Shown piece by piece: positions 1 to 64,000 of a stretch of 64,000 nucleotides of DNA. This stretch comes from Cyclonatronum proteinivorum (GTDB lineage Bacteria > Bacteroidota > Rhodothermia > Balneolales > Cyclonatronaceae), in contig NZ_CP027806.1 of NCBI RefSeq assembly GCF_003353065.1, positions 2,500,501 through 2,564,500 on the forward strand. The letters run 5' to 3'. The notes beneath the pieces are model-generated. The model was not told where the DNA came from. It did no database searches and saw nothing but the letters and a program-made list of their open reading frames with translations. The translations under genes and the position numbers were made by a program. The stretch's first letter is position 1, and each line of letters opens with the position of its first letter.

Positions 1-395
1 CCGCCGGATGTGCTCAGGAGACTGACGGGCACCTGATCTCCGAGCCCGTATGCAGGCTTACGCAGCCAGCGGTTGAAGGCGTTGAGATCTGTGAAAATTT
101 CGTTCGCTTTTTGGTAGAGCGCGATAATTTTGGCAAGCTGTTCGCTATTAAGCGCATTGAAACGCTTGTTTTCTTTCTCGTAGCGCTGAACCGTTTTATA
201 AGAAAGGCCAAGCACAGCGGCGAGTTCATCTTTGGTGAGACCCGTGATATGCAGAAGCTCTGCAAATGCGCTTGCCGGCATACCATCTTTTGCGATTTGT
301 ACCATAGCTAAGGTATTGTTTGGGGTGATTTCATATTTTCGGGCGGCTGACTGAACCGCACCGCTTAGGTTTTCGGTATTAAAAGAATCGGACAT
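1..395 (-). CDS. Xre/MbcA/ParS-type antitoxin, cut by the left edge
   Basis: Reading the minus strand from the ATG at 395 gives 131 open codons that run off the window. Residues about 50-75 form a helix-turn-helix-like segment (GLTKDELAAVLGLSYKTVQRYE). Further on, FNRWLRKPAYGLGD followed by PVSLLST matches the C-terminal toxin-binding domain (DUF2384) of Xre/MbcA/ParS antitoxins. In that family the antitoxin binds a RES-domain or similar toxin and represses its own promoter. The toxin gene normally lies just downstream, so it should sit beyond the left edge and is not visible. An inverted repeat 32 bp upstream of the start (427-447) fits autoregulation. The family call rests on motif recognition; the toxin is inferred. 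Confidence 0.82.
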   Translation of the reverse strand, partial: MSDSFNTENLSGAVQSAARKYEITPNNTLAMVQIAKDGMPASAFAELLHITGLTKDELAAVLGLSYKTVQRYEKENKRFNALNSEQLAKIIALYQKANEIFTDLNAFNRWLRKPAYGLGDQVPVSLLSTSG

Positions 396-426
396 ATAAA
401 TAGCCTTTTGGATGTATATCAGTAAT

Positions 427-447
427 TTGTCTATAATTTACAGACAA
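427..447. promoter_or_regulatory. Palindromic operator candidate upstream of the antitoxin
   Basis: TTGTCT and AGACAA flank a 9-bp centre that is itself nearly symmetric (TAA-T-TTA), giving a 21-bp dyad with one mismatched pair. It lies 32 bp upstream of the antitoxin ATG. Type II antitoxins of this kind usually bind a palindrome over their own promoter, so autorepression is the likely role. This is inferred from position and symmetry only. Confidence 0.5.
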
Positions 448-762
448 TAGTCTGAACAAGCAAGCCCATCGAATAATTTCGAATTATTTTTTTGGCGTTA
501 TTTGTTCTCTAAACCAAACGCCACAATGTTGAATATCTCTTTGATAAAAACACAGCGGACAACAGTACACAGGCTTATTCCTACTGTAATGAAGCAACAC
601 CAGCGATCAATGGGATTGCCTTTCACCAACTCCCGATTCCCTTATTTTAGATTTCGACACGAATGATCATGACTGAAATGTCTTATGTCCTGATTACCAG
701 ACCGACTTATTAAAATCAGTCCGGTATTAAACCTATTCATCACACTATTTCAAATTTCTGGT
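448..762. other. Intergenic region without a recognised gene
   Basis: This AT-leaning stretch lies between the divergently transcribed antitoxin and the DUF2237 gene. I see no convincing reading frame. A small imperfect hairpin (ACCGACT paired with AGTCCGGT, about 702-725) sits some 40 bp before the DUF2237 start. It presumably carries the promoters of both flanking genes. Confidence 0.4.
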
Positions 763-1137
763 ATGTCGCCAAAAAATATTTTTAACGAACCCCTTAAACT
801 GTGCTGCAACAATCCGCTTACCGGCTTTTACCGCGATGGTCTTTGCCGCACCGACACCTTTGATGCGGGCCGTCATGTGGTTTGCGCCATCATGACGGAT
901 GAATTTCTTCAGTTTTCCCGCTCCAAAGGCAATGATCTGATAACGCCCCGTCCCGAGTATCGCTTTCCCGGGCTGAAAGCGGGTGACCGATGGTGCCTGT
1001 GCGCACTCCGGTGGAAGGAAGCTGAGACACACGGCATGGCGCCGCTCGTGGATCTAGAAGCTACCGCTATTGAAGCCCTTGACTTTATTCCGATGGAAAC
1101 CCTCATCCAATACGCCTGGAAAACCAATGCCGAATAA
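763..1137 (+). CDS. DUF2237 family protein
   Basis: This 124-residue protein carries the family's hallmark stretches: NEPLKLCCNNPLTGFYRDG near the start, then VCAIMTDEFLQFS, GNDLITPRPEYRFPGL and GDRWCLCALRW. The several cysteines (about residues 24-25, 29, 41, 78 and 80) are typical. DUF2237 proteins are small, cytosolic and of unknown biochemical function, so none is assigned. The length is what the family usually shows. The stop codon overlaps the start of selO by 11 bp, so the two are probably co-transcribed and translationally coupled. Confidence 0.9.
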   Translation: MSPKNIFNEPLKLCCNNPLTGFYRDGLCRTDTFDAGRHVVCAIMTDEFLQFSRSKGNDLITPRPEYRFPGLKAGDRWCLCALRWKEAETHGMAPLVDLEATAIEALDFIPMETLIQYAWKTNAE

Positions 1138-2614
1138 AACCGAAATCACAGGCTGGAACTTACAACACACCTATCAAAACCTTCACCCGATGATGTTCAG
1201 CAAGGTGAGTCCGCAGCACGCGGAAGCGCCCAAGCTGCGTCTATTTAATGAGACGCTCGCCGCGGAACTTGGACTTGACGTACCGGAGCAATCAGCGCAG
1301 TCGCTGGCTGAGCTGTTTTCCGGCAATGCGTTGCCGGAACAGGCTTCCCCTATTGCGCAGGCCTATGCAGGACATCAGTTCGGGCAGTTCACCATGCTCG
1401 GCGACGGGCGCGCCCTCCTTTGGGGCGAACAAACGCTGACCGACGGCAGCCTTAAGGACATGCAGTTTAAAGGCAGCGGACGCACCCCCTACTCCCGCGG
1501 CGGCGATGGGCGGGCAACGCTCTATTCCATGCTGCGGGAATATCTCATCAGCGAAGCCATGAATGCGCTTGGTATCCCAAGTTCCCGCAGCCTTGCCGTT
1601 GTGGAAACAGGTGAACAGGTGTACCGCACCCGCATGAACAAAGGTGCAGTACTTACGCGCGTCAGCGACAGTCATATCCGGGTTGGCACTTTTGAGTATG
1701 CCCGCCGCTTCCTCCCTCCCGAAGCCCTAACAAGCTTACTCGAATACACCATCAACCGGCATTATCCGGATCTCGCGGAAAGCGAAAATCCGGCCGTTGC
1801 CCTCCTTGAGCGGGTACTGCAAAAACAGGCTGAGCTGATAGCCCAATGGATGAGCTGCGGTTTTATTCACGGGGTGATGAATACGGATAACATGACGCTC
1901 TCCGCTGAAACCATCGACTACGGTCCCTGTGCTTTCATGAACGCCTTCAATCCCAAAAAAGCTTTCAGTTCGATTGACGCGGGTCGCCGCTACTCCTGGG
2001 GCAATCAGCCGGGGATTGCGCAGTGGAACCTGAGCGTACTTGCAGGTGCATTGCTGCCATTGATTCACGAAGATCAGGATGAAGCGGTCAAAATCGCTAA
2101 AGCGGTGCTGGAAAGTTTTGAAGACCGCTTTCAGTCTGCGTGGTACGGACTCCTGAGCAAGAAACTCGGCTTTGCCGGTGATGTCACAGAATATGACCGC
2201 AGCCTTGCCGACGACCTCCTTCGTCTCATGCAGCAACAGGAAGCCGATTTCACAAATACCTTCCTTTTTCTGGAAACCGAATCCGCGTGGCTTGAAGGCA
2301 TTCCCTCCGGATCAGCTTTTGACGCCCTGCACCAAAAAATCCGCGAGCGCCAAGAGCAAAATCCCGGCGGTCGTGATGAAGCCATACGGCTCATGGCTGC
2401 ACAAAATCCGTTCATCATCCCCCGCAACCATCAGGTCGAGCGGGCACTCACGGAAGCTGCCTTTAAGGATGATTACAGCTTTTTTAACAAGCTTCTCCAT
2501 GAACTCCAGGAACCCTACCGCCGGACTTCCGAAGCTGATCATAATCTAAGAAAAGAGCTCACGATGCCACCCGAAGGCGGCGACGGTGACTACCGTACTT
2601 TCTGCGGTACCTGA
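1127..2614 (+). CDS. selO: Protein adenylyltransferase SelO (YdiU family)
   Basis: SelO is a pseudokinase-fold enzyme that transfers AMP from ATP to protein hydroxyls. Visible family blocks include YAGHQFGQFTMLGDGRALL, the KGSGRTPYSRGGDGRA segment, WMSCGFIHGVMNTDN and IDYGPCAFMNAF; N255 and D264 are the likely metal ligands. The C-terminus ends YRTFCGT, the bacterial cysteine version of the selenocysteine tail of eukaryotic homologues. I chose the ATG at 1127 (495 aa) over the upstream one at 1070 because it matches the usual family N-terminus and lies in the last codons of the DUF2237 gene, giving an 11-bp overlap. Confidence 0.93.
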   Translation: MPNKTEITGWNLQHTYQNLHPMMFSKVSPQHAEAPKLRLFNETLAAELGLDVPEQSAQSLAELFSGNALPEQASPIAQAYAGHQFGQFTMLGDGRALLWGEQTLTDGSLKDMQFKGSGRTPYSRGGDGRATLYSMLREYLISEAMNALGIPSSRSLAVVETGEQVYRTRMNKGAVLTRVSDSHIRVGTFEYARRFLPPEALTSLLEYTINRHYPDLAESENPAVALLERVLQKQAELIAQWMSCGFIHGVMNTDNMTLSAETIDYGPCAFMNAFNPKKAFSSIDAGRRYSWGNQPGIAQWNLSVLAGALLPLIHEDQDEAVKIAKAVLESFEDRFQSAWYGLLSKKLGFAGDVTEYDRSLADDLLRLMQQQEADFTNTFLFLETESAWLEGIPSGSAFDALHQKIRERQEQNPGGRDEAIRLMAAQNPFIIPRNHQVERALTEAAFKDDYSFFNKLLHELQEPYRRTSEADHNLRKELTMPPEGGDGDYRTFCGT

Positions 2615-2632
2615 CAGCAGTTTTGGTGGCTC

Positions 2633-2666
2633 AAGCTGAATTCAGTATTCATTTCACAGCTTTTTT
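2633..2666 (+). terminator. Weak terminator candidate after selO
   Basis: AAGCTG (2633-2638) can pair with CAGCTT (2657-2662), and a run of six T follows. The stem is short and the loop 18 nt, so this is a weak call. It lies between selO and thrA and could also act as an attenuator for thrA, but no leader peptide rich in threonine codons was seen. Confidence 0.35.
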
Positions 2667-2728
2667 GCGTATCATCGGAGCTTAATTTTTACAAGCACCG
2701 GATTTCCCCTTTACGTTTAAATTCAGCT

Positions 2729-5176
2729 ATGAGAGTTCTCAAATTCGGCGGTTCCTCTGTCGCTACACCACAGCGCATTCTCGATGTCGTAGATATTGTT
2801 TCCAAAGCCCGAGCGCGCAACTGCCAGGCTGTTGTTTTTTCAGCCTTTGGCGGTGTCACCGATCAGCTTATTGCCATGGCCCGTCAGGCCGAAGCCGGTG
2901 ATGAAGACTTTGCCCGCTCGTTTCAGGAACTCGAGCTGCGGCACATTACCACCGTTCGGGAACTGATTTCCGCTGCGAATCAGAGTCAGGTGATGGGTCG
3001 GGTAAAAATGATGCTGAACGAGCTGGAAGACGTGCTTCAGGGCATTCAGCTCGTTGGCGAGCTGACGCCGCGGACCCTCGATTTTATTATGAGCTTCGGA
3101 GAGCGGCTGAGCAACTATATCATCAGCCGCACCCTCACCGACCGCGGCATTCCTGCCGGATTTCTGGACACCCGTACCGTTATCAGAACCGGAGATCAGT
3201 TTGGGAAGGCTCTTGTGGATATGGAAACAACCCAAGAGCTTCTCACGAATCACTTTGCCGCCAAGCCCGACGTGCAAATTGTGACGGGTTTCATAGGTGC
3301 AACCAATACCGGCGTCACAACGACCCTCGGTCGCGGCGGTTCTGACCTGACCGCTTCCATTCTCGGGGCCTGCCTTAAAGCCGAAGCCATCGAAATCTGG
3401 ACCGACGTTAGCGGCATTATGACCGCAGACCCCCGTAAGGTCCGCAAGGCCTTCCCGGTGAAGCATGTCACCTATGAAGAAGCACAGGAAATGTCGCACT
3501 TTGGCGCCAAGGTCATTTACCCGCCTACCATGCAGCCCGCCATGGCACGGAATATCCCGATTTGGATCAAAAACACCTTTGAGCCGGATGCAGAAGGAAC
3601 CCTGATTTCAGGCGAGCCTGATCAGACTGAGCTTCCTGTCAAAGGCATTTCCTCCATCGGACACGTGGCGCTCGTGCGGGTTCAGGGCGCAGGTATGATT
3701 GGGGTAGCGGGTGTGGCACAGAGAATTTTCGGTGCCCTCGCCAAAGCGGGTATCAACACCATTCTGATTTCACAGGCTTCCAGCGAGCACTCTGTTTGTT
3801 TTGCGGTGAGTCCGGATCAGGCGGAAAAGAGCCGTCAGGTTTTGCTTGAAAGTTTTGCATTCGAAGTGCAGCGCGGACAGATTTCCGATATTGTGGTGGA
3901 AGACAACATGTGCGTAGTCGCCGTAGTGGGCGAAAACATGCGCTCTACGCCCGGTATTGCCGGGAAAGTGTTTCAGGCGCTGGGCCGGAACGGGGTGAAT
4001 GTCGCAGCCATCGCGCAGGGCTCCTCGGAGCTGAACATCTCGGTAGTCATTTCCCGCAAAGACGAACAAAAAGCGCTCATCGCCGTTCACGACGCTTTTT
4101 TCCTTTCCGGACTCAAAACCGCAAACCTGTTTTTTATTGGGGTCGGACTTATTGGCAGCACGGCCATTGATATGCTGTTGAAACAGCGCGACAAACTGCG
4201 CGAAACCCTGAAGATCGACCTCCGCATTATTGGGATGTGCAACAGCCGGAAGATGCTGTTTGACCTGAACGGGATTGATGAAAACGACTGGAAACAACAG
4301 CTCGACAAAAAGGGCGGTCCGCAGACCCTTGACGCATTTCTCGAACATGCAGCCTCGCTTAACCTGCCCGGCAGCATCATGGTTGACTGCACGAGCGCCG
4401 AGGAAGTCGCCGCACGCTACCACGGCATCCTGAAAAACAGCATCTCCATCGTTACGCCGAATAAAAAAGCATGCAGCGGCAGCATGGCGCGCTATCAGGC
4501 CCTGCACAGGGAAGCCCTGCGACGTGACGTCTCCTTACTGTATGAAACCAATGTCGGGGCCGGTCTGCCGCTGATCAAAACGTTGCAGGAAATGCACCAC
4601 ACCGGCGATACGATTCACTCGGTGGAAGGCGTGCTCTCCGGCACCCTCAGCTACCTGTTCAATGAGTACGACGGCAGCCGTCCGTTTTCGCAGCTGGTAG
4701 GCGAAGCCCGGGAGAAAGGCTTCACCGAGCCTGATCCGCGCGATGACCTTAACGGGATGGATGTCGCCCGGAAGCTGCTCATCCTCGCCCGTGAAATCGG
4801 CCTGACCCTGGAACTTGCCGACATCCAAATGGAGCCCCTGCTACCCGCAAGCCTGTTCGATGCCCCCGATACCGAAGCCTTCCTGCAGGACCTGCCCTCC
4901 GTGGATGAAGCCTTCAAGGCCCGGTACGAAGAAGCGCGGGGTGCCGGCAAAAAGCTGCGCTACATTGCGAAGGTCAGTGCGGAAGGCGCCCGGATTTCGC
5001 TTCAGCACGTGGACGAAACCCACCCTTGCTACGGCCTTCAAAGTACCGACAACCTCATCCTGATTCACTCCGACTGCTACAGCAATCGTCCGATGGTCGT
5101 GGCCGGACCCGGTGCCGGGCCCAAAGTGACGGCAAGCGGCGTGGTCGGCGACATCATCAAATCTGCGCTGCGCTGA
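2729..5176 (+). CDS. thrA: Bifunctional aspartokinase/homoserine dehydrogenase
   Basis: This 815-aa fusion catalyses the first and third steps from aspartate to threonine: phosphorylation of aspartate and NAD(P)H-dependent reduction of aspartate semialdehyde to homoserine. The aspartokinase domain starts with the KFGGSSVA motif at residues 5-12. Two ACT-type regulatory segments follow (about 310-460). The dehydrogenase Rossmann motif GVGLIG lies near residue 470, and a C-terminal catalytic domain follows (GVLSGTLSYLFNEY; DPRDDLNGMDVARK). The length matches E. coli ThrA. It heads a thrA-thrB-thrC cluster with 33- and 49-bp gaps. Threonine feedback inhibition is usual in the family but cannot be read from sequence. 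Confidence 0.96.
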   Translation: MRVLKFGGSSVATPQRILDVVDIVSKARARNCQAVVFSAFGGVTDQLIAMARQAEAGDEDFARSFQELELRHITTVRELISAANQSQVMGRVKMMLNELEDVLQGIQLVGELTPRTLDFIMSFGERLSNYIISRTLTDRGIPAGFLDTRTVIRTGDQFGKALVDMETTQELLTNHFAAKPDVQIVTGFIGATNTGVTTTLGRGGSDLTASILGACLKAEAIEIWTDVSGIMTADPRKVRKAFPVKHVTYEEAQEMSHFGAKVIYPPTMQPAMARNIPIWIKNTFEPDAEGTLISGEPDQTELPVKGISSIGHVALVRVQGAGMIGVAGVAQRIFGALAKAGINTILISQASSEHSVCFAVSPDQAEKSRQVLLESFAFEVQRGQISDIVVEDNMCVVAVVGENMRSTPGIAGKVFQALGRNGVNVAAIAQGSSELNISVVISRKDEQKALIAVHDAFFLSGLKTANLFFIGVGLIGSTAIDMLLKQRDKLRETLKIDLRIIGMCNSRKMLFDLNGIDENDWKQQLDKKGGPQTLDAFLEHAASLNLPGSIMVDCTSAEEVAARYHGILKNSISIVTPNKKACSGSMARYQALHREALRRDVSLLYETNVGAGLPLIKTLQEMHHTGDTIHSVEGVLSGTLSYLFNEYDGSRPFSQLVGEAREKGFTEPDPRDDLNGMDVARKLLILAREIGLTLELADIQMEPLLPASLFDAPDTEAFLQDLPSVDEAFKARYEEARGAGKKLRYIAKVSAEGARISLQHVDETHPCYGLQSTDNLILIHSDCYSNRPMVVAGPGAGPKVTASGVVGDIIKSALR

Positions 5177-5209
5177 TCTCACAGCGGGCATTCCTTTCCC
5201 ATTCTGCTT

Positions 5210-6139
5210 ATGTCTGTTTCCGTTTTTGCCGCCGCTACGGTAGCCAACGTCGCCTGCGGTTTCGACGCCCTCGGCTTCGCGATACACGAACCCGGCGATG
5301 AAGTAATTGTCCGGAAATCCGCTCAGTCCGGCCTACGAATTGTTGCGATTACGGGGGATGAAGGCCGCCTCCCGCTTTCGGTGACGAAAAACACCGCCGG
5401 GGTCAGCGCGCAGGCCCTGCTCGATGAAACGGGCTACACCGGTGGTATTGAGATGGAAATCCACAAGAAAATGCCGCTCGGAAGCGGATTGGGTTCAAGC
5501 TCAGCAAGCTCGGTCGCAGCTGTTGTTGCCGTGAACGAACTGATCGGCTCGCCTTTTACCCGCGCGGAATTACTGCGTTTCGCGACAGAAGGTGAGCGCG
5601 CAGCCTGCGGCGTACCGCATGCCGACAATGTCGGTCCTTCCCTGCTCGGCGGATTTGTACTGATTAGAAGCTATAATCCGCTCGAAGTCGTGCAGCTGCC
5701 GGTACCGGACGAGCTCTGGTGCAGCGTCATTCATCCGCATGTGGAAATCCTCACCGAAGATGCCCGCAACGTGCTGCGTCGGCGGATTCGCCTGGAAGAC
5801 GCCGTAGTGCAGTGGTCCAACCTCGGTGGCCTGATTGCCGGCCTGTATCAGGGCGACTATCAGCTCATTGGCCGCTCCCTCAGCGACATCATTTTTGAGC
5901 CGACCCGCTCCCTGCTCATCCCCGGTTTTGATATGATGAAGCAGGCCGCGATGCAGGCAGGCGCGCTGGGATGCAGCATTTCCGGTTCAGGACCTTCCGT
6001 TTTCGCGCTATGCCGGGGCGAAGAAATCGCCCGCGCCGCTGCCGACGCCATGCAGCACGCCCTCACGAAAGCCGGACTCGGCAGCGAAACCTACGTCTCG
6101 GCCATCAACCGGCAGGGCCCTGTAATCCGGAATCTGTAG
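5210..6139 (+). CDS. thrB: Homoserine kinase
   Basis: This GHMP-family kinase (309 aa) phosphorylates homoserine to O-phosphohomoserine. The ATP-binding loop PLGSGLGSSSASS is at residues about 88-100. The N-terminal start VFAAATVANVACGFDALGFA and the C-terminal GCSISGSGPSVFALC motif are both typical. It lies second in the threonine operon, 33 bp after thrA, so the products of thrA feed it directly. The ATG at 5210 gives the expected family length. Confidence 0.96.
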   Translation: MSVSVFAAATVANVACGFDALGFAIHEPGDEVIVRKSAQSGLRIVAITGDEGRLPLSVTKNTAGVSAQALLDETGYTGGIEMEIHKKMPLGSGLGSSSASSVAAVVAVNELIGSPFTRAELLRFATEGERAACGVPHADNVGPSLLGGFVLIRSYNPLEVVQLPVPDELWCSVIHPHVEILTEDARNVLRRRIRLEDAVVQWSNLGGLIAGLYQGDYQLIGRSLSDIIFEPTRSLLIPGFDMMKQAAMQAGALGCSISGSGPSVFALCRGEEIARAAADAMQHALTKAGLGSETYVSAINRQGPVIRNL

Positions 6140-6188
6140 CCGACCCGGAAGCCCATCCCCCGAACAACTCCTTCAAAAAATAAACACC

Positions 6189-7514
6189 GTGATTCTCTAC
6201 TACTCGACCCGTCAGACCAATCCAAAACCTGAAGACCACACCATTTTCCCCGAAGCCCTGCGGCTGGGCCTCGCCCCTGACGGCGGCCTTTACGTTCCCG
6301 ATCAAATTCCCAAGTTTCCACCTGAATTCTGGGAGAATATCGCCGGGATGTCGGTTTCAGAGCTTGGTCGCGTATTGCTCCGGCCCTGGTTTGAAGACGA
6401 CTTGACCGATGTAGAGCTTGAAACGCTGGTGGATGACGCCCTCAACTTCGACGCACCCCTGGTGAAGCTGGACGAGCGAACCTACGTGCTCGAGCTTTTC
6501 CATGGACCGACCCTGGCTTTCAAGGATTTCGCTGCCCGCACCATGGGCCGGCTGATGGCCAAGTTGCTGCGCAAGCCGGGCGAAACCCTGCACGTGCTTA
6601 CCGCTACTTCCGGCGATACCGGCGCGGCTGTTGCTGACGGCTTTTTCGGCGTGGAAGGCATTCAGGTGTGGGTCCTCTACCCTTCCGGGAAGGTCAGCCC
6701 GCTGCAGGAGAAGCAATTCACGACCCTGGGCGGCAACGTGACCGCGCTCGAAGTGGATGGCACTTTCGATGATTGTCAGCGGCTGGTGAAACATGCTTTT
6801 GTGGATAAAAAACTCCGCAAGCGCATGAACCTCACTTCGGCGAATTCCATCAATATCGGACGACTGCTGCCGCAAATGGTGTATTATGCAAGGGCTGTCG
6901 CGCAGCTTCAGGAAAAGAAACTCAGCAACAAGCCGGTTTATGTTGTGCCAAGCGGTAACTTCGGCAACCTGACAGCCGGAATCCTCGCACTCCACATGGG
7001 CATGCCGGCCGGCGGATTTTTCGCAGCAACGAACAAAAACAAAACCTTTGTGGACTTCCTCGAAAGCGGACGCTACGAACCGCGGCCTTCAACGCCGACC
7101 ATCAGCAATGCGATGGATGTGGGTGACCCGAGCAACTTCGACCGGATTCTGGATCTTTTCAACAAAGATTTGGACTCAATACTTTCCGCGGTACTTGCTG
7201 ATTCTGTGAATGATGACGAGACCCGCGCGACCATTCTGCAAACCTGGAAGGACTTTGGCTATATTGCCGATCCGCATACGGCTGTTGGCCTGAAAGCCTG
7301 GCAGCGCAGGAAGTCCGAGTTTTTTGATACGACCATCGCTATTGTGCTGGCAACCGCCCATCCGGCAAAATTCGCGGATGTCATGCCGGAAGAAGTGGCG
7401 CAGCATATTCCGGATACGCCTGCGCTCGAAAAACTGCGGAAACGCACCAAGCAAGCCATTCCGATGGCTGCTGATTTTGAAGCTTTCCGCAAAATCCTGC
7501 TGCAACACGCCTGA
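6189..7514 (+). CDS. thrC: Threonine synthase
   Basis: This PLP enzyme (441 aa) converts O-phosphohomoserine to threonine and phosphate. The PLP-binding lysine is K112 in LAFKDFAAR. The phosphate-binding loop region is VPSGNFGNLTAG, and the family N-terminus is YYSTRQ. Translation starts at a GTG at 6189; no in-frame ATG precedes it, and the conserved YYSTR begins at the fourth residue. It closes the thrABC operon, 49 bp after thrB. Confidence 0.96.
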   Translation: MILYYSTRQTNPKPEDHTIFPEALRLGLAPDGGLYVPDQIPKFPPEFWENIAGMSVSELGRVLLRPWFEDDLTDVELETLVDDALNFDAPLVKLDERTYVLELFHGPTLAFKDFAARTMGRLMAKLLRKPGETLHVLTATSGDTGAAVADGFFGVEGIQVWVLYPSGKVSPLQEKQFTTLGGNVTALEVDGTFDDCQRLVKHAFVDKKLRKRMNLTSANSINIGRLLPQMVYYARAVAQLQEKKLSNKPVYVVPSGNFGNLTAGILALHMGMPAGGFFAATNKNKTFVDFLESGRYEPRPSTPTISNAMDVGDPSNFDRILDLFNKDLDSILSAVLADSVNDDETRATILQTWKDFGYIADPHTAVGLKAWQRRKSEFFDTTIAIVLATAHPAKFADVMPEEVAQHIPDTPALEKLRKRTKQAIPMAADFEAFRKILLQHA

Positions 7515-7581
7515 TTTTATCCGGAATCCACTTATTGTGTGAATCGGACATCTTCATTTCTACTAACTTAATCTATTACCT

Positions 7582-9792
7582 ATGAATCTGACTGTTTTCC
7601 TGACCGGCTGTTTTCTGACCGGCATGATGATGAGCTTTGGCGCCGTAATTCAGGCGCAGGCGCAATCCGCGAGCGCGAGCGCCTCGGCCTCTGCAAGCGC
7701 GCAGACTACCGTTAGCGCCGAAACGGGTGAGCGTCCGCGACTGCTGCCCTATCCCGAAACCCGGAAAAGCGACCATGTGGATGTCTATTTCGGCCATGAA
7801 GTTGCCGATCCCTACCGCTGGCTGGAAGATGATCTTTCTGATGAGACCAAAGCATGGGTGCAGGCGCAGAATGAAGTGACCTTCGATTTCCTGGATCAGA
7901 TTCCGTTTCGCACGCAGATCCGGGAACAGCTCACGGCGGACTGGAACTATGTGCGGGAGTCGGCGCCTGTACGGCACGGGGAGTGGTACTACTTTTCGCG
8001 CAACGACGGGCTGCAAAATCACGCAGTCGTGTTCCGCAAGCGTGGTGTCCGCGGGGACGCCGAAGTCTTCCTCGATCCCAACACCTTTTCAGAAGACGGC
8101 ACAACTTCCCTCGCGGGCATGAGCTTCACCCGGGACGGATCCCTGCTCGCCTATTCCATATCTGAAGGCGGCAGCGACTGGCGCAAAATCATCGTCATCA
8201 ATACCGAAACCATGGAAGCTGTCGGCGATACCCTTGTTGATGTCAAATTTTCGGGCATTTCCTGGAAAGGCACCGAAGGCTTCTACTACAGCAGCTACGA
8301 CAAACCGGACGGAAGTCAGCTTTCGGCCATGACCGACCTGCACAAGCTGTATTATCATCAGATTGGCACGCCACAAAGCGACGACAAGCTGGTATTTGGC
8401 GGCGAAGTGACACCGCGTCGCTACATCTTTGGCGGCGTGAGCGAAGATCAGCGCTTCCTGATTGTTTCGGCTTCGGTCAGCACCTCCGGTAACGAGCTGT
8501 ATGTGATGGATTTCGAAGCCGATGAGCCTGCGCTCAGACCAGTACTGAGCGGGTTCGAAAACGACGTTTCGGTCATCACAACCAACAATGGCTACCTGTA
8601 CATCTACACCAACCGGGGCGCACCAAACTACCGGCTTGTGCGCGTGAATGCAGCAGCCTCGCAGCCCGAAAACTGGACGGATGTCATCCCTGAAACCGAA
8701 CATGTGCTCAGCGTGAGCCGCGCCGGAAACTACCTGTTCGCCAGCTACCTCGTTGATGTGCAAACACAAGTGAAACAATACACCCTCGACGGCGAGCACG
8801 TGCGCAACGTGGAACTGCCAACCGCCGGAACCGCTGGCGGGTTTTCCGCGAGAAGCCATGAAACAACGCTATTCTACACCTTCACGAGCTTCACCTATCC
8901 CGCGACCATCTTCGCCTACGACATTCAGAACGGTACCTCCGAGCTGTACTGGACACCTGAGATTGATTTCAATCCGGAAGATTTTGTGACGGAACAGGTC
9001 TTCTACGAGAGCAAGGACGGCACCCGCATCCCCATGTTCATCACCTACAAAAAAGGGCTTGAACTGGACGGCAGCAATCCGACCTATCTGTATGCCTACG
9101 GCGGCTTCAATGTGAGCCTGCGTCCCTCCTTCAGTATCGCACACCTGACCTGGCTGCGGAATGGCGGCATTTATGCGCAGCCGAACATCCGCGGGGGCGG
9201 AGAGTACGGCGAGCGCTGGCACCATGCCGGCATACAGAAAAACCGTCAGAATGTGTTTGATGACTTCATCGCTGCCGGCAATTTCCTGGTTGAACAGGGC
9301 TACACCTCGCACGAGCTAATGGCAATTGCGGGCGGCTCCAACGGCGGTCTGCTCGTCGGTGCGGTGATGACGCAACAGCCTGATTTTGCAGCCGTTGCCT
9401 TCCCCGCTGTCGGCGTTTTGGATATGCTGCGGTATCACACCTTCACGGCAGGTGCCGGCTGGGCGTTTGACTACGGCACTTCCGAGCAAAGCGAAGAAAT
9501 GTTCAAATACCTGCTCGGCTATTCCCCGGTGCACAATGTGCGCGAAGGCGTGCGCTACCCTTCGACCATGATTACGACCGCTGATCACGATGACCGCGTT
9601 GTACCGGCCCATTCGTTCAAATTCGCCGCAGAGCTTCAGGCCAAACACGCGGGCGAGAACCCGGTGCTGATTCGCATCGAAACACGCGCAGGTCACGGCG
9701 CGGGACGCAGCACGGAGTCGGTCATCAGCGAGTGGACCGACCGCTACGCCTTTGCGTGGTACGTGATGGGCCTCAATCCGTTTGCGGAGTAA
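7582..9792 (+). CDS. Secreted prolyl oligopeptidase (family S9A)
   Basis: This 736-residue serine peptidase cleaves peptides after proline. A signal peptide (about residues 1-28, ending AQAQ) directs export to the periplasm or beyond. It is followed by an SA-repeat linker (about residues 29-40) coded by GCGAGC-like repeats. The N-terminal S9 propeller starts at YPETRKSDHVDVYFGHEVADPYRWLE. The catalytic triad is visible: S586 in GGSNGGLL, the aspartate in DHDDRVVP (about 671) and H705 in RAGHGAG. The length agrees with periplasmic members of the family. It lies 67 bp after thrC, but a separate promoter is likely because the function is unrelated. Confidence 0.94.
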   Translation: MNLTVFLTGCFLTGMMMSFGAVIQAQAQSASASASASASAQTTVSAETGERPRLLPYPETRKSDHVDVYFGHEVADPYRWLEDDLSDETKAWVQAQNEVTFDFLDQIPFRTQIREQLTADWNYVRESAPVRHGEWYYFSRNDGLQNHAVVFRKRGVRGDAEVFLDPNTFSEDGTTSLAGMSFTRDGSLLAYSISEGGSDWRKIIVINTETMEAVGDTLVDVKFSGISWKGTEGFYYSSYDKPDGSQLSAMTDLHKLYYHQIGTPQSDDKLVFGGEVTPRRYIFGGVSEDQRFLIVSASVSTSGNELYVMDFEADEPALRPVLSGFENDVSVITTNNGYLYIYTNRGAPNYRLVRVNAAASQPENWTDVIPETEHVLSVSRAGNYLFASYLVDVQTQVKQYTLDGEHVRNVELPTAGTAGGFSARSHETTLFYTFTSFTYPATIFAYDIQNGTSELYWTPEIDFNPEDFVTEQVFYESKDGTRIPMFITYKKGLELDGSNPTYLYAYGGFNVSLRPSFSIAHLTWLRNGGIYAQPNIRGGGEYGERWHHAGIQKNRQNVFDDFIAAGNFLVEQGYTSHELMAIAGGSNGGLLVGAVMTQQPDFAAVAFPAVGVLDMLRYHTFTAGAGWAFDYGTSEQSEEMFKYLLGYSPVHNVREGVRYPSTMITTADHDDRVVPAHSFKFAAELQAKHAGENPVLIRIETRAGHGAGRSTESVISEWTDRYAFAWYVMGLNPFAE

Positions 9793-9821
9793 CCCACAGT
9801 CTGACACAACAATCAATACCC

Positions 9822-9889
9822 AAAAGCGCTCCCGATCGGCATGGTGATCTTACTGATGATCAAAGAGTTTTGCCGAAGGGGGCGCTTTA
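9822..9889. terminator. Long hairpin just 3' of the prolyl oligopeptidase gene
   Basis: AAAAGCGCTCCCGATCGGCA (9822-9841) pairs imperfectly with TGCCGAAGGGGGCGCTTT (9871-9888) across a 29-nt loop. It starts 30 bp after the stop codon. No U-tract follows, so it may stabilise the mRNA end rather than terminate transcription. Confidence 0.4.
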
Positions 9890-9896
9890 CTATCCT

Positions 9897-9984
9897 AAAA
9901 AGCAAGGGATTCATCTTTGGCTTGGGAGCTTTCAGTTTACCCGCCAAGCTCCTGATGTTCACGGAGTTTTCCCCCCAAAAAAAA
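9897..9984 (+). repeat. 85-95 bp intergenic hairpin element, copy A
   Basis: This copy runs from AAAAAGCAAGGGAT to GGAGTTTTCCCCCC plus A8. GGAGCTT and AAGCTCC inside it form a stem directly before TGATGTTC. At least six other copies occur in this window, all in intergenic DNA. The family is defined here by comparing copies; its function is unknown. Confidence 0.7.
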
Positions 9985-10041
9985 TACCATCATGTTAAGC
10001 TGCTACAGCTGCCGGGGTTCAGCTTAATCCTTTCTTTTGTG

Positions 10042-10075
10042 AGAGCGCTTTTCTGTTAAGGAAGAGCGCTCTTTT
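10042..10075 (+). terminator. Rho-independent terminator
   Basis: AGAGCGCTTTTC pairs with GAAGAGCGCTCT (one mismatch) around a 7-nt loop, and four T follow. It lies between the prolyl oligopeptidase gene and the downstream membrane-protein gene and would stop transcription entering from the left. Confidence 0.7.
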
Positions 10076-10180
10076 CGTATCGGGGAGCGGCGCGCCTCCG
10101 CCCTACATATTGTTTTCAAATAAGATAGCTACATTCGGTACATACTATTTATCTACTGAAATGAACTGTTAGTCTTTTAT

Positions 10181-10663
10181 ATGAAAACACTTTTTGATTA
10201 TGTTGACCGCCTTATTACCGGCCTCATGGCCCGCTACGGAATCTCACTGTTGCGCTACAGCATTGGCCTGATCTTCATCTGGTTTGGCGCCCTTAAGTTT
10301 GTACCCGGTTTGAGTCCGGCGCAGGAACTTGCTACTTCTACGATTGAGCTGATGACCTTCGGGATGATCTCGCTTCAGGCTTCGCTCATCATGCTCGCAA
10401 CCCTTGAAGTCGGTATCGGGCTGCTGCTGATTTCAGGCCGCTGGCTGCGCCTTACCATTTTCCTGCTGATGTTTCAGATGATCGGCACAATGACGCCCGT
10501 CTTCCTTTTCCCGGAGCTTGTGTTTACGAGTTTCCCCTACGGACTCACGATGGAAGGGCAGTATATTTTCAAGAATTTCGTAGTCATCAGTGCCGCACTC
10601 GTGATTGGCGCAACGGCCCGCGGCGGACTGCTCGTTGATGAGCCCGAGCGGGTACTCAGCTGA
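10181..10663 (+). CDS. DUF417/DoxX-like inner membrane protein
   Basis: This 160-residue protein has about four hydrophobic segments (roughly 22-42, 60-85, 92-112 and 130-147). The segments LLRYSIGLIFIWFGALKFVP and GQYIFKNFVVISAALVIGA resemble DUF417 (YkgB/RclC) and DoxX membrane proteins. RclC of E. coli is linked to survival of reactive chlorine stress, but most family members have no known activity, so no specific role is assigned. It stands alone between two terminators. The ATG at 10181 is the only start that keeps the full first helix. Confidence 0.75.
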   Translation: MKTLFDYVDRLITGLMARYGISLLRYSIGLIFIWFGALKFVPGLSPAQELATSTIELMTFGMISLQASLIMLATLEVGIGLLLISGRWLRLTIFLLMFQMIGTMTPVFLFPELVFTSFPYGLTMEGQYIFKNFVVISAALVIGATARGGLLVDEPERVLS

Positions 10664-10686
10664 GAACCCATCATTTTTAAAGCAAT

Positions 10687-10722
10687 AAAAAAGGGACGTG
10701 CGTGTGCATATCCCTTTTTTTT
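10687..10722. terminator. Bidirectional terminator between the DUF417 gene and fbp
   Basis: AAAAAAGGGA (10687-10695) pairs with TCCCTTTTTT across a short loop, with A- and T-runs on both sides. It lies in the 74-bp gap between two convergent genes and can serve both. Confidence 0.8.
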
Positions 10723-10737
10723 GTTGAAGGTCCTGCC

Positions 10738-12705
10738 TTAGTCGAGCTCTTTGATAGCGCCGGTCCGGTAGGCGTCTAACAGCATTTTCAGGTCGTCAAT
10801 GGTTTGCTGAATGCGCCGGCCGTCGTCGGTATCCTTCACCCGGATTCGCTTTTTATTGTGCTCAACGATCTTTGTGTGAGAATGGATGTCTTCCCCTTTT
10901 TCAATGGCTTTTTGTGTTGATTCGAAGGGCTGATGGGCCGCAAGGAGTAAGCCATACGAGTTAAAAATGAGCGTATAGCCCGCAATACCGGTCTGCGACT
11001 GATAGGCTTTTGCAAATCCGCCGTCAATAACGAGAAGCTTGCCGCCCGCTTTAATAGGATCTTCGCCGCCTTTGACTTTCACGGGAACGTGCCCGTTCAG
11101 GATGTGACCTTTCGCAGGATTCATCCCGAATTCGCGCAGGATGGCTTCCGCCACATTTTGTTCTGTGCGGTATTTGTAATAGGGATTTTTGTTTTCGGTG
11201 TGCGCTGATTTATCGGCTATGAAGTAGCGCTCAAAGGTTGCCATCTTATCTTTGCCGAACAGTGGCGACTGCGGACCGCTCCACAGGTACCACATGGTAT
11301 CCATGCCGTAGAGTTTCTGCTCCGGTTTGTCCTTGGCGAAGTAGCCCTGTCGCGCCAGCCGTTCGAGCCGGTCCATGAACGCGCGGGGGCCGTGATCTAC
11401 GCCTTCAAAGGTGAAGTGCGCGAGCTTGCCATCTTTGGTCATGGGGATACAGCCGTGATACAACAGGTTCCCGTTGAAAGTCAGGTACATGCTGCCTTTG
11501 GAAAACAGGAATCGTGTGTGTGCCTGAAGGCGCTCGCTGTTCTTGAATGAAAGCACAAGTTTCTCCATCACAATGGCTTCATCTTCGGAAAGCTGATAAG
11601 GATTTTCCGGATCGATGGTCGGGAAATGGCTGTCAATAAGCGGATAGGTAGTGCCGTTGATGTCGATGGTGGCGTCTTCAAAGTTTATCCGGTCGAGCAA
11701 CAGCCGGTCTTTCATACCATACTGCGGCCTGCGCTGCACGATTTGCCCTTCAAGTTTGAGCTGAATAATGGTGATGGCCTTGTGCATGCGGGCCATGAGC
11801 ATTTGCTCGTGCGAGTTGAAATCGGAACAGTCTTTGGGCATAAACTGCTTGCAGGGATCCTGTCCGTACACATCTACAGCAAGGGAGATAAGCGGGAGCA
11901 TGCTGATGGCGTAGCCGTTTTCGAGCGTCTCCATGTTGGCGTAGCGCAGCGAAACCCGAATCACATTGCAGATACAGGCTTCACTTCCGGCAGCGGCACC
12001 CATCCACACGATGTCGTGATTGCCCCACTGAAAATCTACTGAGTGGTGCTCAAGAAGCTTATCCATGATGATGTGCGCACCGGGTCCGCGGTCATAGACG
12101 TCTCCGATAACGTGCAGGCGGGCAATGGTGAGCCGCTGAATGAGATAGCTCAGCGCAATAATAAATGGCCCGCCCCTGCCGGTATCTATGATGGAGTTGA
12201 TAATTTTGGTGTAGTACTCCTGCCGGTTGCTGATGCTCTCCTGCTGATGCAGAAGCTCTTCGATAATGTAGGCAAAGTCCTTCGGCAGGGCCTTACGAAC
12301 GCGGTTTCGGGTGTATTTGGATGAATATACGCGGCACAACTTAATCAGCCGGAAAAGGGTGTCGCTGTACCACTCAGCCTGCTTTTCTTTTTGAATGCTT
12401 TTGAGAATGAGTGGCATTTTCTGCTCCGGATAATAAATCAGGGTCGCAAGCTGCTGCTGTTCCTGCAAACTGAGCACGCCGTCAAAGATTTCATGAATAC
12501 GCCGCTTGATGGATCCCGATCCGTTGCGCAGTACGTGCAAAAAGGCTTCATACTCCCCATGAATGTCGGACAAAAAGTGCTCGGTGCCTTTCGGCAGCTC
12601 CATGATGGCACTGAGGTTAATAATCTCGGTTGAGGCGGCTCGAATGGAAGGATACTGCTGTGCAAGAAGCCTGAGAAACCTCATTTCTTCTTCAGAGATA
12701 TACAT
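10738..12705 (-). CDS. fbp: Fructose-1,6-bisphosphatase class III
   Basis: This 655-aa enzyme hydrolyses fructose-1,6-bisphosphate to fructose-6-phosphate in gluconeogenesis. The class III (Firmicutes-type) metallophosphatase fold is shown by FLSDIHGEYEAF (about 44-55), GDVYDRGPGAH (about 196) and WGNHD (about 226), which carry the metal-binding Asp/His residues. The length of about 650 aa is normal for class III and distinguishes it from the ~330-aa class I. It is monocistronic, convergent with the DUF417 gene, and ends at a shared terminator. The start at 12705 lies six residues before the conserved EEMRFLRLLA. Confidence 0.95.
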   Translation of the reverse strand: MYISEEEMRFLRLLAQQYPSIRAASTEIINLSAIMELPKGTEHFLSDIHGEYEAFLHVLRNGSGSIKRRIHEIFDGVLSLQEQQQLATLIYYPEQKMPLILKSIQKEKQAEWYSDTLFRLIKLCRVYSSKYTRNRVRKALPKDFAYIIEELLHQQESISNRQEYYTKIINSIIDTGRGGPFIIALSYLIQRLTIARLHVIGDVYDRGPGAHIIMDKLLEHHSVDFQWGNHDIVWMGAAAGSEACICNVIRVSLRYANMETLENGYAISMLPLISLAVDVYGQDPCKQFMPKDCSDFNSHEQMLMARMHKAITIIQLKLEGQIVQRRPQYGMKDRLLLDRINFEDATIDINGTTYPLIDSHFPTIDPENPYQLSEDEAIVMEKLVLSFKNSERLQAHTRFLFSKGSMYLTFNGNLLYHGCIPMTKDGKLAHFTFEGVDHGPRAFMDRLERLARQGYFAKDKPEQKLYGMDTMWYLWSGPQSPLFGKDKMATFERYFIADKSAHTENKNPYYKYRTEQNVAEAILREFGMNPAKGHILNGHVPVKVKGGEDPIKAGGKLLVIDGGFAKAYQSQTGIAGYTLIFNSYGLLLAAHQPFESTQKAIEKGEDIHSHTKIVEHNKKRIRVKDTDDGRRIQQTIDDLKMLLDAYRTGAIKELD

Positions 12706-13055
12706 ACGGTAAATTAATTTGGCTGATTGATGACTTTTTCCGGCTTCGGATATTTTTCAAATCCAATAAAAACAACCGGATCTTAGCGACAGACGAATTG
12801 AATAACAGAGAAATCAATGTCGGTAATTTATTCTTAAAATATACAACCTGCGACTGTGCAGAACAAAAAGCGGTTTTCCGCATAATGGCACCGATTTTTG
12901 ACGGAAACCGCGCGCGGCTTGCTTCTTAACACTCAAAAGCCGTACGCAGGGATTTGAAACTCCGAATCAAAAAAGCAAGGGATTTATCTTCGTTTGGGGA
13001 GTTCCTCATATCCCTCCCAAACTCCTGATGTTCTCGTAGTTTTCCCAAAAAAATA
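12706..13055. other. Promoter region of fbp with repeat copy B
   Basis: The stretch holds the fbp upstream region (AT-rich, 12706-12860) and one copy of the dispersed hairpin element (12969-13053). No additional gene was seen. Confidence 0.5.
12969..13053 (+). repeat. 85-95 bp intergenic hairpin element, copy B
   Basis: Starts AAAAAAGCAAGGGATTTATC and ends CGTAGTTTTCCC plus A7. GGAGTT and AACTCC form the stem that in copy A is GGAGCTT/AAGCTCC, so paired positions differ but pairing is kept. Confidence 0.7.
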
Positions 13056-13090
13056 AAACCCGACGCAGGACATGGCTTGCGTCGGGTTTT
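13056..13090. terminator. Bidirectional Rho-independent terminator
   Basis: AAAACCCGACGCA and TGCGTCGGGTTTT form a perfect 13-bp stem with a 9-10-nt loop. It lies 46 bp beyond the stop of the T9SS cargo gene and follows it on the minus strand, with a T-rich tract after the stem. Confidence 0.85.
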
Positions 13091-13136
13091 GGCGTAAAGG
13101 GGGGTATATCCTTGTTTTTGGGGTACTATCAGCGGT

Positions 13137-15716
13137 TTATTTGATGAAGGTCATCTTACGGGTTTCGATCACATTGCCTGCCCGAAGGCGGTACAGGTAG
13201 ATGCCGCTTGAAAGGCCGGTGGCGTCGAAACGAACGGTGTAGCTGCCTGCGGGCTGCGTTGTATTTACGAGTACAGCAACACGCTGCCCGGTCAGGTTGA
13301 AGACCTCGAGCCGAACCTCCGTGGCTTCCGGAAGGGCGTATGCAATCTGCGTCGTCGGGTTGAACGGGTTGGGGTAGTTTTGGGCGAGCTGCACAGAGGC
13401 AGGTTTTTCGCCGGAGGGCTCCTGTCCGATGTGGGTAAAGGGTGGGGGCGACCAGCGTGCGAGTCGGGAGGCCGGTTGGCCCCCGGCTATGGTGAAATCG
13501 CCACCGGCGTACAGGTCATCGCCAATCACGGTGAGGGCTAACGCACTGCCGTTCAGTCCCGAACCGAGCGCCTGCCAGGTGCCTGTAGTTGTGTTGTAGC
13601 GGGCGATGTTGTTCGCCGCCTGTCCGCCGGCACCCGTGAATTGTCCGCCCACATAGAGGTCAGCACCCAGAAGCGCCAGAGATCTGACATCGTTATTGAG
13701 CCCTTCGCCCAGTGTATGCCAGCTTTCATCACTGATGGAATATCCGGCTATGCGGCTGGCAAACTGACCGCCCGCCAATACGAAGAACCCGCCTGCATAG
13801 AGGGTGTCGCCGGATACGGCAAGGGCATTGACGCCATTCACAACACCTTCGCCGAGTGCGTGCCAGCTGTCGGTGCTGATTTCATAGCGGGCTACGCGGC
13901 TTGCGGGCAGTTCCCCGGCACCGGAAAAAAAGCCGCCAACATACAGATCATCTCCGGATACCGCCAAAGAATGTACGCCGCTGTTTACCCCGTCACCCAG
14001 CGGGTGCCAGGTTTCGGTCATCATGTCGTAGCGGGCAATATTGTTTGCGGGCGCTCCGCCTGCCGCTGAGAAATCACCGCCCACAAATAAATTGATTCCG
14101 GAAACAACCAAGGCACGCACGTTGCCATCAACGCCGCTGCCCAGGGCATGCCAGCTGCCGCTGCTCAGGTTATACCGGGCTATGCGGCTGACCGGCTGTC
14201 CGCCTGCGAAGAAAAAAATGCCGCCGACATATACATCATCGCCGGACACGGCGAGGTCATATACCCAAAGATCCACACCTTCCCCGAGCGGATGCCAGGT
14301 ATCATTCACCGTATCGTATTTTGCAACGTAACTGGCTTTTTGATTTCCAACCTTGGTAAAACTGCCGCCCACAAACAGGGTATCGCCCCTTGAAGCAAAA
14401 GCATGCACGGCTCTGTTGAAGCCATCACCGCCCGAAAGGGCCTGCCAGCTGTCGGTACTGATACTGTAGGAAGCAACATTGGTAGCGGATTTTTCACCGG
14501 CCTCCGTGAAATTTCCCCCGAGAAAAAGGGTGTCCTCAGCAAGTGCCAGCGCATACACATTATTGCTCACGCCGTTACCGGGCACCTGCCAGGTTTCTGA
14601 GGTTGTATCGAAACATGCAAGGCCACGCGTCGACTGCCCCCCGGCGTTGTTAAACGATCCGCCTACCCATAAACCGTCGCCACTGAGAGCCAAATCATGC
14701 ACCGGTGCGTTCACACCCTCTCCCAAAACATGCCAGCTTTCCGCAGCCATGTCATACCGAGAAATATAATTGGCAGGCTGACCGCCGATACCGGTGAATT
14801 GCCCCCCAACAAACAAGTTGTCGCCACTGGCTAAAAGTGTATGAACCGATGCGTTGGCACCTTCGCCTACCGCGTGCCAGTTTCCGGTACTGAGATCGTA
14901 TCGTGCAATGCCATTTGCAGGCTGACCGCCCGCGTTACTGAACTGCCCGCCTGCGTAGAGGTTATTGCCACTCACTGCCAGCGCGTTTACCCGCTCGTCC
15001 ACACCATCGCCAAATGGATGCCAGCTTTCGCTGCTGATGTTATAGCGGGCTACCCGGCTGGCAATCTCCCCGTCGGCTCTGACGAACAGGCCGCCCACGA
15101 ATAAATCGGTGTCATTGGTAGCAAGGGCGAACACCGAGCCGTTGAGTCCGGTGCCCATCGCGTGCCAGGTGCCGGTGCTCAGATTATAGCGGGCAATTCG
15201 GTTGGCGGTCTGTCCGCCGGCGCTGTTAAACTGTCCGGCTACAAAAAGATCATCCCCCGCAAGCTGCAGGGCCCAGACCGAAGCATTGACACCCTCCCCC
15301 AGCGCGTGCCAGCTGCCGGTACTTAGGTTGTAGCGCACAATGTGATTTGCGGGCTGTCCGCCGGCGGTGGTAAACTGCCCCCCGACGTACACATCGTCGC
15401 CGCTGAAAGCCAAGACCCGCACATTGCCGTTTACCCCCGGCTCAATACTTTGGAGGGTCCAGAATTCATTGTCGGGCTCATCGGCGCTGAAGGGGTGCAA
15501 CAGCGGTGTGACGGTTTCTTCCTGCGTGAGATCAGCTTCAAAACGCAATACATCGGCGAGCGAAGCGGAAGTTTCCGAAACATCGGATGGGGCTGACTTT
15601 TCAGATGAAGGTAAAAGCGTTGGCTTAGCCGGATGCTGCTGTGCTGTGAGGGGGAGGGTTGTGAACAGAAGGATGAGGAGGGTGAGGAGAAATCTCATAT
15701 CGAAAGGCAAGGGCAC
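13137..15716 (-). CDS. T9SS-exported protein with 14 Rax2-like propeller repeats
   Basis: The 859-aa product begins with a signal peptide (hydrophobic FLLTLLILLFTTLPLTA). The first ATG (15716) or the internal MRFLLT (residue 7) could be the start. From about residue 93 to 770 there are 14 tandem repeats of about 48 residues of the form GVN..V.ALA.SGDDLYVGG.F..AGG..A..IARY...T..WH.LG, resembling the beta-propeller repeats of Rax2-like and delta-60-type extracellular proteins. The last 75 residues begin NYPNPFNP and end YRLRAGNVIETRKMTFIK, the type A C-terminal sorting signal of T9SS cargo. It is therefore secreted or surface-anchored. Substrate or ligand is unknown. It is monocistronic, with a strong terminator downstream. 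Confidence 0.88.
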   Translation of the reverse strand: MPLPFDMRFLLTLLILLFTTLPLTAQQHPAKPTLLPSSEKSAPSDVSETSASLADVLRFEADLTQEETVTPLLHPFSADEPDNEFWTLQSIEPGVNGNVRVLAFSGDDVYVGGQFTTAGGQPANHIVRYNLSTGSWHALGEGVNASVWALQLAGDDLFVAGQFNSAGGQTANRIARYNLSTGTWHAMGTGLNGSVFALATNDTDLFVGGLFVRADGEIASRVARYNISSESWHPFGDGVDERVNALAVSGNNLYAGGQFSNAGGQPANGIARYDLSTGNWHAVGEGANASVHTLLASGDNLFVGGQFTGIGGQPANYISRYDMAAESWHVLGEGVNAPVHDLALSGDGLWVGGSFNNAGGQSTRGLACFDTTSETWQVPGNGVSNNVYALALAEDTLFLGGNFTEAGEKSATNVASYSISTDSWQALSGGDGFNRAVHAFASRGDTLFVGGSFTKVGNQKASYVAKYDTVNDTWHPLGEGVDLWVYDLAVSGDDVYVGGIFFFAGGQPVSRIARYNLSSGSWHALGSGVDGNVRALVVSGINLFVGGDFSAAGGAPANNIARYDMMTETWHPLGDGVNSGVHSLAVSGDDLYVGGFFSGAGELPASRVARYEISTDSWHALGEGVVNGVNALAVSGDTLYAGGFFVLAGGQFASRIAGYSISDESWHTLGEGLNNDVRSLALLGADLYVGGQFTGAGGQAANNIARYNTTTGTWQALGSGLNGSALALTVIGDDLYAGGDFTIAGGQPASRLARWSPPPFTHIGQEPSGEKPASVQLAQNYPNPFNPTTQIAYALPEATEVRLEVFNLTGQRVAVLVNTTQPAGSYTVRFDATGLSSGIYLYRLRAGNVIETRKMTFIK

Positions 15717-16116
15717 TGTAATTTTTGAGTTGATTGAGGCGGGAAATCGTATCTGCAGGGGTCAGGGGCGGGCTGCATTGGTTCAATGCCTAACATATCC
15801 TTTAGGATTGTAAAATGCCCGATTTTTATGGGTTTACCGCAGGGATGTTTTTCGTGTCCCCAAAAAGCAAGGGACTTATCTTCGCCTTGGGGTTTCCTGA
15901 TCTGCTTCTAAACCCTTGATGTTCTCGGAGTTTTACCCAAAAATAAACAAGCCCTGACATGCTTCCCTGCGCCTGAATCGTACTCCCCAAACCGGAATGG
16001 CTTCTTTTTACGGGGTCTTTTGGTATTTTGGAGGCTTGCATAATCCATCCCAAAACCCTTCACCCCTTTCGCGGCCGGAAAAACCTGCCATCCGGCTTCA
16101 GGTTCGGCAATTTTTA
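15717..16116. other. Divergent promoter region with repeat copy C
   Basis: This region separates the minus-strand T9SS cargo gene from the plus-strand helicase gene. It contains a dispersed hairpin element (15861-15945). An open stretch precedes the helicase start (15997-16116) but is not conserved-looking. No separate gene was seen. Confidence 0.5.
15861..15945 (+). repeat. 85-95 bp intergenic hairpin element, copy C
   Basis: Starts CAAAAAGCAAGGGACTTATC and ends CTCGGAGTTTTACCC plus A5. The stem is GGGTTT/AAACCC immediately before TTGATG, a further compensated variant of the stem in copies A and B. Confidence 0.7.
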
Positions 16117-19100
16117 ATGGAGCTTTCGAAAACGGTTGTTTTTATTGATACTGAGGTCAATCCGCAGCGGGAGAAGGTGACCGATGCCGGGGCGGTTTTC
16201 AGCACGGGGGCTTCGTTTCACGGGAAGGATTTGCGGTCGCTCGGGCGCTTTGTTGCGACGGCAGATTTTCTGTGCGGACACAATTTCCTGCAGCATGATT
16301 ACCGGTATCTCGCCCATCTGCCCGAGCTGCAGGCGTTCGGGCCGGAGCGCATTATTGATACGCTGTACCTCTCGCCGCTGCTGTTTCCGGAGAAGCCCTA
16401 TCACCGGCTGCTGAAAGATGACCGGCTTGAGGGCTCGGATCAGAACAACCCGCTGAATGACGCCCAAAAGGCGCGGGATTTACTGAATGATGAGCTGACG
16501 GCCTTCAACCGGCTGAATCCGGTGAAGCAAACGATTTTTGCCGGACTTTTGGGAAATCCGGACGGCTTCGGGGCTTTCTTCCGGCTGCTCGGGATGGAAG
16601 CGAAATTGACGGATGCCTTCGAACTCATCCCGCTGATCTACGCCGACAAAATTTGTCATAACGCGGATATCGCCGGACTTACACAGCGTGCGCCGGTGGC
16701 GCTTGCCTACGCGCTCGCGCTGGCGGATACGCGCCAAAACGACTCCATTACCCCACCCTGGGTGCTGCGGAATTTCCCCGAAACGGGCGCGGTGATCGAA
16801 CAGCTTCGCAATACGCCCTGCAAACCGGGCTGCGGTTACTGCAACAAAATGCTGAATCCGGTGCAGGGACTGCGGCATTATTTCGGCTATCAGGCCTATC
16901 GGACGTTCGACGGGGAGCCACTGCAGGAAAAAGCGGTGCAGGCCGCGCTCGAAGGGGATTCGCTGCTTGCTATTTTTCCGACCGGCGGCGGGAAATCGCT
17001 CACCTTTCAGGTGCCCGCACTTATGGCCGGCGAAAATACCCGCGGCCTGACCGTGGTGATTTCCCCGCTGCAATCGCTGATGAAAGATCAGGTCGATAAC
17101 CTGCTCAAAAAGGGGATCACGCGGGCGGTGACCATCAACGGGCTGCTCGACCCGATCGAGCGCGCCGTGGCGATGGATCAGATCGAGAACGGACAGGCGT
17201 GCATGCTCTACATTTCACCGGAATCGCTACGTTCGGCGACCATCACGCGGCTGCTGGCCGGTCGCAAGATTACGCGCTTCGTGATTGATGAGGCACACTG
17301 TTTCTCCGCCTGGGGTCAGGATTTTCGGGTTGACTATCTCTACATCGGCAGGTTCATCCGCGAACTCGAAAAGCTGAAGGAGCTCAGCACGCCCATCCCC
17401 GTTTCCTGCTTTACGGCGACGGCCAAGAAACAGGTGATTGAAGACATATGCGGCTATTTCCGCGAGCACTGCGGGCTGGAGCTGCGCGTGTTTAAGTCGT
17501 CGGTGCGGCGGGTTAATCTCGAATACGAGGCCTGGCAGACTGAAGATGAAGCGCGCAAATATGAAAAAATGCGCGAGCTCGTGACCCGGAATGAGGAACC
17601 GGCCATCGTGTATGTTTCGCGAACAAAAAAGGCCAAAAAGATTGCGGAGCGCCTGATAAAGGACGGCATAGCGGCCCTGCCCTATCACGGGAAACTATCC
17701 AAGGAGGAAAAAACTGCGAATCAGGACGCCTTCATGCGGGGCGAGGTACAGGTTATGGTTGCAACTTCGGCCTTTGGCATGGGCGTGGATAAAGATGATG
17801 TGCAGCTCGTGATTCACTACGACATCTCGGACTCCCTCGAAAATTACGTGCAGGAGGCGGGGCGCGCAGGACGGAATCCTGAGCTGCAGGCGCGCTGCTA
17901 CATCCTGTTTGACGAAGCCGATCTCGACAAGCACTTCATGCTGCTCAATCAGACCAAGCTCAGCATTCAGGAAATCAAGCAGGTGTGGAAAGCGGTCAAA
18001 CAAATCACGAAGAGCCGGCTGACGGTTTCACAGTCGGCCCTTGAGCTGGCCCGCAAAGCCGGCTGGGATGACAGCGTGGAGGACATCGAAACGCGGGTCA
18101 AAACCGCGATTGCGGCGCTTGAGGAGTCGGGCTATCTGAGTCGGCGTCAGAACTCGCCACGGGTGTACTGCGACAGCATCATCCCCAAAAACGCGCAGCA
18201 GGCCATAGAACTGGTCGAAGCTTCGGGACGTTTCAGCCCAAAGCAAACCGAGGATGCAACGCGTATCCTTAAAAGTCTGTACTCGGCTAAAAGCCGGATT
18301 CTACGAGATGATGAGCTGGCTGAGAGCAGAATTGATTACATCTCCGACCGTCTGGACATTGAGCCGCTGCGGGTTATCGAAATGGTGCAGAAACTAAGAG
18401 AAATAAATGTACTGGCTGATGCCAAAGACCTTTCCCTATACCTGCAAAAAGAGTCCCGCACCAACCAATCTCTCAACCTGCTGAACCTGCATATCGAAAC
18501 GGAGCGCTTCCTGCTGGCCAAAGTGCAGTATCAGGCCGAGAATGATCTGCGGGATCTCAGTGAAGCGCTGGAAACTGAGTCCGGTGTAAAGTCGGGTCTG
18601 AAAATACTCAAGACGCTCATCAGCTTTTGGTCGGTCAAAAATTATGCGAAAGATGCCTGGGAGCACGACCGGAAAACCGTGATTTTGCAGCTCAGCCGAC
18701 GCCCGAAAGTATTTGAAGAAGCCATGCAAAAACGGCACCTGCTGAGCCGGTTTTTGGTGGAGTACCTGTTTGACAAGGCAAACGCCGGCGCTCCGCAGAA
18801 TACTGATGACAAAGACGTGCGCCATCTGCGGGCGGACTTTTCCGTGCTCGAATTGCTTGAAGCCTGGAACCGGAAAAGTACCGGCGACCTCATGCAGACG
18901 GAAGCAAGCGCCGATGAAATCGAGGAAGCGCTGTTTTTCCTGAGTCGCATTGGCGCGATTACCATTGACGGCAGCTTCATGGTTATTTACAATAAGCTTA
19001 CCCTTGAGCGGCTCGAGACCAATCCGCAGGTCCGCTACAAGGCGCAGGATTACGCCCGCCTCGAGGAGCACTACAAGCAGAAAACGGCGCAGATTCACAT

Positions 19101-21054
19101 TGTGGGCGAATATGCGAAGCGGCTGCTCCGGGACTATCAGGACGCGCTGCTGTTTGTGAATGATTATTTCGAGCTGGAGAATGAAGCCTTCCTGAGCAAA
19201 TATTTTGGCGGCAGCCGGAAGGAAATCACCCGAACCATCACACAGGCGAAGTTCAACAAGCTGTTTGGTGAGCTTTCGCCAGGACAGGTTCAAATCGTGA
19301 AAGAGCGAAAGCATCCGTATATCGCAGTTGCGGCGGGTCCGGGCAGCGGCAAGACCAAAGTGCTGGTACACAAACTCGCGGCCCTGCTGCTCACCGAAGA
19401 TGTGAAACAGGATCAGCTGCTCATGCTCACCTTTTCGCGGGCTGCCGCAACGGAGTTCAAGGTCAGGCTCAAAGCGCTGATCGGCAATTCTGCGCACTTC
19501 GTGAAGATCGCGACCTTCCACAGCTACTGCTTCGAGCTTGCGGGACGCCTCGGGAGCCTTGAAAAAGCGGATGGCATCATCGCAGACACGGTCGAACGCA
19601 TCCGCTCGGGCGAGATCGAGCGCAATCAAATTACCAAATCGGTGCTCGTCATTGACGAAGCGCAGGATATGGACGCCGATCAGTTCGAGCTCGTACTTGC
19701 CCTCATGCGTGCCAACGAGGAAATGCGCGTGATTGCCGTGGGCGACGACGATCAGAACATTTACGCTTTTCGCGGCTCGGATTCGCAGCACTTCGCCAAA
19801 TTCTGGAATCACAAAAAGCGCACGGCACAGTTCGAAATGGTCGAAAACTACCGGAGCGCGGCCATCATCACCAATTTCAGCAACAGCTTTGTGCTGGGTA
19901 TCCGGCAGCGGATGAAGAAGACGCCGACGCAGTCCAAAGTCAAATTTACGGGTCAGCTCGACCTCACGCAGTATCCGCCGCAAAGCAGCTTGCTGCTGCC
20001 TGTCGCGGAGGCCGTGACCGAAGCGGGCCTGATCGGCACGACCGCAGTCCTGACCCGCACCAACGAGGAGGCCATGCTGCTCAACTCATTGCTGCGCCTA
20101 CGGGGCGTATCATCCCGCCTCATTCAGTCGAACGAAAGCTTCCGCCTGCACGACCTGCGTGAGCTGCGCTACTTCCTCGATCAGCTCGAACTCGAGGACG
20201 GCATTTTCACGATCCGGGAGGAAGAATGGGAGGAAGCGCTGCGCCGGATGAAAATGCGCTTTGCTGAAAGCACCGTGCTCAAAACCTGCCTCGAAGTACT
20301 CACCGGGTTTCGCGAAAGTACGGGCAGGACGCTCTACCGCAATGATTTGCTGCAATACCTGCGCGAGGCCCGGCTCGAAGACTTCCTGCGGCAGCGCGAG
20401 GGCACGGTCATCGTCTCGACCATGCACAAAGCCAAGGGCCGCGAATTCGACACCGTATATGTGATGGATGGCGGTCACCCCCCGCAAACCGATGAGGATC
20501 ACCGGCTGCTGTACGTCGCCTTCACCCGCGCCAAACGCCGCCTCAGCATACACGCGGCACACCGCGCCTTCGGGCGTCACCTGCCCGATGGCGCCATCCT
20601 GCAGGAAGACGACCGCCGCTATCCCGAACCCGACCTGCTCACCGAACAGCTCACGCACAAAGATGTCTGGCTGAGCTTTTTCCGGTCACGCGGCAGCCGG
20701 ATCGAACGGCTTCGAAGCGGCATGATTCTCACCTGGAACGGCGAAGCCTGCCTCAACGAGAGGGGCGAAGAAGTGCTGCGCTTCTCCAATGCCTACCGCG
20801 AGCGCATGAAACAGCACGAGAAACGCGGCTTCGTGCTCAAAGAAGTGGTTGTCGCCTACATCGTATGGTGGAAATCCGAAGAAGAACCGCAACCCGCGGA
20901 AATCGCGCACGAGGCCGATCAGGAAACAAACGCCCCCAGCGGCACTCTGCACCAAAACATACCCACGAGCCCGCAACCGGAGGTCCTCGTCGCCCTCCCC
21001 CGCCTCCGCTACGCCCGCACCCCCGCCGAAACCCAAGCACACATCCGCGACTAA
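16117..21054 (+). CDS. Triple fusion: DEDD exonuclease + RecQ (SF2) helicase + UvrD-like (SF1) helicase
   Basis: This 1645-aa DNA-repair protein carries three enzyme modules. (1) Residues about 5-170 look like a DnaQ/DEDD 3'-5' exonuclease (VVFIDTEV; CGHNFLQHDYRYL). (2) A RecQ-type helicase follows: Walker A TGGGKS near 289, IDEAHCFSAWGQDFR near 389, and AGRAGRNPE in motif VI, preceded by a Cys cluster (CKPGCGYC). (3) A UvrD/PcrA-type helicase lies at the C-terminus: AAGPGSGKT near 1072, VIDEAQDMD near 1180, GDDDQNIYAFRGSD, and VSTMHKAKGREFDTVYV near the end. I chose the ATG at 16117 because the exonuclease motif starts eight residues later; the 40 residues upstream look non-coding. It likely unwinds and processes branched or stalled replication intermediates. 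It stands alone, and a defence role is possible but unsupported. Confidence 0.9.
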   Translation: MELSKTVVFIDTEVNPQREKVTDAGAVFSTGASFHGKDLRSLGRFVATADFLCGHNFLQHDYRYLAHLPELQAFGPERIIDTLYLSPLLFPEKPYHRLLKDDRLEGSDQNNPLNDAQKARDLLNDELTAFNRLNPVKQTIFAGLLGNPDGFGAFFRLLGMEAKLTDAFELIPLIYADKICHNADIAGLTQRAPVALAYALALADTRQNDSITPPWVLRNFPETGAVIEQLRNTPCKPGCGYCNKMLNPVQGLRHYFGYQAYRTFDGEPLQEKAVQAALEGDSLLAIFPTGGGKSLTFQVPALMAGENTRGLTVVISPLQSLMKDQVDNLLKKGITRAVTINGLLDPIERAVAMDQIENGQACMLYISPESLRSATITRLLAGRKITRFVIDEAHCFSAWGQDFRVDYLYIGRFIRELEKLKELSTPIPVSCFTATAKKQVIEDICGYFREHCGLELRVFKSSVRRVNLEYEAWQTEDEARKYEKMRELVTRNEEPAIVYVSRTKKAKKIAERLIKDGIAALPYHGKLSKEEKTANQDAFMRGEVQVMVATSAFGMGVDKDDVQLVIHYDISDSLENYVQEAGRAGRNPELQARCYILFDEADLDKHFMLLNQTKLSIQEIKQVWKAVKQITKSRLTVSQSALELARKAGWDDSVEDIETRVKTAIAALEESGYLSRRQNSPRVYCDSIIPKNAQQAIELVEASGRFSPKQTEDATRILKSLYSAKSRILRDDELAESRIDYISDRLDIEPLRVIEMVQKLREINVLADAKDLSLYLQKESRTNQSLNLLNLHIETERFLLAKVQYQAENDLRDLSEALETESGVKSGLKILKTLISFWSVKNYAKDAWEHDRKTVILQLSRRPKVFEEAMQKRHLLSRFLVEYLFDKANAGAPQNTDDKDVRHLRADFSVLELLEAWNRKSTGDLMQTEASADEIEEALFFLSRIGAITIDGSFMVIYNKLTLERLETNPQVRYKAQDYARLEEHYKQKTAQIHIVGEYAKRLLRDYQDALLFVNDYFELENEAFLSKYFGGSRKEITRTITQAKFNKLFGELSPGQVQIVKERKHPYIAVAAGPGSGKTKVLVHKLAALLLTEDVKQDQLLMLTFSRAAATEFKVRLKALIGNSAHFVKIATFHSYCFELAGRLGSLEKADGIIADTVERIRSGEIERNQITKSVLVIDEAQDMDADQFELVLALMRANEEMRVIAVGDDDQNIYAFRGSDSQHFAKFWNHKKRTAQFEMVENYRSAAIITNFSNSFVLGIRQRMKKTPTQSKVKFTGQLDLTQYPPQSSLLLPVAEAVTEAGLIGTTAVLTRTNEEAMLLNSLLRLRGVSSRLIQSNESFRLHDLRELRYFLDQLELEDGIFTIREEEWEEALRRMKMRFAESTVLKTCLEVLTGFRESTGRTLYRNDLLQYLREARLEDFLRQREGTVIVSTMHKAKGREFDTVYVMDGGHPPQTDEDHRLLYVAFTRAKRRLSIHAAHRAFGRHLPDGAILQEDDRRYPEPDLLTEQLTHKDVWLSFFRSRGSRIERLRSGMILTWNGEACLNERGEEVLRFSNAYRERMKQHEKRGFVLKEVVVAYIVWWKSEEEPQPAEIAHEADQETNAPSGTLHQNIPTSPQPEVLVALPRLRYARTPAETQAHIRD

Positions 21055-21083
21055 ATACCGGCCGCTGTGCTGTTTCAAGCCTC

Positions 21084-21174
21084 TGTTTTTTTGGGAAAAA
21101 CTCCGTGAGCATCACTGTTTGCAGGGGTGGTTCCCGGCATCCCAAATCGGTCTCACGGCTCCCTGCTTTTTTTG
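21084..21174 (-). repeat. 85-95 bp intergenic hairpin element, copy D (second subtype)
   Basis: Read on the minus strand it runs AAAAAGCAGGGAGCC, then GAGACCGATTTGGGATGC, then AGTGATGCTCACGGAG and finally TTTTTCCCAAAAAAA. TTTGGG and CCCAAA can pair as an outer stem. It begins 30 bp after the helicase stop and on the plus strand ends in a T-tract, so it could also terminate transcription there. Confidence 0.65.
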
Positions 21175-21321
21175 TTTGGCGATTTGTTTGTGATTGATTG
21201 CCAATCTCGCGGAATCGTACGTATCAATTCAAGGTTACGCGGATGTCGTGAGTGTCGCCAGTGTCACGCGTGTCACCCGTGTCACGGGCTTCGCGTGTTT
21301 CGACGTTGGGCAAGTTTCACC

Positions 21322-21349
21322 GTAGAGAAAGGGCATGCCCTTTCTCTAC
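21322..21349. repeat. Perfect 28-bp palindrome
   Basis: GTAGAGAAAGGGCA is followed directly by its reverse complement TGCCCTTTCTCTAC with no loop. It shares the GTAGAGA...TCTCTAC ends with the GTAGAGACGCG palindromes elsewhere in the window. Confidence 0.75.
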
Positions 21350-21468
21350 AGGTTATCCGTAACCACGATTTTTTTTCACGATACCGAATTTTCTTCCATC
21401 CCCATCATCATTTGCGGTATGAACACCGTAATTCATTTCGGGTGAACACCTCGTACTACCACCTCAAT

Positions 21469-21552
21469 AAGCAAGGTACTATGAGACCGATTTGGGATGT
21501 CAGGAACCAGCATTGAGCTCAGTGATGCTCTCGGAGTTCCCCCCCAAAAAAA
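21469..21552 (+). repeat. 85-95 bp intergenic hairpin element, copy E (second subtype)
   Basis: Contains AAGCAAGGTACTATGAGACC, CATTG-AGCT-CAGTG as a 5-bp stem (one G-T pair), and TCGGAGTTCCCCCC plus A7. It lies 74 bp beyond the stop of the sensor kinase. Confidence 0.7.
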
Positions 21553-21625
21553 GAAGCCGGGGTTAGCTGTGCAGCCGGGATTCAGAGGTTGCCGTATTTT
21601 TTCAAAAAACCTACGGTGAAGCGCC

Positions 21626-24600
21626 TCAGCTTTGTTCAGCCTCGCCTGCCGTTATTTCGGGTTCAATCAGGGGTATTTTCACCCTGAACAGCGTGCCTAT
21701 GCCTTTTTTGCTTTTTACTTCAATCGTGCCATTGAGCATTTTCACCATATCGCTGACGAGCACCAGCCCGAGCCCGGTACCGGTTTCCTCCGATGTGCCT
21801 TTATGCGAAACTTCTTTCTCGAGGGTGAAGAGTTTTCGAAGCTGTTTTTCGCTCATGCCGGTTCCGAAATCCTGAATTTCAAACACGGCGGTACGGTCAT
21901 CTTTATATGTTTTGAGGATGATCTCCGAATCCGGCCATGAAAATTTTACCGCATTGCTAATGAGATTACGGAGGATGGTTATAATCATATTCTGATCAGT
22001 CGTGAGCTGAAAGTCAGATAGCTGCATGTTAAAACGGAGGCTTTTGCTTTGTGCAGGAAGCTCCCATGAAGCCGCCGCCGCCTGCATTACTTGCCTGACA
22101 TTTGTTTCCGCCGGGGTCACTTTCACCTGATTCAGCTGAATCCTGGCCCAGTTCAGCAGATTATCCAAGAGTTTGCTGTGGTTTTCTGCTGAACTGTGGA
22201 GCAGGTCTAATACTTCCTCATACTTTTCGTCATCGAGCTCCTCCCGGTGATCCCGGATCAGTTCAATAAGGCCCCTGATTCCCATAAACGGCCCGCGCAG
22301 ATCGTGTGCAATAATGGAGAAAAATCGGTCCTTAACTTCATTAAGCTGCTTGAGGTCATTTGCCTGCATTGCAATCAGCCTTTGCTGCTTCAGAGCTGCT
22401 TCCTTTTCAGCGAGGAGTTCGCTTGTCCGTTCATCAACTTTCCGGGTGAGCAGCCTTTCCTGCCGCTCGTAGGCGCCAATCCGGTAGTGGTATCCGCTGT
22501 ACAGTACCAAAACAAGCATACAAGCTAATACTGTACGAAACCACCAGGTTTGATAGAAGTGAGGCTGAATGGTGATTATTAGCCGGGTTTGGGCTGCCTG
22601 CGTAAATTGAGGATCAAGGGGATCGGTAGCGGTTAAAACAAACTGATAAGTTTTGGGAGGAAGGTTGGTATAGCTTGTGATACGACGGTTTCCGGCAGCC
22701 GTCCAGCGGTCTTCGTATCCTTCAAGTTTGTACCAAAAACGTACGGCATCGGGCGCATTGAAAGCAATACTGGTATAATTGATCATGAAATCATCATCCC
22801 CTGCAGGCAACACAAGCTTATCCGGAAACTGACTGACTACACCTTCCGAAGTAAAAAGATCGATAATCGGTATCGGGGATACTCTTTCGCTTTCAATTTC
22901 ATTGGTTTCAAAAAAAGCCATGCCCATTTGGGTAGCAAAAAACAGCTGACCGTTATCTCTGAGGATGAAACTGCTCTGGAACCCCCCGTTTCCTTCGGAG
23001 TTTGCAAGTCCCTGCCGTTCCGTAAATACGGTAGAGCGGATCCGAAGTTTATCATCGTCAAGAAGCTGATTTACATCTTCCTTATACACGAAGAAAATGC
23101 CGTGATTTGTACTCATCCAAAGCCGCCCTCTGAAATCTTCTGTTACGTTGTGGAGCAGATCACGAAAAAGCCCCATTGATGCATTTACAGTTTTAAGCTC
23201 CGTGTTTTTATAGCGGGTTAAGCCGCCGCCTTCGGTTGCGATCCAGACCGTTCCGGTATCGTAGCGGTCAAGGTAAATCCCTCTTACGCTGTTGTTCCCC
23301 AGCCCGTCTCGGGTTGTGTAGTGCTTACAGTCTCCGGTTGAGTCGTTGAGATAAAATAAACCCGCGCGCAGCGTTGCAATCCAAAGACCGCCTTCTCCGT
23401 CAGCTTTAATTTGCTGTACAAAAGCCCGGCTCATCTGATCCTGACAGGCATAGGAAACCGAAACGCCGTTCCGTAGCTTTCGCAGCCCGCTTAATAGCCC
23501 TACCCACATGGTTTGATCGTCAGCAATATGGAGCGCCCGAATTTCAAGCACATCCTGATGCAGGTCTGTGCTTAGCCATTCGAAATACCCGTCCGGCCTT
23601 TGCTTTGCTATACCGAACCGGTTCACTCCGGCGTACAGTGTGCCATCTGCATCACTCGCAAAAACATACACATCCATAAGCGGATTTCTGCCCGGCAACA
23701 AGGGAAAAGGTTGCGGCTGCATATTTTCCTGTTTTCTGTAAATTTGACCCCGCCGGGTTGACATCCAGATATCACCTCTGCTATCCTCATAAATGCCCAT
23801 AAGTCTGTCATCTCCTGCTTCATCCCTTGTTCTGATGGAATACACAAGTGCGTCGGATACCCGAATCAGACCGTTAAACAGACTTGCAAGCCAGATATTT
23901 CCGTCTTTATCCTGAAAACTTTTTGTAACATTTTGAAGCAATGGGTATTCATTTCGATCAATTACATTAAAATGAACACCGTTTGCTGTAATCATCTTGC
24001 CCTTATTGGTTGGAAAAAACCAGGTATCCCCTATCTTAAACGGCTGATAACGTAATAATCCCGCTGCTGACAAATCTTCAACAAAAAACTGTTCGTTAAG
24101 GTTAAGGGTTGCATCTTTTCCAAAAACAGAGATACCACTTGAGGAATTAATGAACAGTCTATCATCCCCAACCATGATCCCTAAACCGTTAAAGGTGTCG
24201 TGCTGATCATTAACCTCTACTTTTTCGAATGTTTCAGCATTAATGTAGTATAAGCTGGGAATTACATAAAGTATAACACTACCCCTGTACGATAATAACC
24301 GGGAGCGATCAGGGTGATAGCCCGGCACATCAAACTTTAGAACATCCCGCTGCGGATTTATCGCGATCACCTCATTGAGTGTTGTAAGGTAGAGCGATCC
24401 GAATTGATCTGTAGCATAACTCGTGAAGTAGGGGTTTACTTCATCCATAGCCGGAAACACAAAGGGGCGCATAGCTTCTTGTGCATGATCATAATAAAAT
24501 AGCCCATTTTCAGTCGCAAACATGAGTTTCCCGTCCCATGCGAATGGCGTTGAGGATTTAGCATCGGTGAAACCGTTCTCTTCGTTAAAAAAGGTGAATA

Positions 24601-25087
24601 CGCCGTTTTTCATTTTTAACATGCCCCCGTATTCGGTCACAAACCACATCACCTCAGGATCGAACGGATCAGCTTTTATCCAGGTAAAACGGTTCGTGTT
24701 TATTTCGGGATATTCGCTTGTGTTATATGTCCTGAACTCAACCCCATCATACCGAACGATACCCTCATAAGTTGTGAACCAGATAAAGCCTCGGTTACAC
24801 TGATTGATGTCAACAACGGCATTTACAGGCAGACCGTCTCCGACCATCCAGTTTTGAATCAGTAATTGTGCCTGTTGAGAAGTTCCAAATAAGCTTTCAC
24901 TGCCTGCCTGAATACCAGTGGCGTTTACTTTGCTGTACCCTGCCGCTACCCCGATTAGCAACAGCATCACACCCCACACTGCCAACTTAAACATGTTTCC
25001 AAACATCTTGTGCCGGTTAATAAGAACAGAGAACCTACACCGAAGCTGCTCATCCCCGTTATGTTTTGTTAAATGGTTGTTGCGCAT
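21626..25087 (-). CDS. Two-component sensor kinase with extracellular propeller and Y_Y_Y domain
   Basis: This membrane histidine kinase (1153 aa from the ATG at 25087; an alternative ATG at about 25006 places the signal anchor at the very start) has a hydrophobic segment near the N-terminus (LAVWGVMLLLIGVAAGY). A long two-component-regulator propeller follows, with repeats of the type GFIWFTTYEGIVRYDG, DGNIWLASLFNGLIR and DRYDTGTVWIATEGGGLTRY. Next come a Y_Y_Y-like domain, a transmembrane helix (WWFRTVLACMLVLVLYSGY) and a coiled-coil. The HisKA box FFSIIAHDLRGPF (H near 929) and an HATPase with NLISNAVKF and GTGTGLGLVLV complete it. Unlike classical hybrid HTCS proteins it has no receiver or AraC domain, so a separate response regulator must exist outside this window. 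The ligand is unknown; relatives sense glycans. Confidence 0.88.
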   Translation of the reverse strand: MRNNHLTKHNGDEQLRCRFSVLINRHKMFGNMFKLAVWGVMLLLIGVAAGYSKVNATGIQAGSESLFGTSQQAQLLIQNWMVGDGLPVNAVVDINQCNRGFIWFTTYEGIVRYDGVEFRTYNTSEYPEINTNRFTWIKADPFDPEVMWFVTEYGGMLKMKNGVFTFFNEENGFTDAKSSTPFAWDGKLMFATENGLFYYDHAQEAMRPFVFPAMDEVNPYFTSYATDQFGSLYLTTLNEVIAINPQRDVLKFDVPGYHPDRSRLLSYRGSVILYVIPSLYYINAETFEKVEVNDQHDTFNGLGIMVGDDRLFINSSSGISVFGKDATLNLNEQFFVEDLSAAGLLRYQPFKIGDTWFFPTNKGKMITANGVHFNVIDRNEYPLLQNVTKSFQDKDGNIWLASLFNGLIRVSDALVYSIRTRDEAGDDRLMGIYEDSRGDIWMSTRRGQIYRKQENMQPQPFPLLPGRNPLMDVYVFASDADGTLYAGVNRFGIAKQRPDGYFEWLSTDLHQDVLEIRALHIADDQTMWVGLLSGLRKLRNGVSVSYACQDQMSRAFVQQIKADGEGGLWIATLRAGLFYLNDSTGDCKHYTTRDGLGNNSVRGIYLDRYDTGTVWIATEGGGLTRYKNTELKTVNASMGLFRDLLHNVTEDFRGRLWMSTNHGIFFVYKEDVNQLLDDDKLRIRSTVFTERQGLANSEGNGGFQSSFILRDNGQLFFATQMGMAFFETNEIESERVSPIPIIDLFTSEGVVSQFPDKLVLPAGDDDFMINYTSIAFNAPDAVRFWYKLEGYEDRWTAAGNRRITSYTNLPPKTYQFVLTATDPLDPQFTQAAQTRLIITIQPHFYQTWWFRTVLACMLVLVLYSGYHYRIGAYERQERLLTRKVDERTSELLAEKEAALKQQRLIAMQANDLKQLNEVKDRFFSIIAHDLRGPFMGIRGLIELIRDHREELDDEKYEEVLDLLHSSAENHSKLLDNLLNWARIQLNQVKVTPAETNVRQVMQAAAASWELPAQSKSLRFNMQLSDFQLTTDQNMIITILRNLISNAVKFSWPDSEIILKTYKDDRTAVFEIQDFGTGMSEKQLRKLFTLEKEVSHKGTSEETGTGLGLVLVSDMVKMLNGTIEVKSKKGIGTLFRVKIPLIEPEITAGEAEQS

Positions 25088-25431
25088 AGCTTCCAAGCTA
25101 AGTGAAATAAATATCAAATAAAAAATACTAAATATTCAGCATAAAAATGAAGCATTCTGATAGTAGTGACGATTCACCACTCACCATACTTTTTGTTCCA
25201 TGTCTCAAATAGCAAGTTATCAGGTATATTTACGTAGAGTTCCCTCAACAAGTAACGCCACCCTGATTAGCTAATGCTGTCAGATTCAACACAAACAAAG
25301 TAGCGGCAATCCAGGCATTGAAGGACAACGCTGCAACTAAAGCCCCGGCAGCCTATTGAAGCCTCATGTGAGAGATCTCCTGCGGTTGTCCGGCCCCGAT
25401 AGGGATCAACGCTGCCGAGCCCTGCACAACA

Positions 25432-25576
25432 AGATCCTTCGACTCCGCTGCGCTTCGCTCAGGATTACATGCTCGCCACGCGTCAAACGGCGCGGCATGC
25501 CGCGCCGGGGGTTTGAGAATTGCCCCTGTCATCCTGAGTGAAGCCGTAGCGCAGCGAAGGCGGAGTCGAAGGATCT
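25432..25576. repeat. 145-bp inverted-repeat element (ATCCTGAG...GAAGGATCT type)
   Basis: AGATCCTTCGACTCCGCTGC at the left is matched, in reverse complement, by GCGGAGTCGAAGGATCT at the right. Inner parts CTTCGCTCAGGAT and ATCCTGAGTGAAG also match. A perfect palindrome CGGCGCGGCA/TGCCGCGCCG sits in the middle (25488-25507). Such elements occur in many unrelated bacterial genomes; no coding capacity is visible. Confidence 0.7.
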
Positions 25577-25651
25577 GGTGATGGGGTTTGGGAGGTTGGT
25601 TTGGACGCTCTGTTATTTCGTGCTGTGTTTATGTCCCGGAGCCCCCCACGG

Positions 25652-25903
25652 CGTCATCCCGGAAACACCCACTTAGGTGTAATATTATTAACGTTACAGC
25701 ACAATGGCGTTATCCGGGATCTACCAGCTTCGGCCTGCGACCATGCCTGTACTTGGGATTCAGTTGCGACCGGGTCCTTGTGGTTCCGGCATCCCAAATC
25801 CGCTATTACATCGCGGCGGCGTCCGCCTGGTAGATCCCGCATAATGCTGCGCATCTTTTCGTGATGGTAAAATAACACCGATTTGCAGCATTTCCGGGAT
25901 GAA
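25652..25903. mobile_element. MITE-like 252-bp element with nested inverted repeats (single copy 1)
   Basis: Outer arms CGTCATCCCGGAAA (left) and TTTCCGGGATGA (right) form terminal inverted repeats. Nested inside are GTTATCCGGGATCTACCAG (25709-25727) and CTGGTAGATCCCGCATAA (25827-25844). The core after CTTCGGCCTGCGACC differs from the other copies. No open frame of note; a non-autonomous element is the best reading. The remaining sequence of the 25088-26111 gap shows no gene. Confidence 0.7.
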
Positions 25904-26111
25904 GGCCTCGGGGTTTTAGACAGGCTGGATTTGGCTGGATTGAACCGGGTCAGGACGGGGATCAGGATTGGGAAGCTGGTTTCACAACATCCTGTTCATC
26001 CCATAATCCTAAAAATCCTGTTCAAAAAGCAAGGCGGTGGTAACCAATCCCATCTGCCTCATCCGCCTCCCATCATCCGCGATCTTCGGCCCTCGGTCCA
26101 TCCGCGCAATC

Positions 26112-27191
26112 TCACCCAACAAAATGTTTCCAGACAATGCTCAGGGGGCTGAACCCTGTCAGCGGTTTGGTTTCGTTGAAGCGGTCGCGGAGCCTTGCGC
26201 GTTGTTCGAGCCAGTACGTGATGTTTTGGTAGAAGTCGCGGTAGGCACGAAACAAGGCGCGCTGATGGGCCGGCTCTCCCTGAAACAAAAAGCGCATGCC
26301 GGCAAGGGCGTCGGTGCATAGGCGTGCAGCAAGCACGGGCAGCAAGGCGCCTTCCCGGTAGTTTTTGGTCAGCATCGCCAGACTGTTGCGGAAATTGTAG
26401 TAGGTTTTGACCGGATTTCCCTGTGCGAGACTGCCCCCGCCCCAATGCCATACAACCGATTCCGGACAGAGCCGGATTTCCCACCCCGCACGCTGCAGCC
26501 GCCAGCACAGGTCGATTTCTTCCATGTGGAGACGGAATGCCTCATCAAATCCCCCCATCTCTAAAAAGAGCTTCTTTCGCACGCAAAGCGCGGCCCCCGA
26601 CGCCCAGAATATCTCGGCGGGGTAGTCATCATACTGCCCCACATCACGCTCGAGCTTGTCAAAAACCCGTCCCCTGCACCAGGGGAATCCGAGCTGATCG
26701 AGCATACCACCTGCCGCGCCTGCGTATTCAAAAAATGCCGGATTGCGGTCTGAGCGGATTTTAGGCTGTGCGGCAGCAAGTTTGGGGTACCGCTCAAAAA
26801 GGAGTGTCAGCGGCTTCAGCCAGTTGGGTTCAACGCGCACATCATTGTTCAGGAACACCAGCAAATCACCTGAAGCTGCGGCCGCTGCCCGGTTGTTTCC
26901 GCCGCAATACCCGAAATTTTCTTCAAATGCCAGCACCCTGACCTCCGGAAATTCGCGTGTAAGTACCGCGAGCGAATCATCCTCTGAAGCATTATCGGCT
27001 ACGATTATTTCGAGACGGGCATAGTCCGTGCGCAACAGCGATGGCAGATAGGTCCGCAAATGATGGCTGCCGTTCCAGTTCAGCACGATAACGGAAACCA
27101 GCGGCGACGGCTCTTTCGACGCTCGCGCATGCGAATCAGACTGAAATTGGGACTCAGATTCGGTCTTGCTTAAAGACGGGACAGCTTCCAT
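26112..27191 (-). CDS. Glycosyltransferase family 2
   Basis: This 359-aa GT-A fold enzyme shows PLVSVIVLNWNGSHHLRTYL at the start of the domain, IIVADNASEDDS, and FLNNDVRVEPNWL, in which NDV replaces the usual DXD metal-binding motif near residue 115. GFDEAFRLHMEEIDLCWRLQRAGW resembles the acceptor-side motif of rhamnosyltransferase-like GT2 proteins. It probably transfers a sugar, perhaps rhamnose, in cell-surface polysaccharide synthesis. Donor and acceptor cannot be read. No other glycan genes are adjacent. It follows the TlpA-like gene on the same strand but beyond that gene's terminator, so it is probably transcribed separately. Confidence 0.88.
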   Translation of the reverse strand: MEAVPSLSKTESESQFQSDSHARASKEPSPLVSVIVLNWNGSHHLRTYLPSLLRTDYARLEIIVADNASEDDSLAVLTREFPEVRVLAFEENFGYCGGNNRAAAAASGDLLVFLNNDVRVEPNWLKPLTLLFERYPKLAAAQPKIRSDRNPAFFEYAGAAGGMLDQLGFPWCRGRVFDKLERDVGQYDDYPAEIFWASGAALCVRKKLFLEMGGFDEAFRLHMEEIDLCWRLQRAGWEIRLCPESVVWHWGGGSLAQGNPVKTYYNFRNSLAMLTKNYREGALLPVLAARLCTDALAGMRFLFQGEPAHQRALFRAYRDFYQNITYWLEQRARLRDRFNETKPLTGFSPLSIVWKHFVG

Positions 27192-27323
27192 CGAAAAAAA
27201 ACAGAACGGTTAGGGAATTGAGAGCTTTGAAGTAAGATAGGATGATTCGGCTTCTTCGCACCAAAAATAAATATGCCTGTGTGTGCATCCCTGCCTTCGC
27301 TCAGGCTTCGTAACCATCACCCG

Positions 27324-27375
27324 AAAAAAAAAGCGCCCCGACTGCCGCGTATGCGAAACAGCCGAAAGGCGCTTT
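27324..27375 (-). terminator. Rho-independent terminator after the TlpA-like gene
   Basis: On the minus strand AAAGCGCC and GGCGCTTT pair around a GC-rich 30-nt loop, followed by a run of nine T. It lies about 95 bp beyond the stop of the TlpA-like gene. Confidence 0.75.
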
Positions 27376-27468
27376 AAAAATAAACGGGCTTCAATACCAT
27401 CTGATTGGGAAACAATCTCAGCAATGCAGCCAGGATTGGCTCAGATTGTCAAAACAAGCGGAAGAAAT

Positions 27469-27993
27469 TTACTCACCGCGGTTGTTTTCGATCACTTCGC
27501 TGATGGCGTTAAACTCCCGCTCCGGACCGCGTGATCCGGTTTCGGTTTTGTAGAATGTGCCGTCAGGCCTTACATACACTTTGTAGGGGATACCGCGGAT
27601 TTCCAGCTTGGTTGCCAGCTCATCGCCGTGCACAAAGATGAAGTCGTAATCATGCTGATCAATAAAACGACGAACAACCGCTTCGGTATCACTCCATCCC
27701 GGAGAGACCGCGAGCACGACAAAATCATCCGGAAAATCCGTCATCAGCTGGTTCAGGGCGGGCATAATTGCGAGACAGGGGCTGCACCAGGTTTCCCAGA
27801 AATCAATCAGTACCGTTTTGCCTTCAAAATCTGAGACCCGGACCACGTTGCCGTCCCAATCGCGAAATTCAGCGGATTCAACCGCTGCGATTTGTGCCTC
27901 TGTAAGGCTGCTCTGCGCCTGAGCGGGTGCAGTAAACAGTATTGCCATGCCAAGAGCGATCAGGCTTACAAGTCCGAAAAAATGTGTTTTCAT
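27469..27993 (-). CDS. TlpA-like periplasmic thioredoxin
   Basis: This 174-aa protein has a signal peptide (LVSLIALGMAILFTAPAQAQ) and a thioredoxin-like fold with the redox motif WCSPC near residue 68 in VLIDFWETWCSPCLAIMPAL. The cis-proline loop IRGIPYKVYV follows. It is likely a periplasmic thiol-disulfide oxidoreductase of the TlpA/ResA type, which reduces disulfides in partners such as c-type cytochromes or copper-binding proteins. The partner cannot be told from sequence. It is 74 bp downstream of dnaJ on the same strand and ends at a strong terminator, so it may be the last gene of the grpE-dnaJ unit. Confidence 0.88.
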   Translation of the reverse strand: MKTHFFGLVSLIALGMAILFTAPAQAQSSLTEAQIAAVESAEFRDWDGNVVRVSDFEGKTVLIDFWETWCSPCLAIMPALNQLMTDFPDDFVVLAVSPGWSDTEAVVRRFIDQHDYDFIFVHGDELATKLEIRGIPYKVYVRPDGTFYKTETGSRGPEREFNAISEVIENNRGE

Positions 27994-28067
27994 ATACCAG
28001 TTCTGTTGGTTAACGTTCAGTGAAGATTAACCCCAACGAAGGCGTCAGGCATTCATTGAGCGTGCGA

Positions 28068-29237
28068 TCAGGAAAAAATGTTTTTGATACGCGAGAAGAA
28101 ACCGTCCTTGTTTTCAGCCTGAAGCTTGGGATCGAAATGATCGCTTTCCCGCAAACCTTCCACAACTTTCCGCTCTTTATCGCTTAGCTTGGTCGGGATG
28201 TACACATTAATGCGGACAAACTGATCTCCGAAAACATTCTGACTGTTCAGGCGCTTGATACCTTTTTCCTTCATCCGCAGGTGCTTGCCTGATGGCGTTC
28301 CCGGCTCAATTTTGAGCTTGGCTTTGCCTTTGAGCGTCGGGACTTCGGCCTCGGTGCCGAGAATGGCGTCGGGAATGCTGATCTGCAGATCATAAAAAAT
28401 ATCATCGCCGTCCCGCTCGAAATATTTGTGCTCTTTTTCCTGAATAATCACAAGAAGATCGCCGGCATCCCCGCCGCGAATGCCCTGATTGCCTTTGCCG
28501 CGCAGGGTGATGTAGTTGCCCGTCGTAACACCGGAAGGAATTTTCACCACAATGGTTTCTTCGCCTTTGGTGCGCCCTTCGCCCGAACAACTCTTGCACT
28601 TGTTTCGAATGGTGCGGCCTTCCCCCTGACAGCTCGGGCAGGGCTGCACATTCACGAAGGAGCCAAACATGGTACGCGAAACCTGACGATACTCACCGGT
28701 TCCGCTACAGGTGCCGCAGGTCATAAAATCTTCACTGGTTTCAGCACCTGTACCATTGCAGCTGCCGCACTTGGTGAATTTGGTGACCTTGAGTTTTTTC
28801 TCCACCCCAAACGCAATTTCTTCCAGCGTGAGCGGCATATTCAGCTTCATGTCTGAGCCCGGCACGCCAGATGAACGCCGGCGTCCGCCCCCTGCGGAGC
28901 CTCCGAAACCACCGCCGCCACCGCCGAAAATATCCCCGAAGCGGCTGAAAATATCTTCGAAGTCCATTTCCTGAAATCCGCCACCGGCACCGCCGCCGCC
29001 AAAACCGCCGCCGTTCATTCCGGCATGACCGTAACGGTCGTATCGCGCCCGCTTTTGGTCATCCTTTAAAACGTCAAAAGCCTCAGCGGCTTCCTTAAAC
29101 TTGGTTTCTGCTGAGGCATCTCCGGGATTTCGGTCAGGGTGATACTCCATCGCTTTTTTGCGATAGGCTCTTTTGATGTCATCGGCGCTCGCTCCGCGGT
29201 CAACGCCCAGTACTTCGTAGTAGTCTCGTTTGCTCAT
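28068..29237 (-). CDS. dnaJ: Chaperone protein DnaJ
   Basis: This 389-aa Hsp40 stimulates the DnaK ATPase and delivers unfolded clients. Domains in order: the J-domain at residues 1-70 with the HPD tripeptide in YHPDRNPGD; a Gly/Phe-rich linker; a zinc domain with four CXXCXGXG motifs ([32 protein letters not shown]) at about 155-215; and the C-terminal peptide-binding region. The ATG at 29237 was chosen because [11 protein letters not shown] is the classic start; the open frame further upstream is not conserved-looking. It lies 71 bp after grpE. No dnaK is in the window. Confidence 0.97.
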
Positions 29238-29308
29238 GAAGTTGATTTTGTCCCGGTCTGCGCGCGGCTGCGGCAAACCGGGTTTTCAGAAAAGTTGTGT
29301 ATTTAAAT

Positions 29309-29917
29309 TTACTGGCTGACAATAACCTTGGCGTGACGAATCACCTTTTCACCAAGTTTGTAGCCGGTTTCCAGCACCTGAAGCACGGTATTGCTTTCGG
29401 TGTTTTCATCAGGGGCAGGCTGACGCATCAGGGCGTCGTGCAGTTCCACATTAAAGGGAATGCCGGTTTCATCAATCGGCTCAACGCCCATTTTTTCAAG
29501 GACTGAACTGAACTTGTTGTGCACCATTTTTACCCCGTCAGCAAAGGCGGCGTTGGTATCCTCCGGCACATTCTGCAAACTGCGGCCAAGGTCGTCATAG
29601 ACCGGCAGCAAATCTGCGACGGCCTTCATTTTTGCATCATCAAAAAGCTGAATCCGCTCACGCTGTGTACGACGCTTCATATTGTCAAACTCAGCAATTT
29701 TGCGCAGAATCTGATCTTCTTTCTGCGCAAGCTGCGCTTTCAGCTGCTCAACCTCAGCCTGCAGGGCACTAACTTCATCAGAATCTTCAGAAGTCATTTC
29801 CTCAGAATGATCAGCACCTGCCGTATCCGCTTCCTGCGCAAGCGTTTCGGTTGCTTCTGCGGATGTCTGCTGCTGCTCTTGCTCCGGCTCAAGGCCGGTT
29901 TTGTTTTCAGTATTCAT
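29309..29917 (-). CDS. grpE: Nucleotide exchange factor GrpE
   Basis: This 202-aa protein promotes ADP release from DnaK. It has an acidic, Glu/Gln-rich N-terminus, a long coiled coil (ALQAEVEQLKAQLAQKEDQI), and the family core KIAEFDNMKRRTQRER, LLPVYDDLGRSL and VLQVLETGYKLGEKVIRHAKVIVS. The start at 29917 (MNTENKTG) gives a normal length; the longer frame to 30016 adds a hydrophobic, unrelated stretch. It is first in a grpE-dnaJ pair. No CIRCE inverted repeat was noticed upstream. Confidence 0.95.
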   Translation of the reverse strand: MNTENKTGLEPEQEQQQTSAEATETLAQEADTAGADHSEEMTSEDSDEVSALQAEVEQLKAQLAQKEDQILRKIAEFDNMKRRTQRERIQLFDDAKMKAVADLLPVYDDLGRSLQNVPEDTNAAFADGVKMVHNKFSSVLEKMGVEPIDETGIPFNVELHDALMRQPAPDENTESNTVLQVLETGYKLGEKVIRHAKVIVSQ

Positions 29918-30153
29918 CGTTGGGTTTTGTAAATATCCGGTTGAAGAAAGAAAGCCGCTTTTGAAGCGGCTGTTTAATTTTTGCCATAGCTCTGCAAATT
30001 TCATACCAAGCAACACTTTAGGTCAGAGCTGTGAGATTGTCAGGAAATTCGCCCCGAAACGTCCGCGCAGCGGGAAAGCTGTCAGACTTTCAGCCGGCAG
30101 TGCGTCAGCGTTTCCGGGCAGACATAAAGGCAATAGAGATACGATAACGGCCC

Positions 30154-30540
30154 TTACTTTTCGTGGAAAATTTCAATCAGGTTTCCGTCAGGATCCGAGA
30201 TAAAAAGAAAGCGGCCGTTCTTACGGTTCGCAGGTCCGCTGATGATGGTCACTTCACGCTCCTTCATATAAGCCGCAAGCTCATCGATGATTGCGGGATC
30301 AGACACGGTAAATCCGAAGTGATCAACGCGGTAATCCTTCGAATCGCGGTTGTAGCTCGTTTCGGCCTCTACAAGCACGATAGAATCTCTGCCGATGCGG
30401 TACACCGCCATGCTGCGGCCCATCTTTTTCTCAAGCTTTAATCCCAGAATATCCCCGTAAAAGGCTTCCGCCCGCTCAATTTCATTAACTCTCAGGGTGA
30501 TGTGATTGAGTCCGGTAGGTATAAATTTGTCCATTGGCAT
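30154..30540 (-). CDS. VOC-fold (glyoxalase/dioxygenase superfamily) protein
   Basis: This 128-aa single-domain protein has the paired beta-alpha-beta-beta-beta pattern of vicinal oxygen chelate proteins: LNHITLRVNEIERAEAFYGDILGLKL at the start and FLFISDPDGNLIEIFHEK at the end. The metal-ligand positions are H15 in LNHIT, a Glu near residue 61, H78 in VDHFGF and the Glu in IEIF. Family members include glyoxalase I, fosfomycin-resistance enzymes and ring-cleavage dioxygenases. Sequence alone does not say which, so the substrate is left open. It is divergent from rsmI. Confidence 0.85.
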   Translation of the reverse strand: MPMDKFIPTGLNHITLRVNEIERAEAFYGDILGLKLEKKMGRSMAVYRIGRDSIVLVEAETSYNRDSKDYRVDHFGFTVSDPAIIDELAAYMKEREVTIISGPANRKNGRFLFISDPDGNLIEIFHEK

Positions 30541-30756
30541 GGCTGATGTTCCTCTTAAATTTCAATTGATGATTTTGATGATGGTTGCAGCAATAAGCGC
30601 TGTTTTAGTATGATTGCGCCCCTTTAACGCGGGGGTTTTGTCTGCAAAGTGTTTAGCCTTATAATTTAATACTTTCCGTCCCCCCAACGAAATATTAAAC
30701 GAAACCACGGGCCCGGCCCGTTCGGACAACCCATGTTTTCCACTTAAACAAACCTG

Positions 30757-31515
30757 ATGACCTCAAACAGCCCGAATGACCCGAAGTTGCAGCAAGCCGA
30801 AGCGGGTACCCTCTACCTTGTGGGCACGCCCATTGGCAACCTGCAGGACTTCAGCCCGAGAGCCCTCCAAATCCTGAAAACAGCTGCCCTGATCGCCTGC
30901 GAAGATACCCGCACAAGCGGACTGCTGCTGCGAAGCTCAGGCGTCGAAACGCCCCTCACCTCCTACCATCAGCACAACGAACACCGCAAAACGGAAGACC
31001 TCATCGCACGGCTCCGGACCGGCGAAGCCGTAGCGCTGATCAGCGACGCCGGCATGCCTGCCATATCTGATCCCGGCTTCCTGCTCGCCCGCGCGGCACA
31101 TCAGGCCGGCATACGGGTTGTGCCCGTCCCCGGCCCCGTAGCGGGGGTCACGGCCCTTGCCGCAAGCGGACTGCCGAGCGACCGCTTTGTGTTTGAAGGC
31201 TTTCTCCCTCCCAAAAAAGGACGCAAAACGCGCATCACGGCCATAGCCGAAGAAGAACGAACCGTCGTGCTCTACGAAAGTCCGCACCGGATTGAGAAAT
31301 TATTGCGTGAACTGCTCGAAGCCTGCGATCCCGCCCGGCTGTGCGCTATAGGCCGCGAGCTGACCAAACGCTATGAAGAAATCCTGCGCGGCAGCCTCAC
31401 GGACGTGCACCGAACCCTGCAAAGCCGCGCCAAACAGCGGGGCGAATTCGTCTTCATCCTTGCCGGAAAATCCTACGCCGAAGCCCCCGAACCTCAAACC
31501 CCCTCCAATGCCTGA
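30757..31515 (+). CDS. rsmI: 16S rRNA (cytidine-1402-2'-O)-methyltransferase
   Basis: RsmI (252 aa) adds a 2'-O-methyl group to C1402 in the decoding centre of 16S rRNA, using S-adenosylmethionine. It belongs to the tetrapyrrole-methylase fold family: LYLVGTPIGNLQDFSPRAL at the N-terminus, ACEDTRTSGLLL, ISDAGMPAISDPG and the VVPVPGPVAGVTAL block are diagnostic. The length is normal. Its stop overlaps the start of lnt by 8 bp, indicating an operon. Confidence 0.95.
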   Translation: MTSNSPNDPKLQQAEAGTLYLVGTPIGNLQDFSPRALQILKTAALIACEDTRTSGLLLRSSGVETPLTSYHQHNEHRKTEDLIARLRTGEAVALISDAGMPAISDPGFLLARAAHQAGIRVVPVPGPVAGVTALAASGLPSDRFVFEGFLPPKKGRKTRITAIAEEERTVVLYESPHRIEKLLRELLEACDPARLCAIGRELTKRYEEILRGSLTDVHRTLQSRAKQRGEFVFILAGKSYAEAPEPQTPSNA

Positions 31516-33103
31516 CTTCCTCTTTCGGCTGTCCAAATGGCAGCTCTCCCTCGCCGCAGGCCTGCTCATGGGCCTGAGCTTCTCCCCTTTCCCCTTCCCC
31601 TTTCTGCTGTTCCCGGCCTTCATCCTCATGCTGCGCCTCTCCGCACTGAGTAACACCTACCGCGAAGCCGCCTACCACAGCTACCCCGCCTTCCTGCTCT
31701 GGAACATCATCACAACCTACTGGCTCACCATGGCGACCGTCATCGGCGGTGTCGCAGCCATCCTCGCCAACAGCGCCATCATGTCGCTCGTATTTGGCCT
31801 CATGCACCTGTGCCTGCGCCGCATCAGCAACCGCACCTTCGCCTACACCGCTGCTGCCGCAATCTGGGTCAGCTACGAATGGCTGCACCTGCATTGGGAT
31901 CTCGCCTGGCCCTGGCTCGTGCTCGCCAACGCCTGGGCAACCTGGACCTTCGCCGTGCAGTACATCGAATTCACCGGCTTCCTCTCGGTCAGCTTCCTCA
32001 CCCTCCTCATCGCCTTTCTGGCCGGAAAAGGCCTCGGCGCCGATCAGCAAACCAGCATCAGGCCCGCCCTCAACGGAAGCACGGCACACCCTCCAAAGCC
32101 CGACAAACACGCCCTCGCAACCGCAGCCGGACTCTGGCTCGGCAGCATCATCCTCTCCCTGCTCATCCTCTGGCGCACCGACTTCACCCCTGAAGGCCAC
32201 ACCCATGTAGTCGTCGCCCAGCCCAACTACGACTCCTACCTGCCCCTCGCCGGCTACGACGACACTACCACGCCCCTGCTCGAACTCACCGCCATGCTCG
32301 ACAGCGTCGTCACCGCCAACACCCACATCATGTTCTGGCCCGAAAACGCCCTCATGGGCCGGGTTTCGCAACTCAACCGCAGTAGCAACGACCTCCACAT
32401 CCTCCAAAAAGCCGCGCAATGGAACGTGCCCGTCATCACCGGCGCCGCATTCTTTATGTACTATCAGGATGAAGATCCCCCGCGCGTTCACCGCACCGAC
32501 TACCTCGGGCGGCCCTTCAACATCTTCAACAGCGCCGTCGGCTTCTTCCCCGACGGAAGCTTCGAGCACTACAACAAAATCCGCCTCGTCCCCATCGTCG
32601 AACGCCTGCCCTTCGCCCACACCCTCAGCCGCCTGCCCCTGCCCTTAGACTGGGGCGACGTAACCGGATTCGGGCGCGGCGAACGCATGCACGTATTCGA
32701 AGCCACCAACGGCACCCTCGCGCCGGCCGTCGTGTGCTACGACTCCGTCTTCCCCGCCGTTGTGCGGGAAAGCGTACGCATGGGCGCCGGCTTCATCGCC
32801 GTCATCACCAACGACGGCTGGTGGGGCCGCACCAGCGGACACCTGCAGCACTACGAATTCGCCCGCCTGCGTGCCATCGAACTCCGCCGCGCCGTCGTCC
32901 GAAGCGCCAACAACGGCATCTCCGGCATGATCACCCCCGACGGCCGCCCCCACACCCGTACCGAATACTGGACCCGCACCGCCTTCGAACTCGAAGTCCC
33001 CACCCACACCCGCCTCACCCTCTACGCCCGCTTCGGCGACTGGTTCAGCTGGCTCATGCTCCTCATCAGCATCCTCGGCCTCAGCCTCGCCTACCGAAAA
33101 TAA
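31508..33103 (+). CDS. lnt: Apolipoprotein N-acyltransferase
   Basis: Lnt (531 aa) is the inner-membrane enzyme that adds the third acyl chain to the N-terminal cysteine of lipoproteins. The first ~225 residues carry several membrane helices (LAAGLLMGLSFSPFPFPFLL and others). A carbon-nitrogen hydrolase domain follows, with the triad visible as E in FWPENALMG (about 277), K in YNKIRLVP (about 356) and C in AVVCYDSVFP (about 409). The ATG at 31508 overlaps the rsmI stop and removes a Pro/Ser-rich out-of-frame-looking extension. Third codon positions are strikingly C-rich compared with neighbours. Confidence 0.93.
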   Translation: MPDFLFRLSKWQLSLAAGLLMGLSFSPFPFPFLLFPAFILMLRLSALSNTYREAAYHSYPAFLLWNIITTYWLTMATVIGGVAAILANSAIMSLVFGLMHLCLRRISNRTFAYTAAAAIWVSYEWLHLHWDLAWPWLVLANAWATWTFAVQYIEFTGFLSVSFLTLLIAFLAGKGLGADQQTSIRPALNGSTAHPPKPDKHALATAAGLWLGSIILSLLILWRTDFTPEGHTHVVVAQPNYDSYLPLAGYDDTTTPLLELTAMLDSVVTANTHIMFWPENALMGRVSQLNRSSNDLHILQKAAQWNVPVITGAAFFMYYQDEDPPRVHRTDYLGRPFNIFNSAVGFFPDGSFEHYNKIRLVPIVERLPFAHTLSRLPLPLDWGDVTGFGRGERMHVFEATNGTLAPAVVCYDSVFPAVVRESVRMGAGFIAVITNDGWWGRTSGHLQHYEFARLRAIELRRAVVRSANNGISGMITPDGRPHTRTEYWTRTAFELEVPTHTRLTLYARFGDWFSWLMLLISILGLSLAYRK

Positions 33104-33195
33104 CCGCCACAACTCACCCCAAAAAAGCCGCAGCAACGCAACACCCTTAAAAAACCCAAAAAAATCGACCACAAGCCACAAGCCATACCAATCAT

Positions 33196-33283
33196 TATTT
33201 TTTGGGGAAAACTCAGAGAACATCAATGCCCCTGTCATAGATTAAACACCCCAAAACGAAGATGAATGCGTTGCTTTTTTTTT
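33196..33283 (-). repeat. 85-95 bp intergenic hairpin element, copy F
   Basis: On the minus strand it reads AAAAAAAAAGCAACGC, TTCATCTTCGTTTTGGGG and TTGATGTTCTCTGAGTTTTCC plus CCAAAAAA. It belongs to the first subtype, but its inner stem is not conserved. It lies 92 bp after the lnt stop. Confidence 0.6.
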
Positions 33284-33362
33284 CTTCGAAACCAACTTGG
33301 CTTCCAGCGAAAAAAGAGCATGCCAATTGGGCTCAAATGTTACTGTAAAAACTGAGCTTATA

Positions 33363-36160
33363 AATTCCCCTCTGGAGAGGGGTGCCCCCAATCAGAAGCT
33401 GATTGGGGTTTGCCGCCGGAACAATATATGAGCCTATTCAAAAATCAGAAGGTTCGGGGCGGGGTGTGGGAGAGTTTGTCGAAGCCTGTGAGCTTGAGTG
33501 CAACCTCATAAATCGTAAAAGGAAGAAACAAAGCACATACGAACTCCAAAATCAAATTACCGGCCTTACCCGCAATGAGCATCCAGAATTCGAACAACCG
33601 TGGTAAAAATCAATCACGATGGTATGCCGCCCCTTCAGGGCTCTTTTCGTTCGGGGACTGCATTCCCGGGGTTGGCACCCCGGGCTGTGTTATGTCGCCC
33701 TTTCAGGGCTGATTGTGGCGTTGAGTTTAAAAAGAGCATGACAACTGGGCACAAAAGTTACTATTAAAACGGGACTTGACAACTCCCCTCTTGAGAGGGG
33801 TGGCCCCTGTACGAGCGTGTGAAGGGCCATGAAACCCGAACAGCATCCATTCCCTTTCAACGCCCCGATGCCGGCGGGCCGGTGTGTGATACGATGCTGC
33901 TCGAAGCCACGAACCGATTTTCCACCACAGCGGAATTGATGGGCAACCGGCGCGAGAGAACTCCGTGGCGTAAGGTGGCGAATACCGGCATTGCGGCTGT
34001 CACACCCCGCCCGTTCGCTACGCTCACCCGGGCACCCCTTTTTTCAGTGCGTCATGATACAGTATATCAGTATGTCATTTTTGGGCTATAATGCTGTTAT
34101 TATTTGGGATACAAAACTCCCCTCTCGAGAGGGGTGCCCCCAATCAGAAGCTGATTTGGGTTTGCCGCCGGAAAACATATGAGCCTATTCAAAAATCAGA
34201 AGGTTGCGGGGCGGGGTGTGGGAGAGTTGGTCGAAGCCTGTAACTTTGAGTGCAACCTCATAAATCGTAAAAGGAAGAAACAAAGCACATACGAACTCCA
34301 AAATCAAATTACCGGCCTTATCCGAAATAATCATGCAAAATGCTAACACCTCTGGCAAAAATCAACCACGATGGTATGCCGCCCCTTCAGGGCTCTTTTC
34401 GTTCGGGGACTGCACTCCCGGGGTTGGCACCCCGGGCTGTGGTATGTCGCCCTTTCAGGGCTGCGGTTCGTTTGTAGAAATGATTTACGACCCGATCCGC
34501 ACGTTCGTTTTTCATTCCGTGGCGTAAGGTGGCGAATACCGGCACAGGGGCTGTCACACCCCGCCCGTTCGCTGCGCTCACCCGGGCACCCCTCTCGCAG
34601 AGGGGAGTTTGGCTTCGTGGCTTTTAAGGACTTTCTAGTCAAAAAAACTATCTAAATAGGGTCAGGAAAGTTATTATTATCACGGCACTTATCAATTCCC
34701 CTCTTGAGAGGGGTGGCCCCGGTAGGAGTTTGTGAGGGTTTGTGGTGCCGAAATTGTTTCTGCACACATTCAACGCCCCGATGGTGGCGGGACGGGGTGT
34801 GGGAATACTGACCGAAGGCTATGCATTTCAGTGCAAGCTGAGTCGCTATAAAAGGAAGAAGCGACGCTGGTGCGACTCCGGAAATAAAATACCCGCCGTA
34901 TCCGTAATGGTTGTGTATGATTCGAAACCCAACACCGGTGGTATGTCGCCCTTTAAGGGCTGCAGTCAGTTTGTGGAAATGATTTACGACCCAATCCGGA
35001 CGTTCGGTTTTCATTCCGTGGCGTAAAGTGGCGAATACCGGCATATCGGCTGTCACACCCCGCCCGTTCGCTACGCTCACCCGGGCACCCCTCTCGCAGA
35101 GGGGAGTTTTGGCTCCGTGTTCGTATATGGATTCCAGCCAAAAAAAAAGAGCATGCAAATAAGGCTCAAATATTATTGTAAAAACTGAGCTTTTAAATTC
35201 CCCTCTTGAGAGGGGTGCCCCCAATCAGAAGCTGATTGGGGTTTGTCGCCGGAACAATATCTGAGCCTATTCAAAAATCAGAAGGTTGCGGGGCGGGGTG
35301 TGGGAGAGTTGGTCGAAGCCTTTTAAATTTGGTGCAACCTGATAATTCGTTAAAGGTAGGAACGAAGCACATACGGCCTCCAGAAGTCAAATTACCGGCC
35401 TTACCCGCAATGAGCATGCACGATCCGAACACCTCTGGCAAACATCAATCACGATGGTATGCCGCCCCTTCAGGGCTCCTGTCGTGAATGGGGACCAATT
35501 TCCCGGGGCTCACACCCCGGGCTATGGTATGTCGCCCTTTCAGGGCTATTCATTTCAAATCAAAACAACCACCTATACAGGAAGCATAATCCATTATTAA
35601 AAAGGCACTTAAAACTCCCCTCTCGAGAGGGGTGCTCCCGGAACAAACGCGTTAGGGACAACCAAACCCGAACAGCACCCCAACCCTATCAAAGCCCCAA
35701 ATGCCTCCGGGGCGGGGTGTGGAGATGCGGACCAAAGCCATAAAACAAATTACCATCACAAAGGCAATAGACGCCCCCACCCACGAGCACGAAAACAAGA
35801 ATTAACCCCAAAACCCCCAAGGCCATCATCTTGGAACGGCTCCATCCGTTCAGGCATCGCGCTCCGGAGGTATGCTGCCCTTTCAGGGCTGTATTCGGGT
35901 GTGGTCCGTGAACCCGGGGTTGACACCCCGGGCTGTGATATATCGCCCTTTCAGGGCTATTCATTTCAAATCAAAACAACCACCTATACAGGAAGCATAT
36001 ACCATTATTAAAAAGGCACTTAAAAATCCCCTCTCGAGAGGGGTGCCCCCGGAAGAAACGCGTTAGGGACAACCAAACCCGAACAGCACCCCAACCCTAT
36101 CAAAGCCCCAAATGCCAGCGGGGAGGGGTGTGGAGATGCCGCTCAAAGCCACAAAACAAA
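33363..36160. repeat. Gene-free array of composite inverted-repeat elements (seven units)
   Basis: About 2.8 kb without a gene. Seven units each start with TCCCCTCT-nn-AGAGGGG-TG (33363, 33781, 34106, 34695, 35197, 35611, 36027), spaced 325-590 bp. Most continue to a CGGGGTGTG segment; some end in the opposite arm CACCCCTCTCGCAGAGGGGAG (34587-34610, 35087-35107; truncated near 34030). Between the arms lie shared filler and, in four units, a CCCGGGG...CCCCGGG module. Apparent short frames here are by-products of the repeats. Confidence 0.75.
33613..33712. repeat. CTTCAGGGCT / CCCGGGG module, copy 1
   Basis: About 100 bp: TATGCCGCCCCTTCAGGGCT, then a variable spacer, a CCCGGGG-TTGGCA-CCCCGGG hairpin, then TATGTCGCCCTTTCAGGGCT. 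Further copies are at 34368-34463, 35451-35548, 35868-35960 and 58967-59062. Similar repeats occur in many phyla and are often mis-annotated as short proteins. Confidence 0.75.
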
Positions 36161-36231
36161 TTACCAGCACTGATGCAATTGATTGAATAGCCCACTGACA
36201 AGAAACCGATAATTACCCCCGAACTTCACGC

Positions 36232-36259
36232 GCAGAGACGCGATGACTCGCGTCTCTGC
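36232..36259. repeat. GAGACGCG palindrome, copy 1
   Basis: GCAGAGACGCGA-TGAC-TCGCGTCTCTGC, 12-bp arms. Related copies lie at 45481-45503 (degenerate), 46117-46144, 56548-56575, 56975-57002 and 59344-59371. The two arms are intact in most copies, while the 4-bp loop varies. Confidence 0.8.
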
Positions 36260-36286
36260 TCTACTGCATCGAAAAAAACAGCGGCA

Positions 36287-36321
36287 AAAACCCTGTAGGT
36301 TTTCGAAACCTCCAGGGTTTT
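36287..36321 (-). terminator. Hairpin/terminator candidate 3' of the PLD-like gene
   Basis: AAAACCCTG, AGGTTTTCGAAACCT and CAGGGTTTT form a long imperfect hairpin followed on the minus strand by T5. It lies 96 bp past the stop of the PLD-like gene. The sequence is also of a type seen as a dispersed repeat in this bacterial group. Confidence 0.5.
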
Positions 36322-36333
36322 GGAATCTTTACC

Positions 36334-36390
36334 TTTGTTGATCCCGATCAACAAAAAGAAGGTCAAATTGTAGGTTCCCATCAACAAAAT
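36334..36390. promoter_or_regulatory. Paired TTGTTGAT/ATCAACAA palindromes without a gene
   Basis: TTTGTTGAT-CCCG-ATCAACAAA (36334-36355) is a perfect 9-bp dyad with a 4-bp spacer. A second, degenerate site with the same spacer length (36367-36390) lies 33 bp further. The same arrangement occurs upstream of the AAA ATPase at 58588-58646. No gene now starts next to this copy. Confidence 0.5.
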
Positions 36391-36416
36391 TGATGGCAAC
36401 CGGATATTTCACCGTT

Positions 36417-37727
36417 TCAAGCATCGCTTAACCCTAAGCCTTGTTCCATATCTGTAATTTGATGATAATCAGCGGAATCAATTATTCCTTTTTCTACAAG
36501 CTCATTGAGGAATTCTTCATCTCTTAAGTCTTCATAAGTAATGTCGCTATAGCGAACAGTTAACATCATCCTATCTATCAATTCAGGAATCTTGGGCCAT
36601 TTAATCTTATTAATTATATTCTGCAAGTAATCGTTAATAAAATACGACATACGCTCTTTATCATTTTTATATATCTTAAACCTTTCCTTTAGTATTTTTT
36701 CCTTATTCTCTTCCAAAAAAGCTCTTAACTCAGTGCTAAAATCTTCTTTTACTTCATTAACTTGATTGAAAAGCCCAAATACCAACTCATTTCCAACATG
36801 GTGTAACCTTGCCTTCATTTTTTCAATTTCTATCTCAAACTTAATTTTATCTTCAACTTTCAATAAACTTTCATCTCTGCTTGGCATTTTGCTCAAATAT
36901 ACCTCCCGAATTTTACTTAAGCCTTTCTGAAATTCATTTAATGGCTGAAAGTATTTATCTATCACACCTTTATTAAATACATTCAGCTTACTTTCCAGTT
37001 TATTTTTTAAATCTGAATTATTGATGGGCAGGGCATCTTTGGGTATGGTTACCTTTTTGTATTTAATATTACCCCCCTCAAACTTCAGTTTCACATATTG
37101 AAATTTGTTGGAGTAAAAATCTACAATGCGTCTGAAATCGGGTTTGAGGGGCGGATTTTTTTCAATGTCCTTTTTTACTTCTTCGAACTTCTCGTCCGTA
37201 ATCGGATTGCTTTTTTTAAGCTCAGCCTGCATTAAAACTAATATGTGGCTATAGTCTGCCATTTCCCTTTCCGCTTCCATCGTTTTTTTGACATTTATTA
37301 TTAATTCCTGAGGCGTCACCGTCTTGAAGAAAAAGTACATCATCTTTAAGAGGTTAATCCTATCGATTGCAACAGCGTTGAGATAAGGCGTTTCGCCTGA
37401 TGCCAGTATGCGGGATTCTGTGAAGAGGTAGTAGCCCGTATCATCGGAAATGATGAAAGAGATGCGGTTCTTGGGCATGGTTTGCATGGGTATGCCTGCT
37501 TCGCGCAGCATGGCGATGCTTTCAAAATCGCCATGACCCCGACGGAGGGTTTCAGAATCGAAGTCGATGATCAGGCGGATATCAGGGCTGGAGCGCCTTT
37601 GGTTTAGCTCCAATAGGGCCTGTGCGGTTTGTTTGTGCAGGGCGGGCAGGCAGAGGAGGAGCTGTTTTTTGGTCTTGCGAATAAATTCATTCAGACCAGA
37701 TTCTGTGAAGGAAGTAAAGTAATCCAT
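36417..37727 (-). CDS. Degenerate phospholipase-D-like protein in the defence locus
   Basis: This 436-aa protein is not assignable with certainty. Residues about 1-125 look like one half of a PLD-type nuclease/phospholipase: an N-terminal helix and strand (LNEFIRKTKKQLLLCLPAL), DIRLIIDFD, REAGIPMQTMPKNRISFIISDDTGYYLFTESRIL. The place of the HKD motif lacks the His and Lys, so catalysis is doubtful. The C-terminal two thirds is helical, charged and visibly AT-richer at the DNA level. A PLD protein (DrmC) is part of DISARM, which makes this a possible counterpart. It is the last gene of the methyltransferase-TPR-PLD run, 81 bp after the TPR gene. Confidence 0.6.
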   Translation of the reverse strand: MDYFTSFTESGLNEFIRKTKKQLLLCLPALHKQTAQALLELNQRRSSPDIRLIIDFDSETLRRGHGDFESIAMLREAGIPMQTMPKNRISFIISDDTGYYLFTESRILASGETPYLNAVAIDRINLLKMMYFFFKTVTPQELIINVKKTMEAEREMADYSHILVLMQAELKKSNPITDEKFEEVKKDIEKNPPLKPDFRRIVDFYSNKFQYVKLKFEGGNIKYKKVTIPKDALPINNSDLKNKLESKLNVFNKGVIDKYFQPLNEFQKGLSKIREVYLSKMPSRDESLLKVEDKIKFEIEIEKMKARLHHVGNELVFGLFNQVNEVKEDFSTELRAFLEENKEKILKERFKIYKNDKERMSYFINDYLQNIINKIKWPKIPELIDRMMLTVRYSDITYEDLRDEEFLNELVEKGIIDSADYHQITDMEQGLGLSDA

Positions 37728-37808
37728 GCGTGTTGGTTCAGGGGATGATGGTTTTTGGGATGCTTAGATGGACAAATATTCAGACTATGGGCTTGAGGAA
37801 CCCAGGCC

Positions 37809-40367
37809 TTATCTCAGCTCGCTTAGTATGCGCTCAAACTCTGTTTCAACATTTTTTTTGTGGTTGTCTTTGAGCGTTTTTTTAGCCGCTGCAACCAGTA
37901 ACGTTAAGGTTACGGATGCTAATCTTTTATATGGAGGCGGAATGATTTCACTGATCTGCGGTATCATAAATGCAGCTGCTTCAAAAAGTATACTTTCATG
38001 GATCGGTTTTTCAAGATAGTCAAGATAATGGGATACCAGTGCCACAACCTTCATAATGGCAATATTGTGGCGATCAGAGTCTTGCTCTGCCTGAATATAA
38101 ACCTCTGTAAGTTCATAAAATGCAAGCTGATAGGGAACACCAACCCGAATCATTTTCCGGGTCAGTGCTGCCAGGTCTTTGTAGTCTCTTTTTGTGCTTA
38201 AGAGCTCATTTCTGAAATTTTTAAGGGCAAGTTTTTTTTCCTGGGTTTCAACGTAATCCGGCACAGCCAAAGCCTTTTGCTGTACCAAATACCCCACAAG
38301 CATGCCTGTGAGCTCGGTATCGCTCATGGGGATTTCATAGGGCTTCTGATCTAAGATGGCGGCTAAGGCATCGTTGATTTCCGGCTTGCGGTTGGTTTCA
38401 AGGATTTGCCGGTCGCGCATTTTGAGCAACTCAGGGTTGATTTCGAGCAGGTATTCGTCAGCAAACTGCTTGTTCTCTTCGGCGCTTTTTATAGCTTGGC
38501 TGAGCGTTTGGAAGGCCGCATAAAAAATCGGGTCTTCTTTGGGGGCGCCAAGGTTGGCCGTCGAGGTTAAATCTGTGACATCATCTGCGATGTGGTAGGA
38601 AGAAGACAGGTAGAAGTACAGGTCCATATCGCTGAGGGCAAACCTGCTGTCGAGATTATTGTCTATGAAATCGTAGGTTCGCCAGGGCTGCTGATGGCTG
38701 TAGGCGGTTAGGTAGGCAAGGGTGAGGCGTTCCTGAAAGCTCAGGGAGAGTGAGGGCGTGAGCGCTTCAAAGCCCAGTATGAGCAAAAATTTATCAAGCT
38801 GATCAAAAACGGGCAGCTCATACTTGTCGAGCGTGTCCTTGCCGTAAGCCTGCACATTATCGGGCCGGCTTTCAATATTTTTCTGCAGCAGGTAGGCCTG
38901 CCGGTTTTGGTATCGTTTGAAAGCGGCAGCCGAAATTACAGCCTCCTCTTTAAATTGGGCGCATAAATGGCCGATTCCAAACAAATCATTGCTATCGATG
39001 AGGATGGCCTTAACCGCCTGCTTGTAGGCTTGAGGTTTCCTGCCCTGCGCGAACAGCGCTTTTGACCAATATACCCGGGCTTTCACATAGGTATCCTTGC
39101 TGTCGGCTACCGCTTTATTACAGGCCTCAATGGCTTTGGGATAGGTTCCAATATTGTAATACAATATTGCTTTGTTTATAGACGCATCCGGATATTTCCC
39201 TTCCGGGCTGTCCCCCTCCGCTTTCTCATACGCCCCAATCGCTTCTGCGTAACGGCCTAATTTTTGTAATGCATTTCCGCGATTGTTTGACGCAAGCGGA
39301 AATTTCCCTTCCGGGCTGTCCCCCTCCGCTTTCTCATACGCCCCAATCGCTGCCTCGTAATGGCCTAATTTTTCTAATACATATCCGCGATTGTAAGACG
39401 CAACCGGAAATTTCCCATCCGGGCTATCCCCCTCCGCTTTCTCAAAGGCCCCAATCGCTGATTCGTAATGGCCTATTTTTTCTAATACATATCCGCGATT
39501 CTTTGACGCATCCGGAAATTTCCCTTCAGGGCTGTCCCCCTCCGCTTTCTCATACGCCCCAATCGCTGCTTCGTAACGGCCTAATTCTCGTAATGCAATT
39601 CCGCGATTGTAAGACGCATCCGGATATTTCCCTCCCGGGCTGTCCCCCTCCGCTTTCTCAAAGGCCCCAATCGCTTCTGCGTAACGGCCTAATTCTCGTA
39701 ATGCATTTCCGCGATTGTAAGACGCAACCGGAAATTTCCCTTCCGGGCTATCCCCCTCCGCTTTCTCATACGCCCCAATCGCTGCTGCGTAACGGCCTAA
39801 TTTTCCTAATGCATTTCCGCGATTGTTCGACGCAACCGGAAATTTCCCTTCAGGGCTGTCCCCCTCCGCTTTCTCATACGCCCCAATCGCTTCTGCGTAA
39901 CGGCCTAATTCTCGTAATGCAATTCCGCGATTGTAAGACGCATCCGGATATTTCCCCTCCGGACTATCCCCCTCCGCTTTCTCATACGCCCCAATCTCTG
40001 CTTCGTAATGGCCTAATTCTTGTAATGCAAGTCCGCGATTGTTGGACGCACCCGGATATTTCCCTTCCGGGCTGCAAGCCTCTGCAAACTCCCATGTAAG
40101 TACTGCGATAAGCTTATACCCTTTTTTATATGAATCATATGCTGCATTAAACCACGCTTGCGGTTCCCGTTCAAGAGTACCAGCTATGCGATCACGCATA
40201 TCCCTAACATACCATTCTAAAAACCGCTCATATTCCGGGATTTCAATCCCCTTGTAATCCCGCTTCAAGGCATAAATATCATTTACCGCATCATTATATT
40301 TATGCTGTTTAATAAGCGCGTTAATCTGCGCCATTCTCGCTTTGAGTTCATCTGATAGGTGCATCAT
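37809..40367 (-). CDS. Protein with nine 36-residue TPR-like repeats, defence locus
   Basis: This 852-aa protein has two parts. Residues about 100-430 hold nine near-identical 36-residue repeats of the pattern SPEGK.P.AS.NRG.AL.ELGRY.AAIGAYEKAEGD, a TPR-type helix-turn-helix repeat suited to protein binding. The DNA repeats (108 bp, 39.19-40.07 kb) are so alike that copy number could change by recombination. The C-terminal 420 residues are helical and unrecognised, with AT-rich DNA at the 3' end. It lies between the methyltransferase and PLD-like genes on the same strand (38- and 81-bp gaps). A scaffold or sensor role in the defence complex is an inference. The double ATG leaves the start ambiguous by one codon. 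Confidence 0.75.
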   Translation of the reverse strand: MMHLSDELKARMAQINALIKQHKYNDAVNDIYALKRDYKGIEIPEYERFLEWYVRDMRDRIAGTLEREPQAWFNAAYDSYKKGYKLIAVLTWEFAEACSPEGKYPGASNNRGLALQELGHYEAEIGAYEKAEGDSPEGKYPDASYNRGIALRELGRYAEAIGAYEKAEGDSPEGKFPVASNNRGNALGKLGRYAAAIGAYEKAEGDSPEGKFPVASYNRGNALRELGRYAEAIGAFEKAEGDSPGGKYPDASYNRGIALRELGRYEAAIGAYEKAEGDSPEGKFPDASKNRGYVLEKIGHYESAIGAFEKAEGDSPDGKFPVASYNRGYVLEKLGHYEAAIGAYEKAEGDSPEGKFPLASNNRGNALQKLGRYAEAIGAYEKAEGDSPEGKYPDASINKAILYYNIGTYPKAIEACNKAVADSKDTYVKARVYWSKALFAQGRKPQAYKQAVKAILIDSNDLFGIGHLCAQFKEEAVISAAAFKRYQNRQAYLLQKNIESRPDNVQAYGKDTLDKYELPVFDQLDKFLLILGFEALTPSLSLSFQERLTLAYLTAYSHQQPWRTYDFIDNNLDSRFALSDMDLYFYLSSSYHIADDVTDLTSTANLGAPKEDPIFYAAFQTLSQAIKSAEENKQFADEYLLEINPELLKMRDRQILETNRKPEINDALAAILDQKPYEIPMSDTELTGMLVGYLVQQKALAVPDYVETQEKKLALKNFRNELLSTKRDYKDLAALTRKMIRVGVPYQLAFYELTEVYIQAEQDSDRHNIAIMKVVALVSHYLDYLEKPIHESILFEAAAFMIPQISEIIPPPYKRLASVTLTLLVAAAKKTLKDNHKKNVETEFERILSELR
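39190..40075. repeat. 108-bp in-frame tandem repeats in the TPR gene
   Basis: The segment CCCTTCCGGGCTGTCCCCCT recurs every 108 bp (39198, 39306, 39522 and so on, with small variants). Near-identity between copies suggests recent duplication or gene conversion. Frame is preserved. Confidence 0.8.
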
Positions 40368-40405
40368 TAAATCTCCTTTCTGTTCTTTGTCACACGGCTA
40401 AACCC

Positions 40406-43400
40406 CTAAAACAAATCGCCCTGATTTGTCGCGCTTGGGGGGAGGTTTTTGCGCGATACGCGTTTTATACTGAAACCCTGTTCCGGAGCTTCATCCTTGT
40501 CTTGCCCGTAGGCCGCACCGGGTGCATTAACCTGATTGGGCTCACTTACACCCTCAGCCTCAGCCTTAGCCTTAGCCTTAGCCTTAGCCTTAGCCTTAGC
40601 CTTAGCCTTAGCCTTAGCCTTAACCTTAGCCTTAGCCTTGGGTTTCTTCTTCTTTTTCGTCAAATCTACCTGATACTTTTCCCAGACTTCCTGCATTTTG
40701 GCGAGGTGTGCTTCCATGTCCCAGGCGGGGCGCAGGCGGTCGTAGGCCTCGAGGATGAGGCGGCGGGTGCGGTACTCGCCGTGTTTGCGGAGCTCCTTGT
40801 CTTTGAGCACGCGGAAGGTCACGCCGGGGAAATCGGAACCGTGCACGTCCTGCGGATCGAGGATGTAGCGCAGCTCGTCGCGCTCCAGACCGTACAGAAG
40901 CGCAAAGTGCGCGTCTAACTCCGCGCGCAATCGCGCACGGCGTTCCTCATCCCATTTGAAGGGCGGCAGCGGACACCCCTCCCGCATATCACCATTTGCT
41001 TTGTGATATTCCGGCTCCGGAACCCACACGATTTCGGGGTAGGCCGTGTACCAGTCGGGAATCTCCCACGGGTGACCGCCGGTCTCGCGAGCGTTGTCCT
41101 CCCACTGCTGACGAATCGCCTCACGCAGCCCCTCATCCGCCTCCCGCCAGAGATCATCGGCGAAAGCTTTGATGTCCCAGGAGGTGTAAATCAGCTCGTG
41201 TATTTTTGCAATAATCGATATTGAGTTATCTAGAATATCTATCGAAATAACTGGGAATTGTTTGACATAAAAATAGGTCATCGATGTTCCACCAATTTTC
41301 TGACGCACAAAATAGTCGAAAATCAAACTATTTAATTGGCTTTGCAAATAAGCCAATTTTTTAATTCCATTATTCAAAAAAAATAATGGTGCCTTATGAT
41401 TAACACCTGATTTAGGCAATGTTGAACAAACAAAAGATCTTTCATTTGTATTATTAGTTACATCCCTAAATCCCACAAACCAATTATTACGATCTAAGTA
41501 ACCTACATTATCAGAAGAAATCCAGTACCAGGGAATAATAGTTACTTCACATTCATCCTTTATAGAACTTGTTAATCTTCGGGTTTTATTTCGGTCTTTA
41601 GCATATAAATAATCATTACACCAATGATCATCATGCCAAAAGAATTTTCCCTCATACAGCGGCAGCCAAACCTCCTCCCCCTTCACAAAACGGTTCCCCA
41701 TCAGTGTAAAACCCGCGCTGCGCATTTGGGCTTCGGTGCGAAACAGGCCGGAGTCGTTGCTCATGTGAAACATCGTTGAGAAACTGATACCCCAGGGATT
41801 CTGCCCCTTTTCCTCATTCACCAGTACCGGTACCCGACTGTAGATTTTCGCGGTCAGCTCGGCATCCTGACGGGTGCGGAAAATCGGGGTTGTTTTGGTG
41901 TTGGGGTTGATGTTCAGAAAATCTTCACGGCTCAAACCAAAAACCCGACGCGCATCCTGCAGATCAAGCACATCGTGCAGGAAAAACCCGAACTGCATCC
42001 GCCGTTCCGCCACTGCAGTACCAATGGTAAGGAGGGAAAATTTGTACCGGCTATCAACCGCTTCAAAAATTTTCTTCCGGTTTTCAAAATCAAACAGCGA
42101 CTCAAGGCGACCGCTTTCCACCAGGTCAGCGAAGAAAAACTTGTTGGTGTCGTCGGTTGCAATGCCGGTCGGCACCACAAATCCGCCGCGGCCTTCCGCG
42201 CTGAGGGCATCCTTCACAAGTTCCGAAAAAATACTGTAGGTGTTGATGTCGCCTCTTCCCGTGAGCGGGTAGCGTCCGCTGTCACGAATGAAGCGCGAGG
42301 CCGATTCACCCTCATGCAGCGCTGCCCGGTAGGCTTCCCACAAGGCAGGCTTGGTCTGCGGCAGGCGCGCAATCAGCTTCTTCCGGGCCGCAGCATTCGG
42401 GGCGTTGGCAATTTCATCATCAAGCGGTCCAAAAAATTCCTTTTCCTGCAGCTTGATGCGCTCCCAGGGCGGATTGGTCAGAATCACATCAAAGCCACCG
42501 CGCTGCGCGATGTCCGGAAATTCGAGCGGCCAGTGGAAGAAGTGCTGTTCCCCGGCAAGGCCCTCGGCACGGGCTGTTTTCAGGTTTTGTGCCCGCCGCG
42601 GCTCGCTCAGGTGCAGCGCAAGATCGGCGCTCGTTACGCAGTCCTCCGGCTTGCTGCCCTTGGGGTAGGACTGATAAAAAGCATAGGTGAACAGATCGCA
42701 GGCCTGCCGCTTGTGCCGGAGACCGGGGTCGAGCTGCAGCTTTTCGAGGGTGCGCTGCTTGGCGAAATAATCCTCCACTCGCTCCACCGCAGCCGCGTTC
42801 AGGGCTTCATAACGGTCGGCCAGCTCCTGCTGACCCTGCCCCCAGCTCCCCTGCTGCTGAAACACATCGAGCTGTTTTGCTTTCAAAAAGTCGCGGTTGA
42901 TCTTCTTCGCCGCATTCACCACAGTCTTGTCGTCGCCGCTTGCTGCCTTAAAAGCCTCGTTGGGGATGAGTCCGGCAAGCCGGTCGAGGCGGTCAACGCC
43001 AATCAGGGAATCGCCCTGCTTGATTTTATGCTCCAGGAAAGTGAGCGGTTTGCCGCTGTTGTGCCCGACCAGCCAAAGGCTGATGCGGCAGAGCTCCACG
43101 GCAGCGGGGTTTTTATCCACCCCGTACAAACAGTGCTGAATCACATCACGCAGGGCCTGCTGCACCCAGTGCTCACCCGGATTTTCCTCACCAGCCCGTA
43201 CCTTCGCCAGTTCAAAAGCCAGCACCCGTGCAGCGGCAATCAGGAAGTGACCGGAGCCGGATGAGGTATCGGCGACCTTGATGCTAAGCAGGGCCTGCGC
43301 CTGCACCGCAGCCCCTTTCGCCCCGTGCAGCCGTTCCCGAATCACCGGCATCAGGGTCGTTTTGATGAGCTGTGCCACGAGATCGTGCCGGGTGTAGTAA

Positions 43401-44794
43401 GAGCCGGTGAGCTTTTGTTCCGAGCCTTCCGTGAAAGCAAAAACGGGCGTAGCCGTGTTGGTTTTAAAATAAGGATGCAGCTCAAGCAGGGCTTCATACA
43501 CCGAGCCGAACTCTTCCACATCCAGATCGCGGTAGTTCACCCGCACGAGGGCACCGGCCTCATTCCGGAAGGAGGTGAGCTTGCCGAGAATCTGAAGGGT
43601 GTGTTTATTGGAAAGCCGGAGGCGGTACAGGTTTACCTCGTCTTCAAGGCCCTGTTCTGCAAACAGGCTGCCGCCCAGCGGCTGAATGCCAATCTGTTCG
43701 CCTGCGCGCGTAGGCTCAAACAAACGGAATGACGTAAGCAGACTCTGCCAGAGGTCGGTTTTCAGCGGATCGATCCAGGCAGCAGAAACGGCAAGGCCGC
43801 GCAGCCGCTCCAGGCTGTAGAAATCGCGGTAGATCTGCTTGTACTGCAGCCCGGCTTCGTAGCCTTCCTCCCCGGCTTTTTTCTGCGGAAATACAAGGTC
43901 GCGTTCCTCAATGGTAGCCAGAAAAATGATGCGGTATATGGTGCGCAGCAGCAGCCGGTAAAAACGGACGGGGTCGGCCTGCTCCTCGCGTATCGCCTGC
44001 GCGAAAGCCGTGTTGGCAGGGTGCGCAATCAGCCCGTTGGCCAGCACCTCCATCGCTTCCTTCACGGCAATGCGCAGCTTCGCACGGATGCGGCTGCCGG
44101 CATCAAGGGAATCCTGATGATAGCCCTCAAACAGGCAGGTTTCGGCCTTCTCCCGGCTTTGCGGCATGCGGGAAGCGTGCAGCACCCGGAACAGCAGGGC
44201 GAATTCGTGATACAGTTCTTCCTCCATCATTTTTTCGAGGTCGAACTCCAGATAAGCAAGGCGCGCAAGCCGGGCCGAATTGCGCAGCAGGCGCAGGCTG
44301 CGCCCGTTGCTCACCAGTCCGTACAGATGATCGCTATTGTTGAGGTACTCCTGCAGGAGGGCGTGCGGCGACATGCTCAGGCGACCGCCTGCGGGTTTAC
44401 GGTCCAGCTCATCCTTAAAACTCATAATGAGCACCGGAAAGCGGTCGAGCCGGTTCTCCCGGTGCGAAACCGCATACGTTTTGCCGGCAACGCTCTCCGC
44501 GGTACTGCTCTCTGCCTGATAGCCGAGGTTGAGCAAAAAAGGCAGCATCCAGGTTGTGCGCGTTTGGGCAGTGCCGTACTCGCTTTCTGACAGCTTCTCC
44601 ATTTTGGCGCTAAAAATCTGCCACTGCAGCCGGGCATCCTGCCAGGCCTGCCCAATCTGATCGCGCAGCGAATCATTTTTCCCAAACCCGAAATCAGCCG
44701 CCTGCTGCCCCGTAAGCTGCTGTTCCTGCCGGATTTTATCCAGCATCTCCAGCGAAATAATGTTGCCCTGTATGGTGATAGAAGTAAAAGTCAT
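40406..44794 (-). CDS. Eco57I/DrmMI-type adenine DNA methyltransferase
   Basis: This 1462-aa protein is a large N6-adenine methyltransferase like those of type IIG and DISARM class 1 systems. Motif I is VADTSSGSGHFLIAAARVL (about 500-520) and the catalytic motif IV is NPPW (about 772). The N-terminal ~300 residues (FPVLIMSFKDELDRKPAGG; LSPHALLQEYLNNSDHLYGLVSNG-like) match Eco57I-type N-domains. A target-recognition-like region (about 1050-1205: LAYLQSQLNSLIFDYFVRQKIGG, FYVKQFPV) is AT-rich against its flanks. A Lys-Ala repeat tail precedes a C-terminal QGDLF. I used the ATG at 44794; the frame is open to 44860. Methylation presumably marks self DNA. It heads the methyltransferase-TPR-PLD run. 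Confidence 0.85.
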   Translation of the reverse strand: MTFTSITIQGNIISLEMLDKIRQEQQLTGQQAADFGFGKNDSLRDQIGQAWQDARLQWQIFSAKMEKLSESEYGTAQTRTTWMLPFLLNLGYQAESSTAESVAGKTYAVSHRENRLDRFPVLIMSFKDELDRKPAGGRLSMSPHALLQEYLNNSDHLYGLVSNGRSLRLLRNSARLARLAYLEFDLEKMMEEELYHEFALLFRVLHASRMPQSREKAETCLFEGYHQDSLDAGSRIRAKLRIAVKEAMEVLANGLIAHPANTAFAQAIREEQADPVRFYRLLLRTIYRIIFLATIEERDLVFPQKKAGEEGYEAGLQYKQIYRDFYSLERLRGLAVSAAWIDPLKTDLWQSLLTSFRLFEPTRAGEQIGIQPLGGSLFAEQGLEDEVNLYRLRLSNKHTLQILGKLTSFRNEAGALVRVNYRDLDVEEFGSVYEALLELHPYFKTNTATPVFAFTEGSEQKLTGSYYTRHDLVAQLIKTTLMPVIRERLHGAKGAAVQAQALLSIKVADTSSGSGHFLIAAARVLAFELAKVRAGEENPGEHWVQQALRDVIQHCLYGVDKNPAAVELCRISLWLVGHNSGKPLTFLEHKIKQGDSLIGVDRLDRLAGLIPNEAFKAASGDDKTVVNAAKKINRDFLKAKQLDVFQQQGSWGQGQQELADRYEALNAAAVERVEDYFAKQRTLEKLQLDPGLRHKRQACDLFTYAFYQSYPKGSKPEDCVTSADLALHLSEPRRAQNLKTARAEGLAGEQHFFHWPLEFPDIAQRGGFDVILTNPPWERIKLQEKEFFGPLDDEIANAPNAAARKKLIARLPQTKPALWEAYRAALHEGESASRFIRDSGRYPLTGRGDINTYSIFSELVKDALSAEGRGGFVVPTGIATDDTNKFFFADLVESGRLESLFDFENRKKIFEAVDSRYKFSLLTIGTAVAERRMQFGFFLHDVLDLQDARRVFGLSREDFLNINPNTKTTPIFRTRQDAELTAKIYSRVPVLVNEEKGQNPWGISFSTMFHMSNDSGLFRTEAQMRSAGFTLMGNRFVKGEEVWLPLYEGKFFWHDDHWCNDYLYAKDRNKTRRLTSSIKDECEVTIIPWYWISSDNVGYLDRNNWFVGFRDVTNNTNERSFVCSTLPKSGVNHKAPLFFLNNGIKKLAYLQSQLNSLIFDYFVRQKIGGTSMTYFYVKQFPVISIDILDNSISIIAKIHELIYTSWDIKAFADDLWREADEGLREAIRQQWEDNARETGGHPWEIPDWYTAYPEIVWVPEPEYHKANGDMREGCPLPPFKWDEERRARLRAELDAHFALLYGLERDELRYILDPQDVHGSDFPGVTFRVLKDKELRKHGEYRTRRLILEAYDRLRPAWDMEAHLAKMQEVWEKYQVDLTKKKKKPKAKAKVKAKAKAKAKAKAKAKAKAKAEAEGVSEPNQVNAPGAAYGQDKDEAPEQGFSIKRVSRKNLPPSATNQGDLF
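40563..40645. repeat. GCCTTA hexanucleotide microsatellite inside the methyltransferase gene
   Basis: About ten perfect GCCTTA units (40563-40622), then a variant unit and two more, encode alternating Lys-Ala on the minus strand. A change in unit number would alter the tail length but not the reading frame. Confidence 0.9.
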
Positions 44795-44882
44795 GTCAGA
44801 GACCCTGATAAATAATGCAGTATAATAAAAGCCTGCAAAAAAAGGGTCATTGAACCCCAAACTTCCTCATTAATCCGGCATT

Positions 44883-44975
44883 CTTTTTTGTGAGGAAAAA
44901 TTCCGAGAGCATCACTGTCAGCAGTGCTGATTCCCGGCATCCCAAATCGGTCTCAAAGCACCTTGCTTTTTTTTG
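44883..44975 (-). repeat. 85-95 bp intergenic hairpin element, copy G (second subtype)
   Basis: On the minus strand: AAAAAAAAGCAAGGTGC, GAGACCGATTTGGGATGCC, then CACTG-CTGA-CAGTG as a perfect 5-bp stem, then GATGCTCTCGGAATTTTTCC. Compared with copy E, the middle pair changes from T-G to C-G, keeping the stem. It lies 90 bp upstream of the methyltransferase start. Confidence 0.7.
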
Positions 44976-45010
44976 ATCAGTATGTCAGTTAAGGCAGTAT
45001 GTCAGGGATT

Positions 45011-45289
45011 CAATTTTGAGCCATGACATTGTTTTTGCTTGGGATACAAACTCCCCTCTTGAGAGAGGTGCCCCCCATTTTCAGTGTGTCACAGCACAGT
45101 ATGTCAGTGTGTCAATTTTGAGCCATAATATTGTTTTTGCTTGGGATACAAACTCCCCTCTTGAGAGGGGTGGCCCCCATTTTCAGTGTGTCACAGCACA
45201 GTATGTCAGTGTGTCAATTTTGAGCCATAATATTGTTTTTGCTTGGGATACAAACTCCCCTCTTGAGAGGGGTGGCCCCGGTAGAAGCG
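45011..45289. repeat. Three tandem 102-bp repeats carrying CCCCTCT...AGAGGGG arms
   Basis: CAATTTTGAGCCAT starts at 45011, 45113 and 45215, a period of 102 bp. Each unit continues through GCTTGGGATACAAACTCCCC, a TTGAGAGGGG arm, and a GTGTGTC/GTATGTC-rich leader. Single relatives of the leader lie at about 34045 and 55890, each just before a CTCCCCTC arm. The rest of the 44795-46796 block shows no clear gene. Confidence 0.8.
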
Positions 45290-45589
45290 TGTGAAGGGCC
45301 ATTTAGCTCGAACAGCCTCCAACTCCATTCAACGCCCCGATGTTGAGGGGCCGGGGTGTGGAGAAGCCGGTCGCAGGCAAGAAACCAAATTACAGGCTCT
45401 TGGGCAATTTGTGGGACAGCCTACGGGCAGCGAACCTATTATCAACCGCGATCGCCCGCATCGCATAGACGGGTCGAATCGAGACGCGATGAATAGCGTC
45501 TCTGCAATGCCGGGTGTCAGATCAAGTTTTTAACCCCGCGAGAGGGTTCGAAAAAGATACATCCACAGTAATATGGCGCCTACAAAAAA

Positions 45590-45700
45590 TGGTGTGAGGC
45601 GGGGGAATCGAACCCCCGGCGCCCTATTGGGTGCAAAAATGCTTCGGAACAGCTACCCCATCTCCCGCCTGGATTGGAAAAACCACCATGGTTGCCTCAC
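45590..45700 (-). tRNA. tRNA-like sequence or tRNA 3'-end remnant
   Basis: On the minus strand the last part reads as a perfect T-arm (GGGGG-TTCGATT-CCCCC), then GCCTCAC, A and an encoded CCA. A matching GTGAGGC lies 111 nt upstream, so a 7-bp acceptor stem can form. A variable-arm-like hairpin (GCACCC-AATA-GGGCGC) precedes the T-arm. There is no convincing D-arm, and the anticodon region is doubtful (a 3-bp stem around a loop containing TCC). It is too long for a normal tRNA and lacks a tmRNA start or tag. A 3' fragment left by a site-specific integrant is plausible. Confidence 0.3.
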
Positions 45701-46116
45701 AAGAACACCATTCCGCACCAAACACCTTTAAGTATGCTTGTAATTGTCATAATTAGCTCCTGGATTAGCGTGAAAGTTAAGTTTAACGTTTCAGCGACCA
45801 TGATAGCTGACTTTTTCAATCCAAGCGAGATGTCAAGGCTGATCTCCACATTTGCATTGATCACCAATTTCAAAAAAACAAAAAGCTTCCGATAATGCCG
45901 AAAGCAAGACGTCTGAAGATACGAAAAAATGGGGCCTCCTAAAATTACCCGAATATTATCGGGATGATGCGCACGTCAGAGACCTACTTCGGTGCATTTT
46001 CAGACAGCCGTTTGCACAGGGCGTACCTACGGCACGCGATATTTTTGGATAATGACGATTTTCTACCCACATGCTGCCCCTACAGGGCAGTCGGGTTTTC
46101 CGCATTGGTCATCCGC

Positions 46117-46144
46117 GTAGAGACGCAAAATCTCGCGTCTCTAC
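46117..46144. repeat. GTAGAGACGC palindrome, copy 3
   Basis: GTAGAGACGC and GCGTCTCTAC with an irregular centre (AAAATCTC). It is part of the same dispersed palindrome family as 36232-36259. Confidence 0.7.
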
Positions 46145-46360
46145 AGTGCCGGGTGCCAGAACCAATTTGAGACCCACCACGGGATGCATTCCGCACAAAT
46201 CCCGCAAAATCCCTAAAATCCGCGTTCTATCATCGCGTACCCTGACGTTGCCCTGTGTGGCGTCAGGAGCCGAGCTCCCGCATCCGGGCTATCACATCCC
46301 GCCACAGACAAATAAGATAAGACACCCTACATACGCAGTAACAACAATTAACCACGAAAC

Positions 46361-46613
46361 CGTCATCCCGGAAACGCTCAAACCAAAGCAAATAATCACC
46401 TCAAAACACACTGGCGTTATCCGGGATCTACCAACTTCGGCCTGCGACCTTCCCTGTAGCCCACCACCAAAACGCTGCACGAGACTTTGCAGAACCGACA
46501 TCGCAGCCGGAAATTCATATTGCGGCATTTCCCGCTTGGCAGATCCCGGATAATGCTGCTTTACGTTTCGTGCAGGTTACCAATCCCCACGCCGCAGCAT
46601 TTCCGGGATGACG
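46361..46613. mobile_element. MITE-like 253-bp element with nested inverted repeats (single copy 2)
   Basis: Outer arms CGTCATCCCGGAAA and TTTCCGGGATGACG; inner arms GTTATCCGGGATCTACCA (46416-46433) and TTGGCAGATCCCGGATAA (46536-46553). The length is within 1-3 bp of the other copies although the core sequence differs. It lies about 180 bp beyond the SNF2 stop codon. Confidence 0.75.
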
Positions 46614-46653
46614 GTCTCAGGACAAGGGAAAATAATAAGCCTCGAAGCCTAAC

Positions 46654-46690
46654 AAACCCTTCAAGAGTTCAAAACCCTTGAAGGGTTTTC
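46654..46690 (-). terminator. Hairpin/terminator candidate after the SNF2 gene
   Basis: AAACCCTTCAAG and CTTGAAGGGTTT form a perfect 12-bp stem with an 11-nt loop. It lies 106 bp past the SNF2 stop on the side where transcription would end. Confidence 0.6.
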
Positions 46691-46796
46691 GCGCTGATTC
46701 CGGGTAATGGTTCTTATCACCAAAGCGAATAGGCTTCGTGCTGTTTGTGCAATACCCGCTTTATTTCCAGCAGTAAACAACTCTTATCCCGCTTGT

Positions 46797-49639
<2,843 letters not shown>

Positions 49640-49643
<4 letters not shown>

Positions 49644-52600
49644 AGTTTTCGAAAAATATCTTTGCGTCGGGAAATAAGTTGTTCAATAGAAGCGGTAATG
49701 TCCTCACCGGAGCGTTCGTTAAAAAACCAGGTAATAACATCAAGACCGCTGTCGCGCATAAGGTTGCGTTTGTGTTCGTCCTCTTTCTGCTGCCTGTCAT
49801 TGGCATGTATACTACCATCGCAAAAGAGAAAAGCCTTTTGCTTGCCCTGCGGGTCATAAAACACAAAATCGGCATTGATGAAAAAACTGCTAAGATTCTC
49901 CTGTGCGGTATTGGGCAGCACATATCGGTTTTTATAAAGATAGTGAATGAGCGGTGCTTCAGTGGCAGAGGTATAATCGATGTTTTTCAGCAGCCACTGA
50001 TACTGCTCCTCGTAGCTGCGGTTTTGGATAAAGCGCTCCAGCACACTATCCATGAGGCGCTCGAGCGGCTCCTTCACTTTGGTCCGGTCGAGACTGTCGT
50101 GATACGGCTGATTGTAGTAGGAAAGCAAATCGCTGTAGGAAGCCTTAAGCAGATTCTCACCGTCTTCGGTACGGGTTTCCGGATCGTAATGAAGAATGCG
50201 GTAGGCTTCGGTGTAGACCTGCTTCATTTTAGCGTCTTCGCTAATCATTTGCGACAAGATACCAAGACTGCCTTCAGCAGCCTCATACAGCATGATGTTG
50301 GGCGCTTCCGGGCTTCCGAGAATCCAGACGCCGATTTCACTTTCTTCCACCTGAAACACGGTTTCAACACCGCGTTTGAGCGCATAAGCTAGGGTGATGA
50401 CCTGATCGGGTTCCAGGCCCAGCTCTTTCACGGGCTGCAGGTAGAGCGTATCGGCTGTATCGCGGGCGAAAATCCGCACCTCGCGCAGATACTTTTTCTT
50501 TTCGGGATCATCCCGGTCTGATTGACGCAACCATACGCCGGTTTCTTCATGAATAAGAAAACTATCCTCAGCCTGTGACCTCCTCCAGCGGTGATTAACC
50601 TGCACGAGCTGCGTAGCAGGGCAGTAAATGGCGCGCAGCAGCGGCTCACCTGCTACTTTAATATTGGCCTGCTGGGTCGCCTCAATGCCCTGCGGATAGC
50701 TGAAATAGTTGTCGATCTGATAGCCGGTAGAGGTGCGCTCCTCTTCTTCACAGGAGATACGTTCCTGCGGCAGGGCTTCGGTTTCACTGAGCTCCGTCAG
50801 ATTGGCAATGACGGTCATGGTTTCACCGGAATCAAGTGCTTTTCGTGTGATGGGGTCATTGTTGGATTCTGCATCTTTATCCCCAACAAAAATATAGCTT
50901 GTTTCCTTTGATACGACGGCCTTTTGCAGACGCAGCTGAAGGTCGGCCAGCATCATGCGGTGAATGCGGTATTTGCTGCCATTGTGGTAAATAAGGTTAC
51001 CCGGCCCGAATTCCTTGAGCGCAATAAACCGGGGGCGGGAGATATAGCTGCCCTGCTGCTGACTGCGGTAACCGGCATACACCCGAACCGGCAGGCGAGT
51101 AAAGTTGTAACCGGGCAGGAAGCCTTCTGCGGCCAGATAGCGAAACACATAAAATTCCGACTCATTGCCGAAGCGGTCGCGCTTGTCGTTGAGCAGCAGT
51201 TCCTGCTGCCGGAGTGCAGATTTTAGGAGGAGGTCGGCATTTCGCTTCTCCGGACTGGATGACTTGATGGTGGGATCTTTTTGAATTTTCTGCGCTCTTG
51301 AAATGGTCTGCTGCACATGCCGGAAGAGTACCCGCCAGCGCTCAAAGGCTGAATTAAAATCATGCCAGAAATTACCCGCCTTCTGGAAAAGATATTCGTC
51401 GGAGTACCAGCTTGTTTTCTTCAGCCGCGGAATCAGGCCGCTGATGACCGTAAGAAATTCATTGGCCCATTTGTCTGATGATTTCAGGGCCTGATGAATG
51501 GTTTCTCTGATTTCATCCCGAACGGGCAGGGTATCGGGGCGGCTAACATCAATTACATCTTTAACAGAAACACTTAGTTCACGAAGGGAGAGTTTCATCA
51601 GGATAAAAGCATGCAGATGGCTAAGCAGCAGCTCTTCATTGATGAGGTCGATGCGCGGTGGCACAACTTTGCCTGAAACCATTTCCTCGGGTTTGCTAAA
51701 ATAATTGCGGTCGTGTGGGGAGCGGTTGGCACAATAGGTGAAAACGACAGCAGTTTGTCCGCTTCGGCCCGCCCTTCCGCTACGCTGCGCATAGTTGGCC
51801 GGGTTAGGGGGCACGTTTCGCATATGCACAATATTCAGCTCCTTAATATCAATGCCCAGCTCCATAGTAGGTGAACAGAACAGAGCAGAAATTTTGCCCT
51901 TACGAAATTCATTTTCCCGTTTAATGCGCTCATCGGCATCTACCTGCCCGGTATGCTCTGCACCGCGTATGGTTTTGGTGAAGGTACTGAAATCCGTTTC
52001 ATACAGCTCCTTAAAAAATATGTTAGGCTTAATCTTCAGATCTTTAAATGACGGGTTCCGGACGGGGTCTGACCACACCGTTTTGCCGTCGCCCAGCCTC
52101 CACACAATGTTATCTGTTCGAAGCCGATAGCCCGAAACCGTATCCTTTTTCCCTTTAATTTCGCTGACTGTGAGCTGATTGGCCTTTTTGAGGAGCTGAC
52201 AGATTCTTTCTGCACAGACCTCATAGGCCTCTGTATTTGGTTTTTCCAAACCCTTCTTGACGAAAAGCTGCTTGATATACTTACCAAATTTGGACTGAGG
52301 GCCAATGGATTCCGTCGGAAAATCTCGACTTGTTTTCCCTGGATTTTTATACCGCATGTATGTCGGCGAAGGAATTCTCCAGTTTTTTTCAGGAGACCAG
52401 AATTTATTTTCGTCCAGCTTAAGCTGCATCATACTTTCCGTTTGGCTTCTGTAGCTTTCAAAATACGGATGTGTGATGGCGTTGGAGGTTCGGAAATAGT
52501 GCAGCAGATTGGTCAGAATTTCAACCCTGCTTTCAGGGGTTTCATTTGCGAGAATTTCATTTCCGGCAAAATATTCGTCCCTGCCGCAAAATTCATCCAG

Positions 52601-54949
52601 CCTGTCATAGGAAATGGTAAGCAGACCAGTTTGCTCGAGGTTGGGAAGGTTATAGCGCCAGCCTTTTTTCAGATCAAGCAGCAGCAGAATGAGCAGGTAG
52701 CTTTTGAAAGCATCCTCATTTTCTTTATCCGGAAAATCATCATTCGGTTCACGTGCATACTCTGCCTCTTTAATGTTAAGAACATCAAAAACGGCATCCG
52801 CCAAATCACGCACTTTTAGCTTGTTCTTGTCTTCATTTTTTAGTGCGTGATAGAGTGCAGAGCGGAGCCGGACGGTTACAATGAAATCATTAAAATGGCC
52901 AGCTTGCAGGGAAGCATCCTGACGATTATCGGTAAAGCTAAGCAGCTTCTGAATTTTATCGGGCTGTTGTTGCCGGATGAGTTCGCGGACAACCCCGAAA
53001 GCTGTAATGGTCGTCGCGGTGCTTCGGCCTTCGTTACCGAGCTTCATAAGCTTTGTATTTTCTTTCGTATTGCTGCCGTACACCATACCGGAGGTTGGAT
53101 CAAACAGCAGCCGGGCAGGCACAAACCAAGCCGCAAAGGGGCATGATTCCGTAGGGTTATCGGAAAACTTACCCCGTTTGTTTACATAAATCCGCCTCGG
53201 AACCCGATAGCTGTGATAGTCTTCAAGCCTCGGTTTTTCGTTAACCTCACTCCACCAGGTGTCGGGCAGCTCGCGAATTTGGTCATCGCTCCAGATCGGG
53301 TCTTCGCCTTCATAATCAAACAGCAGGTAGCCGTCGGGAAACAACTCAGGCGATAGTTTCTGCTTTTGTTTACCGGTTTTGTGGTTTTTCTTAAGACCAC
53401 TTTGGGTAACGTTAGCCGTAACCTCGTCGGGGTCGCGCGGCTTTAGTTCGTGCTTCTCGAAATCTTTGCGCACACACAGAAACTCATGTCCTGAATGCCG
53501 GCTGAATACCAGCGGATACAGATACACCTGTTCCTGATCTTCCCCGACAAGGTACCGCTCAGTATAAAGACTGAGCCTGCGCCTGCCGGGTGGTTCAAGG
53601 GTCACAAAAACCGTACTTGTCTGTGAAACAAACTGATGCAGTTTAAAAGGAAGAAAGCTCTCCCGGCTTTTCCGAGCTGCCGCCTCTGCGTTAAGGTTTT
53701 CAAGAACTGCAAGAAGAGAGGTCAGGGTTACAGAGGCCGTACTGTGATCTGCTCCGGTATATTTGGCAAGCTGTATTGTAATTTGATCAATGCGTTGTGG
53801 TGTTCCCCGCTGAAAGTGATTAGGTTCTTTCTCGATGATAGCAACTTCACGTTCGAGCCACATGCAAAGGGGGTGTGTCCTGAAATTTTCGGCGGTAACG
53901 GGAACTTCAAAAGCGCCACGAACCGATTCCGGGGTATAGGCAGTATCAGGATCGGTGTAGAACTGCAGGTACTCACCAATAACCTGATCAGTTTTGTAAG
54001 TACGGTCAAAAATAATTTTGCCAACTTCGGCTACAGCCATTTTCTGTTCCTCAAGGCCTCCTTCAGTTGCCATAGTAGCGGAAGTACCAATACAAATAAT
54101 TTCTTCACCCTTTAACTGCTTAATCCTTCTCACCAGCATGCTTACATCAGAACCCTGCCGCCCCCTGTAGGTATGTAATTCGTCAAAAACCAAAAATTTA
54201 AGGTCGGCAGCCATAGCCTGCCGCATCCAGCTTTCTTTCTCACGCGTGAGAATGAGTTCAAGCATCATGTAGTTGGTGAGCAGAATGTGCGGCTTAGTCT
54301 GTTCAACCGCCTGACGCTGTGTATCGCTGCTCTGCCCCGTATAACTGCTGTATCGAATCGGAAACGTCTTGGATGATAGTTTGCGGGCCATCTCAAGCAA
54401 TTCAGCCATAGCCTTATCCTCATTGGCTTTGCTATCCGGATCGCAAATCTCCTGATTAGCCTTACTCATAAAACTACGCAGGTAATTGATCTCATACTTC
54501 ATGATTTCTTCCTCCTGCGAATTAATGAGCGCATTCATCGGATAGACCAAAACAGCAGCTATTGAATTAAGCGAATCTTTATGTTTTAGAACATAATTGA
54601 ATATGGTCGCCAGAAATGTCAGTGACTTACCTGATCCTGTTCCTGATGTAACAATAAACCCATTGTCGCTTATCCCCTGTCTGATCGCTTCTTCCTGATG
54701 CCGGAATAGACGGTAATTACCCAATATGTTGGGAATATCTTTGTGCATACCACGAGCCAAAAGAGCATCAATGTTTTCTGAACGATCAAAAGCAGGGTTA
54801 AACTGTACGAGGGGCTCTGGTAAAAGACCATTGGTATCAAACTTTTCTTTTACATGTTTAAGAATACTCTCATCTTTAATATTTATGAAAGATTTGATGT
54901 ATTGCTTGTACTCATCAGTAACCCTTTTGTGAAGATCTAAAGCATTCAT
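49640..54949 (-). CDS. DEAD helicase-DUF1998-nuclease-like fusion (DrmA+DrmB-like)
   Basis: This 1769-aa protein leads the defence operon. The N-lobe has Walker A TSGTGSGKS (about 101-109), FDELHTYRGRQGSD near 253 and GTSATM. The C-lobe has CSPTMELGIDIKEL and NYAQRSGRAGRSGQ near 1060. The segment AEGSLGILSQM (about 1558) with ASYSDLLSYYNQP.H.SLDR (about 1603) matches DUF1998, but the cysteines usual in that stretch are replaced by Ser and Asp. The last ~90 residues (ADFVFYDPQG; FLFCDGSIHANDRQQKEDEHKRNLM; LDVITWFF) resemble VSR/DUF559-type PD-(D/E)XK nucleases. In DISARM the helicase DrmA and the DUF1998 protein DrmB are normally separate. The upstream 400 bp is AT-rich and probably holds the promoter. 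Confidence 0.82.
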
Positions 54950-55360
54950 ATCAAATCACGCCGGTATTTAGTAGAGAAAACGGTCCGTTTTGTTCAAAAA
55001 AATTGAAACTAACTATAGACGTTAAATAATTTATATTCATAAAGTTATGCAAACATGTATATTAATGACTTTAATTTCATACCGATAGCAATATAATAAA
55101 TCACTTGCTGATGTAAAGCTGTAAACATCACCGATACGGTTGAAATTAGAGAGCAAAACCCAAAAAAAGATCGGCCAAGTATGACCAAAGGCTTTTTCAA
55201 ACCCCATGAGTAATTAAACCTATTTCCATATTATTCACGCCGACATCCTGTAAGTTCTCTAGATTGTTGAAGCTTTCAGTCGAGGTAAAGATGTGATTAA
55301 TCATCCTTCAGCCAGCTAATCGCCTCTTTGTTAGTATAAATATAACCTGGCTTCGGTTTA
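54950..55360. promoter_or_regulatory. AT-rich upstream region of the defence operon
   Basis: This stretch is markedly AT-rich (for example around 55010-55110) and lies directly 5' of the helicase-nuclease gene. No clear promoter consensus or operator could be fixed. A short remnant frame is at 55297-55368. Confidence 0.4.
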
Positions 55361-55368
55361 GGGAGCAC
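55297..55368 (-). pseudogene. Short C-terminal gene remnant
   Basis: A minus-strand frame from a GTG at 55368 gives 23 residues ending KPGYIYTNKEAISWLKDD. It looks like the end of a real protein (YTNKEA..WL is helix-turn-helix-like), but the upstream part is replaced by repeat sequence. This is a weak call; it could be chance. Confidence 0.2.
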
Positions 55369-56547
55369 ACACTACAATAATGCCCTCCACACCCCGCACT
55401 TTCGCTACACTCACCCGTGCACCCCTCTCGAAAGAAAATTTTTTATATCCCAAACAATAACAATAGCACATATCCATATTGGCACGCTGAAACACCGATA
55501 CACTAGCTCTCTGCCGTACTAAGCCGCCGGAGCGGGGTGTGAAGATCTCCTCAAAGGGCGAGTAACGCAGATATAACCTTCGGACCCACCGCAACCCATG
55601 CCCCGCACAGTCGAGATCGTGCACCGCTCATGAGGGCCGTGGGTCAGCATTGGTACTCCTTCGGGTTTCGTTCGCAACCCAGGCGGACAGCCCCATCCCC
55701 CACCCGAACAAGACCCGAACGTGACCCGAACGTGACCCGAATATGACCCGAATATGACAGGCTGCATTTGCAGCGTTTTTTGCGTTCTGAGTTCAAAGTT
55801 CTGCGTACTGAGATTAGCAGCTCTCGTATCAGGCTTCATGCTTAATATTGTTGAGGATGTAAATAATCTCCTCTTGAGAAGGGTGGTTCTTTTTCAGTGT
55901 GTCAAGAAACAGTATGTCGGTGTGTCAGTGTGTCTTTTGCAGGTTATGATGTTGATATTATTTGGGATACAAAACTCCCCTCTCGAGAGGGGTGGCCCCG
56001 GTTGTTGGGCGTGAAGGGCCATGAAGCCCGAACTGCACCCAATCCCTTTCAACGCCCAAATGCTGACGGGCCGGGGTGTGGAGAGGCCGACCGAAAGCTA
56101 CGAACCAAATTACCGGCACAACGGCAATTGTGGTGGGGCAGCCTGCGGGCAGAAGCTCCTTGGCGTAAGCTGCTGGAATCCCGGCACCGAGGCGGTCACA
56201 CCCCGCCCGTTCGCTTCGCTCACCCGGGCAACTCTCTCGCAGAGGGGAATTTTAGCTCCCTGGCTTTTCAGGATTTCCAGGCTCAAAACTAAATGTTGTA
56301 ATTCAGGCATCGAAGTCTTTATTAAAAAGGCACTTACCAATTTCCCTCTCGAGAGGGGTGGCCCCGGCAGGAGCCTATGAAGGGTCTTGAAGCCCAAGCT
56401 GCATCCAAACCCTTTCAGCGCCTCGTGGGTGACGGGCCGGGGTGTGGAGATGCCAGTCGAAGGCAAGAAACCAAATTACCGAAAGAGAGGCCATTGGTGG
56501 GACAGCACACGGGCAGGAAACCAATTCTTACCACAGAACCCCTGCGT

Positions 56548-56575
56548 GTAGAGACGCGATGAATCGCGTCTCTAC
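56548..56575. repeat. GTAGAGACGCG palindrome, copy 4
   Basis: GTAGAGACGCGA-TGAA-TCGCGTCTCTAC with perfect 12-bp arms. Confidence 0.85.
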
Positions 56576-56974
56576 AGGGGCGGATTTCAAAACCAATCTG
56601 ATAGCCGACGCCGAAACCGGTTGTAAGGGCGGACACGCAGGACCGCCCCTACAACCAGCACCCCTCTCGCAGAGGGGAGTTTTGGCTCCGTGGTGTTTCA
56701 GGATTTCCAAGTCATAACAACAATCTAAATATGGCATCGAAGCTATTATTAAAACAGCACTTACTAACTCCCCTCTCGAGAGGGGTGGCCCCGGCAGGAG
56801 CCTATGAAGGGTCTTGAAGCCCAAGCTGCATCCAAACCCTTTCAGCGCCTCGTGGGTGACGGGCCGGGGTGTGGAGAGTCCGACCGAAGGCAACCAATCA
56901 AATTACCGGCACTGCGGCAATTGGTGGAATAGCCCACGGGCAGCGAACTAATAATTTGCCCCGAATACTGCATC

Positions 56975-57002
56975 GTAGAGACGCGATTCATCGCGTCTCT
57001 AC
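56975..57002. repeat. GTAGAGACGCG palindrome, copy 5
   Basis: GTAGAGACGCGA-TTCA-TCGCGTCTCTAC with perfect 12-bp arms; the loop is the reverse complement of the copy 4 loop, so the element is inverted relative to it. Confidence 0.85.
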
Positions 57003-57302
57003 GGGGGGGGGATTTCAAAACCAAATCTGATAGCCGACGCCGCATCCGGTTGTAAGGGCGCGTCACGCAGGTCCGCCCCTGCACCGGTTGATTACCACAT
57101 ATGCGAATACAGGGGCAAAAAAATAATTTAACCTACCTATACTTGCACAGCATCGCTTCTCCTTCGGGATTCATTTGCAAAACAAGTGGACAGCCCCGAA
57201 CATGACCCGAACGTGACCCGAAGGAAGTGCCTTATTTTTTCCTATAAAATAAGGCGCGTAAAACGTGACGTTTGAGTCCTCCATGAGCTGCATCTTTGTA
57301 AA

Positions 57303-58499
57303 TCAATACAGAAAACCCAACAGCCACAGCGGGAGCTTATTCCCGTAGCCCTGCTCAATATCATCGGCTGCGATAAAGCTTCGGTTTGCACCGGAAAGCT
57401 GACGGGCCGTTTTTTGTTTTCCCCCTACTTCGATATGTACATCCTCAACAAGGAAATCCCCCGTTTCCGGCAGGAGCGGCTTCAGTCCCGCGTTGCTGAG
57501 CTGATTCATCACAAAGGACTCACGAAGCGAACCCGCATCAGGTGTCTGCCGCAGCGCGTACGAAAGGTTGGTATTCTCAAGAAAAACTTTCTCCGGCTTT
57601 TGCAGCGTAGATATCCCTTTTCCCTTACGCGTAAGCATATTCAGCAGCCGGGCTTCATCAAGATAGGTAAACCATGCATAAACCGATTCCCGGCTCACAT
57701 TCAGCTTCCTTGCAATGGCTGATATGTTGGGTTTAAACGGAACGGATTCGGCAATCACGCCGAGCAACTTCTTAATCTTCTGCGCGGTACCGCCATCGAA
57801 ATTTGCAATCACCGACAGATCAGATTCTACCACGGTGTTGATGATCTGATTGAGCAGGGCGGGGACGTCTTCCTCTCTTGTATTCACAATAATGGGCAGA
57901 TAGCCCGTGCTGAGGTAGGACCGAAACAGGGGCAGCGGCTGAAATGAACCGAGCATATCGGCTGACACAGATTCATGGTTGAGCAGCAGCTCTTCCAGGG
58001 ATAGCGTAGGGTGAGCAAAAATCTGCTTCAGTCCGAGATACTCCCGAAAGGACATGCCGGGCAGTTCATAGGTCATCACCCGTCTGCTCAGATCCGCCCC
58101 GCCCCGGTAAATATCAAGCGCTGAGGAAGCGGAAAAAACAATCCGCAGCTCGGGGAACCCATCATACATATTCTTCAGCTCCCGCGCCCAGTACGGGTAT
58201 TTATGAACCTCATCAATAAACAGAAACCGCCCGCCATTCAGGTAAAAAGCTTCCGCTGTCTCAAAAAGCGTATGCGTGTAAAACCAGTAATGATCGGCGG
58301 TTACGTACAAAGCCTGCGTTGCGGAAAGGCTTAGGCCGAACTTTATACGCTGCAGCATGAGCGTCGTCTTCCCCGCCCCCCGCGGCCCTTTAATAGCGAG
58401 CATCCGCTGATCCCAGTTGATGTTGTCATACAAAAAACGGGTAAACCTCCGGTCAACCTGTCGGATTGCACTGAGATGAAACGTAAAGAGAGGGTCCAT
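57303..58499 (-). CDS. AAA ATPase of the DUF4143 type
   Basis: This 398-aa protein has an AAA ATP-binding domain (Walker A IKGPRGAGKTTL at about 36-48; FLFIDEVHKYPYWARELKN at about 92-110). A helix-turn-helix-like segment follows (SAIARKLNVSRESVYAWFTYLDEARLL, about 262-290), then a C-terminal DUF4143-like region ending in a nuclease-fold-like stretch (GDFLVEDVHIEVGGKQK). These ATPases are common, often mobile, and of uncertain function; some are linked to toxin-antitoxin or defence contexts. It is monocistronic. Two palindromes directly upstream (58588-58646) suggest tight control, perhaps by the protein itself. Confidence 0.85.
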   Translation of the reverse strand: MDPLFTFHLSAIRQVDRRFTRFLYDNINWDQRMLAIKGPRGAGKTTLMLQRIKFGLSLSATQALYVTADHYWFYTHTLFETAEAFYLNGGRFLFIDEVHKYPYWARELKNMYDGFPELRIVFSASSALDIYRGGADLSRRVMTYELPGMSFREYLGLKQIFAHPTLSLEELLLNHESVSADMLGSFQPLPLFRSYLSTGYLPIIVNTREEDVPALLNQIINTVVESDLSVIANFDGGTAQKIKKLLGVIAESVPFKPNISAIARKLNVSRESVYAWFTYLDEARLLNMLTRKGKGISTLQKPEKVFLENTNLSYALRQTPDAGSLRESFVMNQLSNAGLKPLLPETGDFLVEDVHIEVGGKQKTARQLSGANRSFIAADDIEQGYGNKLPLWLLGFLY

Positions 58500-58587
58500 T
58501 TTCGAAAGATTAATGCGGACGGAGGGCTGAAGACGGAGACAAAGCCACAGCCACTTGTTAGGCTTACGATTGAAGCCGCAGGATACA

Positions 58588-58646
58588 TTTTTTGTTGATA
58601 TGAATCAACAAAAAAAGAGTATTTTGTTGGTTAGCATCAACAGAAT
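58588..58646. promoter_or_regulatory. Paired palindromic operators upstream of the AAA ATPase gene
   Basis: TTTTTTGTTGAT-ATGA-ATCAACAAAAAA (58588-58615) is a perfect 12-bp dyad with a 4-bp spacer, 89 bp upstream of the start. An imperfect second site (58621-58646) has its centre 32 bp away. The same pair, in the same orientation and spacing, lies at 36334-36390. Confidence 0.6.
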
Positions 58647-58699
58647 TAGGCTTCAAGCACAAAAAAGGTTTCAAATAGGGCATAAAAGGTACTGTTAAA

Positions 58700-59380
58700 T
58701 CAACGCTTAACAATTCCCCTCTTGAGAGGGGTGGCCCCGGTTGGAGCGTATGGAGGGTCTTGAAGCCTGAACAGCCTGCAAACTCTTTCAGCGCCTCGTG
58801 GGTGACGGGACGGGGTGTGACGCGATGCTGCTCAAAGCCTTCGAAATTCGGTGCAACATGGTAAATCGTGAGAGGTAGGAATGATGCGGATGCGACCCCC
58901 CAAATAAATTACGGGCCTTACCAGCAAGGGTCGTGCACGATTCGAACATTGTTGGCAAAAATCAATCACGATGGTATGCCGCCCCTTCAGGGCTCCATTT
59001 TTGTTGGACCGTGATCCCGGGGTTGGCACCCCGGGCTATGGGATGTCGCCCCTTCAGGGCTGATTGTGGCTTTGAGTTCAAAAAAAAGCGTGCAAATAAG
59101 GCTCAAATGTTACTGTTAAATCAGATCTTATAAATTCCCCTCTCGCAGAGGGGTGCGCCCAATGAGAAGCTGATTGAGTAGTTGCCACCGGAACAACATC
59201 TGAGGCTGTTTAAAAAATCAGAAAGTTGCGGGGCGGGGTGTGGAGATGCAGATCGAAGGCAACCAATCAAATTACCGGCACCGCGTAATTGATGGGACAA
59301 TCCCACGGGCAGCGAACTGATAATTTACCCCGAATGTCGCCTCGTAGAGACGCGATTCATCGCGTCTCTGCAGGTGCGGA
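58700..59380. repeat. Composite repeat block before the orphan antitoxin
   Basis: Contains TCCCCTCT...AGAGGGG units at 58711 and 59132, a CTTCAGGGCT/CCCGGGG module (58967-59062) and a GTAGAGACGCGA-TTCA-TCGCGTCTCTGC palindrome (59344-59371). No gene was found. Confidence 0.7.
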
Positions 59381-59557
59381 TTCCAAAATTGATATGGTGG
59401 CCGGCGCCGAAACCGGTAAAAACAATACCTTAAAAAAACCTTAAATTCCACGGAAAGTAAGGGTTCTCGGTCACCCTCTTATTATTATTTTATCTTTAGT
59501 ACAGTATAGCAGCACCTTTTTATCAATCCATTGAATAAATAAGCAAACTTCAAAACC

Positions 59558-59791
59558 ATGATAACAGATTACAAAGATATACAGCATTCGGCCCTCAGCT
59601 TAGATGCAAGCGATCGCGCAAAATTAGCCAAAAAGCTCATCGAAAGCCTTGATCAGGAACCTGATTCGGAAGTTGAAAAAGCCTGGATTGCTGAAATCAA
59701 AAAAAGAAAAGCTGAGATCAAATCAGGAAGTATAACCCCCATTGCCGGTCATGAAGTACACAAGGCAGCTCGTGAACTACTTGCAAAATGA
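59558..59791 (+). CDS. Addiction-module antitoxin, orphan
   Basis: This 77-aa protein matches the small 'putative addiction module component' family that neutralises RelE/ParE-type toxins. It shows LSLDASDRAKLAKKLIESLD in the middle, VEKAWIAEIKKRKAEIKSGSITPIAGHEVHKAARELL towards the end, and the expected length. In this family a RelE/ParE toxin gene usually starts at or just after the antitoxin stop. Here a MITE-like element begins 8 bp after the stop and no toxin frame is seen within the next 2 kb. It is therefore a solitary antitoxin, probably a remnant or a repressor of related modules elsewhere. Confidence 0.85.
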   Translation: MITDYKDIQHSALSLDASDRAKLAKKLIESLDQEPDSEVEKAWIAEIKKRKAEIKSGSITPIAGHEVHKAARELLAK

Positions 59792-59798
59792 CCTTCGA

Positions 59799-61722
59799 GT
59801 ATCATCCTGGAAACGCCCACCCTGATGCAATACACACACCAAACTCCGCGGCGTTATCCGGGATCTACCAGCTTCGGCTTGTGACCATGTATGTTGTTCG
59901 ACACCCAAAGTTCGAAACGGATTTTGCGGAACCAAACATCTGGGGCCTTCTAAACACATGGCGGCAGGTCCCGCCTGGCAGATCCCGGATAATGCTGCAA
60001 GAAGTTTCGTGCGGGTTCAAAACCCCGCGCCGCAGCATTTCCGGGATGACGGGCTTGGGTGGTGTTGAACTGTGATCGGGGCAGGCAGGTACCAGACCGG
60101 CGCGCCCAGCGCGCGCCGTATCTTCAACAAAATCAAACGCGTTATCCGGGACCTACCAGCTTCGGCCTGCGACCATGTGTGTTGCAGGCTTTCTAAAGTT
60201 CGAAACGGTCTTTGCGGAATCAGGCATCAGGGGCCTTCTAAACACATGGCGGCAGGTCCTGTTTGGCAGATCCCGGATAATGCTGCTTGAGGTTTCGTGC
60301 GGGTTATTCAGCCCCGCGCCGCAGCATTTCCGGGATGACGGCCTGGGGGGGTTGGATTGTGATCGGGGTAGGCAGGTACCAGACCGGCGCGCCCAGCGCG
60401 CGCCGTATCTTCAACAAAATCAAACGCGTCATCCCGGAAACGCCCGCACCGAAGCAACATAAATGCCCCGGTTGCCCGCGGCGTTATCCGGGACCTACCA
60501 GCTTCGGCATGTGACCATGTGTGTTGCAGGCCTTCAAAAGTTCGTAACGGACTTTGCGGAATAAAGCATCAGTGGCCTTCTAAACACACGGCGGCAGGTC
60601 CCGCCTGGCAGATCTCGGATAATGCTGCAAGAAGTTTCGTGCGGGTTCAAAACCCCGCGCCGCAGCATTTCCGGGATGACGGGCTTGGGTGGTGTTGAAC
60701 TGTGATCGGGGCAGGCAGGTACCAGACCGGCGCGCCCAGCGCGCGCCGTATCTTCAACAAAATCAAACGCGTTATCCGGGACCTACCAGCTTCGGCCTGC
60801 GACCATGTGGGTTGCAGGCCTTCCAAAGTTCGAAACGGACTTTGAGGAACCAAGCATCTGGGGCCTTCTAAACACATGGCGGCAGGTCCCGCCTGGCAGA
60901 TCCCGGATAATGCTGCAAGAAGTTTCGTGCGGGTTCAAAACCCCGCGCCGCAGCATTTCCGGGATGACGGCCTGGGGGGGGTGGATTGTGATCGGGGTAG
61001 GCAGGTACCAAACCGGCGCGCCCCGCGCGCGCCGTATATTTAATAAAATCAAACACGTCATCCCGGAAACGCCCACACCGACGCTACATAATTGCCCCGA
61101 TTGCCCGCGGCGTTATCCGGGACCTACCAGCTTCGGCCTGCGACCATGTGGGTTGCAGGCCTTCCAAAGTTCGAAACGGACTTTGAGGAACCAAGCATCA
61201 GTGGCCTTCTAAACACACGGCGGCAGGTCCCGCCTGGCAGATCCCGGATAATGCTGCACGAGGTTTTGTGCGGGTTCAAAACCCCGCGCCGCAGCATTTC
61301 CGGGATGACGGCCTTGGGGGGGTTGGATTGTAGGACGTGGCAGGGAGCAAACCGAACCGGCGCGCTCTCGCGCGCCGTATCTTCAACAAAATCAAACACG
61401 TCATCCCGGAAACGCCCACACCGACGCTACATAAATGCCCCGGTTGCCAGCGGCGTTATCCGGGACCTACCAGCTTCGGCATGTGACCATGTATCTTGTT
61501 CGACACCCAAAGTTCGAAACGGACTTTGCGGAACCAAGCATCTGGGGCCTTCTAAACACATGGCGGCAGGTCCCGCCTGGCAGATCCCGGATAATGCTGC
61601 AAGAAGTTTCGTGCGGGTTCAAAACCCCGCGCCGCAGCATTTCCGGGATGACGGGCTGGGGGTGGGGTTGGATTGTGGACGTGGCAGGGAACAAACCAAA
61701 CCGGCGCGGCATGCCGCGCCGG
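59799..61722. mobile_element. Tandem array of six MITE-like units
   Basis: The landmark GTTATCCGGGA-CTACCAG recurs at 59853, 60141, 60483, 60771, 61112 and 61455 (spacings 288, 342, 288, 341, 343). Complete units run from CGTCATCCCGGAAA to TTTCCGGGATGACG: 60427-60681, 61056-61310 and 61399-61653, each exactly 255 bp; the first (59799-60051) has a diverged left end. Units 2 and 4 lack the left 54 bp. About 88-bp spacers carry a GGCGCGC/GCGCGCC hairpin. The cores are near-identical, unlike the two single copies. No gene lies inside. Confidence 0.85.
61701..61722 (-). terminator. Perfect GC-rich palindrome at the galE 3' end
   Basis: CCGGCGCGGCA followed by TGCCGCGCCGG, with T-rich sequence after it on the minus strand. 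It lies 25 bp beyond the galE stop and ends the MITE array. The same palindrome occurs at 25488-25507. Confidence 0.55.
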
Positions 61723-61746
61723 GTTTGTGTGCTCAGCTTTGCTGCT

Positions 61747-62763
61747 TTACGGTTTGTCGCCCAGGGTTAGCTGCCATTTCCAGGCGGTGCGGCTCATGTC
61801 GTCGAGGCTGTACTCGGGTTTCCAGCCGAGGACCTGCGTCACTTTCGTCGTGTCGGCCCAGATTTTTTCGACATCCCCCTGACGCCGCGGGGCGAAGCGG
61901 TAGTTCAGCTTCACACCCGTGCTGCGTTCAAAAGATTCGACGACTTCCGAAACCGAGTGTCCGTTTCCGGTGCCGACGTTGAAAATCTCCGTGCGGAAAT
62001 CGTTGTCGCGGGCGTAATCAAGGGAAATAACGTGCGCTTTAGCCAGGTCAACAACATGAATGAAATCCCGGATGCAGGTGCCGTCGGGGGTGTTGTAGTC
62101 CTGACCGAAGATGCTGAGCTGTTCGCGCCAGCCGGCGGCGGTTTGTGTGATGAAGGGCATCAGGTTGCTTGGTACCCCACGAGGCAGTTCGCCAATAAGG
62201 GCCGATTCGTGCGCACCGACCGGATTGAAGTAGCGCAACAGCACCGATTTCACGTGCGGGGTGAGCTTGGTGAATTCGGTGATCATCAGCTCGGCCCAAA
62301 GTTTGGAGTTGCCGTAGGGCGTTGGTGAACTTGTGGTCGGGGTTGATTCCGTAACAGGCACGTTATCAGGCTCACCATACACCGTGCAGGACGACGAAAA
62401 CACAAAGTAGGGCACCTTGTAATCTTCGACCATACGCATCACGTTGATCAGGCCCTTGATGTTGTTTTCATAGTACATCACCGGAAAATCGAGCGATTCA
62501 GATACGGATTTTTTGGCAGCAAAATGGATGATGCCGTCAATCCCGCTTTCTTTTTCGAAGACCTCCCGCAGTCCCTTGTCGTCCATGATGTCGGCCTCGT
62601 AAAAAGGCAGGCTGCGTCCGCAGATTTTTTCAAGCACCTGATGCACGTTGATCATGCTGTTGGAGAGGTTGTCGAGAATCACGATGTCGTGACCTGCAAG
62701 ATGCAGCTCAACAACGGTGTGCGAGCCGATGTAGCCGAGGCCGCCGGTTACTAATATTTTCAT
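61747..62763 (-). CDS. galE: UDP-glucose 4-epimerase
   Basis: GalE (338 aa) interconverts UDP-glucose and UDP-galactose using bound NAD. The Rossmann motif GGLGYIG is at residues 7-13. The catalytic pair is the Thr in SSSCTVYG (about 125) and the Tyr/Lys in YGNSK (about 152). NVGTGNGHSVSEVVE and APRRQGDVEKIWAD are typical C-terminal blocks. The ATG at 62763 (MKILVTGG) was chosen; an upstream open stretch to 62874 is not conserved-looking. It lies 117 bp after the Rieske oxygenase gene on the same strand. Confidence 0.95.
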   Translation of the reverse strand: MKILVTGGLGYIGSHTVVELHLAGHDIVILDNLSNSMINVHQVLEKICGRSLPFYEADIMDDKGLREVFEKESGIDGIIHFAAKKSVSESLDFPVMYYENNIKGLINVMRMVEDYKVPYFVFSSSCTVYGEPDNVPVTESTPTTSSPTPYGNSKLWAELMITEFTKLTPHVKSVLLRYFNPVGAHESALIGELPRGVPSNLMPFITQTAAGWREQLSIFGQDYNTPDGTCIRDFIHVVDLAKAHVISLDYARDNDFRTEIFNVGTGNGHSVSEVVESFERSTGVKLNYRFAPRRQGDVEKIWADTTKVTQVLGWKPEYSLDDMSRTAWKWQLTLGDKP

Positions 62764-62880
62764 TCGATTGAAGGCTTTGTTGGGGTTTGAAGAATGATCG
62801 CGACTGCTCCGGAAGTCAGCCGCGCGAAGTGCAATGTTGGGGGAAGATACACGCTGTACCGCTTTCCGCTGCAACTCATT

Positions 62881-64000
62881 TTACAAGGTAAGGAATCGCG
62901 CATAACTCTGCTTCAGCAATCCCTGAAAATGGTGCAGGGCGGTCTCCATTTTCGGAGAAAAGCGTCCGCGGTCGTAAGCTTTGGAGCGCAGGCCGAGCTG
63001 CACTGCCTCGCAGATATCCATATCCTCCTGCTGCACCTTGTCGCTGTAGGCCATGTCCTGCTGATGCTTGGTTTTTCCGGCTTCGGAGGTCACATCATCA
63101 TAATAGTACTCAAAATGCACGCGGCAATGACCCGCATCAACAGGCTCAACCCGGTTGAGCTGCACCCGGCCCGGCAGGATGTTGAGCATGGTGTTCGGGT
63201 ACACAAAATAGTAGTAGGCCTCCCCGCTGCCGTCGCTGTAGATGCTTTCGGCCTGCCGGAACGGACTGTACTGCAGCGAATGCCATTTGGCACACTCGGT
63301 TTTGTAGTCCTGAAAGCTCAGCAGATCGCACAGCTCCGGATGCACGTGCGGGATGTGATAGCCTTCCAGGTAATTATCGATATAGACTTTCCAGTTGCAG
63401 GCGACTTCATAGACGACCTCCCCGGCAAACTGCAGGGTTTCGGTGTTGAGATGACCGGTCCGGTCCTGAATGCCGTGCAGGAGTTCATCCAGGAGCGGGT
63501 GCGGCTCTGCTCCGTCCTCCTGCAGGGAAATCCAGATGAAGCCCTGCCTGATTTCGCAGCGCAGGGGCGTGAGGCCGAAGGCGTCCTTGTCGAAAAGCTC
63601 GGCCCGGTCGAAATGCGGTACCCCGCGCAGGGAGCCGTCGAGGCGGTAGGTCCAGCCGTGATACAGGCACTTGAGGAAGCGCGCCGAACCCGGCTCTTTC
63701 AGCAGCGGCCCGCCCCGGTGCCGGCATACGTTGTAAAACGCCCGCAGCTCCCCTTCGCTGTCGCGCAGGATGAGCACGGGATTCCCCCCCGCAAGCAGCG
63801 GATAGGCATCGCCCGCCTCCGGAATCCGGCTGATGTGCCCCGCACACTGCCAGCCGGTTCCAAGCACGGCCTCGAGGTCCAGCGGGTGAAATTCGGGGGA
63901 GGTGTACCAGTGCGAAGGAATGGTCTCGGCCCGCTCAACCGGCGGATGTTCCAGCTCGGCAGGCTGAATGTCGGGGATGGAGAAGTTTTCCAAGGAGGAT
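62881..64000 (-). CDS. Rieske non-haem iron oxygenase, alpha subunit type (5' end possibly cut)
   Basis: This protein (at least 370 aa) has the Rieske [2Fe-2S] motif CRHRGGP...CLYHGWTY (about residues 91-115) and a mononuclear iron site in DNYLEGYHIPHVHPEL (about 204-219) with a later acidic residue near QEDMDICE. The layout matches ring-hydroxylating oxygenases and especially the choline/carnitine monooxygenase-like group, which oxidise amines or aromatics using electrons from a reductase. The substrate is not readable. The frame starts with a TTG at 63993, but upstream codons stay open to the window edge, so the true start may be outside. No reductase gene is adjacent in the window. Confidence 0.88.
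   Translation of the reverse strand, partial: SSLENFSIPDIQPAELEHPPVERAETIPSHWYTSPEFHPLDLEAVLGTGWQCAGHISRIPEAGDAYPLLAGGNPVLILRDSEGELRAFYNVCRHRGGPLLKEPGSARFLKCLYHGWTYRLDGSLRGVPHFDRAELFDKDAFGLTPLRCEIRQGFIWISLQEDGAEPHPLLDELLHGIQDRTGHLNTETLQFAGEVVYEVACNWKVYIDNYLEGYHIPHVHPELCDLLSFQDYKTECAKWHSLQYSPFRQAESIYSDGSGEAYYYFVYPNTMLNILPGRVQLNRVEPVDAGHCRVHFEYYYDDVTSEAGKTKHQQDMAYSDKVQQEDMDICEAVQLGLRSKAYDRGRFSPKMETALHHFQGLLKQSYARFLTL

What the first reader, a model, noticed from the sequence alone, without database searches (positions are those of the whole stretch)
36417..54949. DISARM-related defence locus with a fused DrmA-DrmB-nuclease protein and extra TPR/PLD-like genes
Seen: five minus-strand genes encoding a DEAD helicase with DUF1998-like and nuclease-like tails, an SNF2 helicase, a large adenine methyltransferase, a TPR-like repeat protein and a PLD-like protein. 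Known: class 1 DISARM consists of drmD (SNF2), drmMI (adenine methylase), drmA (helicase), drmB (DUF1998) and drmC (PLD). Inferred: this is a variant in which drmA and drmB are one polypeptide carrying a C-terminal nuclease-like module, with an additional repeat scaffold. I cannot say whether this variant has already been described.
Basis: partly seen in the sequence, partly recalled or inferred. Interest (0 to 1): 0.85.

Follow-up and report, generated by a model that had tools for sequence, protein, structure and literature searches.

The report
Zinc-free ARMADA Type I phage-defence operon
This is an ARMADA-type bacterial anti-phage system (a helicase-nuclease, a second helicase and a DNA-marking enzyme), already described as a class; what looks new is that its branch has lost every conserved zinc-binding site of the central helicase, and that it carries two extra genes, one from a small family that keeps turning up inside other restriction systems.

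Summary
The five minus-strand genes are real, but the locus is not a DISARM with a novel DrmA-DrmB fusion. It is an ARMADA Type I system, a class described in a 2025 preprint (PMC12458937): a YprA-family helicase with fused DUF1998-type canopy and C-terminal Vsr-type nuclease, then a BrxHII-like SNF2 helicase, then a PglX-like adenine methyltransferase. About 15 other loci (Bacteroidota, Burkholderiales plasmids) have the same three genes in this order. In sister genomes the flanking genes are neighbours, so the locus is an inserted island.

New here: the window's YprA belongs to a 16-member, fully supported branch in which all three conserved zinc modules are lost (0-2 of 11 cysteines remain), while 18 other ARMADA and 2 Druantia proteins keep 10-11 of 11. 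The partner SNF2 helicases form the same branch. I found no report of this.

The TPR and 'PLD-like' genes are not part of the conserved system. The latter has no HKD motif and no fold assignment, but most of its few relatives sit inside Type I R-M, BREX-1 and Hma/BREX-related loci, suggesting a shared accessory of methylation-based restriction. A 1.9-kb nest of genomic repeats splits the operon.

The parts
49640..54949 (-). YprA-family helicase (ArmC-like), 1769 aa: RecA core (GTGSGKS 103, DELH 256, QRSGRAGR 1055), DUF1998/MZB-type canopy without its cysteines, C-terminal Vsr-type PD-(D/E)xK nuclease (about 1640-1769)
46797..49643 (-). BrxHII/RapA-like SNF2 helicase (ArmA-like; PADLOC best DpdE then DrmD), start overlaps the YprA stop by 4 nt
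44861..46796 (.). 1.9-kb insertion of dispersed genomic repeats (108 matching places in the own genome, itself included), with a 3 x 102-nt tandem array at 44995-45300; no gene of the system
40406..44860 (-). PglX/DrmMI-like adenine methyltransferase (ArmB-like; DTSSGSGHF 531, NPPW 796); probable start ATG near 44794; C-terminal Lys/Ala-rich tail
37809..40367 (-). TPR protein, 8 near-identical 36-aa repeats plus a C-terminal half with no relative in 296 genomes; accessory
36417..37727 (-). accessory protein of a small unnamed family found in Type I R-M, BREX-1 and Hma/BREX-related loci; not shown to be PLD
33104..61746 (.). inserted island: flanking lnt and sugar-epimerase genes are immediate convergent neighbours in three same-genus genomes

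Best explanation
An ARMADA Type I anti-phage system of a zinc-free sub-branch, inserted as an island. Proposed mechanism (inferred): the PglX-like methyltransferase marks host DNA at its site; incoming unmarked DNA is engaged by the SNF2 (BrxHII-like) and YprA helicases, which translocate, and the Vsr-type nuclease at the end of the YprA protein cuts it, so defence acts directly on phage DNA rather than by killing the cell. Shown here: gene content, order, motifs, phylogeny, loss of the zinc ligands. Shown by others, only for E. coli Type II: phage defence, need for helicase and NPPW motifs, non-abortive mode. Inferred: marking, cutting, and that the TPR and 36417-37727 proteins are accessory sensors, regulators or back-up effectors.
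For: Triad YprA-SNF2-MTase in this order in L003, L037, L038, L041-L051, L053, L054 (one other gene between SNF2 and MTase in L047/L048). Full-length YprA similarity 39-49% in the nearest loci. Tree places the window protein with ARMADA I loci and outside the E. coli ARMADA II (L082: SNF2-MTase-YprA-GajB) and Druantia rows, 100/100 for its 16-row branch; the SNF2 tree is congruent. Catalytic motifs intact. C-terminal E, D, D, H, D invariant in 16 homologues. Definition and Type II experiments. Zinc loss: all-or-none at 11 columns in 36 proteins, one change on a tree built without those columns. Empty site, and other defence-like cargo at the same place, in sister genomes.
Against: No function shown for any Type I system. 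A repeat nest separates the SNF2 and methyltransferase genes and may break co-expression. The Vsr-type assignment rests on motifs and weak profile hits; the AF2 model was poor (pLDDT 47). The preprint describes at least two CxxC motifs as a feature of this lineage; this branch lacks them, so its fold may deviate. The preprint's own Type I representative could not be retrieved for the tree, and the ARMADA II and Druantia rows have long branches.
Confidence: 0.82

Rival explanations
1. Variant class 1 DISARM in which drmA and drmB are fused and drmC is the 36417-37727 gene.
For: DrmMI and DrmD profiles match two proteins; DUF1998-like region present.
Against: DrmA profile only 37 bits over the last helicase motifs against 269 for DruE; DrmD equivalog cut-off missed, 325 vs 610; no HKD in 36417-37727; tree and gene order fit ARMADA.
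Confidence: 0.05
2. A degraded, non-functional ARMADA remnant: zinc sites lost by decay and operon interrupted by repeats.
For: Repeat nest in the operon; all conserved zinc ligands gone.
Against: All five reading frames are open; catalytic motifs intact; the same cysteine loss is fixed in 16 proteins of several taxa with conserved replacements (S483, D617, D1607 in 16 of 16), so it is old and looks selected, not decayed.
Confidence: 0.1
3. The TPR and 36417-37727 genes are an independent two-gene defence or toxin-antitoxin module that happens to lie downstream.
For: Neither was found with the triad elsewhere; 36417-37727 has its own much lower G+C, 0.38; relatives occur in other systems.
Against: Same strand, 38- and 81-bp gaps after the methyltransferase; most relatives of 36417-37727 lie with methyltransferase systems, once between pglX and pglZ, which suggests a functional link.
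Confidence: 0.4

Closest known systems
ARMADA Type I (Bell et al. 2025 preprint, PMC12458937)
   Same: YprA helicase first, then BrxHII-like helicase, then PglX-like methyltransferase; fused canopy; C-terminal Vsr-type nuclease.
   Different: Conserved zinc-binding cysteines of the YprA protein lost; extra TPR and 36417-37727 genes; repeat nest inside the operon.
ARMADA Type II (E. coli; reference L082)
   Same: Three homologous proteins; demonstrated phage defence.
   Different: Order SNF2-MTase-YprA plus RelE-GajB ArmD; YprA with extra C-terminal domains and zinc sites.
DISARM class 1
   Same: SNF2 helicase and adenine methyltransferase homologues; YprA-type helicase.
   Different: DrmA and DrmB are separate, DrmC PLD nuclease present, weak sequence match.
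Druantia III (DruH-DruE)
   Same: DruE is the closest helicase profile in PADLOC.
   Different: DruH absent, PLD domains absent, methyltransferase and SNF2 partners present here.
Dpd
   Same: SNF2 protein scores best with a DpdE profile; Dpd YprA also lost the DUF1998 cysteines (PMC12458937).
   Different: No 7-deazaguanine genes seen; PglX-like methyltransferase instead; Dpd keeps one zinc module in RecA1.

Membership tests
ARMADA Type I | YprA homologue followed by BrxHII-like and PglX-like genes | tested here: met
ARMADA Type I | YprA protein clusters with ARMADA I, apart from ARMADA II and Druantia | tested here: met
   with order-defined Type I loci, not the preprint's own representative
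ARMADA Type I | C-terminal Vsr-type nuclease on the YprA protein | tested here: met
   invariant E, D, D, H, D residues, DUF559/MTES_1575 hits; structure model inconclusive
ARMADA Type I | CxxC zinc modules in the beta-barrel, OB insert and DUF1998 (described feature of the lineage, not its definition) | tested here: not met
   0 of 11 cysteines in the window protein; same in its whole 16-row branch
ARMADA Type I | anti-phage activity | not testable with these tools
   shown only for Type II
ARMADA Type II | strict order SNF2-MTase-YprA followed by RelE-GajB ArmD | tested here: not met
DISARM class 1 | separate DrmA helicase and DrmB DUF1998 protein | tested here: not met
   single 1769-aa protein; DrmA profile 37 bits
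DISARM class 1 | DrmD at the NCBIfam equivalog cut-off | tested here: not met
   325.4 vs 610 bits
DISARM class 1 | DrmC PLD (HKD) protein | tested here: not met
   no profile match among the five, no HxK motif
Druantia III | DruH next to DruE | tested here: not met
   no DruH match among the five proteins
Dpd | 7-deazaguanine insertion genes | tested here: not met
   none in the five proteins or in the 20 further window ORFs scanned; rest of genome not tested
PLD (HKD) nuclease, for 36417-37727 | HxK(x4)D motif and PLD fold | tested here: inconclusive
   motif absent; fold not predictable; no profile match

The most novel reading that the evidence does not exclude
One branch of ARMADA switched its central helicase to a zinc-independent design in a single step, replacing all three zinc modules (11 conserved cysteines, the family-defining DUF1998 cluster included) by largely conserved Ser, Asp and Thr, much as zinc-free ribosomal-protein paralogues did, so that defence works in zinc-poor cells or is shielded from phage attack on zinc sites; and the 36417-37727 family is a portable accessory shared by ARMADA, BREX-1, BREX-related and Type I R-M systems.
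Probability: 0.5. Interest if true: 0.7.

Novelty: new variant of a known kind. Interest (0 to 1): 0.52.

Why it matters
Zinc modules have been proposed to aid target recognition, stability and complex formation in defensive YprA helicases. A clean, monophyletic, all-or-none loss with the rest of the machine intact gives a natural comparison: what do the zinc modules do, and can a defence helicase work without zinc? The 36417-37727 family, if it is a real cross-system accessory, points to a component common to several methylation-gated systems that the defence library searched here does not hold.

Tried and rejected
Scans of viral contigs found no relatives of the helicase or of 36417-37727. 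Single-sequence AF2 of 36417-37727 (pLDDT 40) and a two-sequence model of the nuclease domain (47) were too poor to search with, so no fold search was run. PDB profile searches gave mostly helical chance hits for 36417-37727; for the nuclease domain the top but non-significant hits were an endonuclease-like protein and a mobile-intron protein. L007 and L076, hits to 36417-37727, were rejected as partial or spurious; L078 keeps only a fragment. General cysteine avoidance was rejected as the cause of zinc loss: C1025 and C1073 stay conserved in the branch. The Caballeronia relative (L040, near an McrC fragment and transposases) was not counted as clear context.

Full report
What is there. Five minus-strand genes lie at the stated place. 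In transcription order they encode a 1769-aa DEAD helicase with a weak MZB/DUF1998 match, a 948-aa SNF2 helicase whose start overlaps the previous stop by 4 nt, a large adenine methyltransferase, a TPR protein and a 436-aa protein without family. Helicase motifs (GTGSGKS, DELH, QRSGRAGR; DDVGIGKT, DEAH) and methylase motifs (DTSSGSGHF, NPPW) are intact. Between the second and third gene lies a 1.9-kb stretch without a gene of the system; it consists of repeats found at about 100 other places of the same genome, including a 3 x 102-nt tandem array.

What it is. PADLOC's DrmA profile matches the big helicase poorly (37 bits) and DruE well (269 bits), and the SNF2 protein misses the NCBIfam DrmD cut-off. 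Bell et al. [quoted passage not shown] The same triad in the same order is present around nearly all close relatives of the helicase: a Flammeovirga contig, at least a dozen genomes of the same phylum, and plasmids of Paraburkholderia and Caballeronia. A reference ARMADA II was found on an E. coli IncY plasmid (SNF2, methyltransferase, 2113-aa YprA, GajB-like helicase). In a tree of 28 YprA proteins the window groups with order-defined ARMADA I and away from ARMADA II and Druantia. The SNF2 tree gives the same picture.

The C-terminal nuclease. Sixteen homologous C-terminal segments share invariant E30, D60, D77, H81, D90 and R94 (numbering of the window segment). Eleven of sixteen hit DUF559 and five REase_MTES_1575 in Pfam, both of the Vsr-like part of the PD-(D/E)xK group (own knowledge). 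This fits the preprint's Vsr assignment. An AlphaFold model with two sequences was too weak to add anything.

The new feature: no zinc. In the alignment, eleven columns (window residues 483, 486, 617, 620, 1347, 1350, 1365, 1368, 1600, 1604, 1607) are cysteine in all nine other ARMADA I proteins of the first set, and, after adding eight plasmid-borne proteins from Chloroflexota, Deinococcota, Actinomycetota, Campylobacterota and Pseudomonadota, 10-11 of 11 in all 20 zinc-type proteins, ARMADA II and Druantia included. In the window's branch of 16 they are 0-2 of 11 and no CxxC pair is left at these sites. The columns are substituted, not deleted; some replacements are themselves invariant (S483, D617, D1607 in 16 of 16), and non-zinc cysteines (C1025, C1073) are kept. 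On a tree built without these columns the trait needs one change, with 100% support. No intermediate was seen. Zinc independence is inferred from sequence; it needs metal analysis.

The extra genes. None of the other triads examined carries a relative of the 36417-37727 gene, and only one had a generic TPR hit nearby (L047). The cargo near the triad varies: a Fic protein (L047), a TPR-CHAT protein (L051), a DUF2326 protein (Burkholderiales), and in L045 a full-length homologue of ArmD (32% over 701 aa), described so far as a Type II component. The C-terminal half of the TPR protein has no relative in 296 genomes of the phylum. The 36417-37727 family is rare (three good relatives in 394 genomes of the phylum, two in 72,556 plasmids), yet four of these five sit in methyltransferase-based restriction loci: two Type I R-M operons (L068, L077), the end of an Hma/BREX-related operon (L069) and, in Acinetobacter towneri, between pglX and pglZ of a BREX-1 operon; the fifth lies near an McrC fragment. 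I did not measure a background rate for this association.

An island. In three same-genus genomes the genes that flank this region, lnt (31373-33103) and a sugar epimerase (61747-62874), are convergent neighbours about 30-180 bp apart; in the window they are 28.6 kb apart. In the closest relative, G022, lnt is followed by a different defence-like cluster whose proteins look like DarT, DarG, GmrSD and a large helicase and methylase (read by eye from the ORFs). None of the same-genus genomes sampled has the YprA gene. So this is most likely an acquired system at a defence hotspot.

How it probably works. By analogy with ARMADA II, where all four genes, the Walker motifs and NPPW are needed and infected cells survive, the methyltransferase should mark self DNA and the two helicases with the fused nuclease should destroy unmarked DNA. 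This is inferred for Type I. The role of the two extra proteins is open; accessory sensing or control of the methylation-gated core is my first guess for 36417-37727.

Noticed in passing
L045:16360-18438 (G130): ArmD-like RelE-GajB homologue directly downstream of an ARMADA I-order, zinc-free triad: a Type I/II hybrid operon.
   Followed up: partly
L039:19989-21245 (NZ_CP090385.1, Acinetobacter towneri plasmid): Relative of the 36417-37727 protein (WP_039048211.1) inserted between pglX and pglZ of a BREX-1 operon that lies near CBASS genes.
   Followed up: partly
window 31373-33103 and 61747-62874; L109 (G022): lnt/epimerase junction is an insertion hotspot: empty in three relatives, DarTG/GmrSD/R-M-like cluster in one, ARMADA in the window.
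   Followed up: partly
window 44861-46796, 33781-36222, 55867-61657: Several families of dispersed repeats (about 100 places genome-wide) lie inside the operon and on both sides of it; a possible vehicle for island gain.
   Followed up: partly
window 15997-21054 (+): 1685-aa protein that joins a DEAD/Helicase_C SF2 helicase to a UvrD-type SF1 helicase in one chain.
   Followed up: no
window 37809-40367: Eight TPR units at exact 36-aa spacing with almost identical sequence (GDSPEGK), suggesting recent repeat expansion.
   Followed up: no
window 40406-44860, C-terminal end: Methyltransferase ends in a long Lys/Ala-rich low-complexity tail.
   Followed up: no
L068 (G046): Type I R-M operon interrupted by AbiE-like, Fic-like, SocA-like and other small genes together with the 36417-37727 relative.
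   Followed up: no
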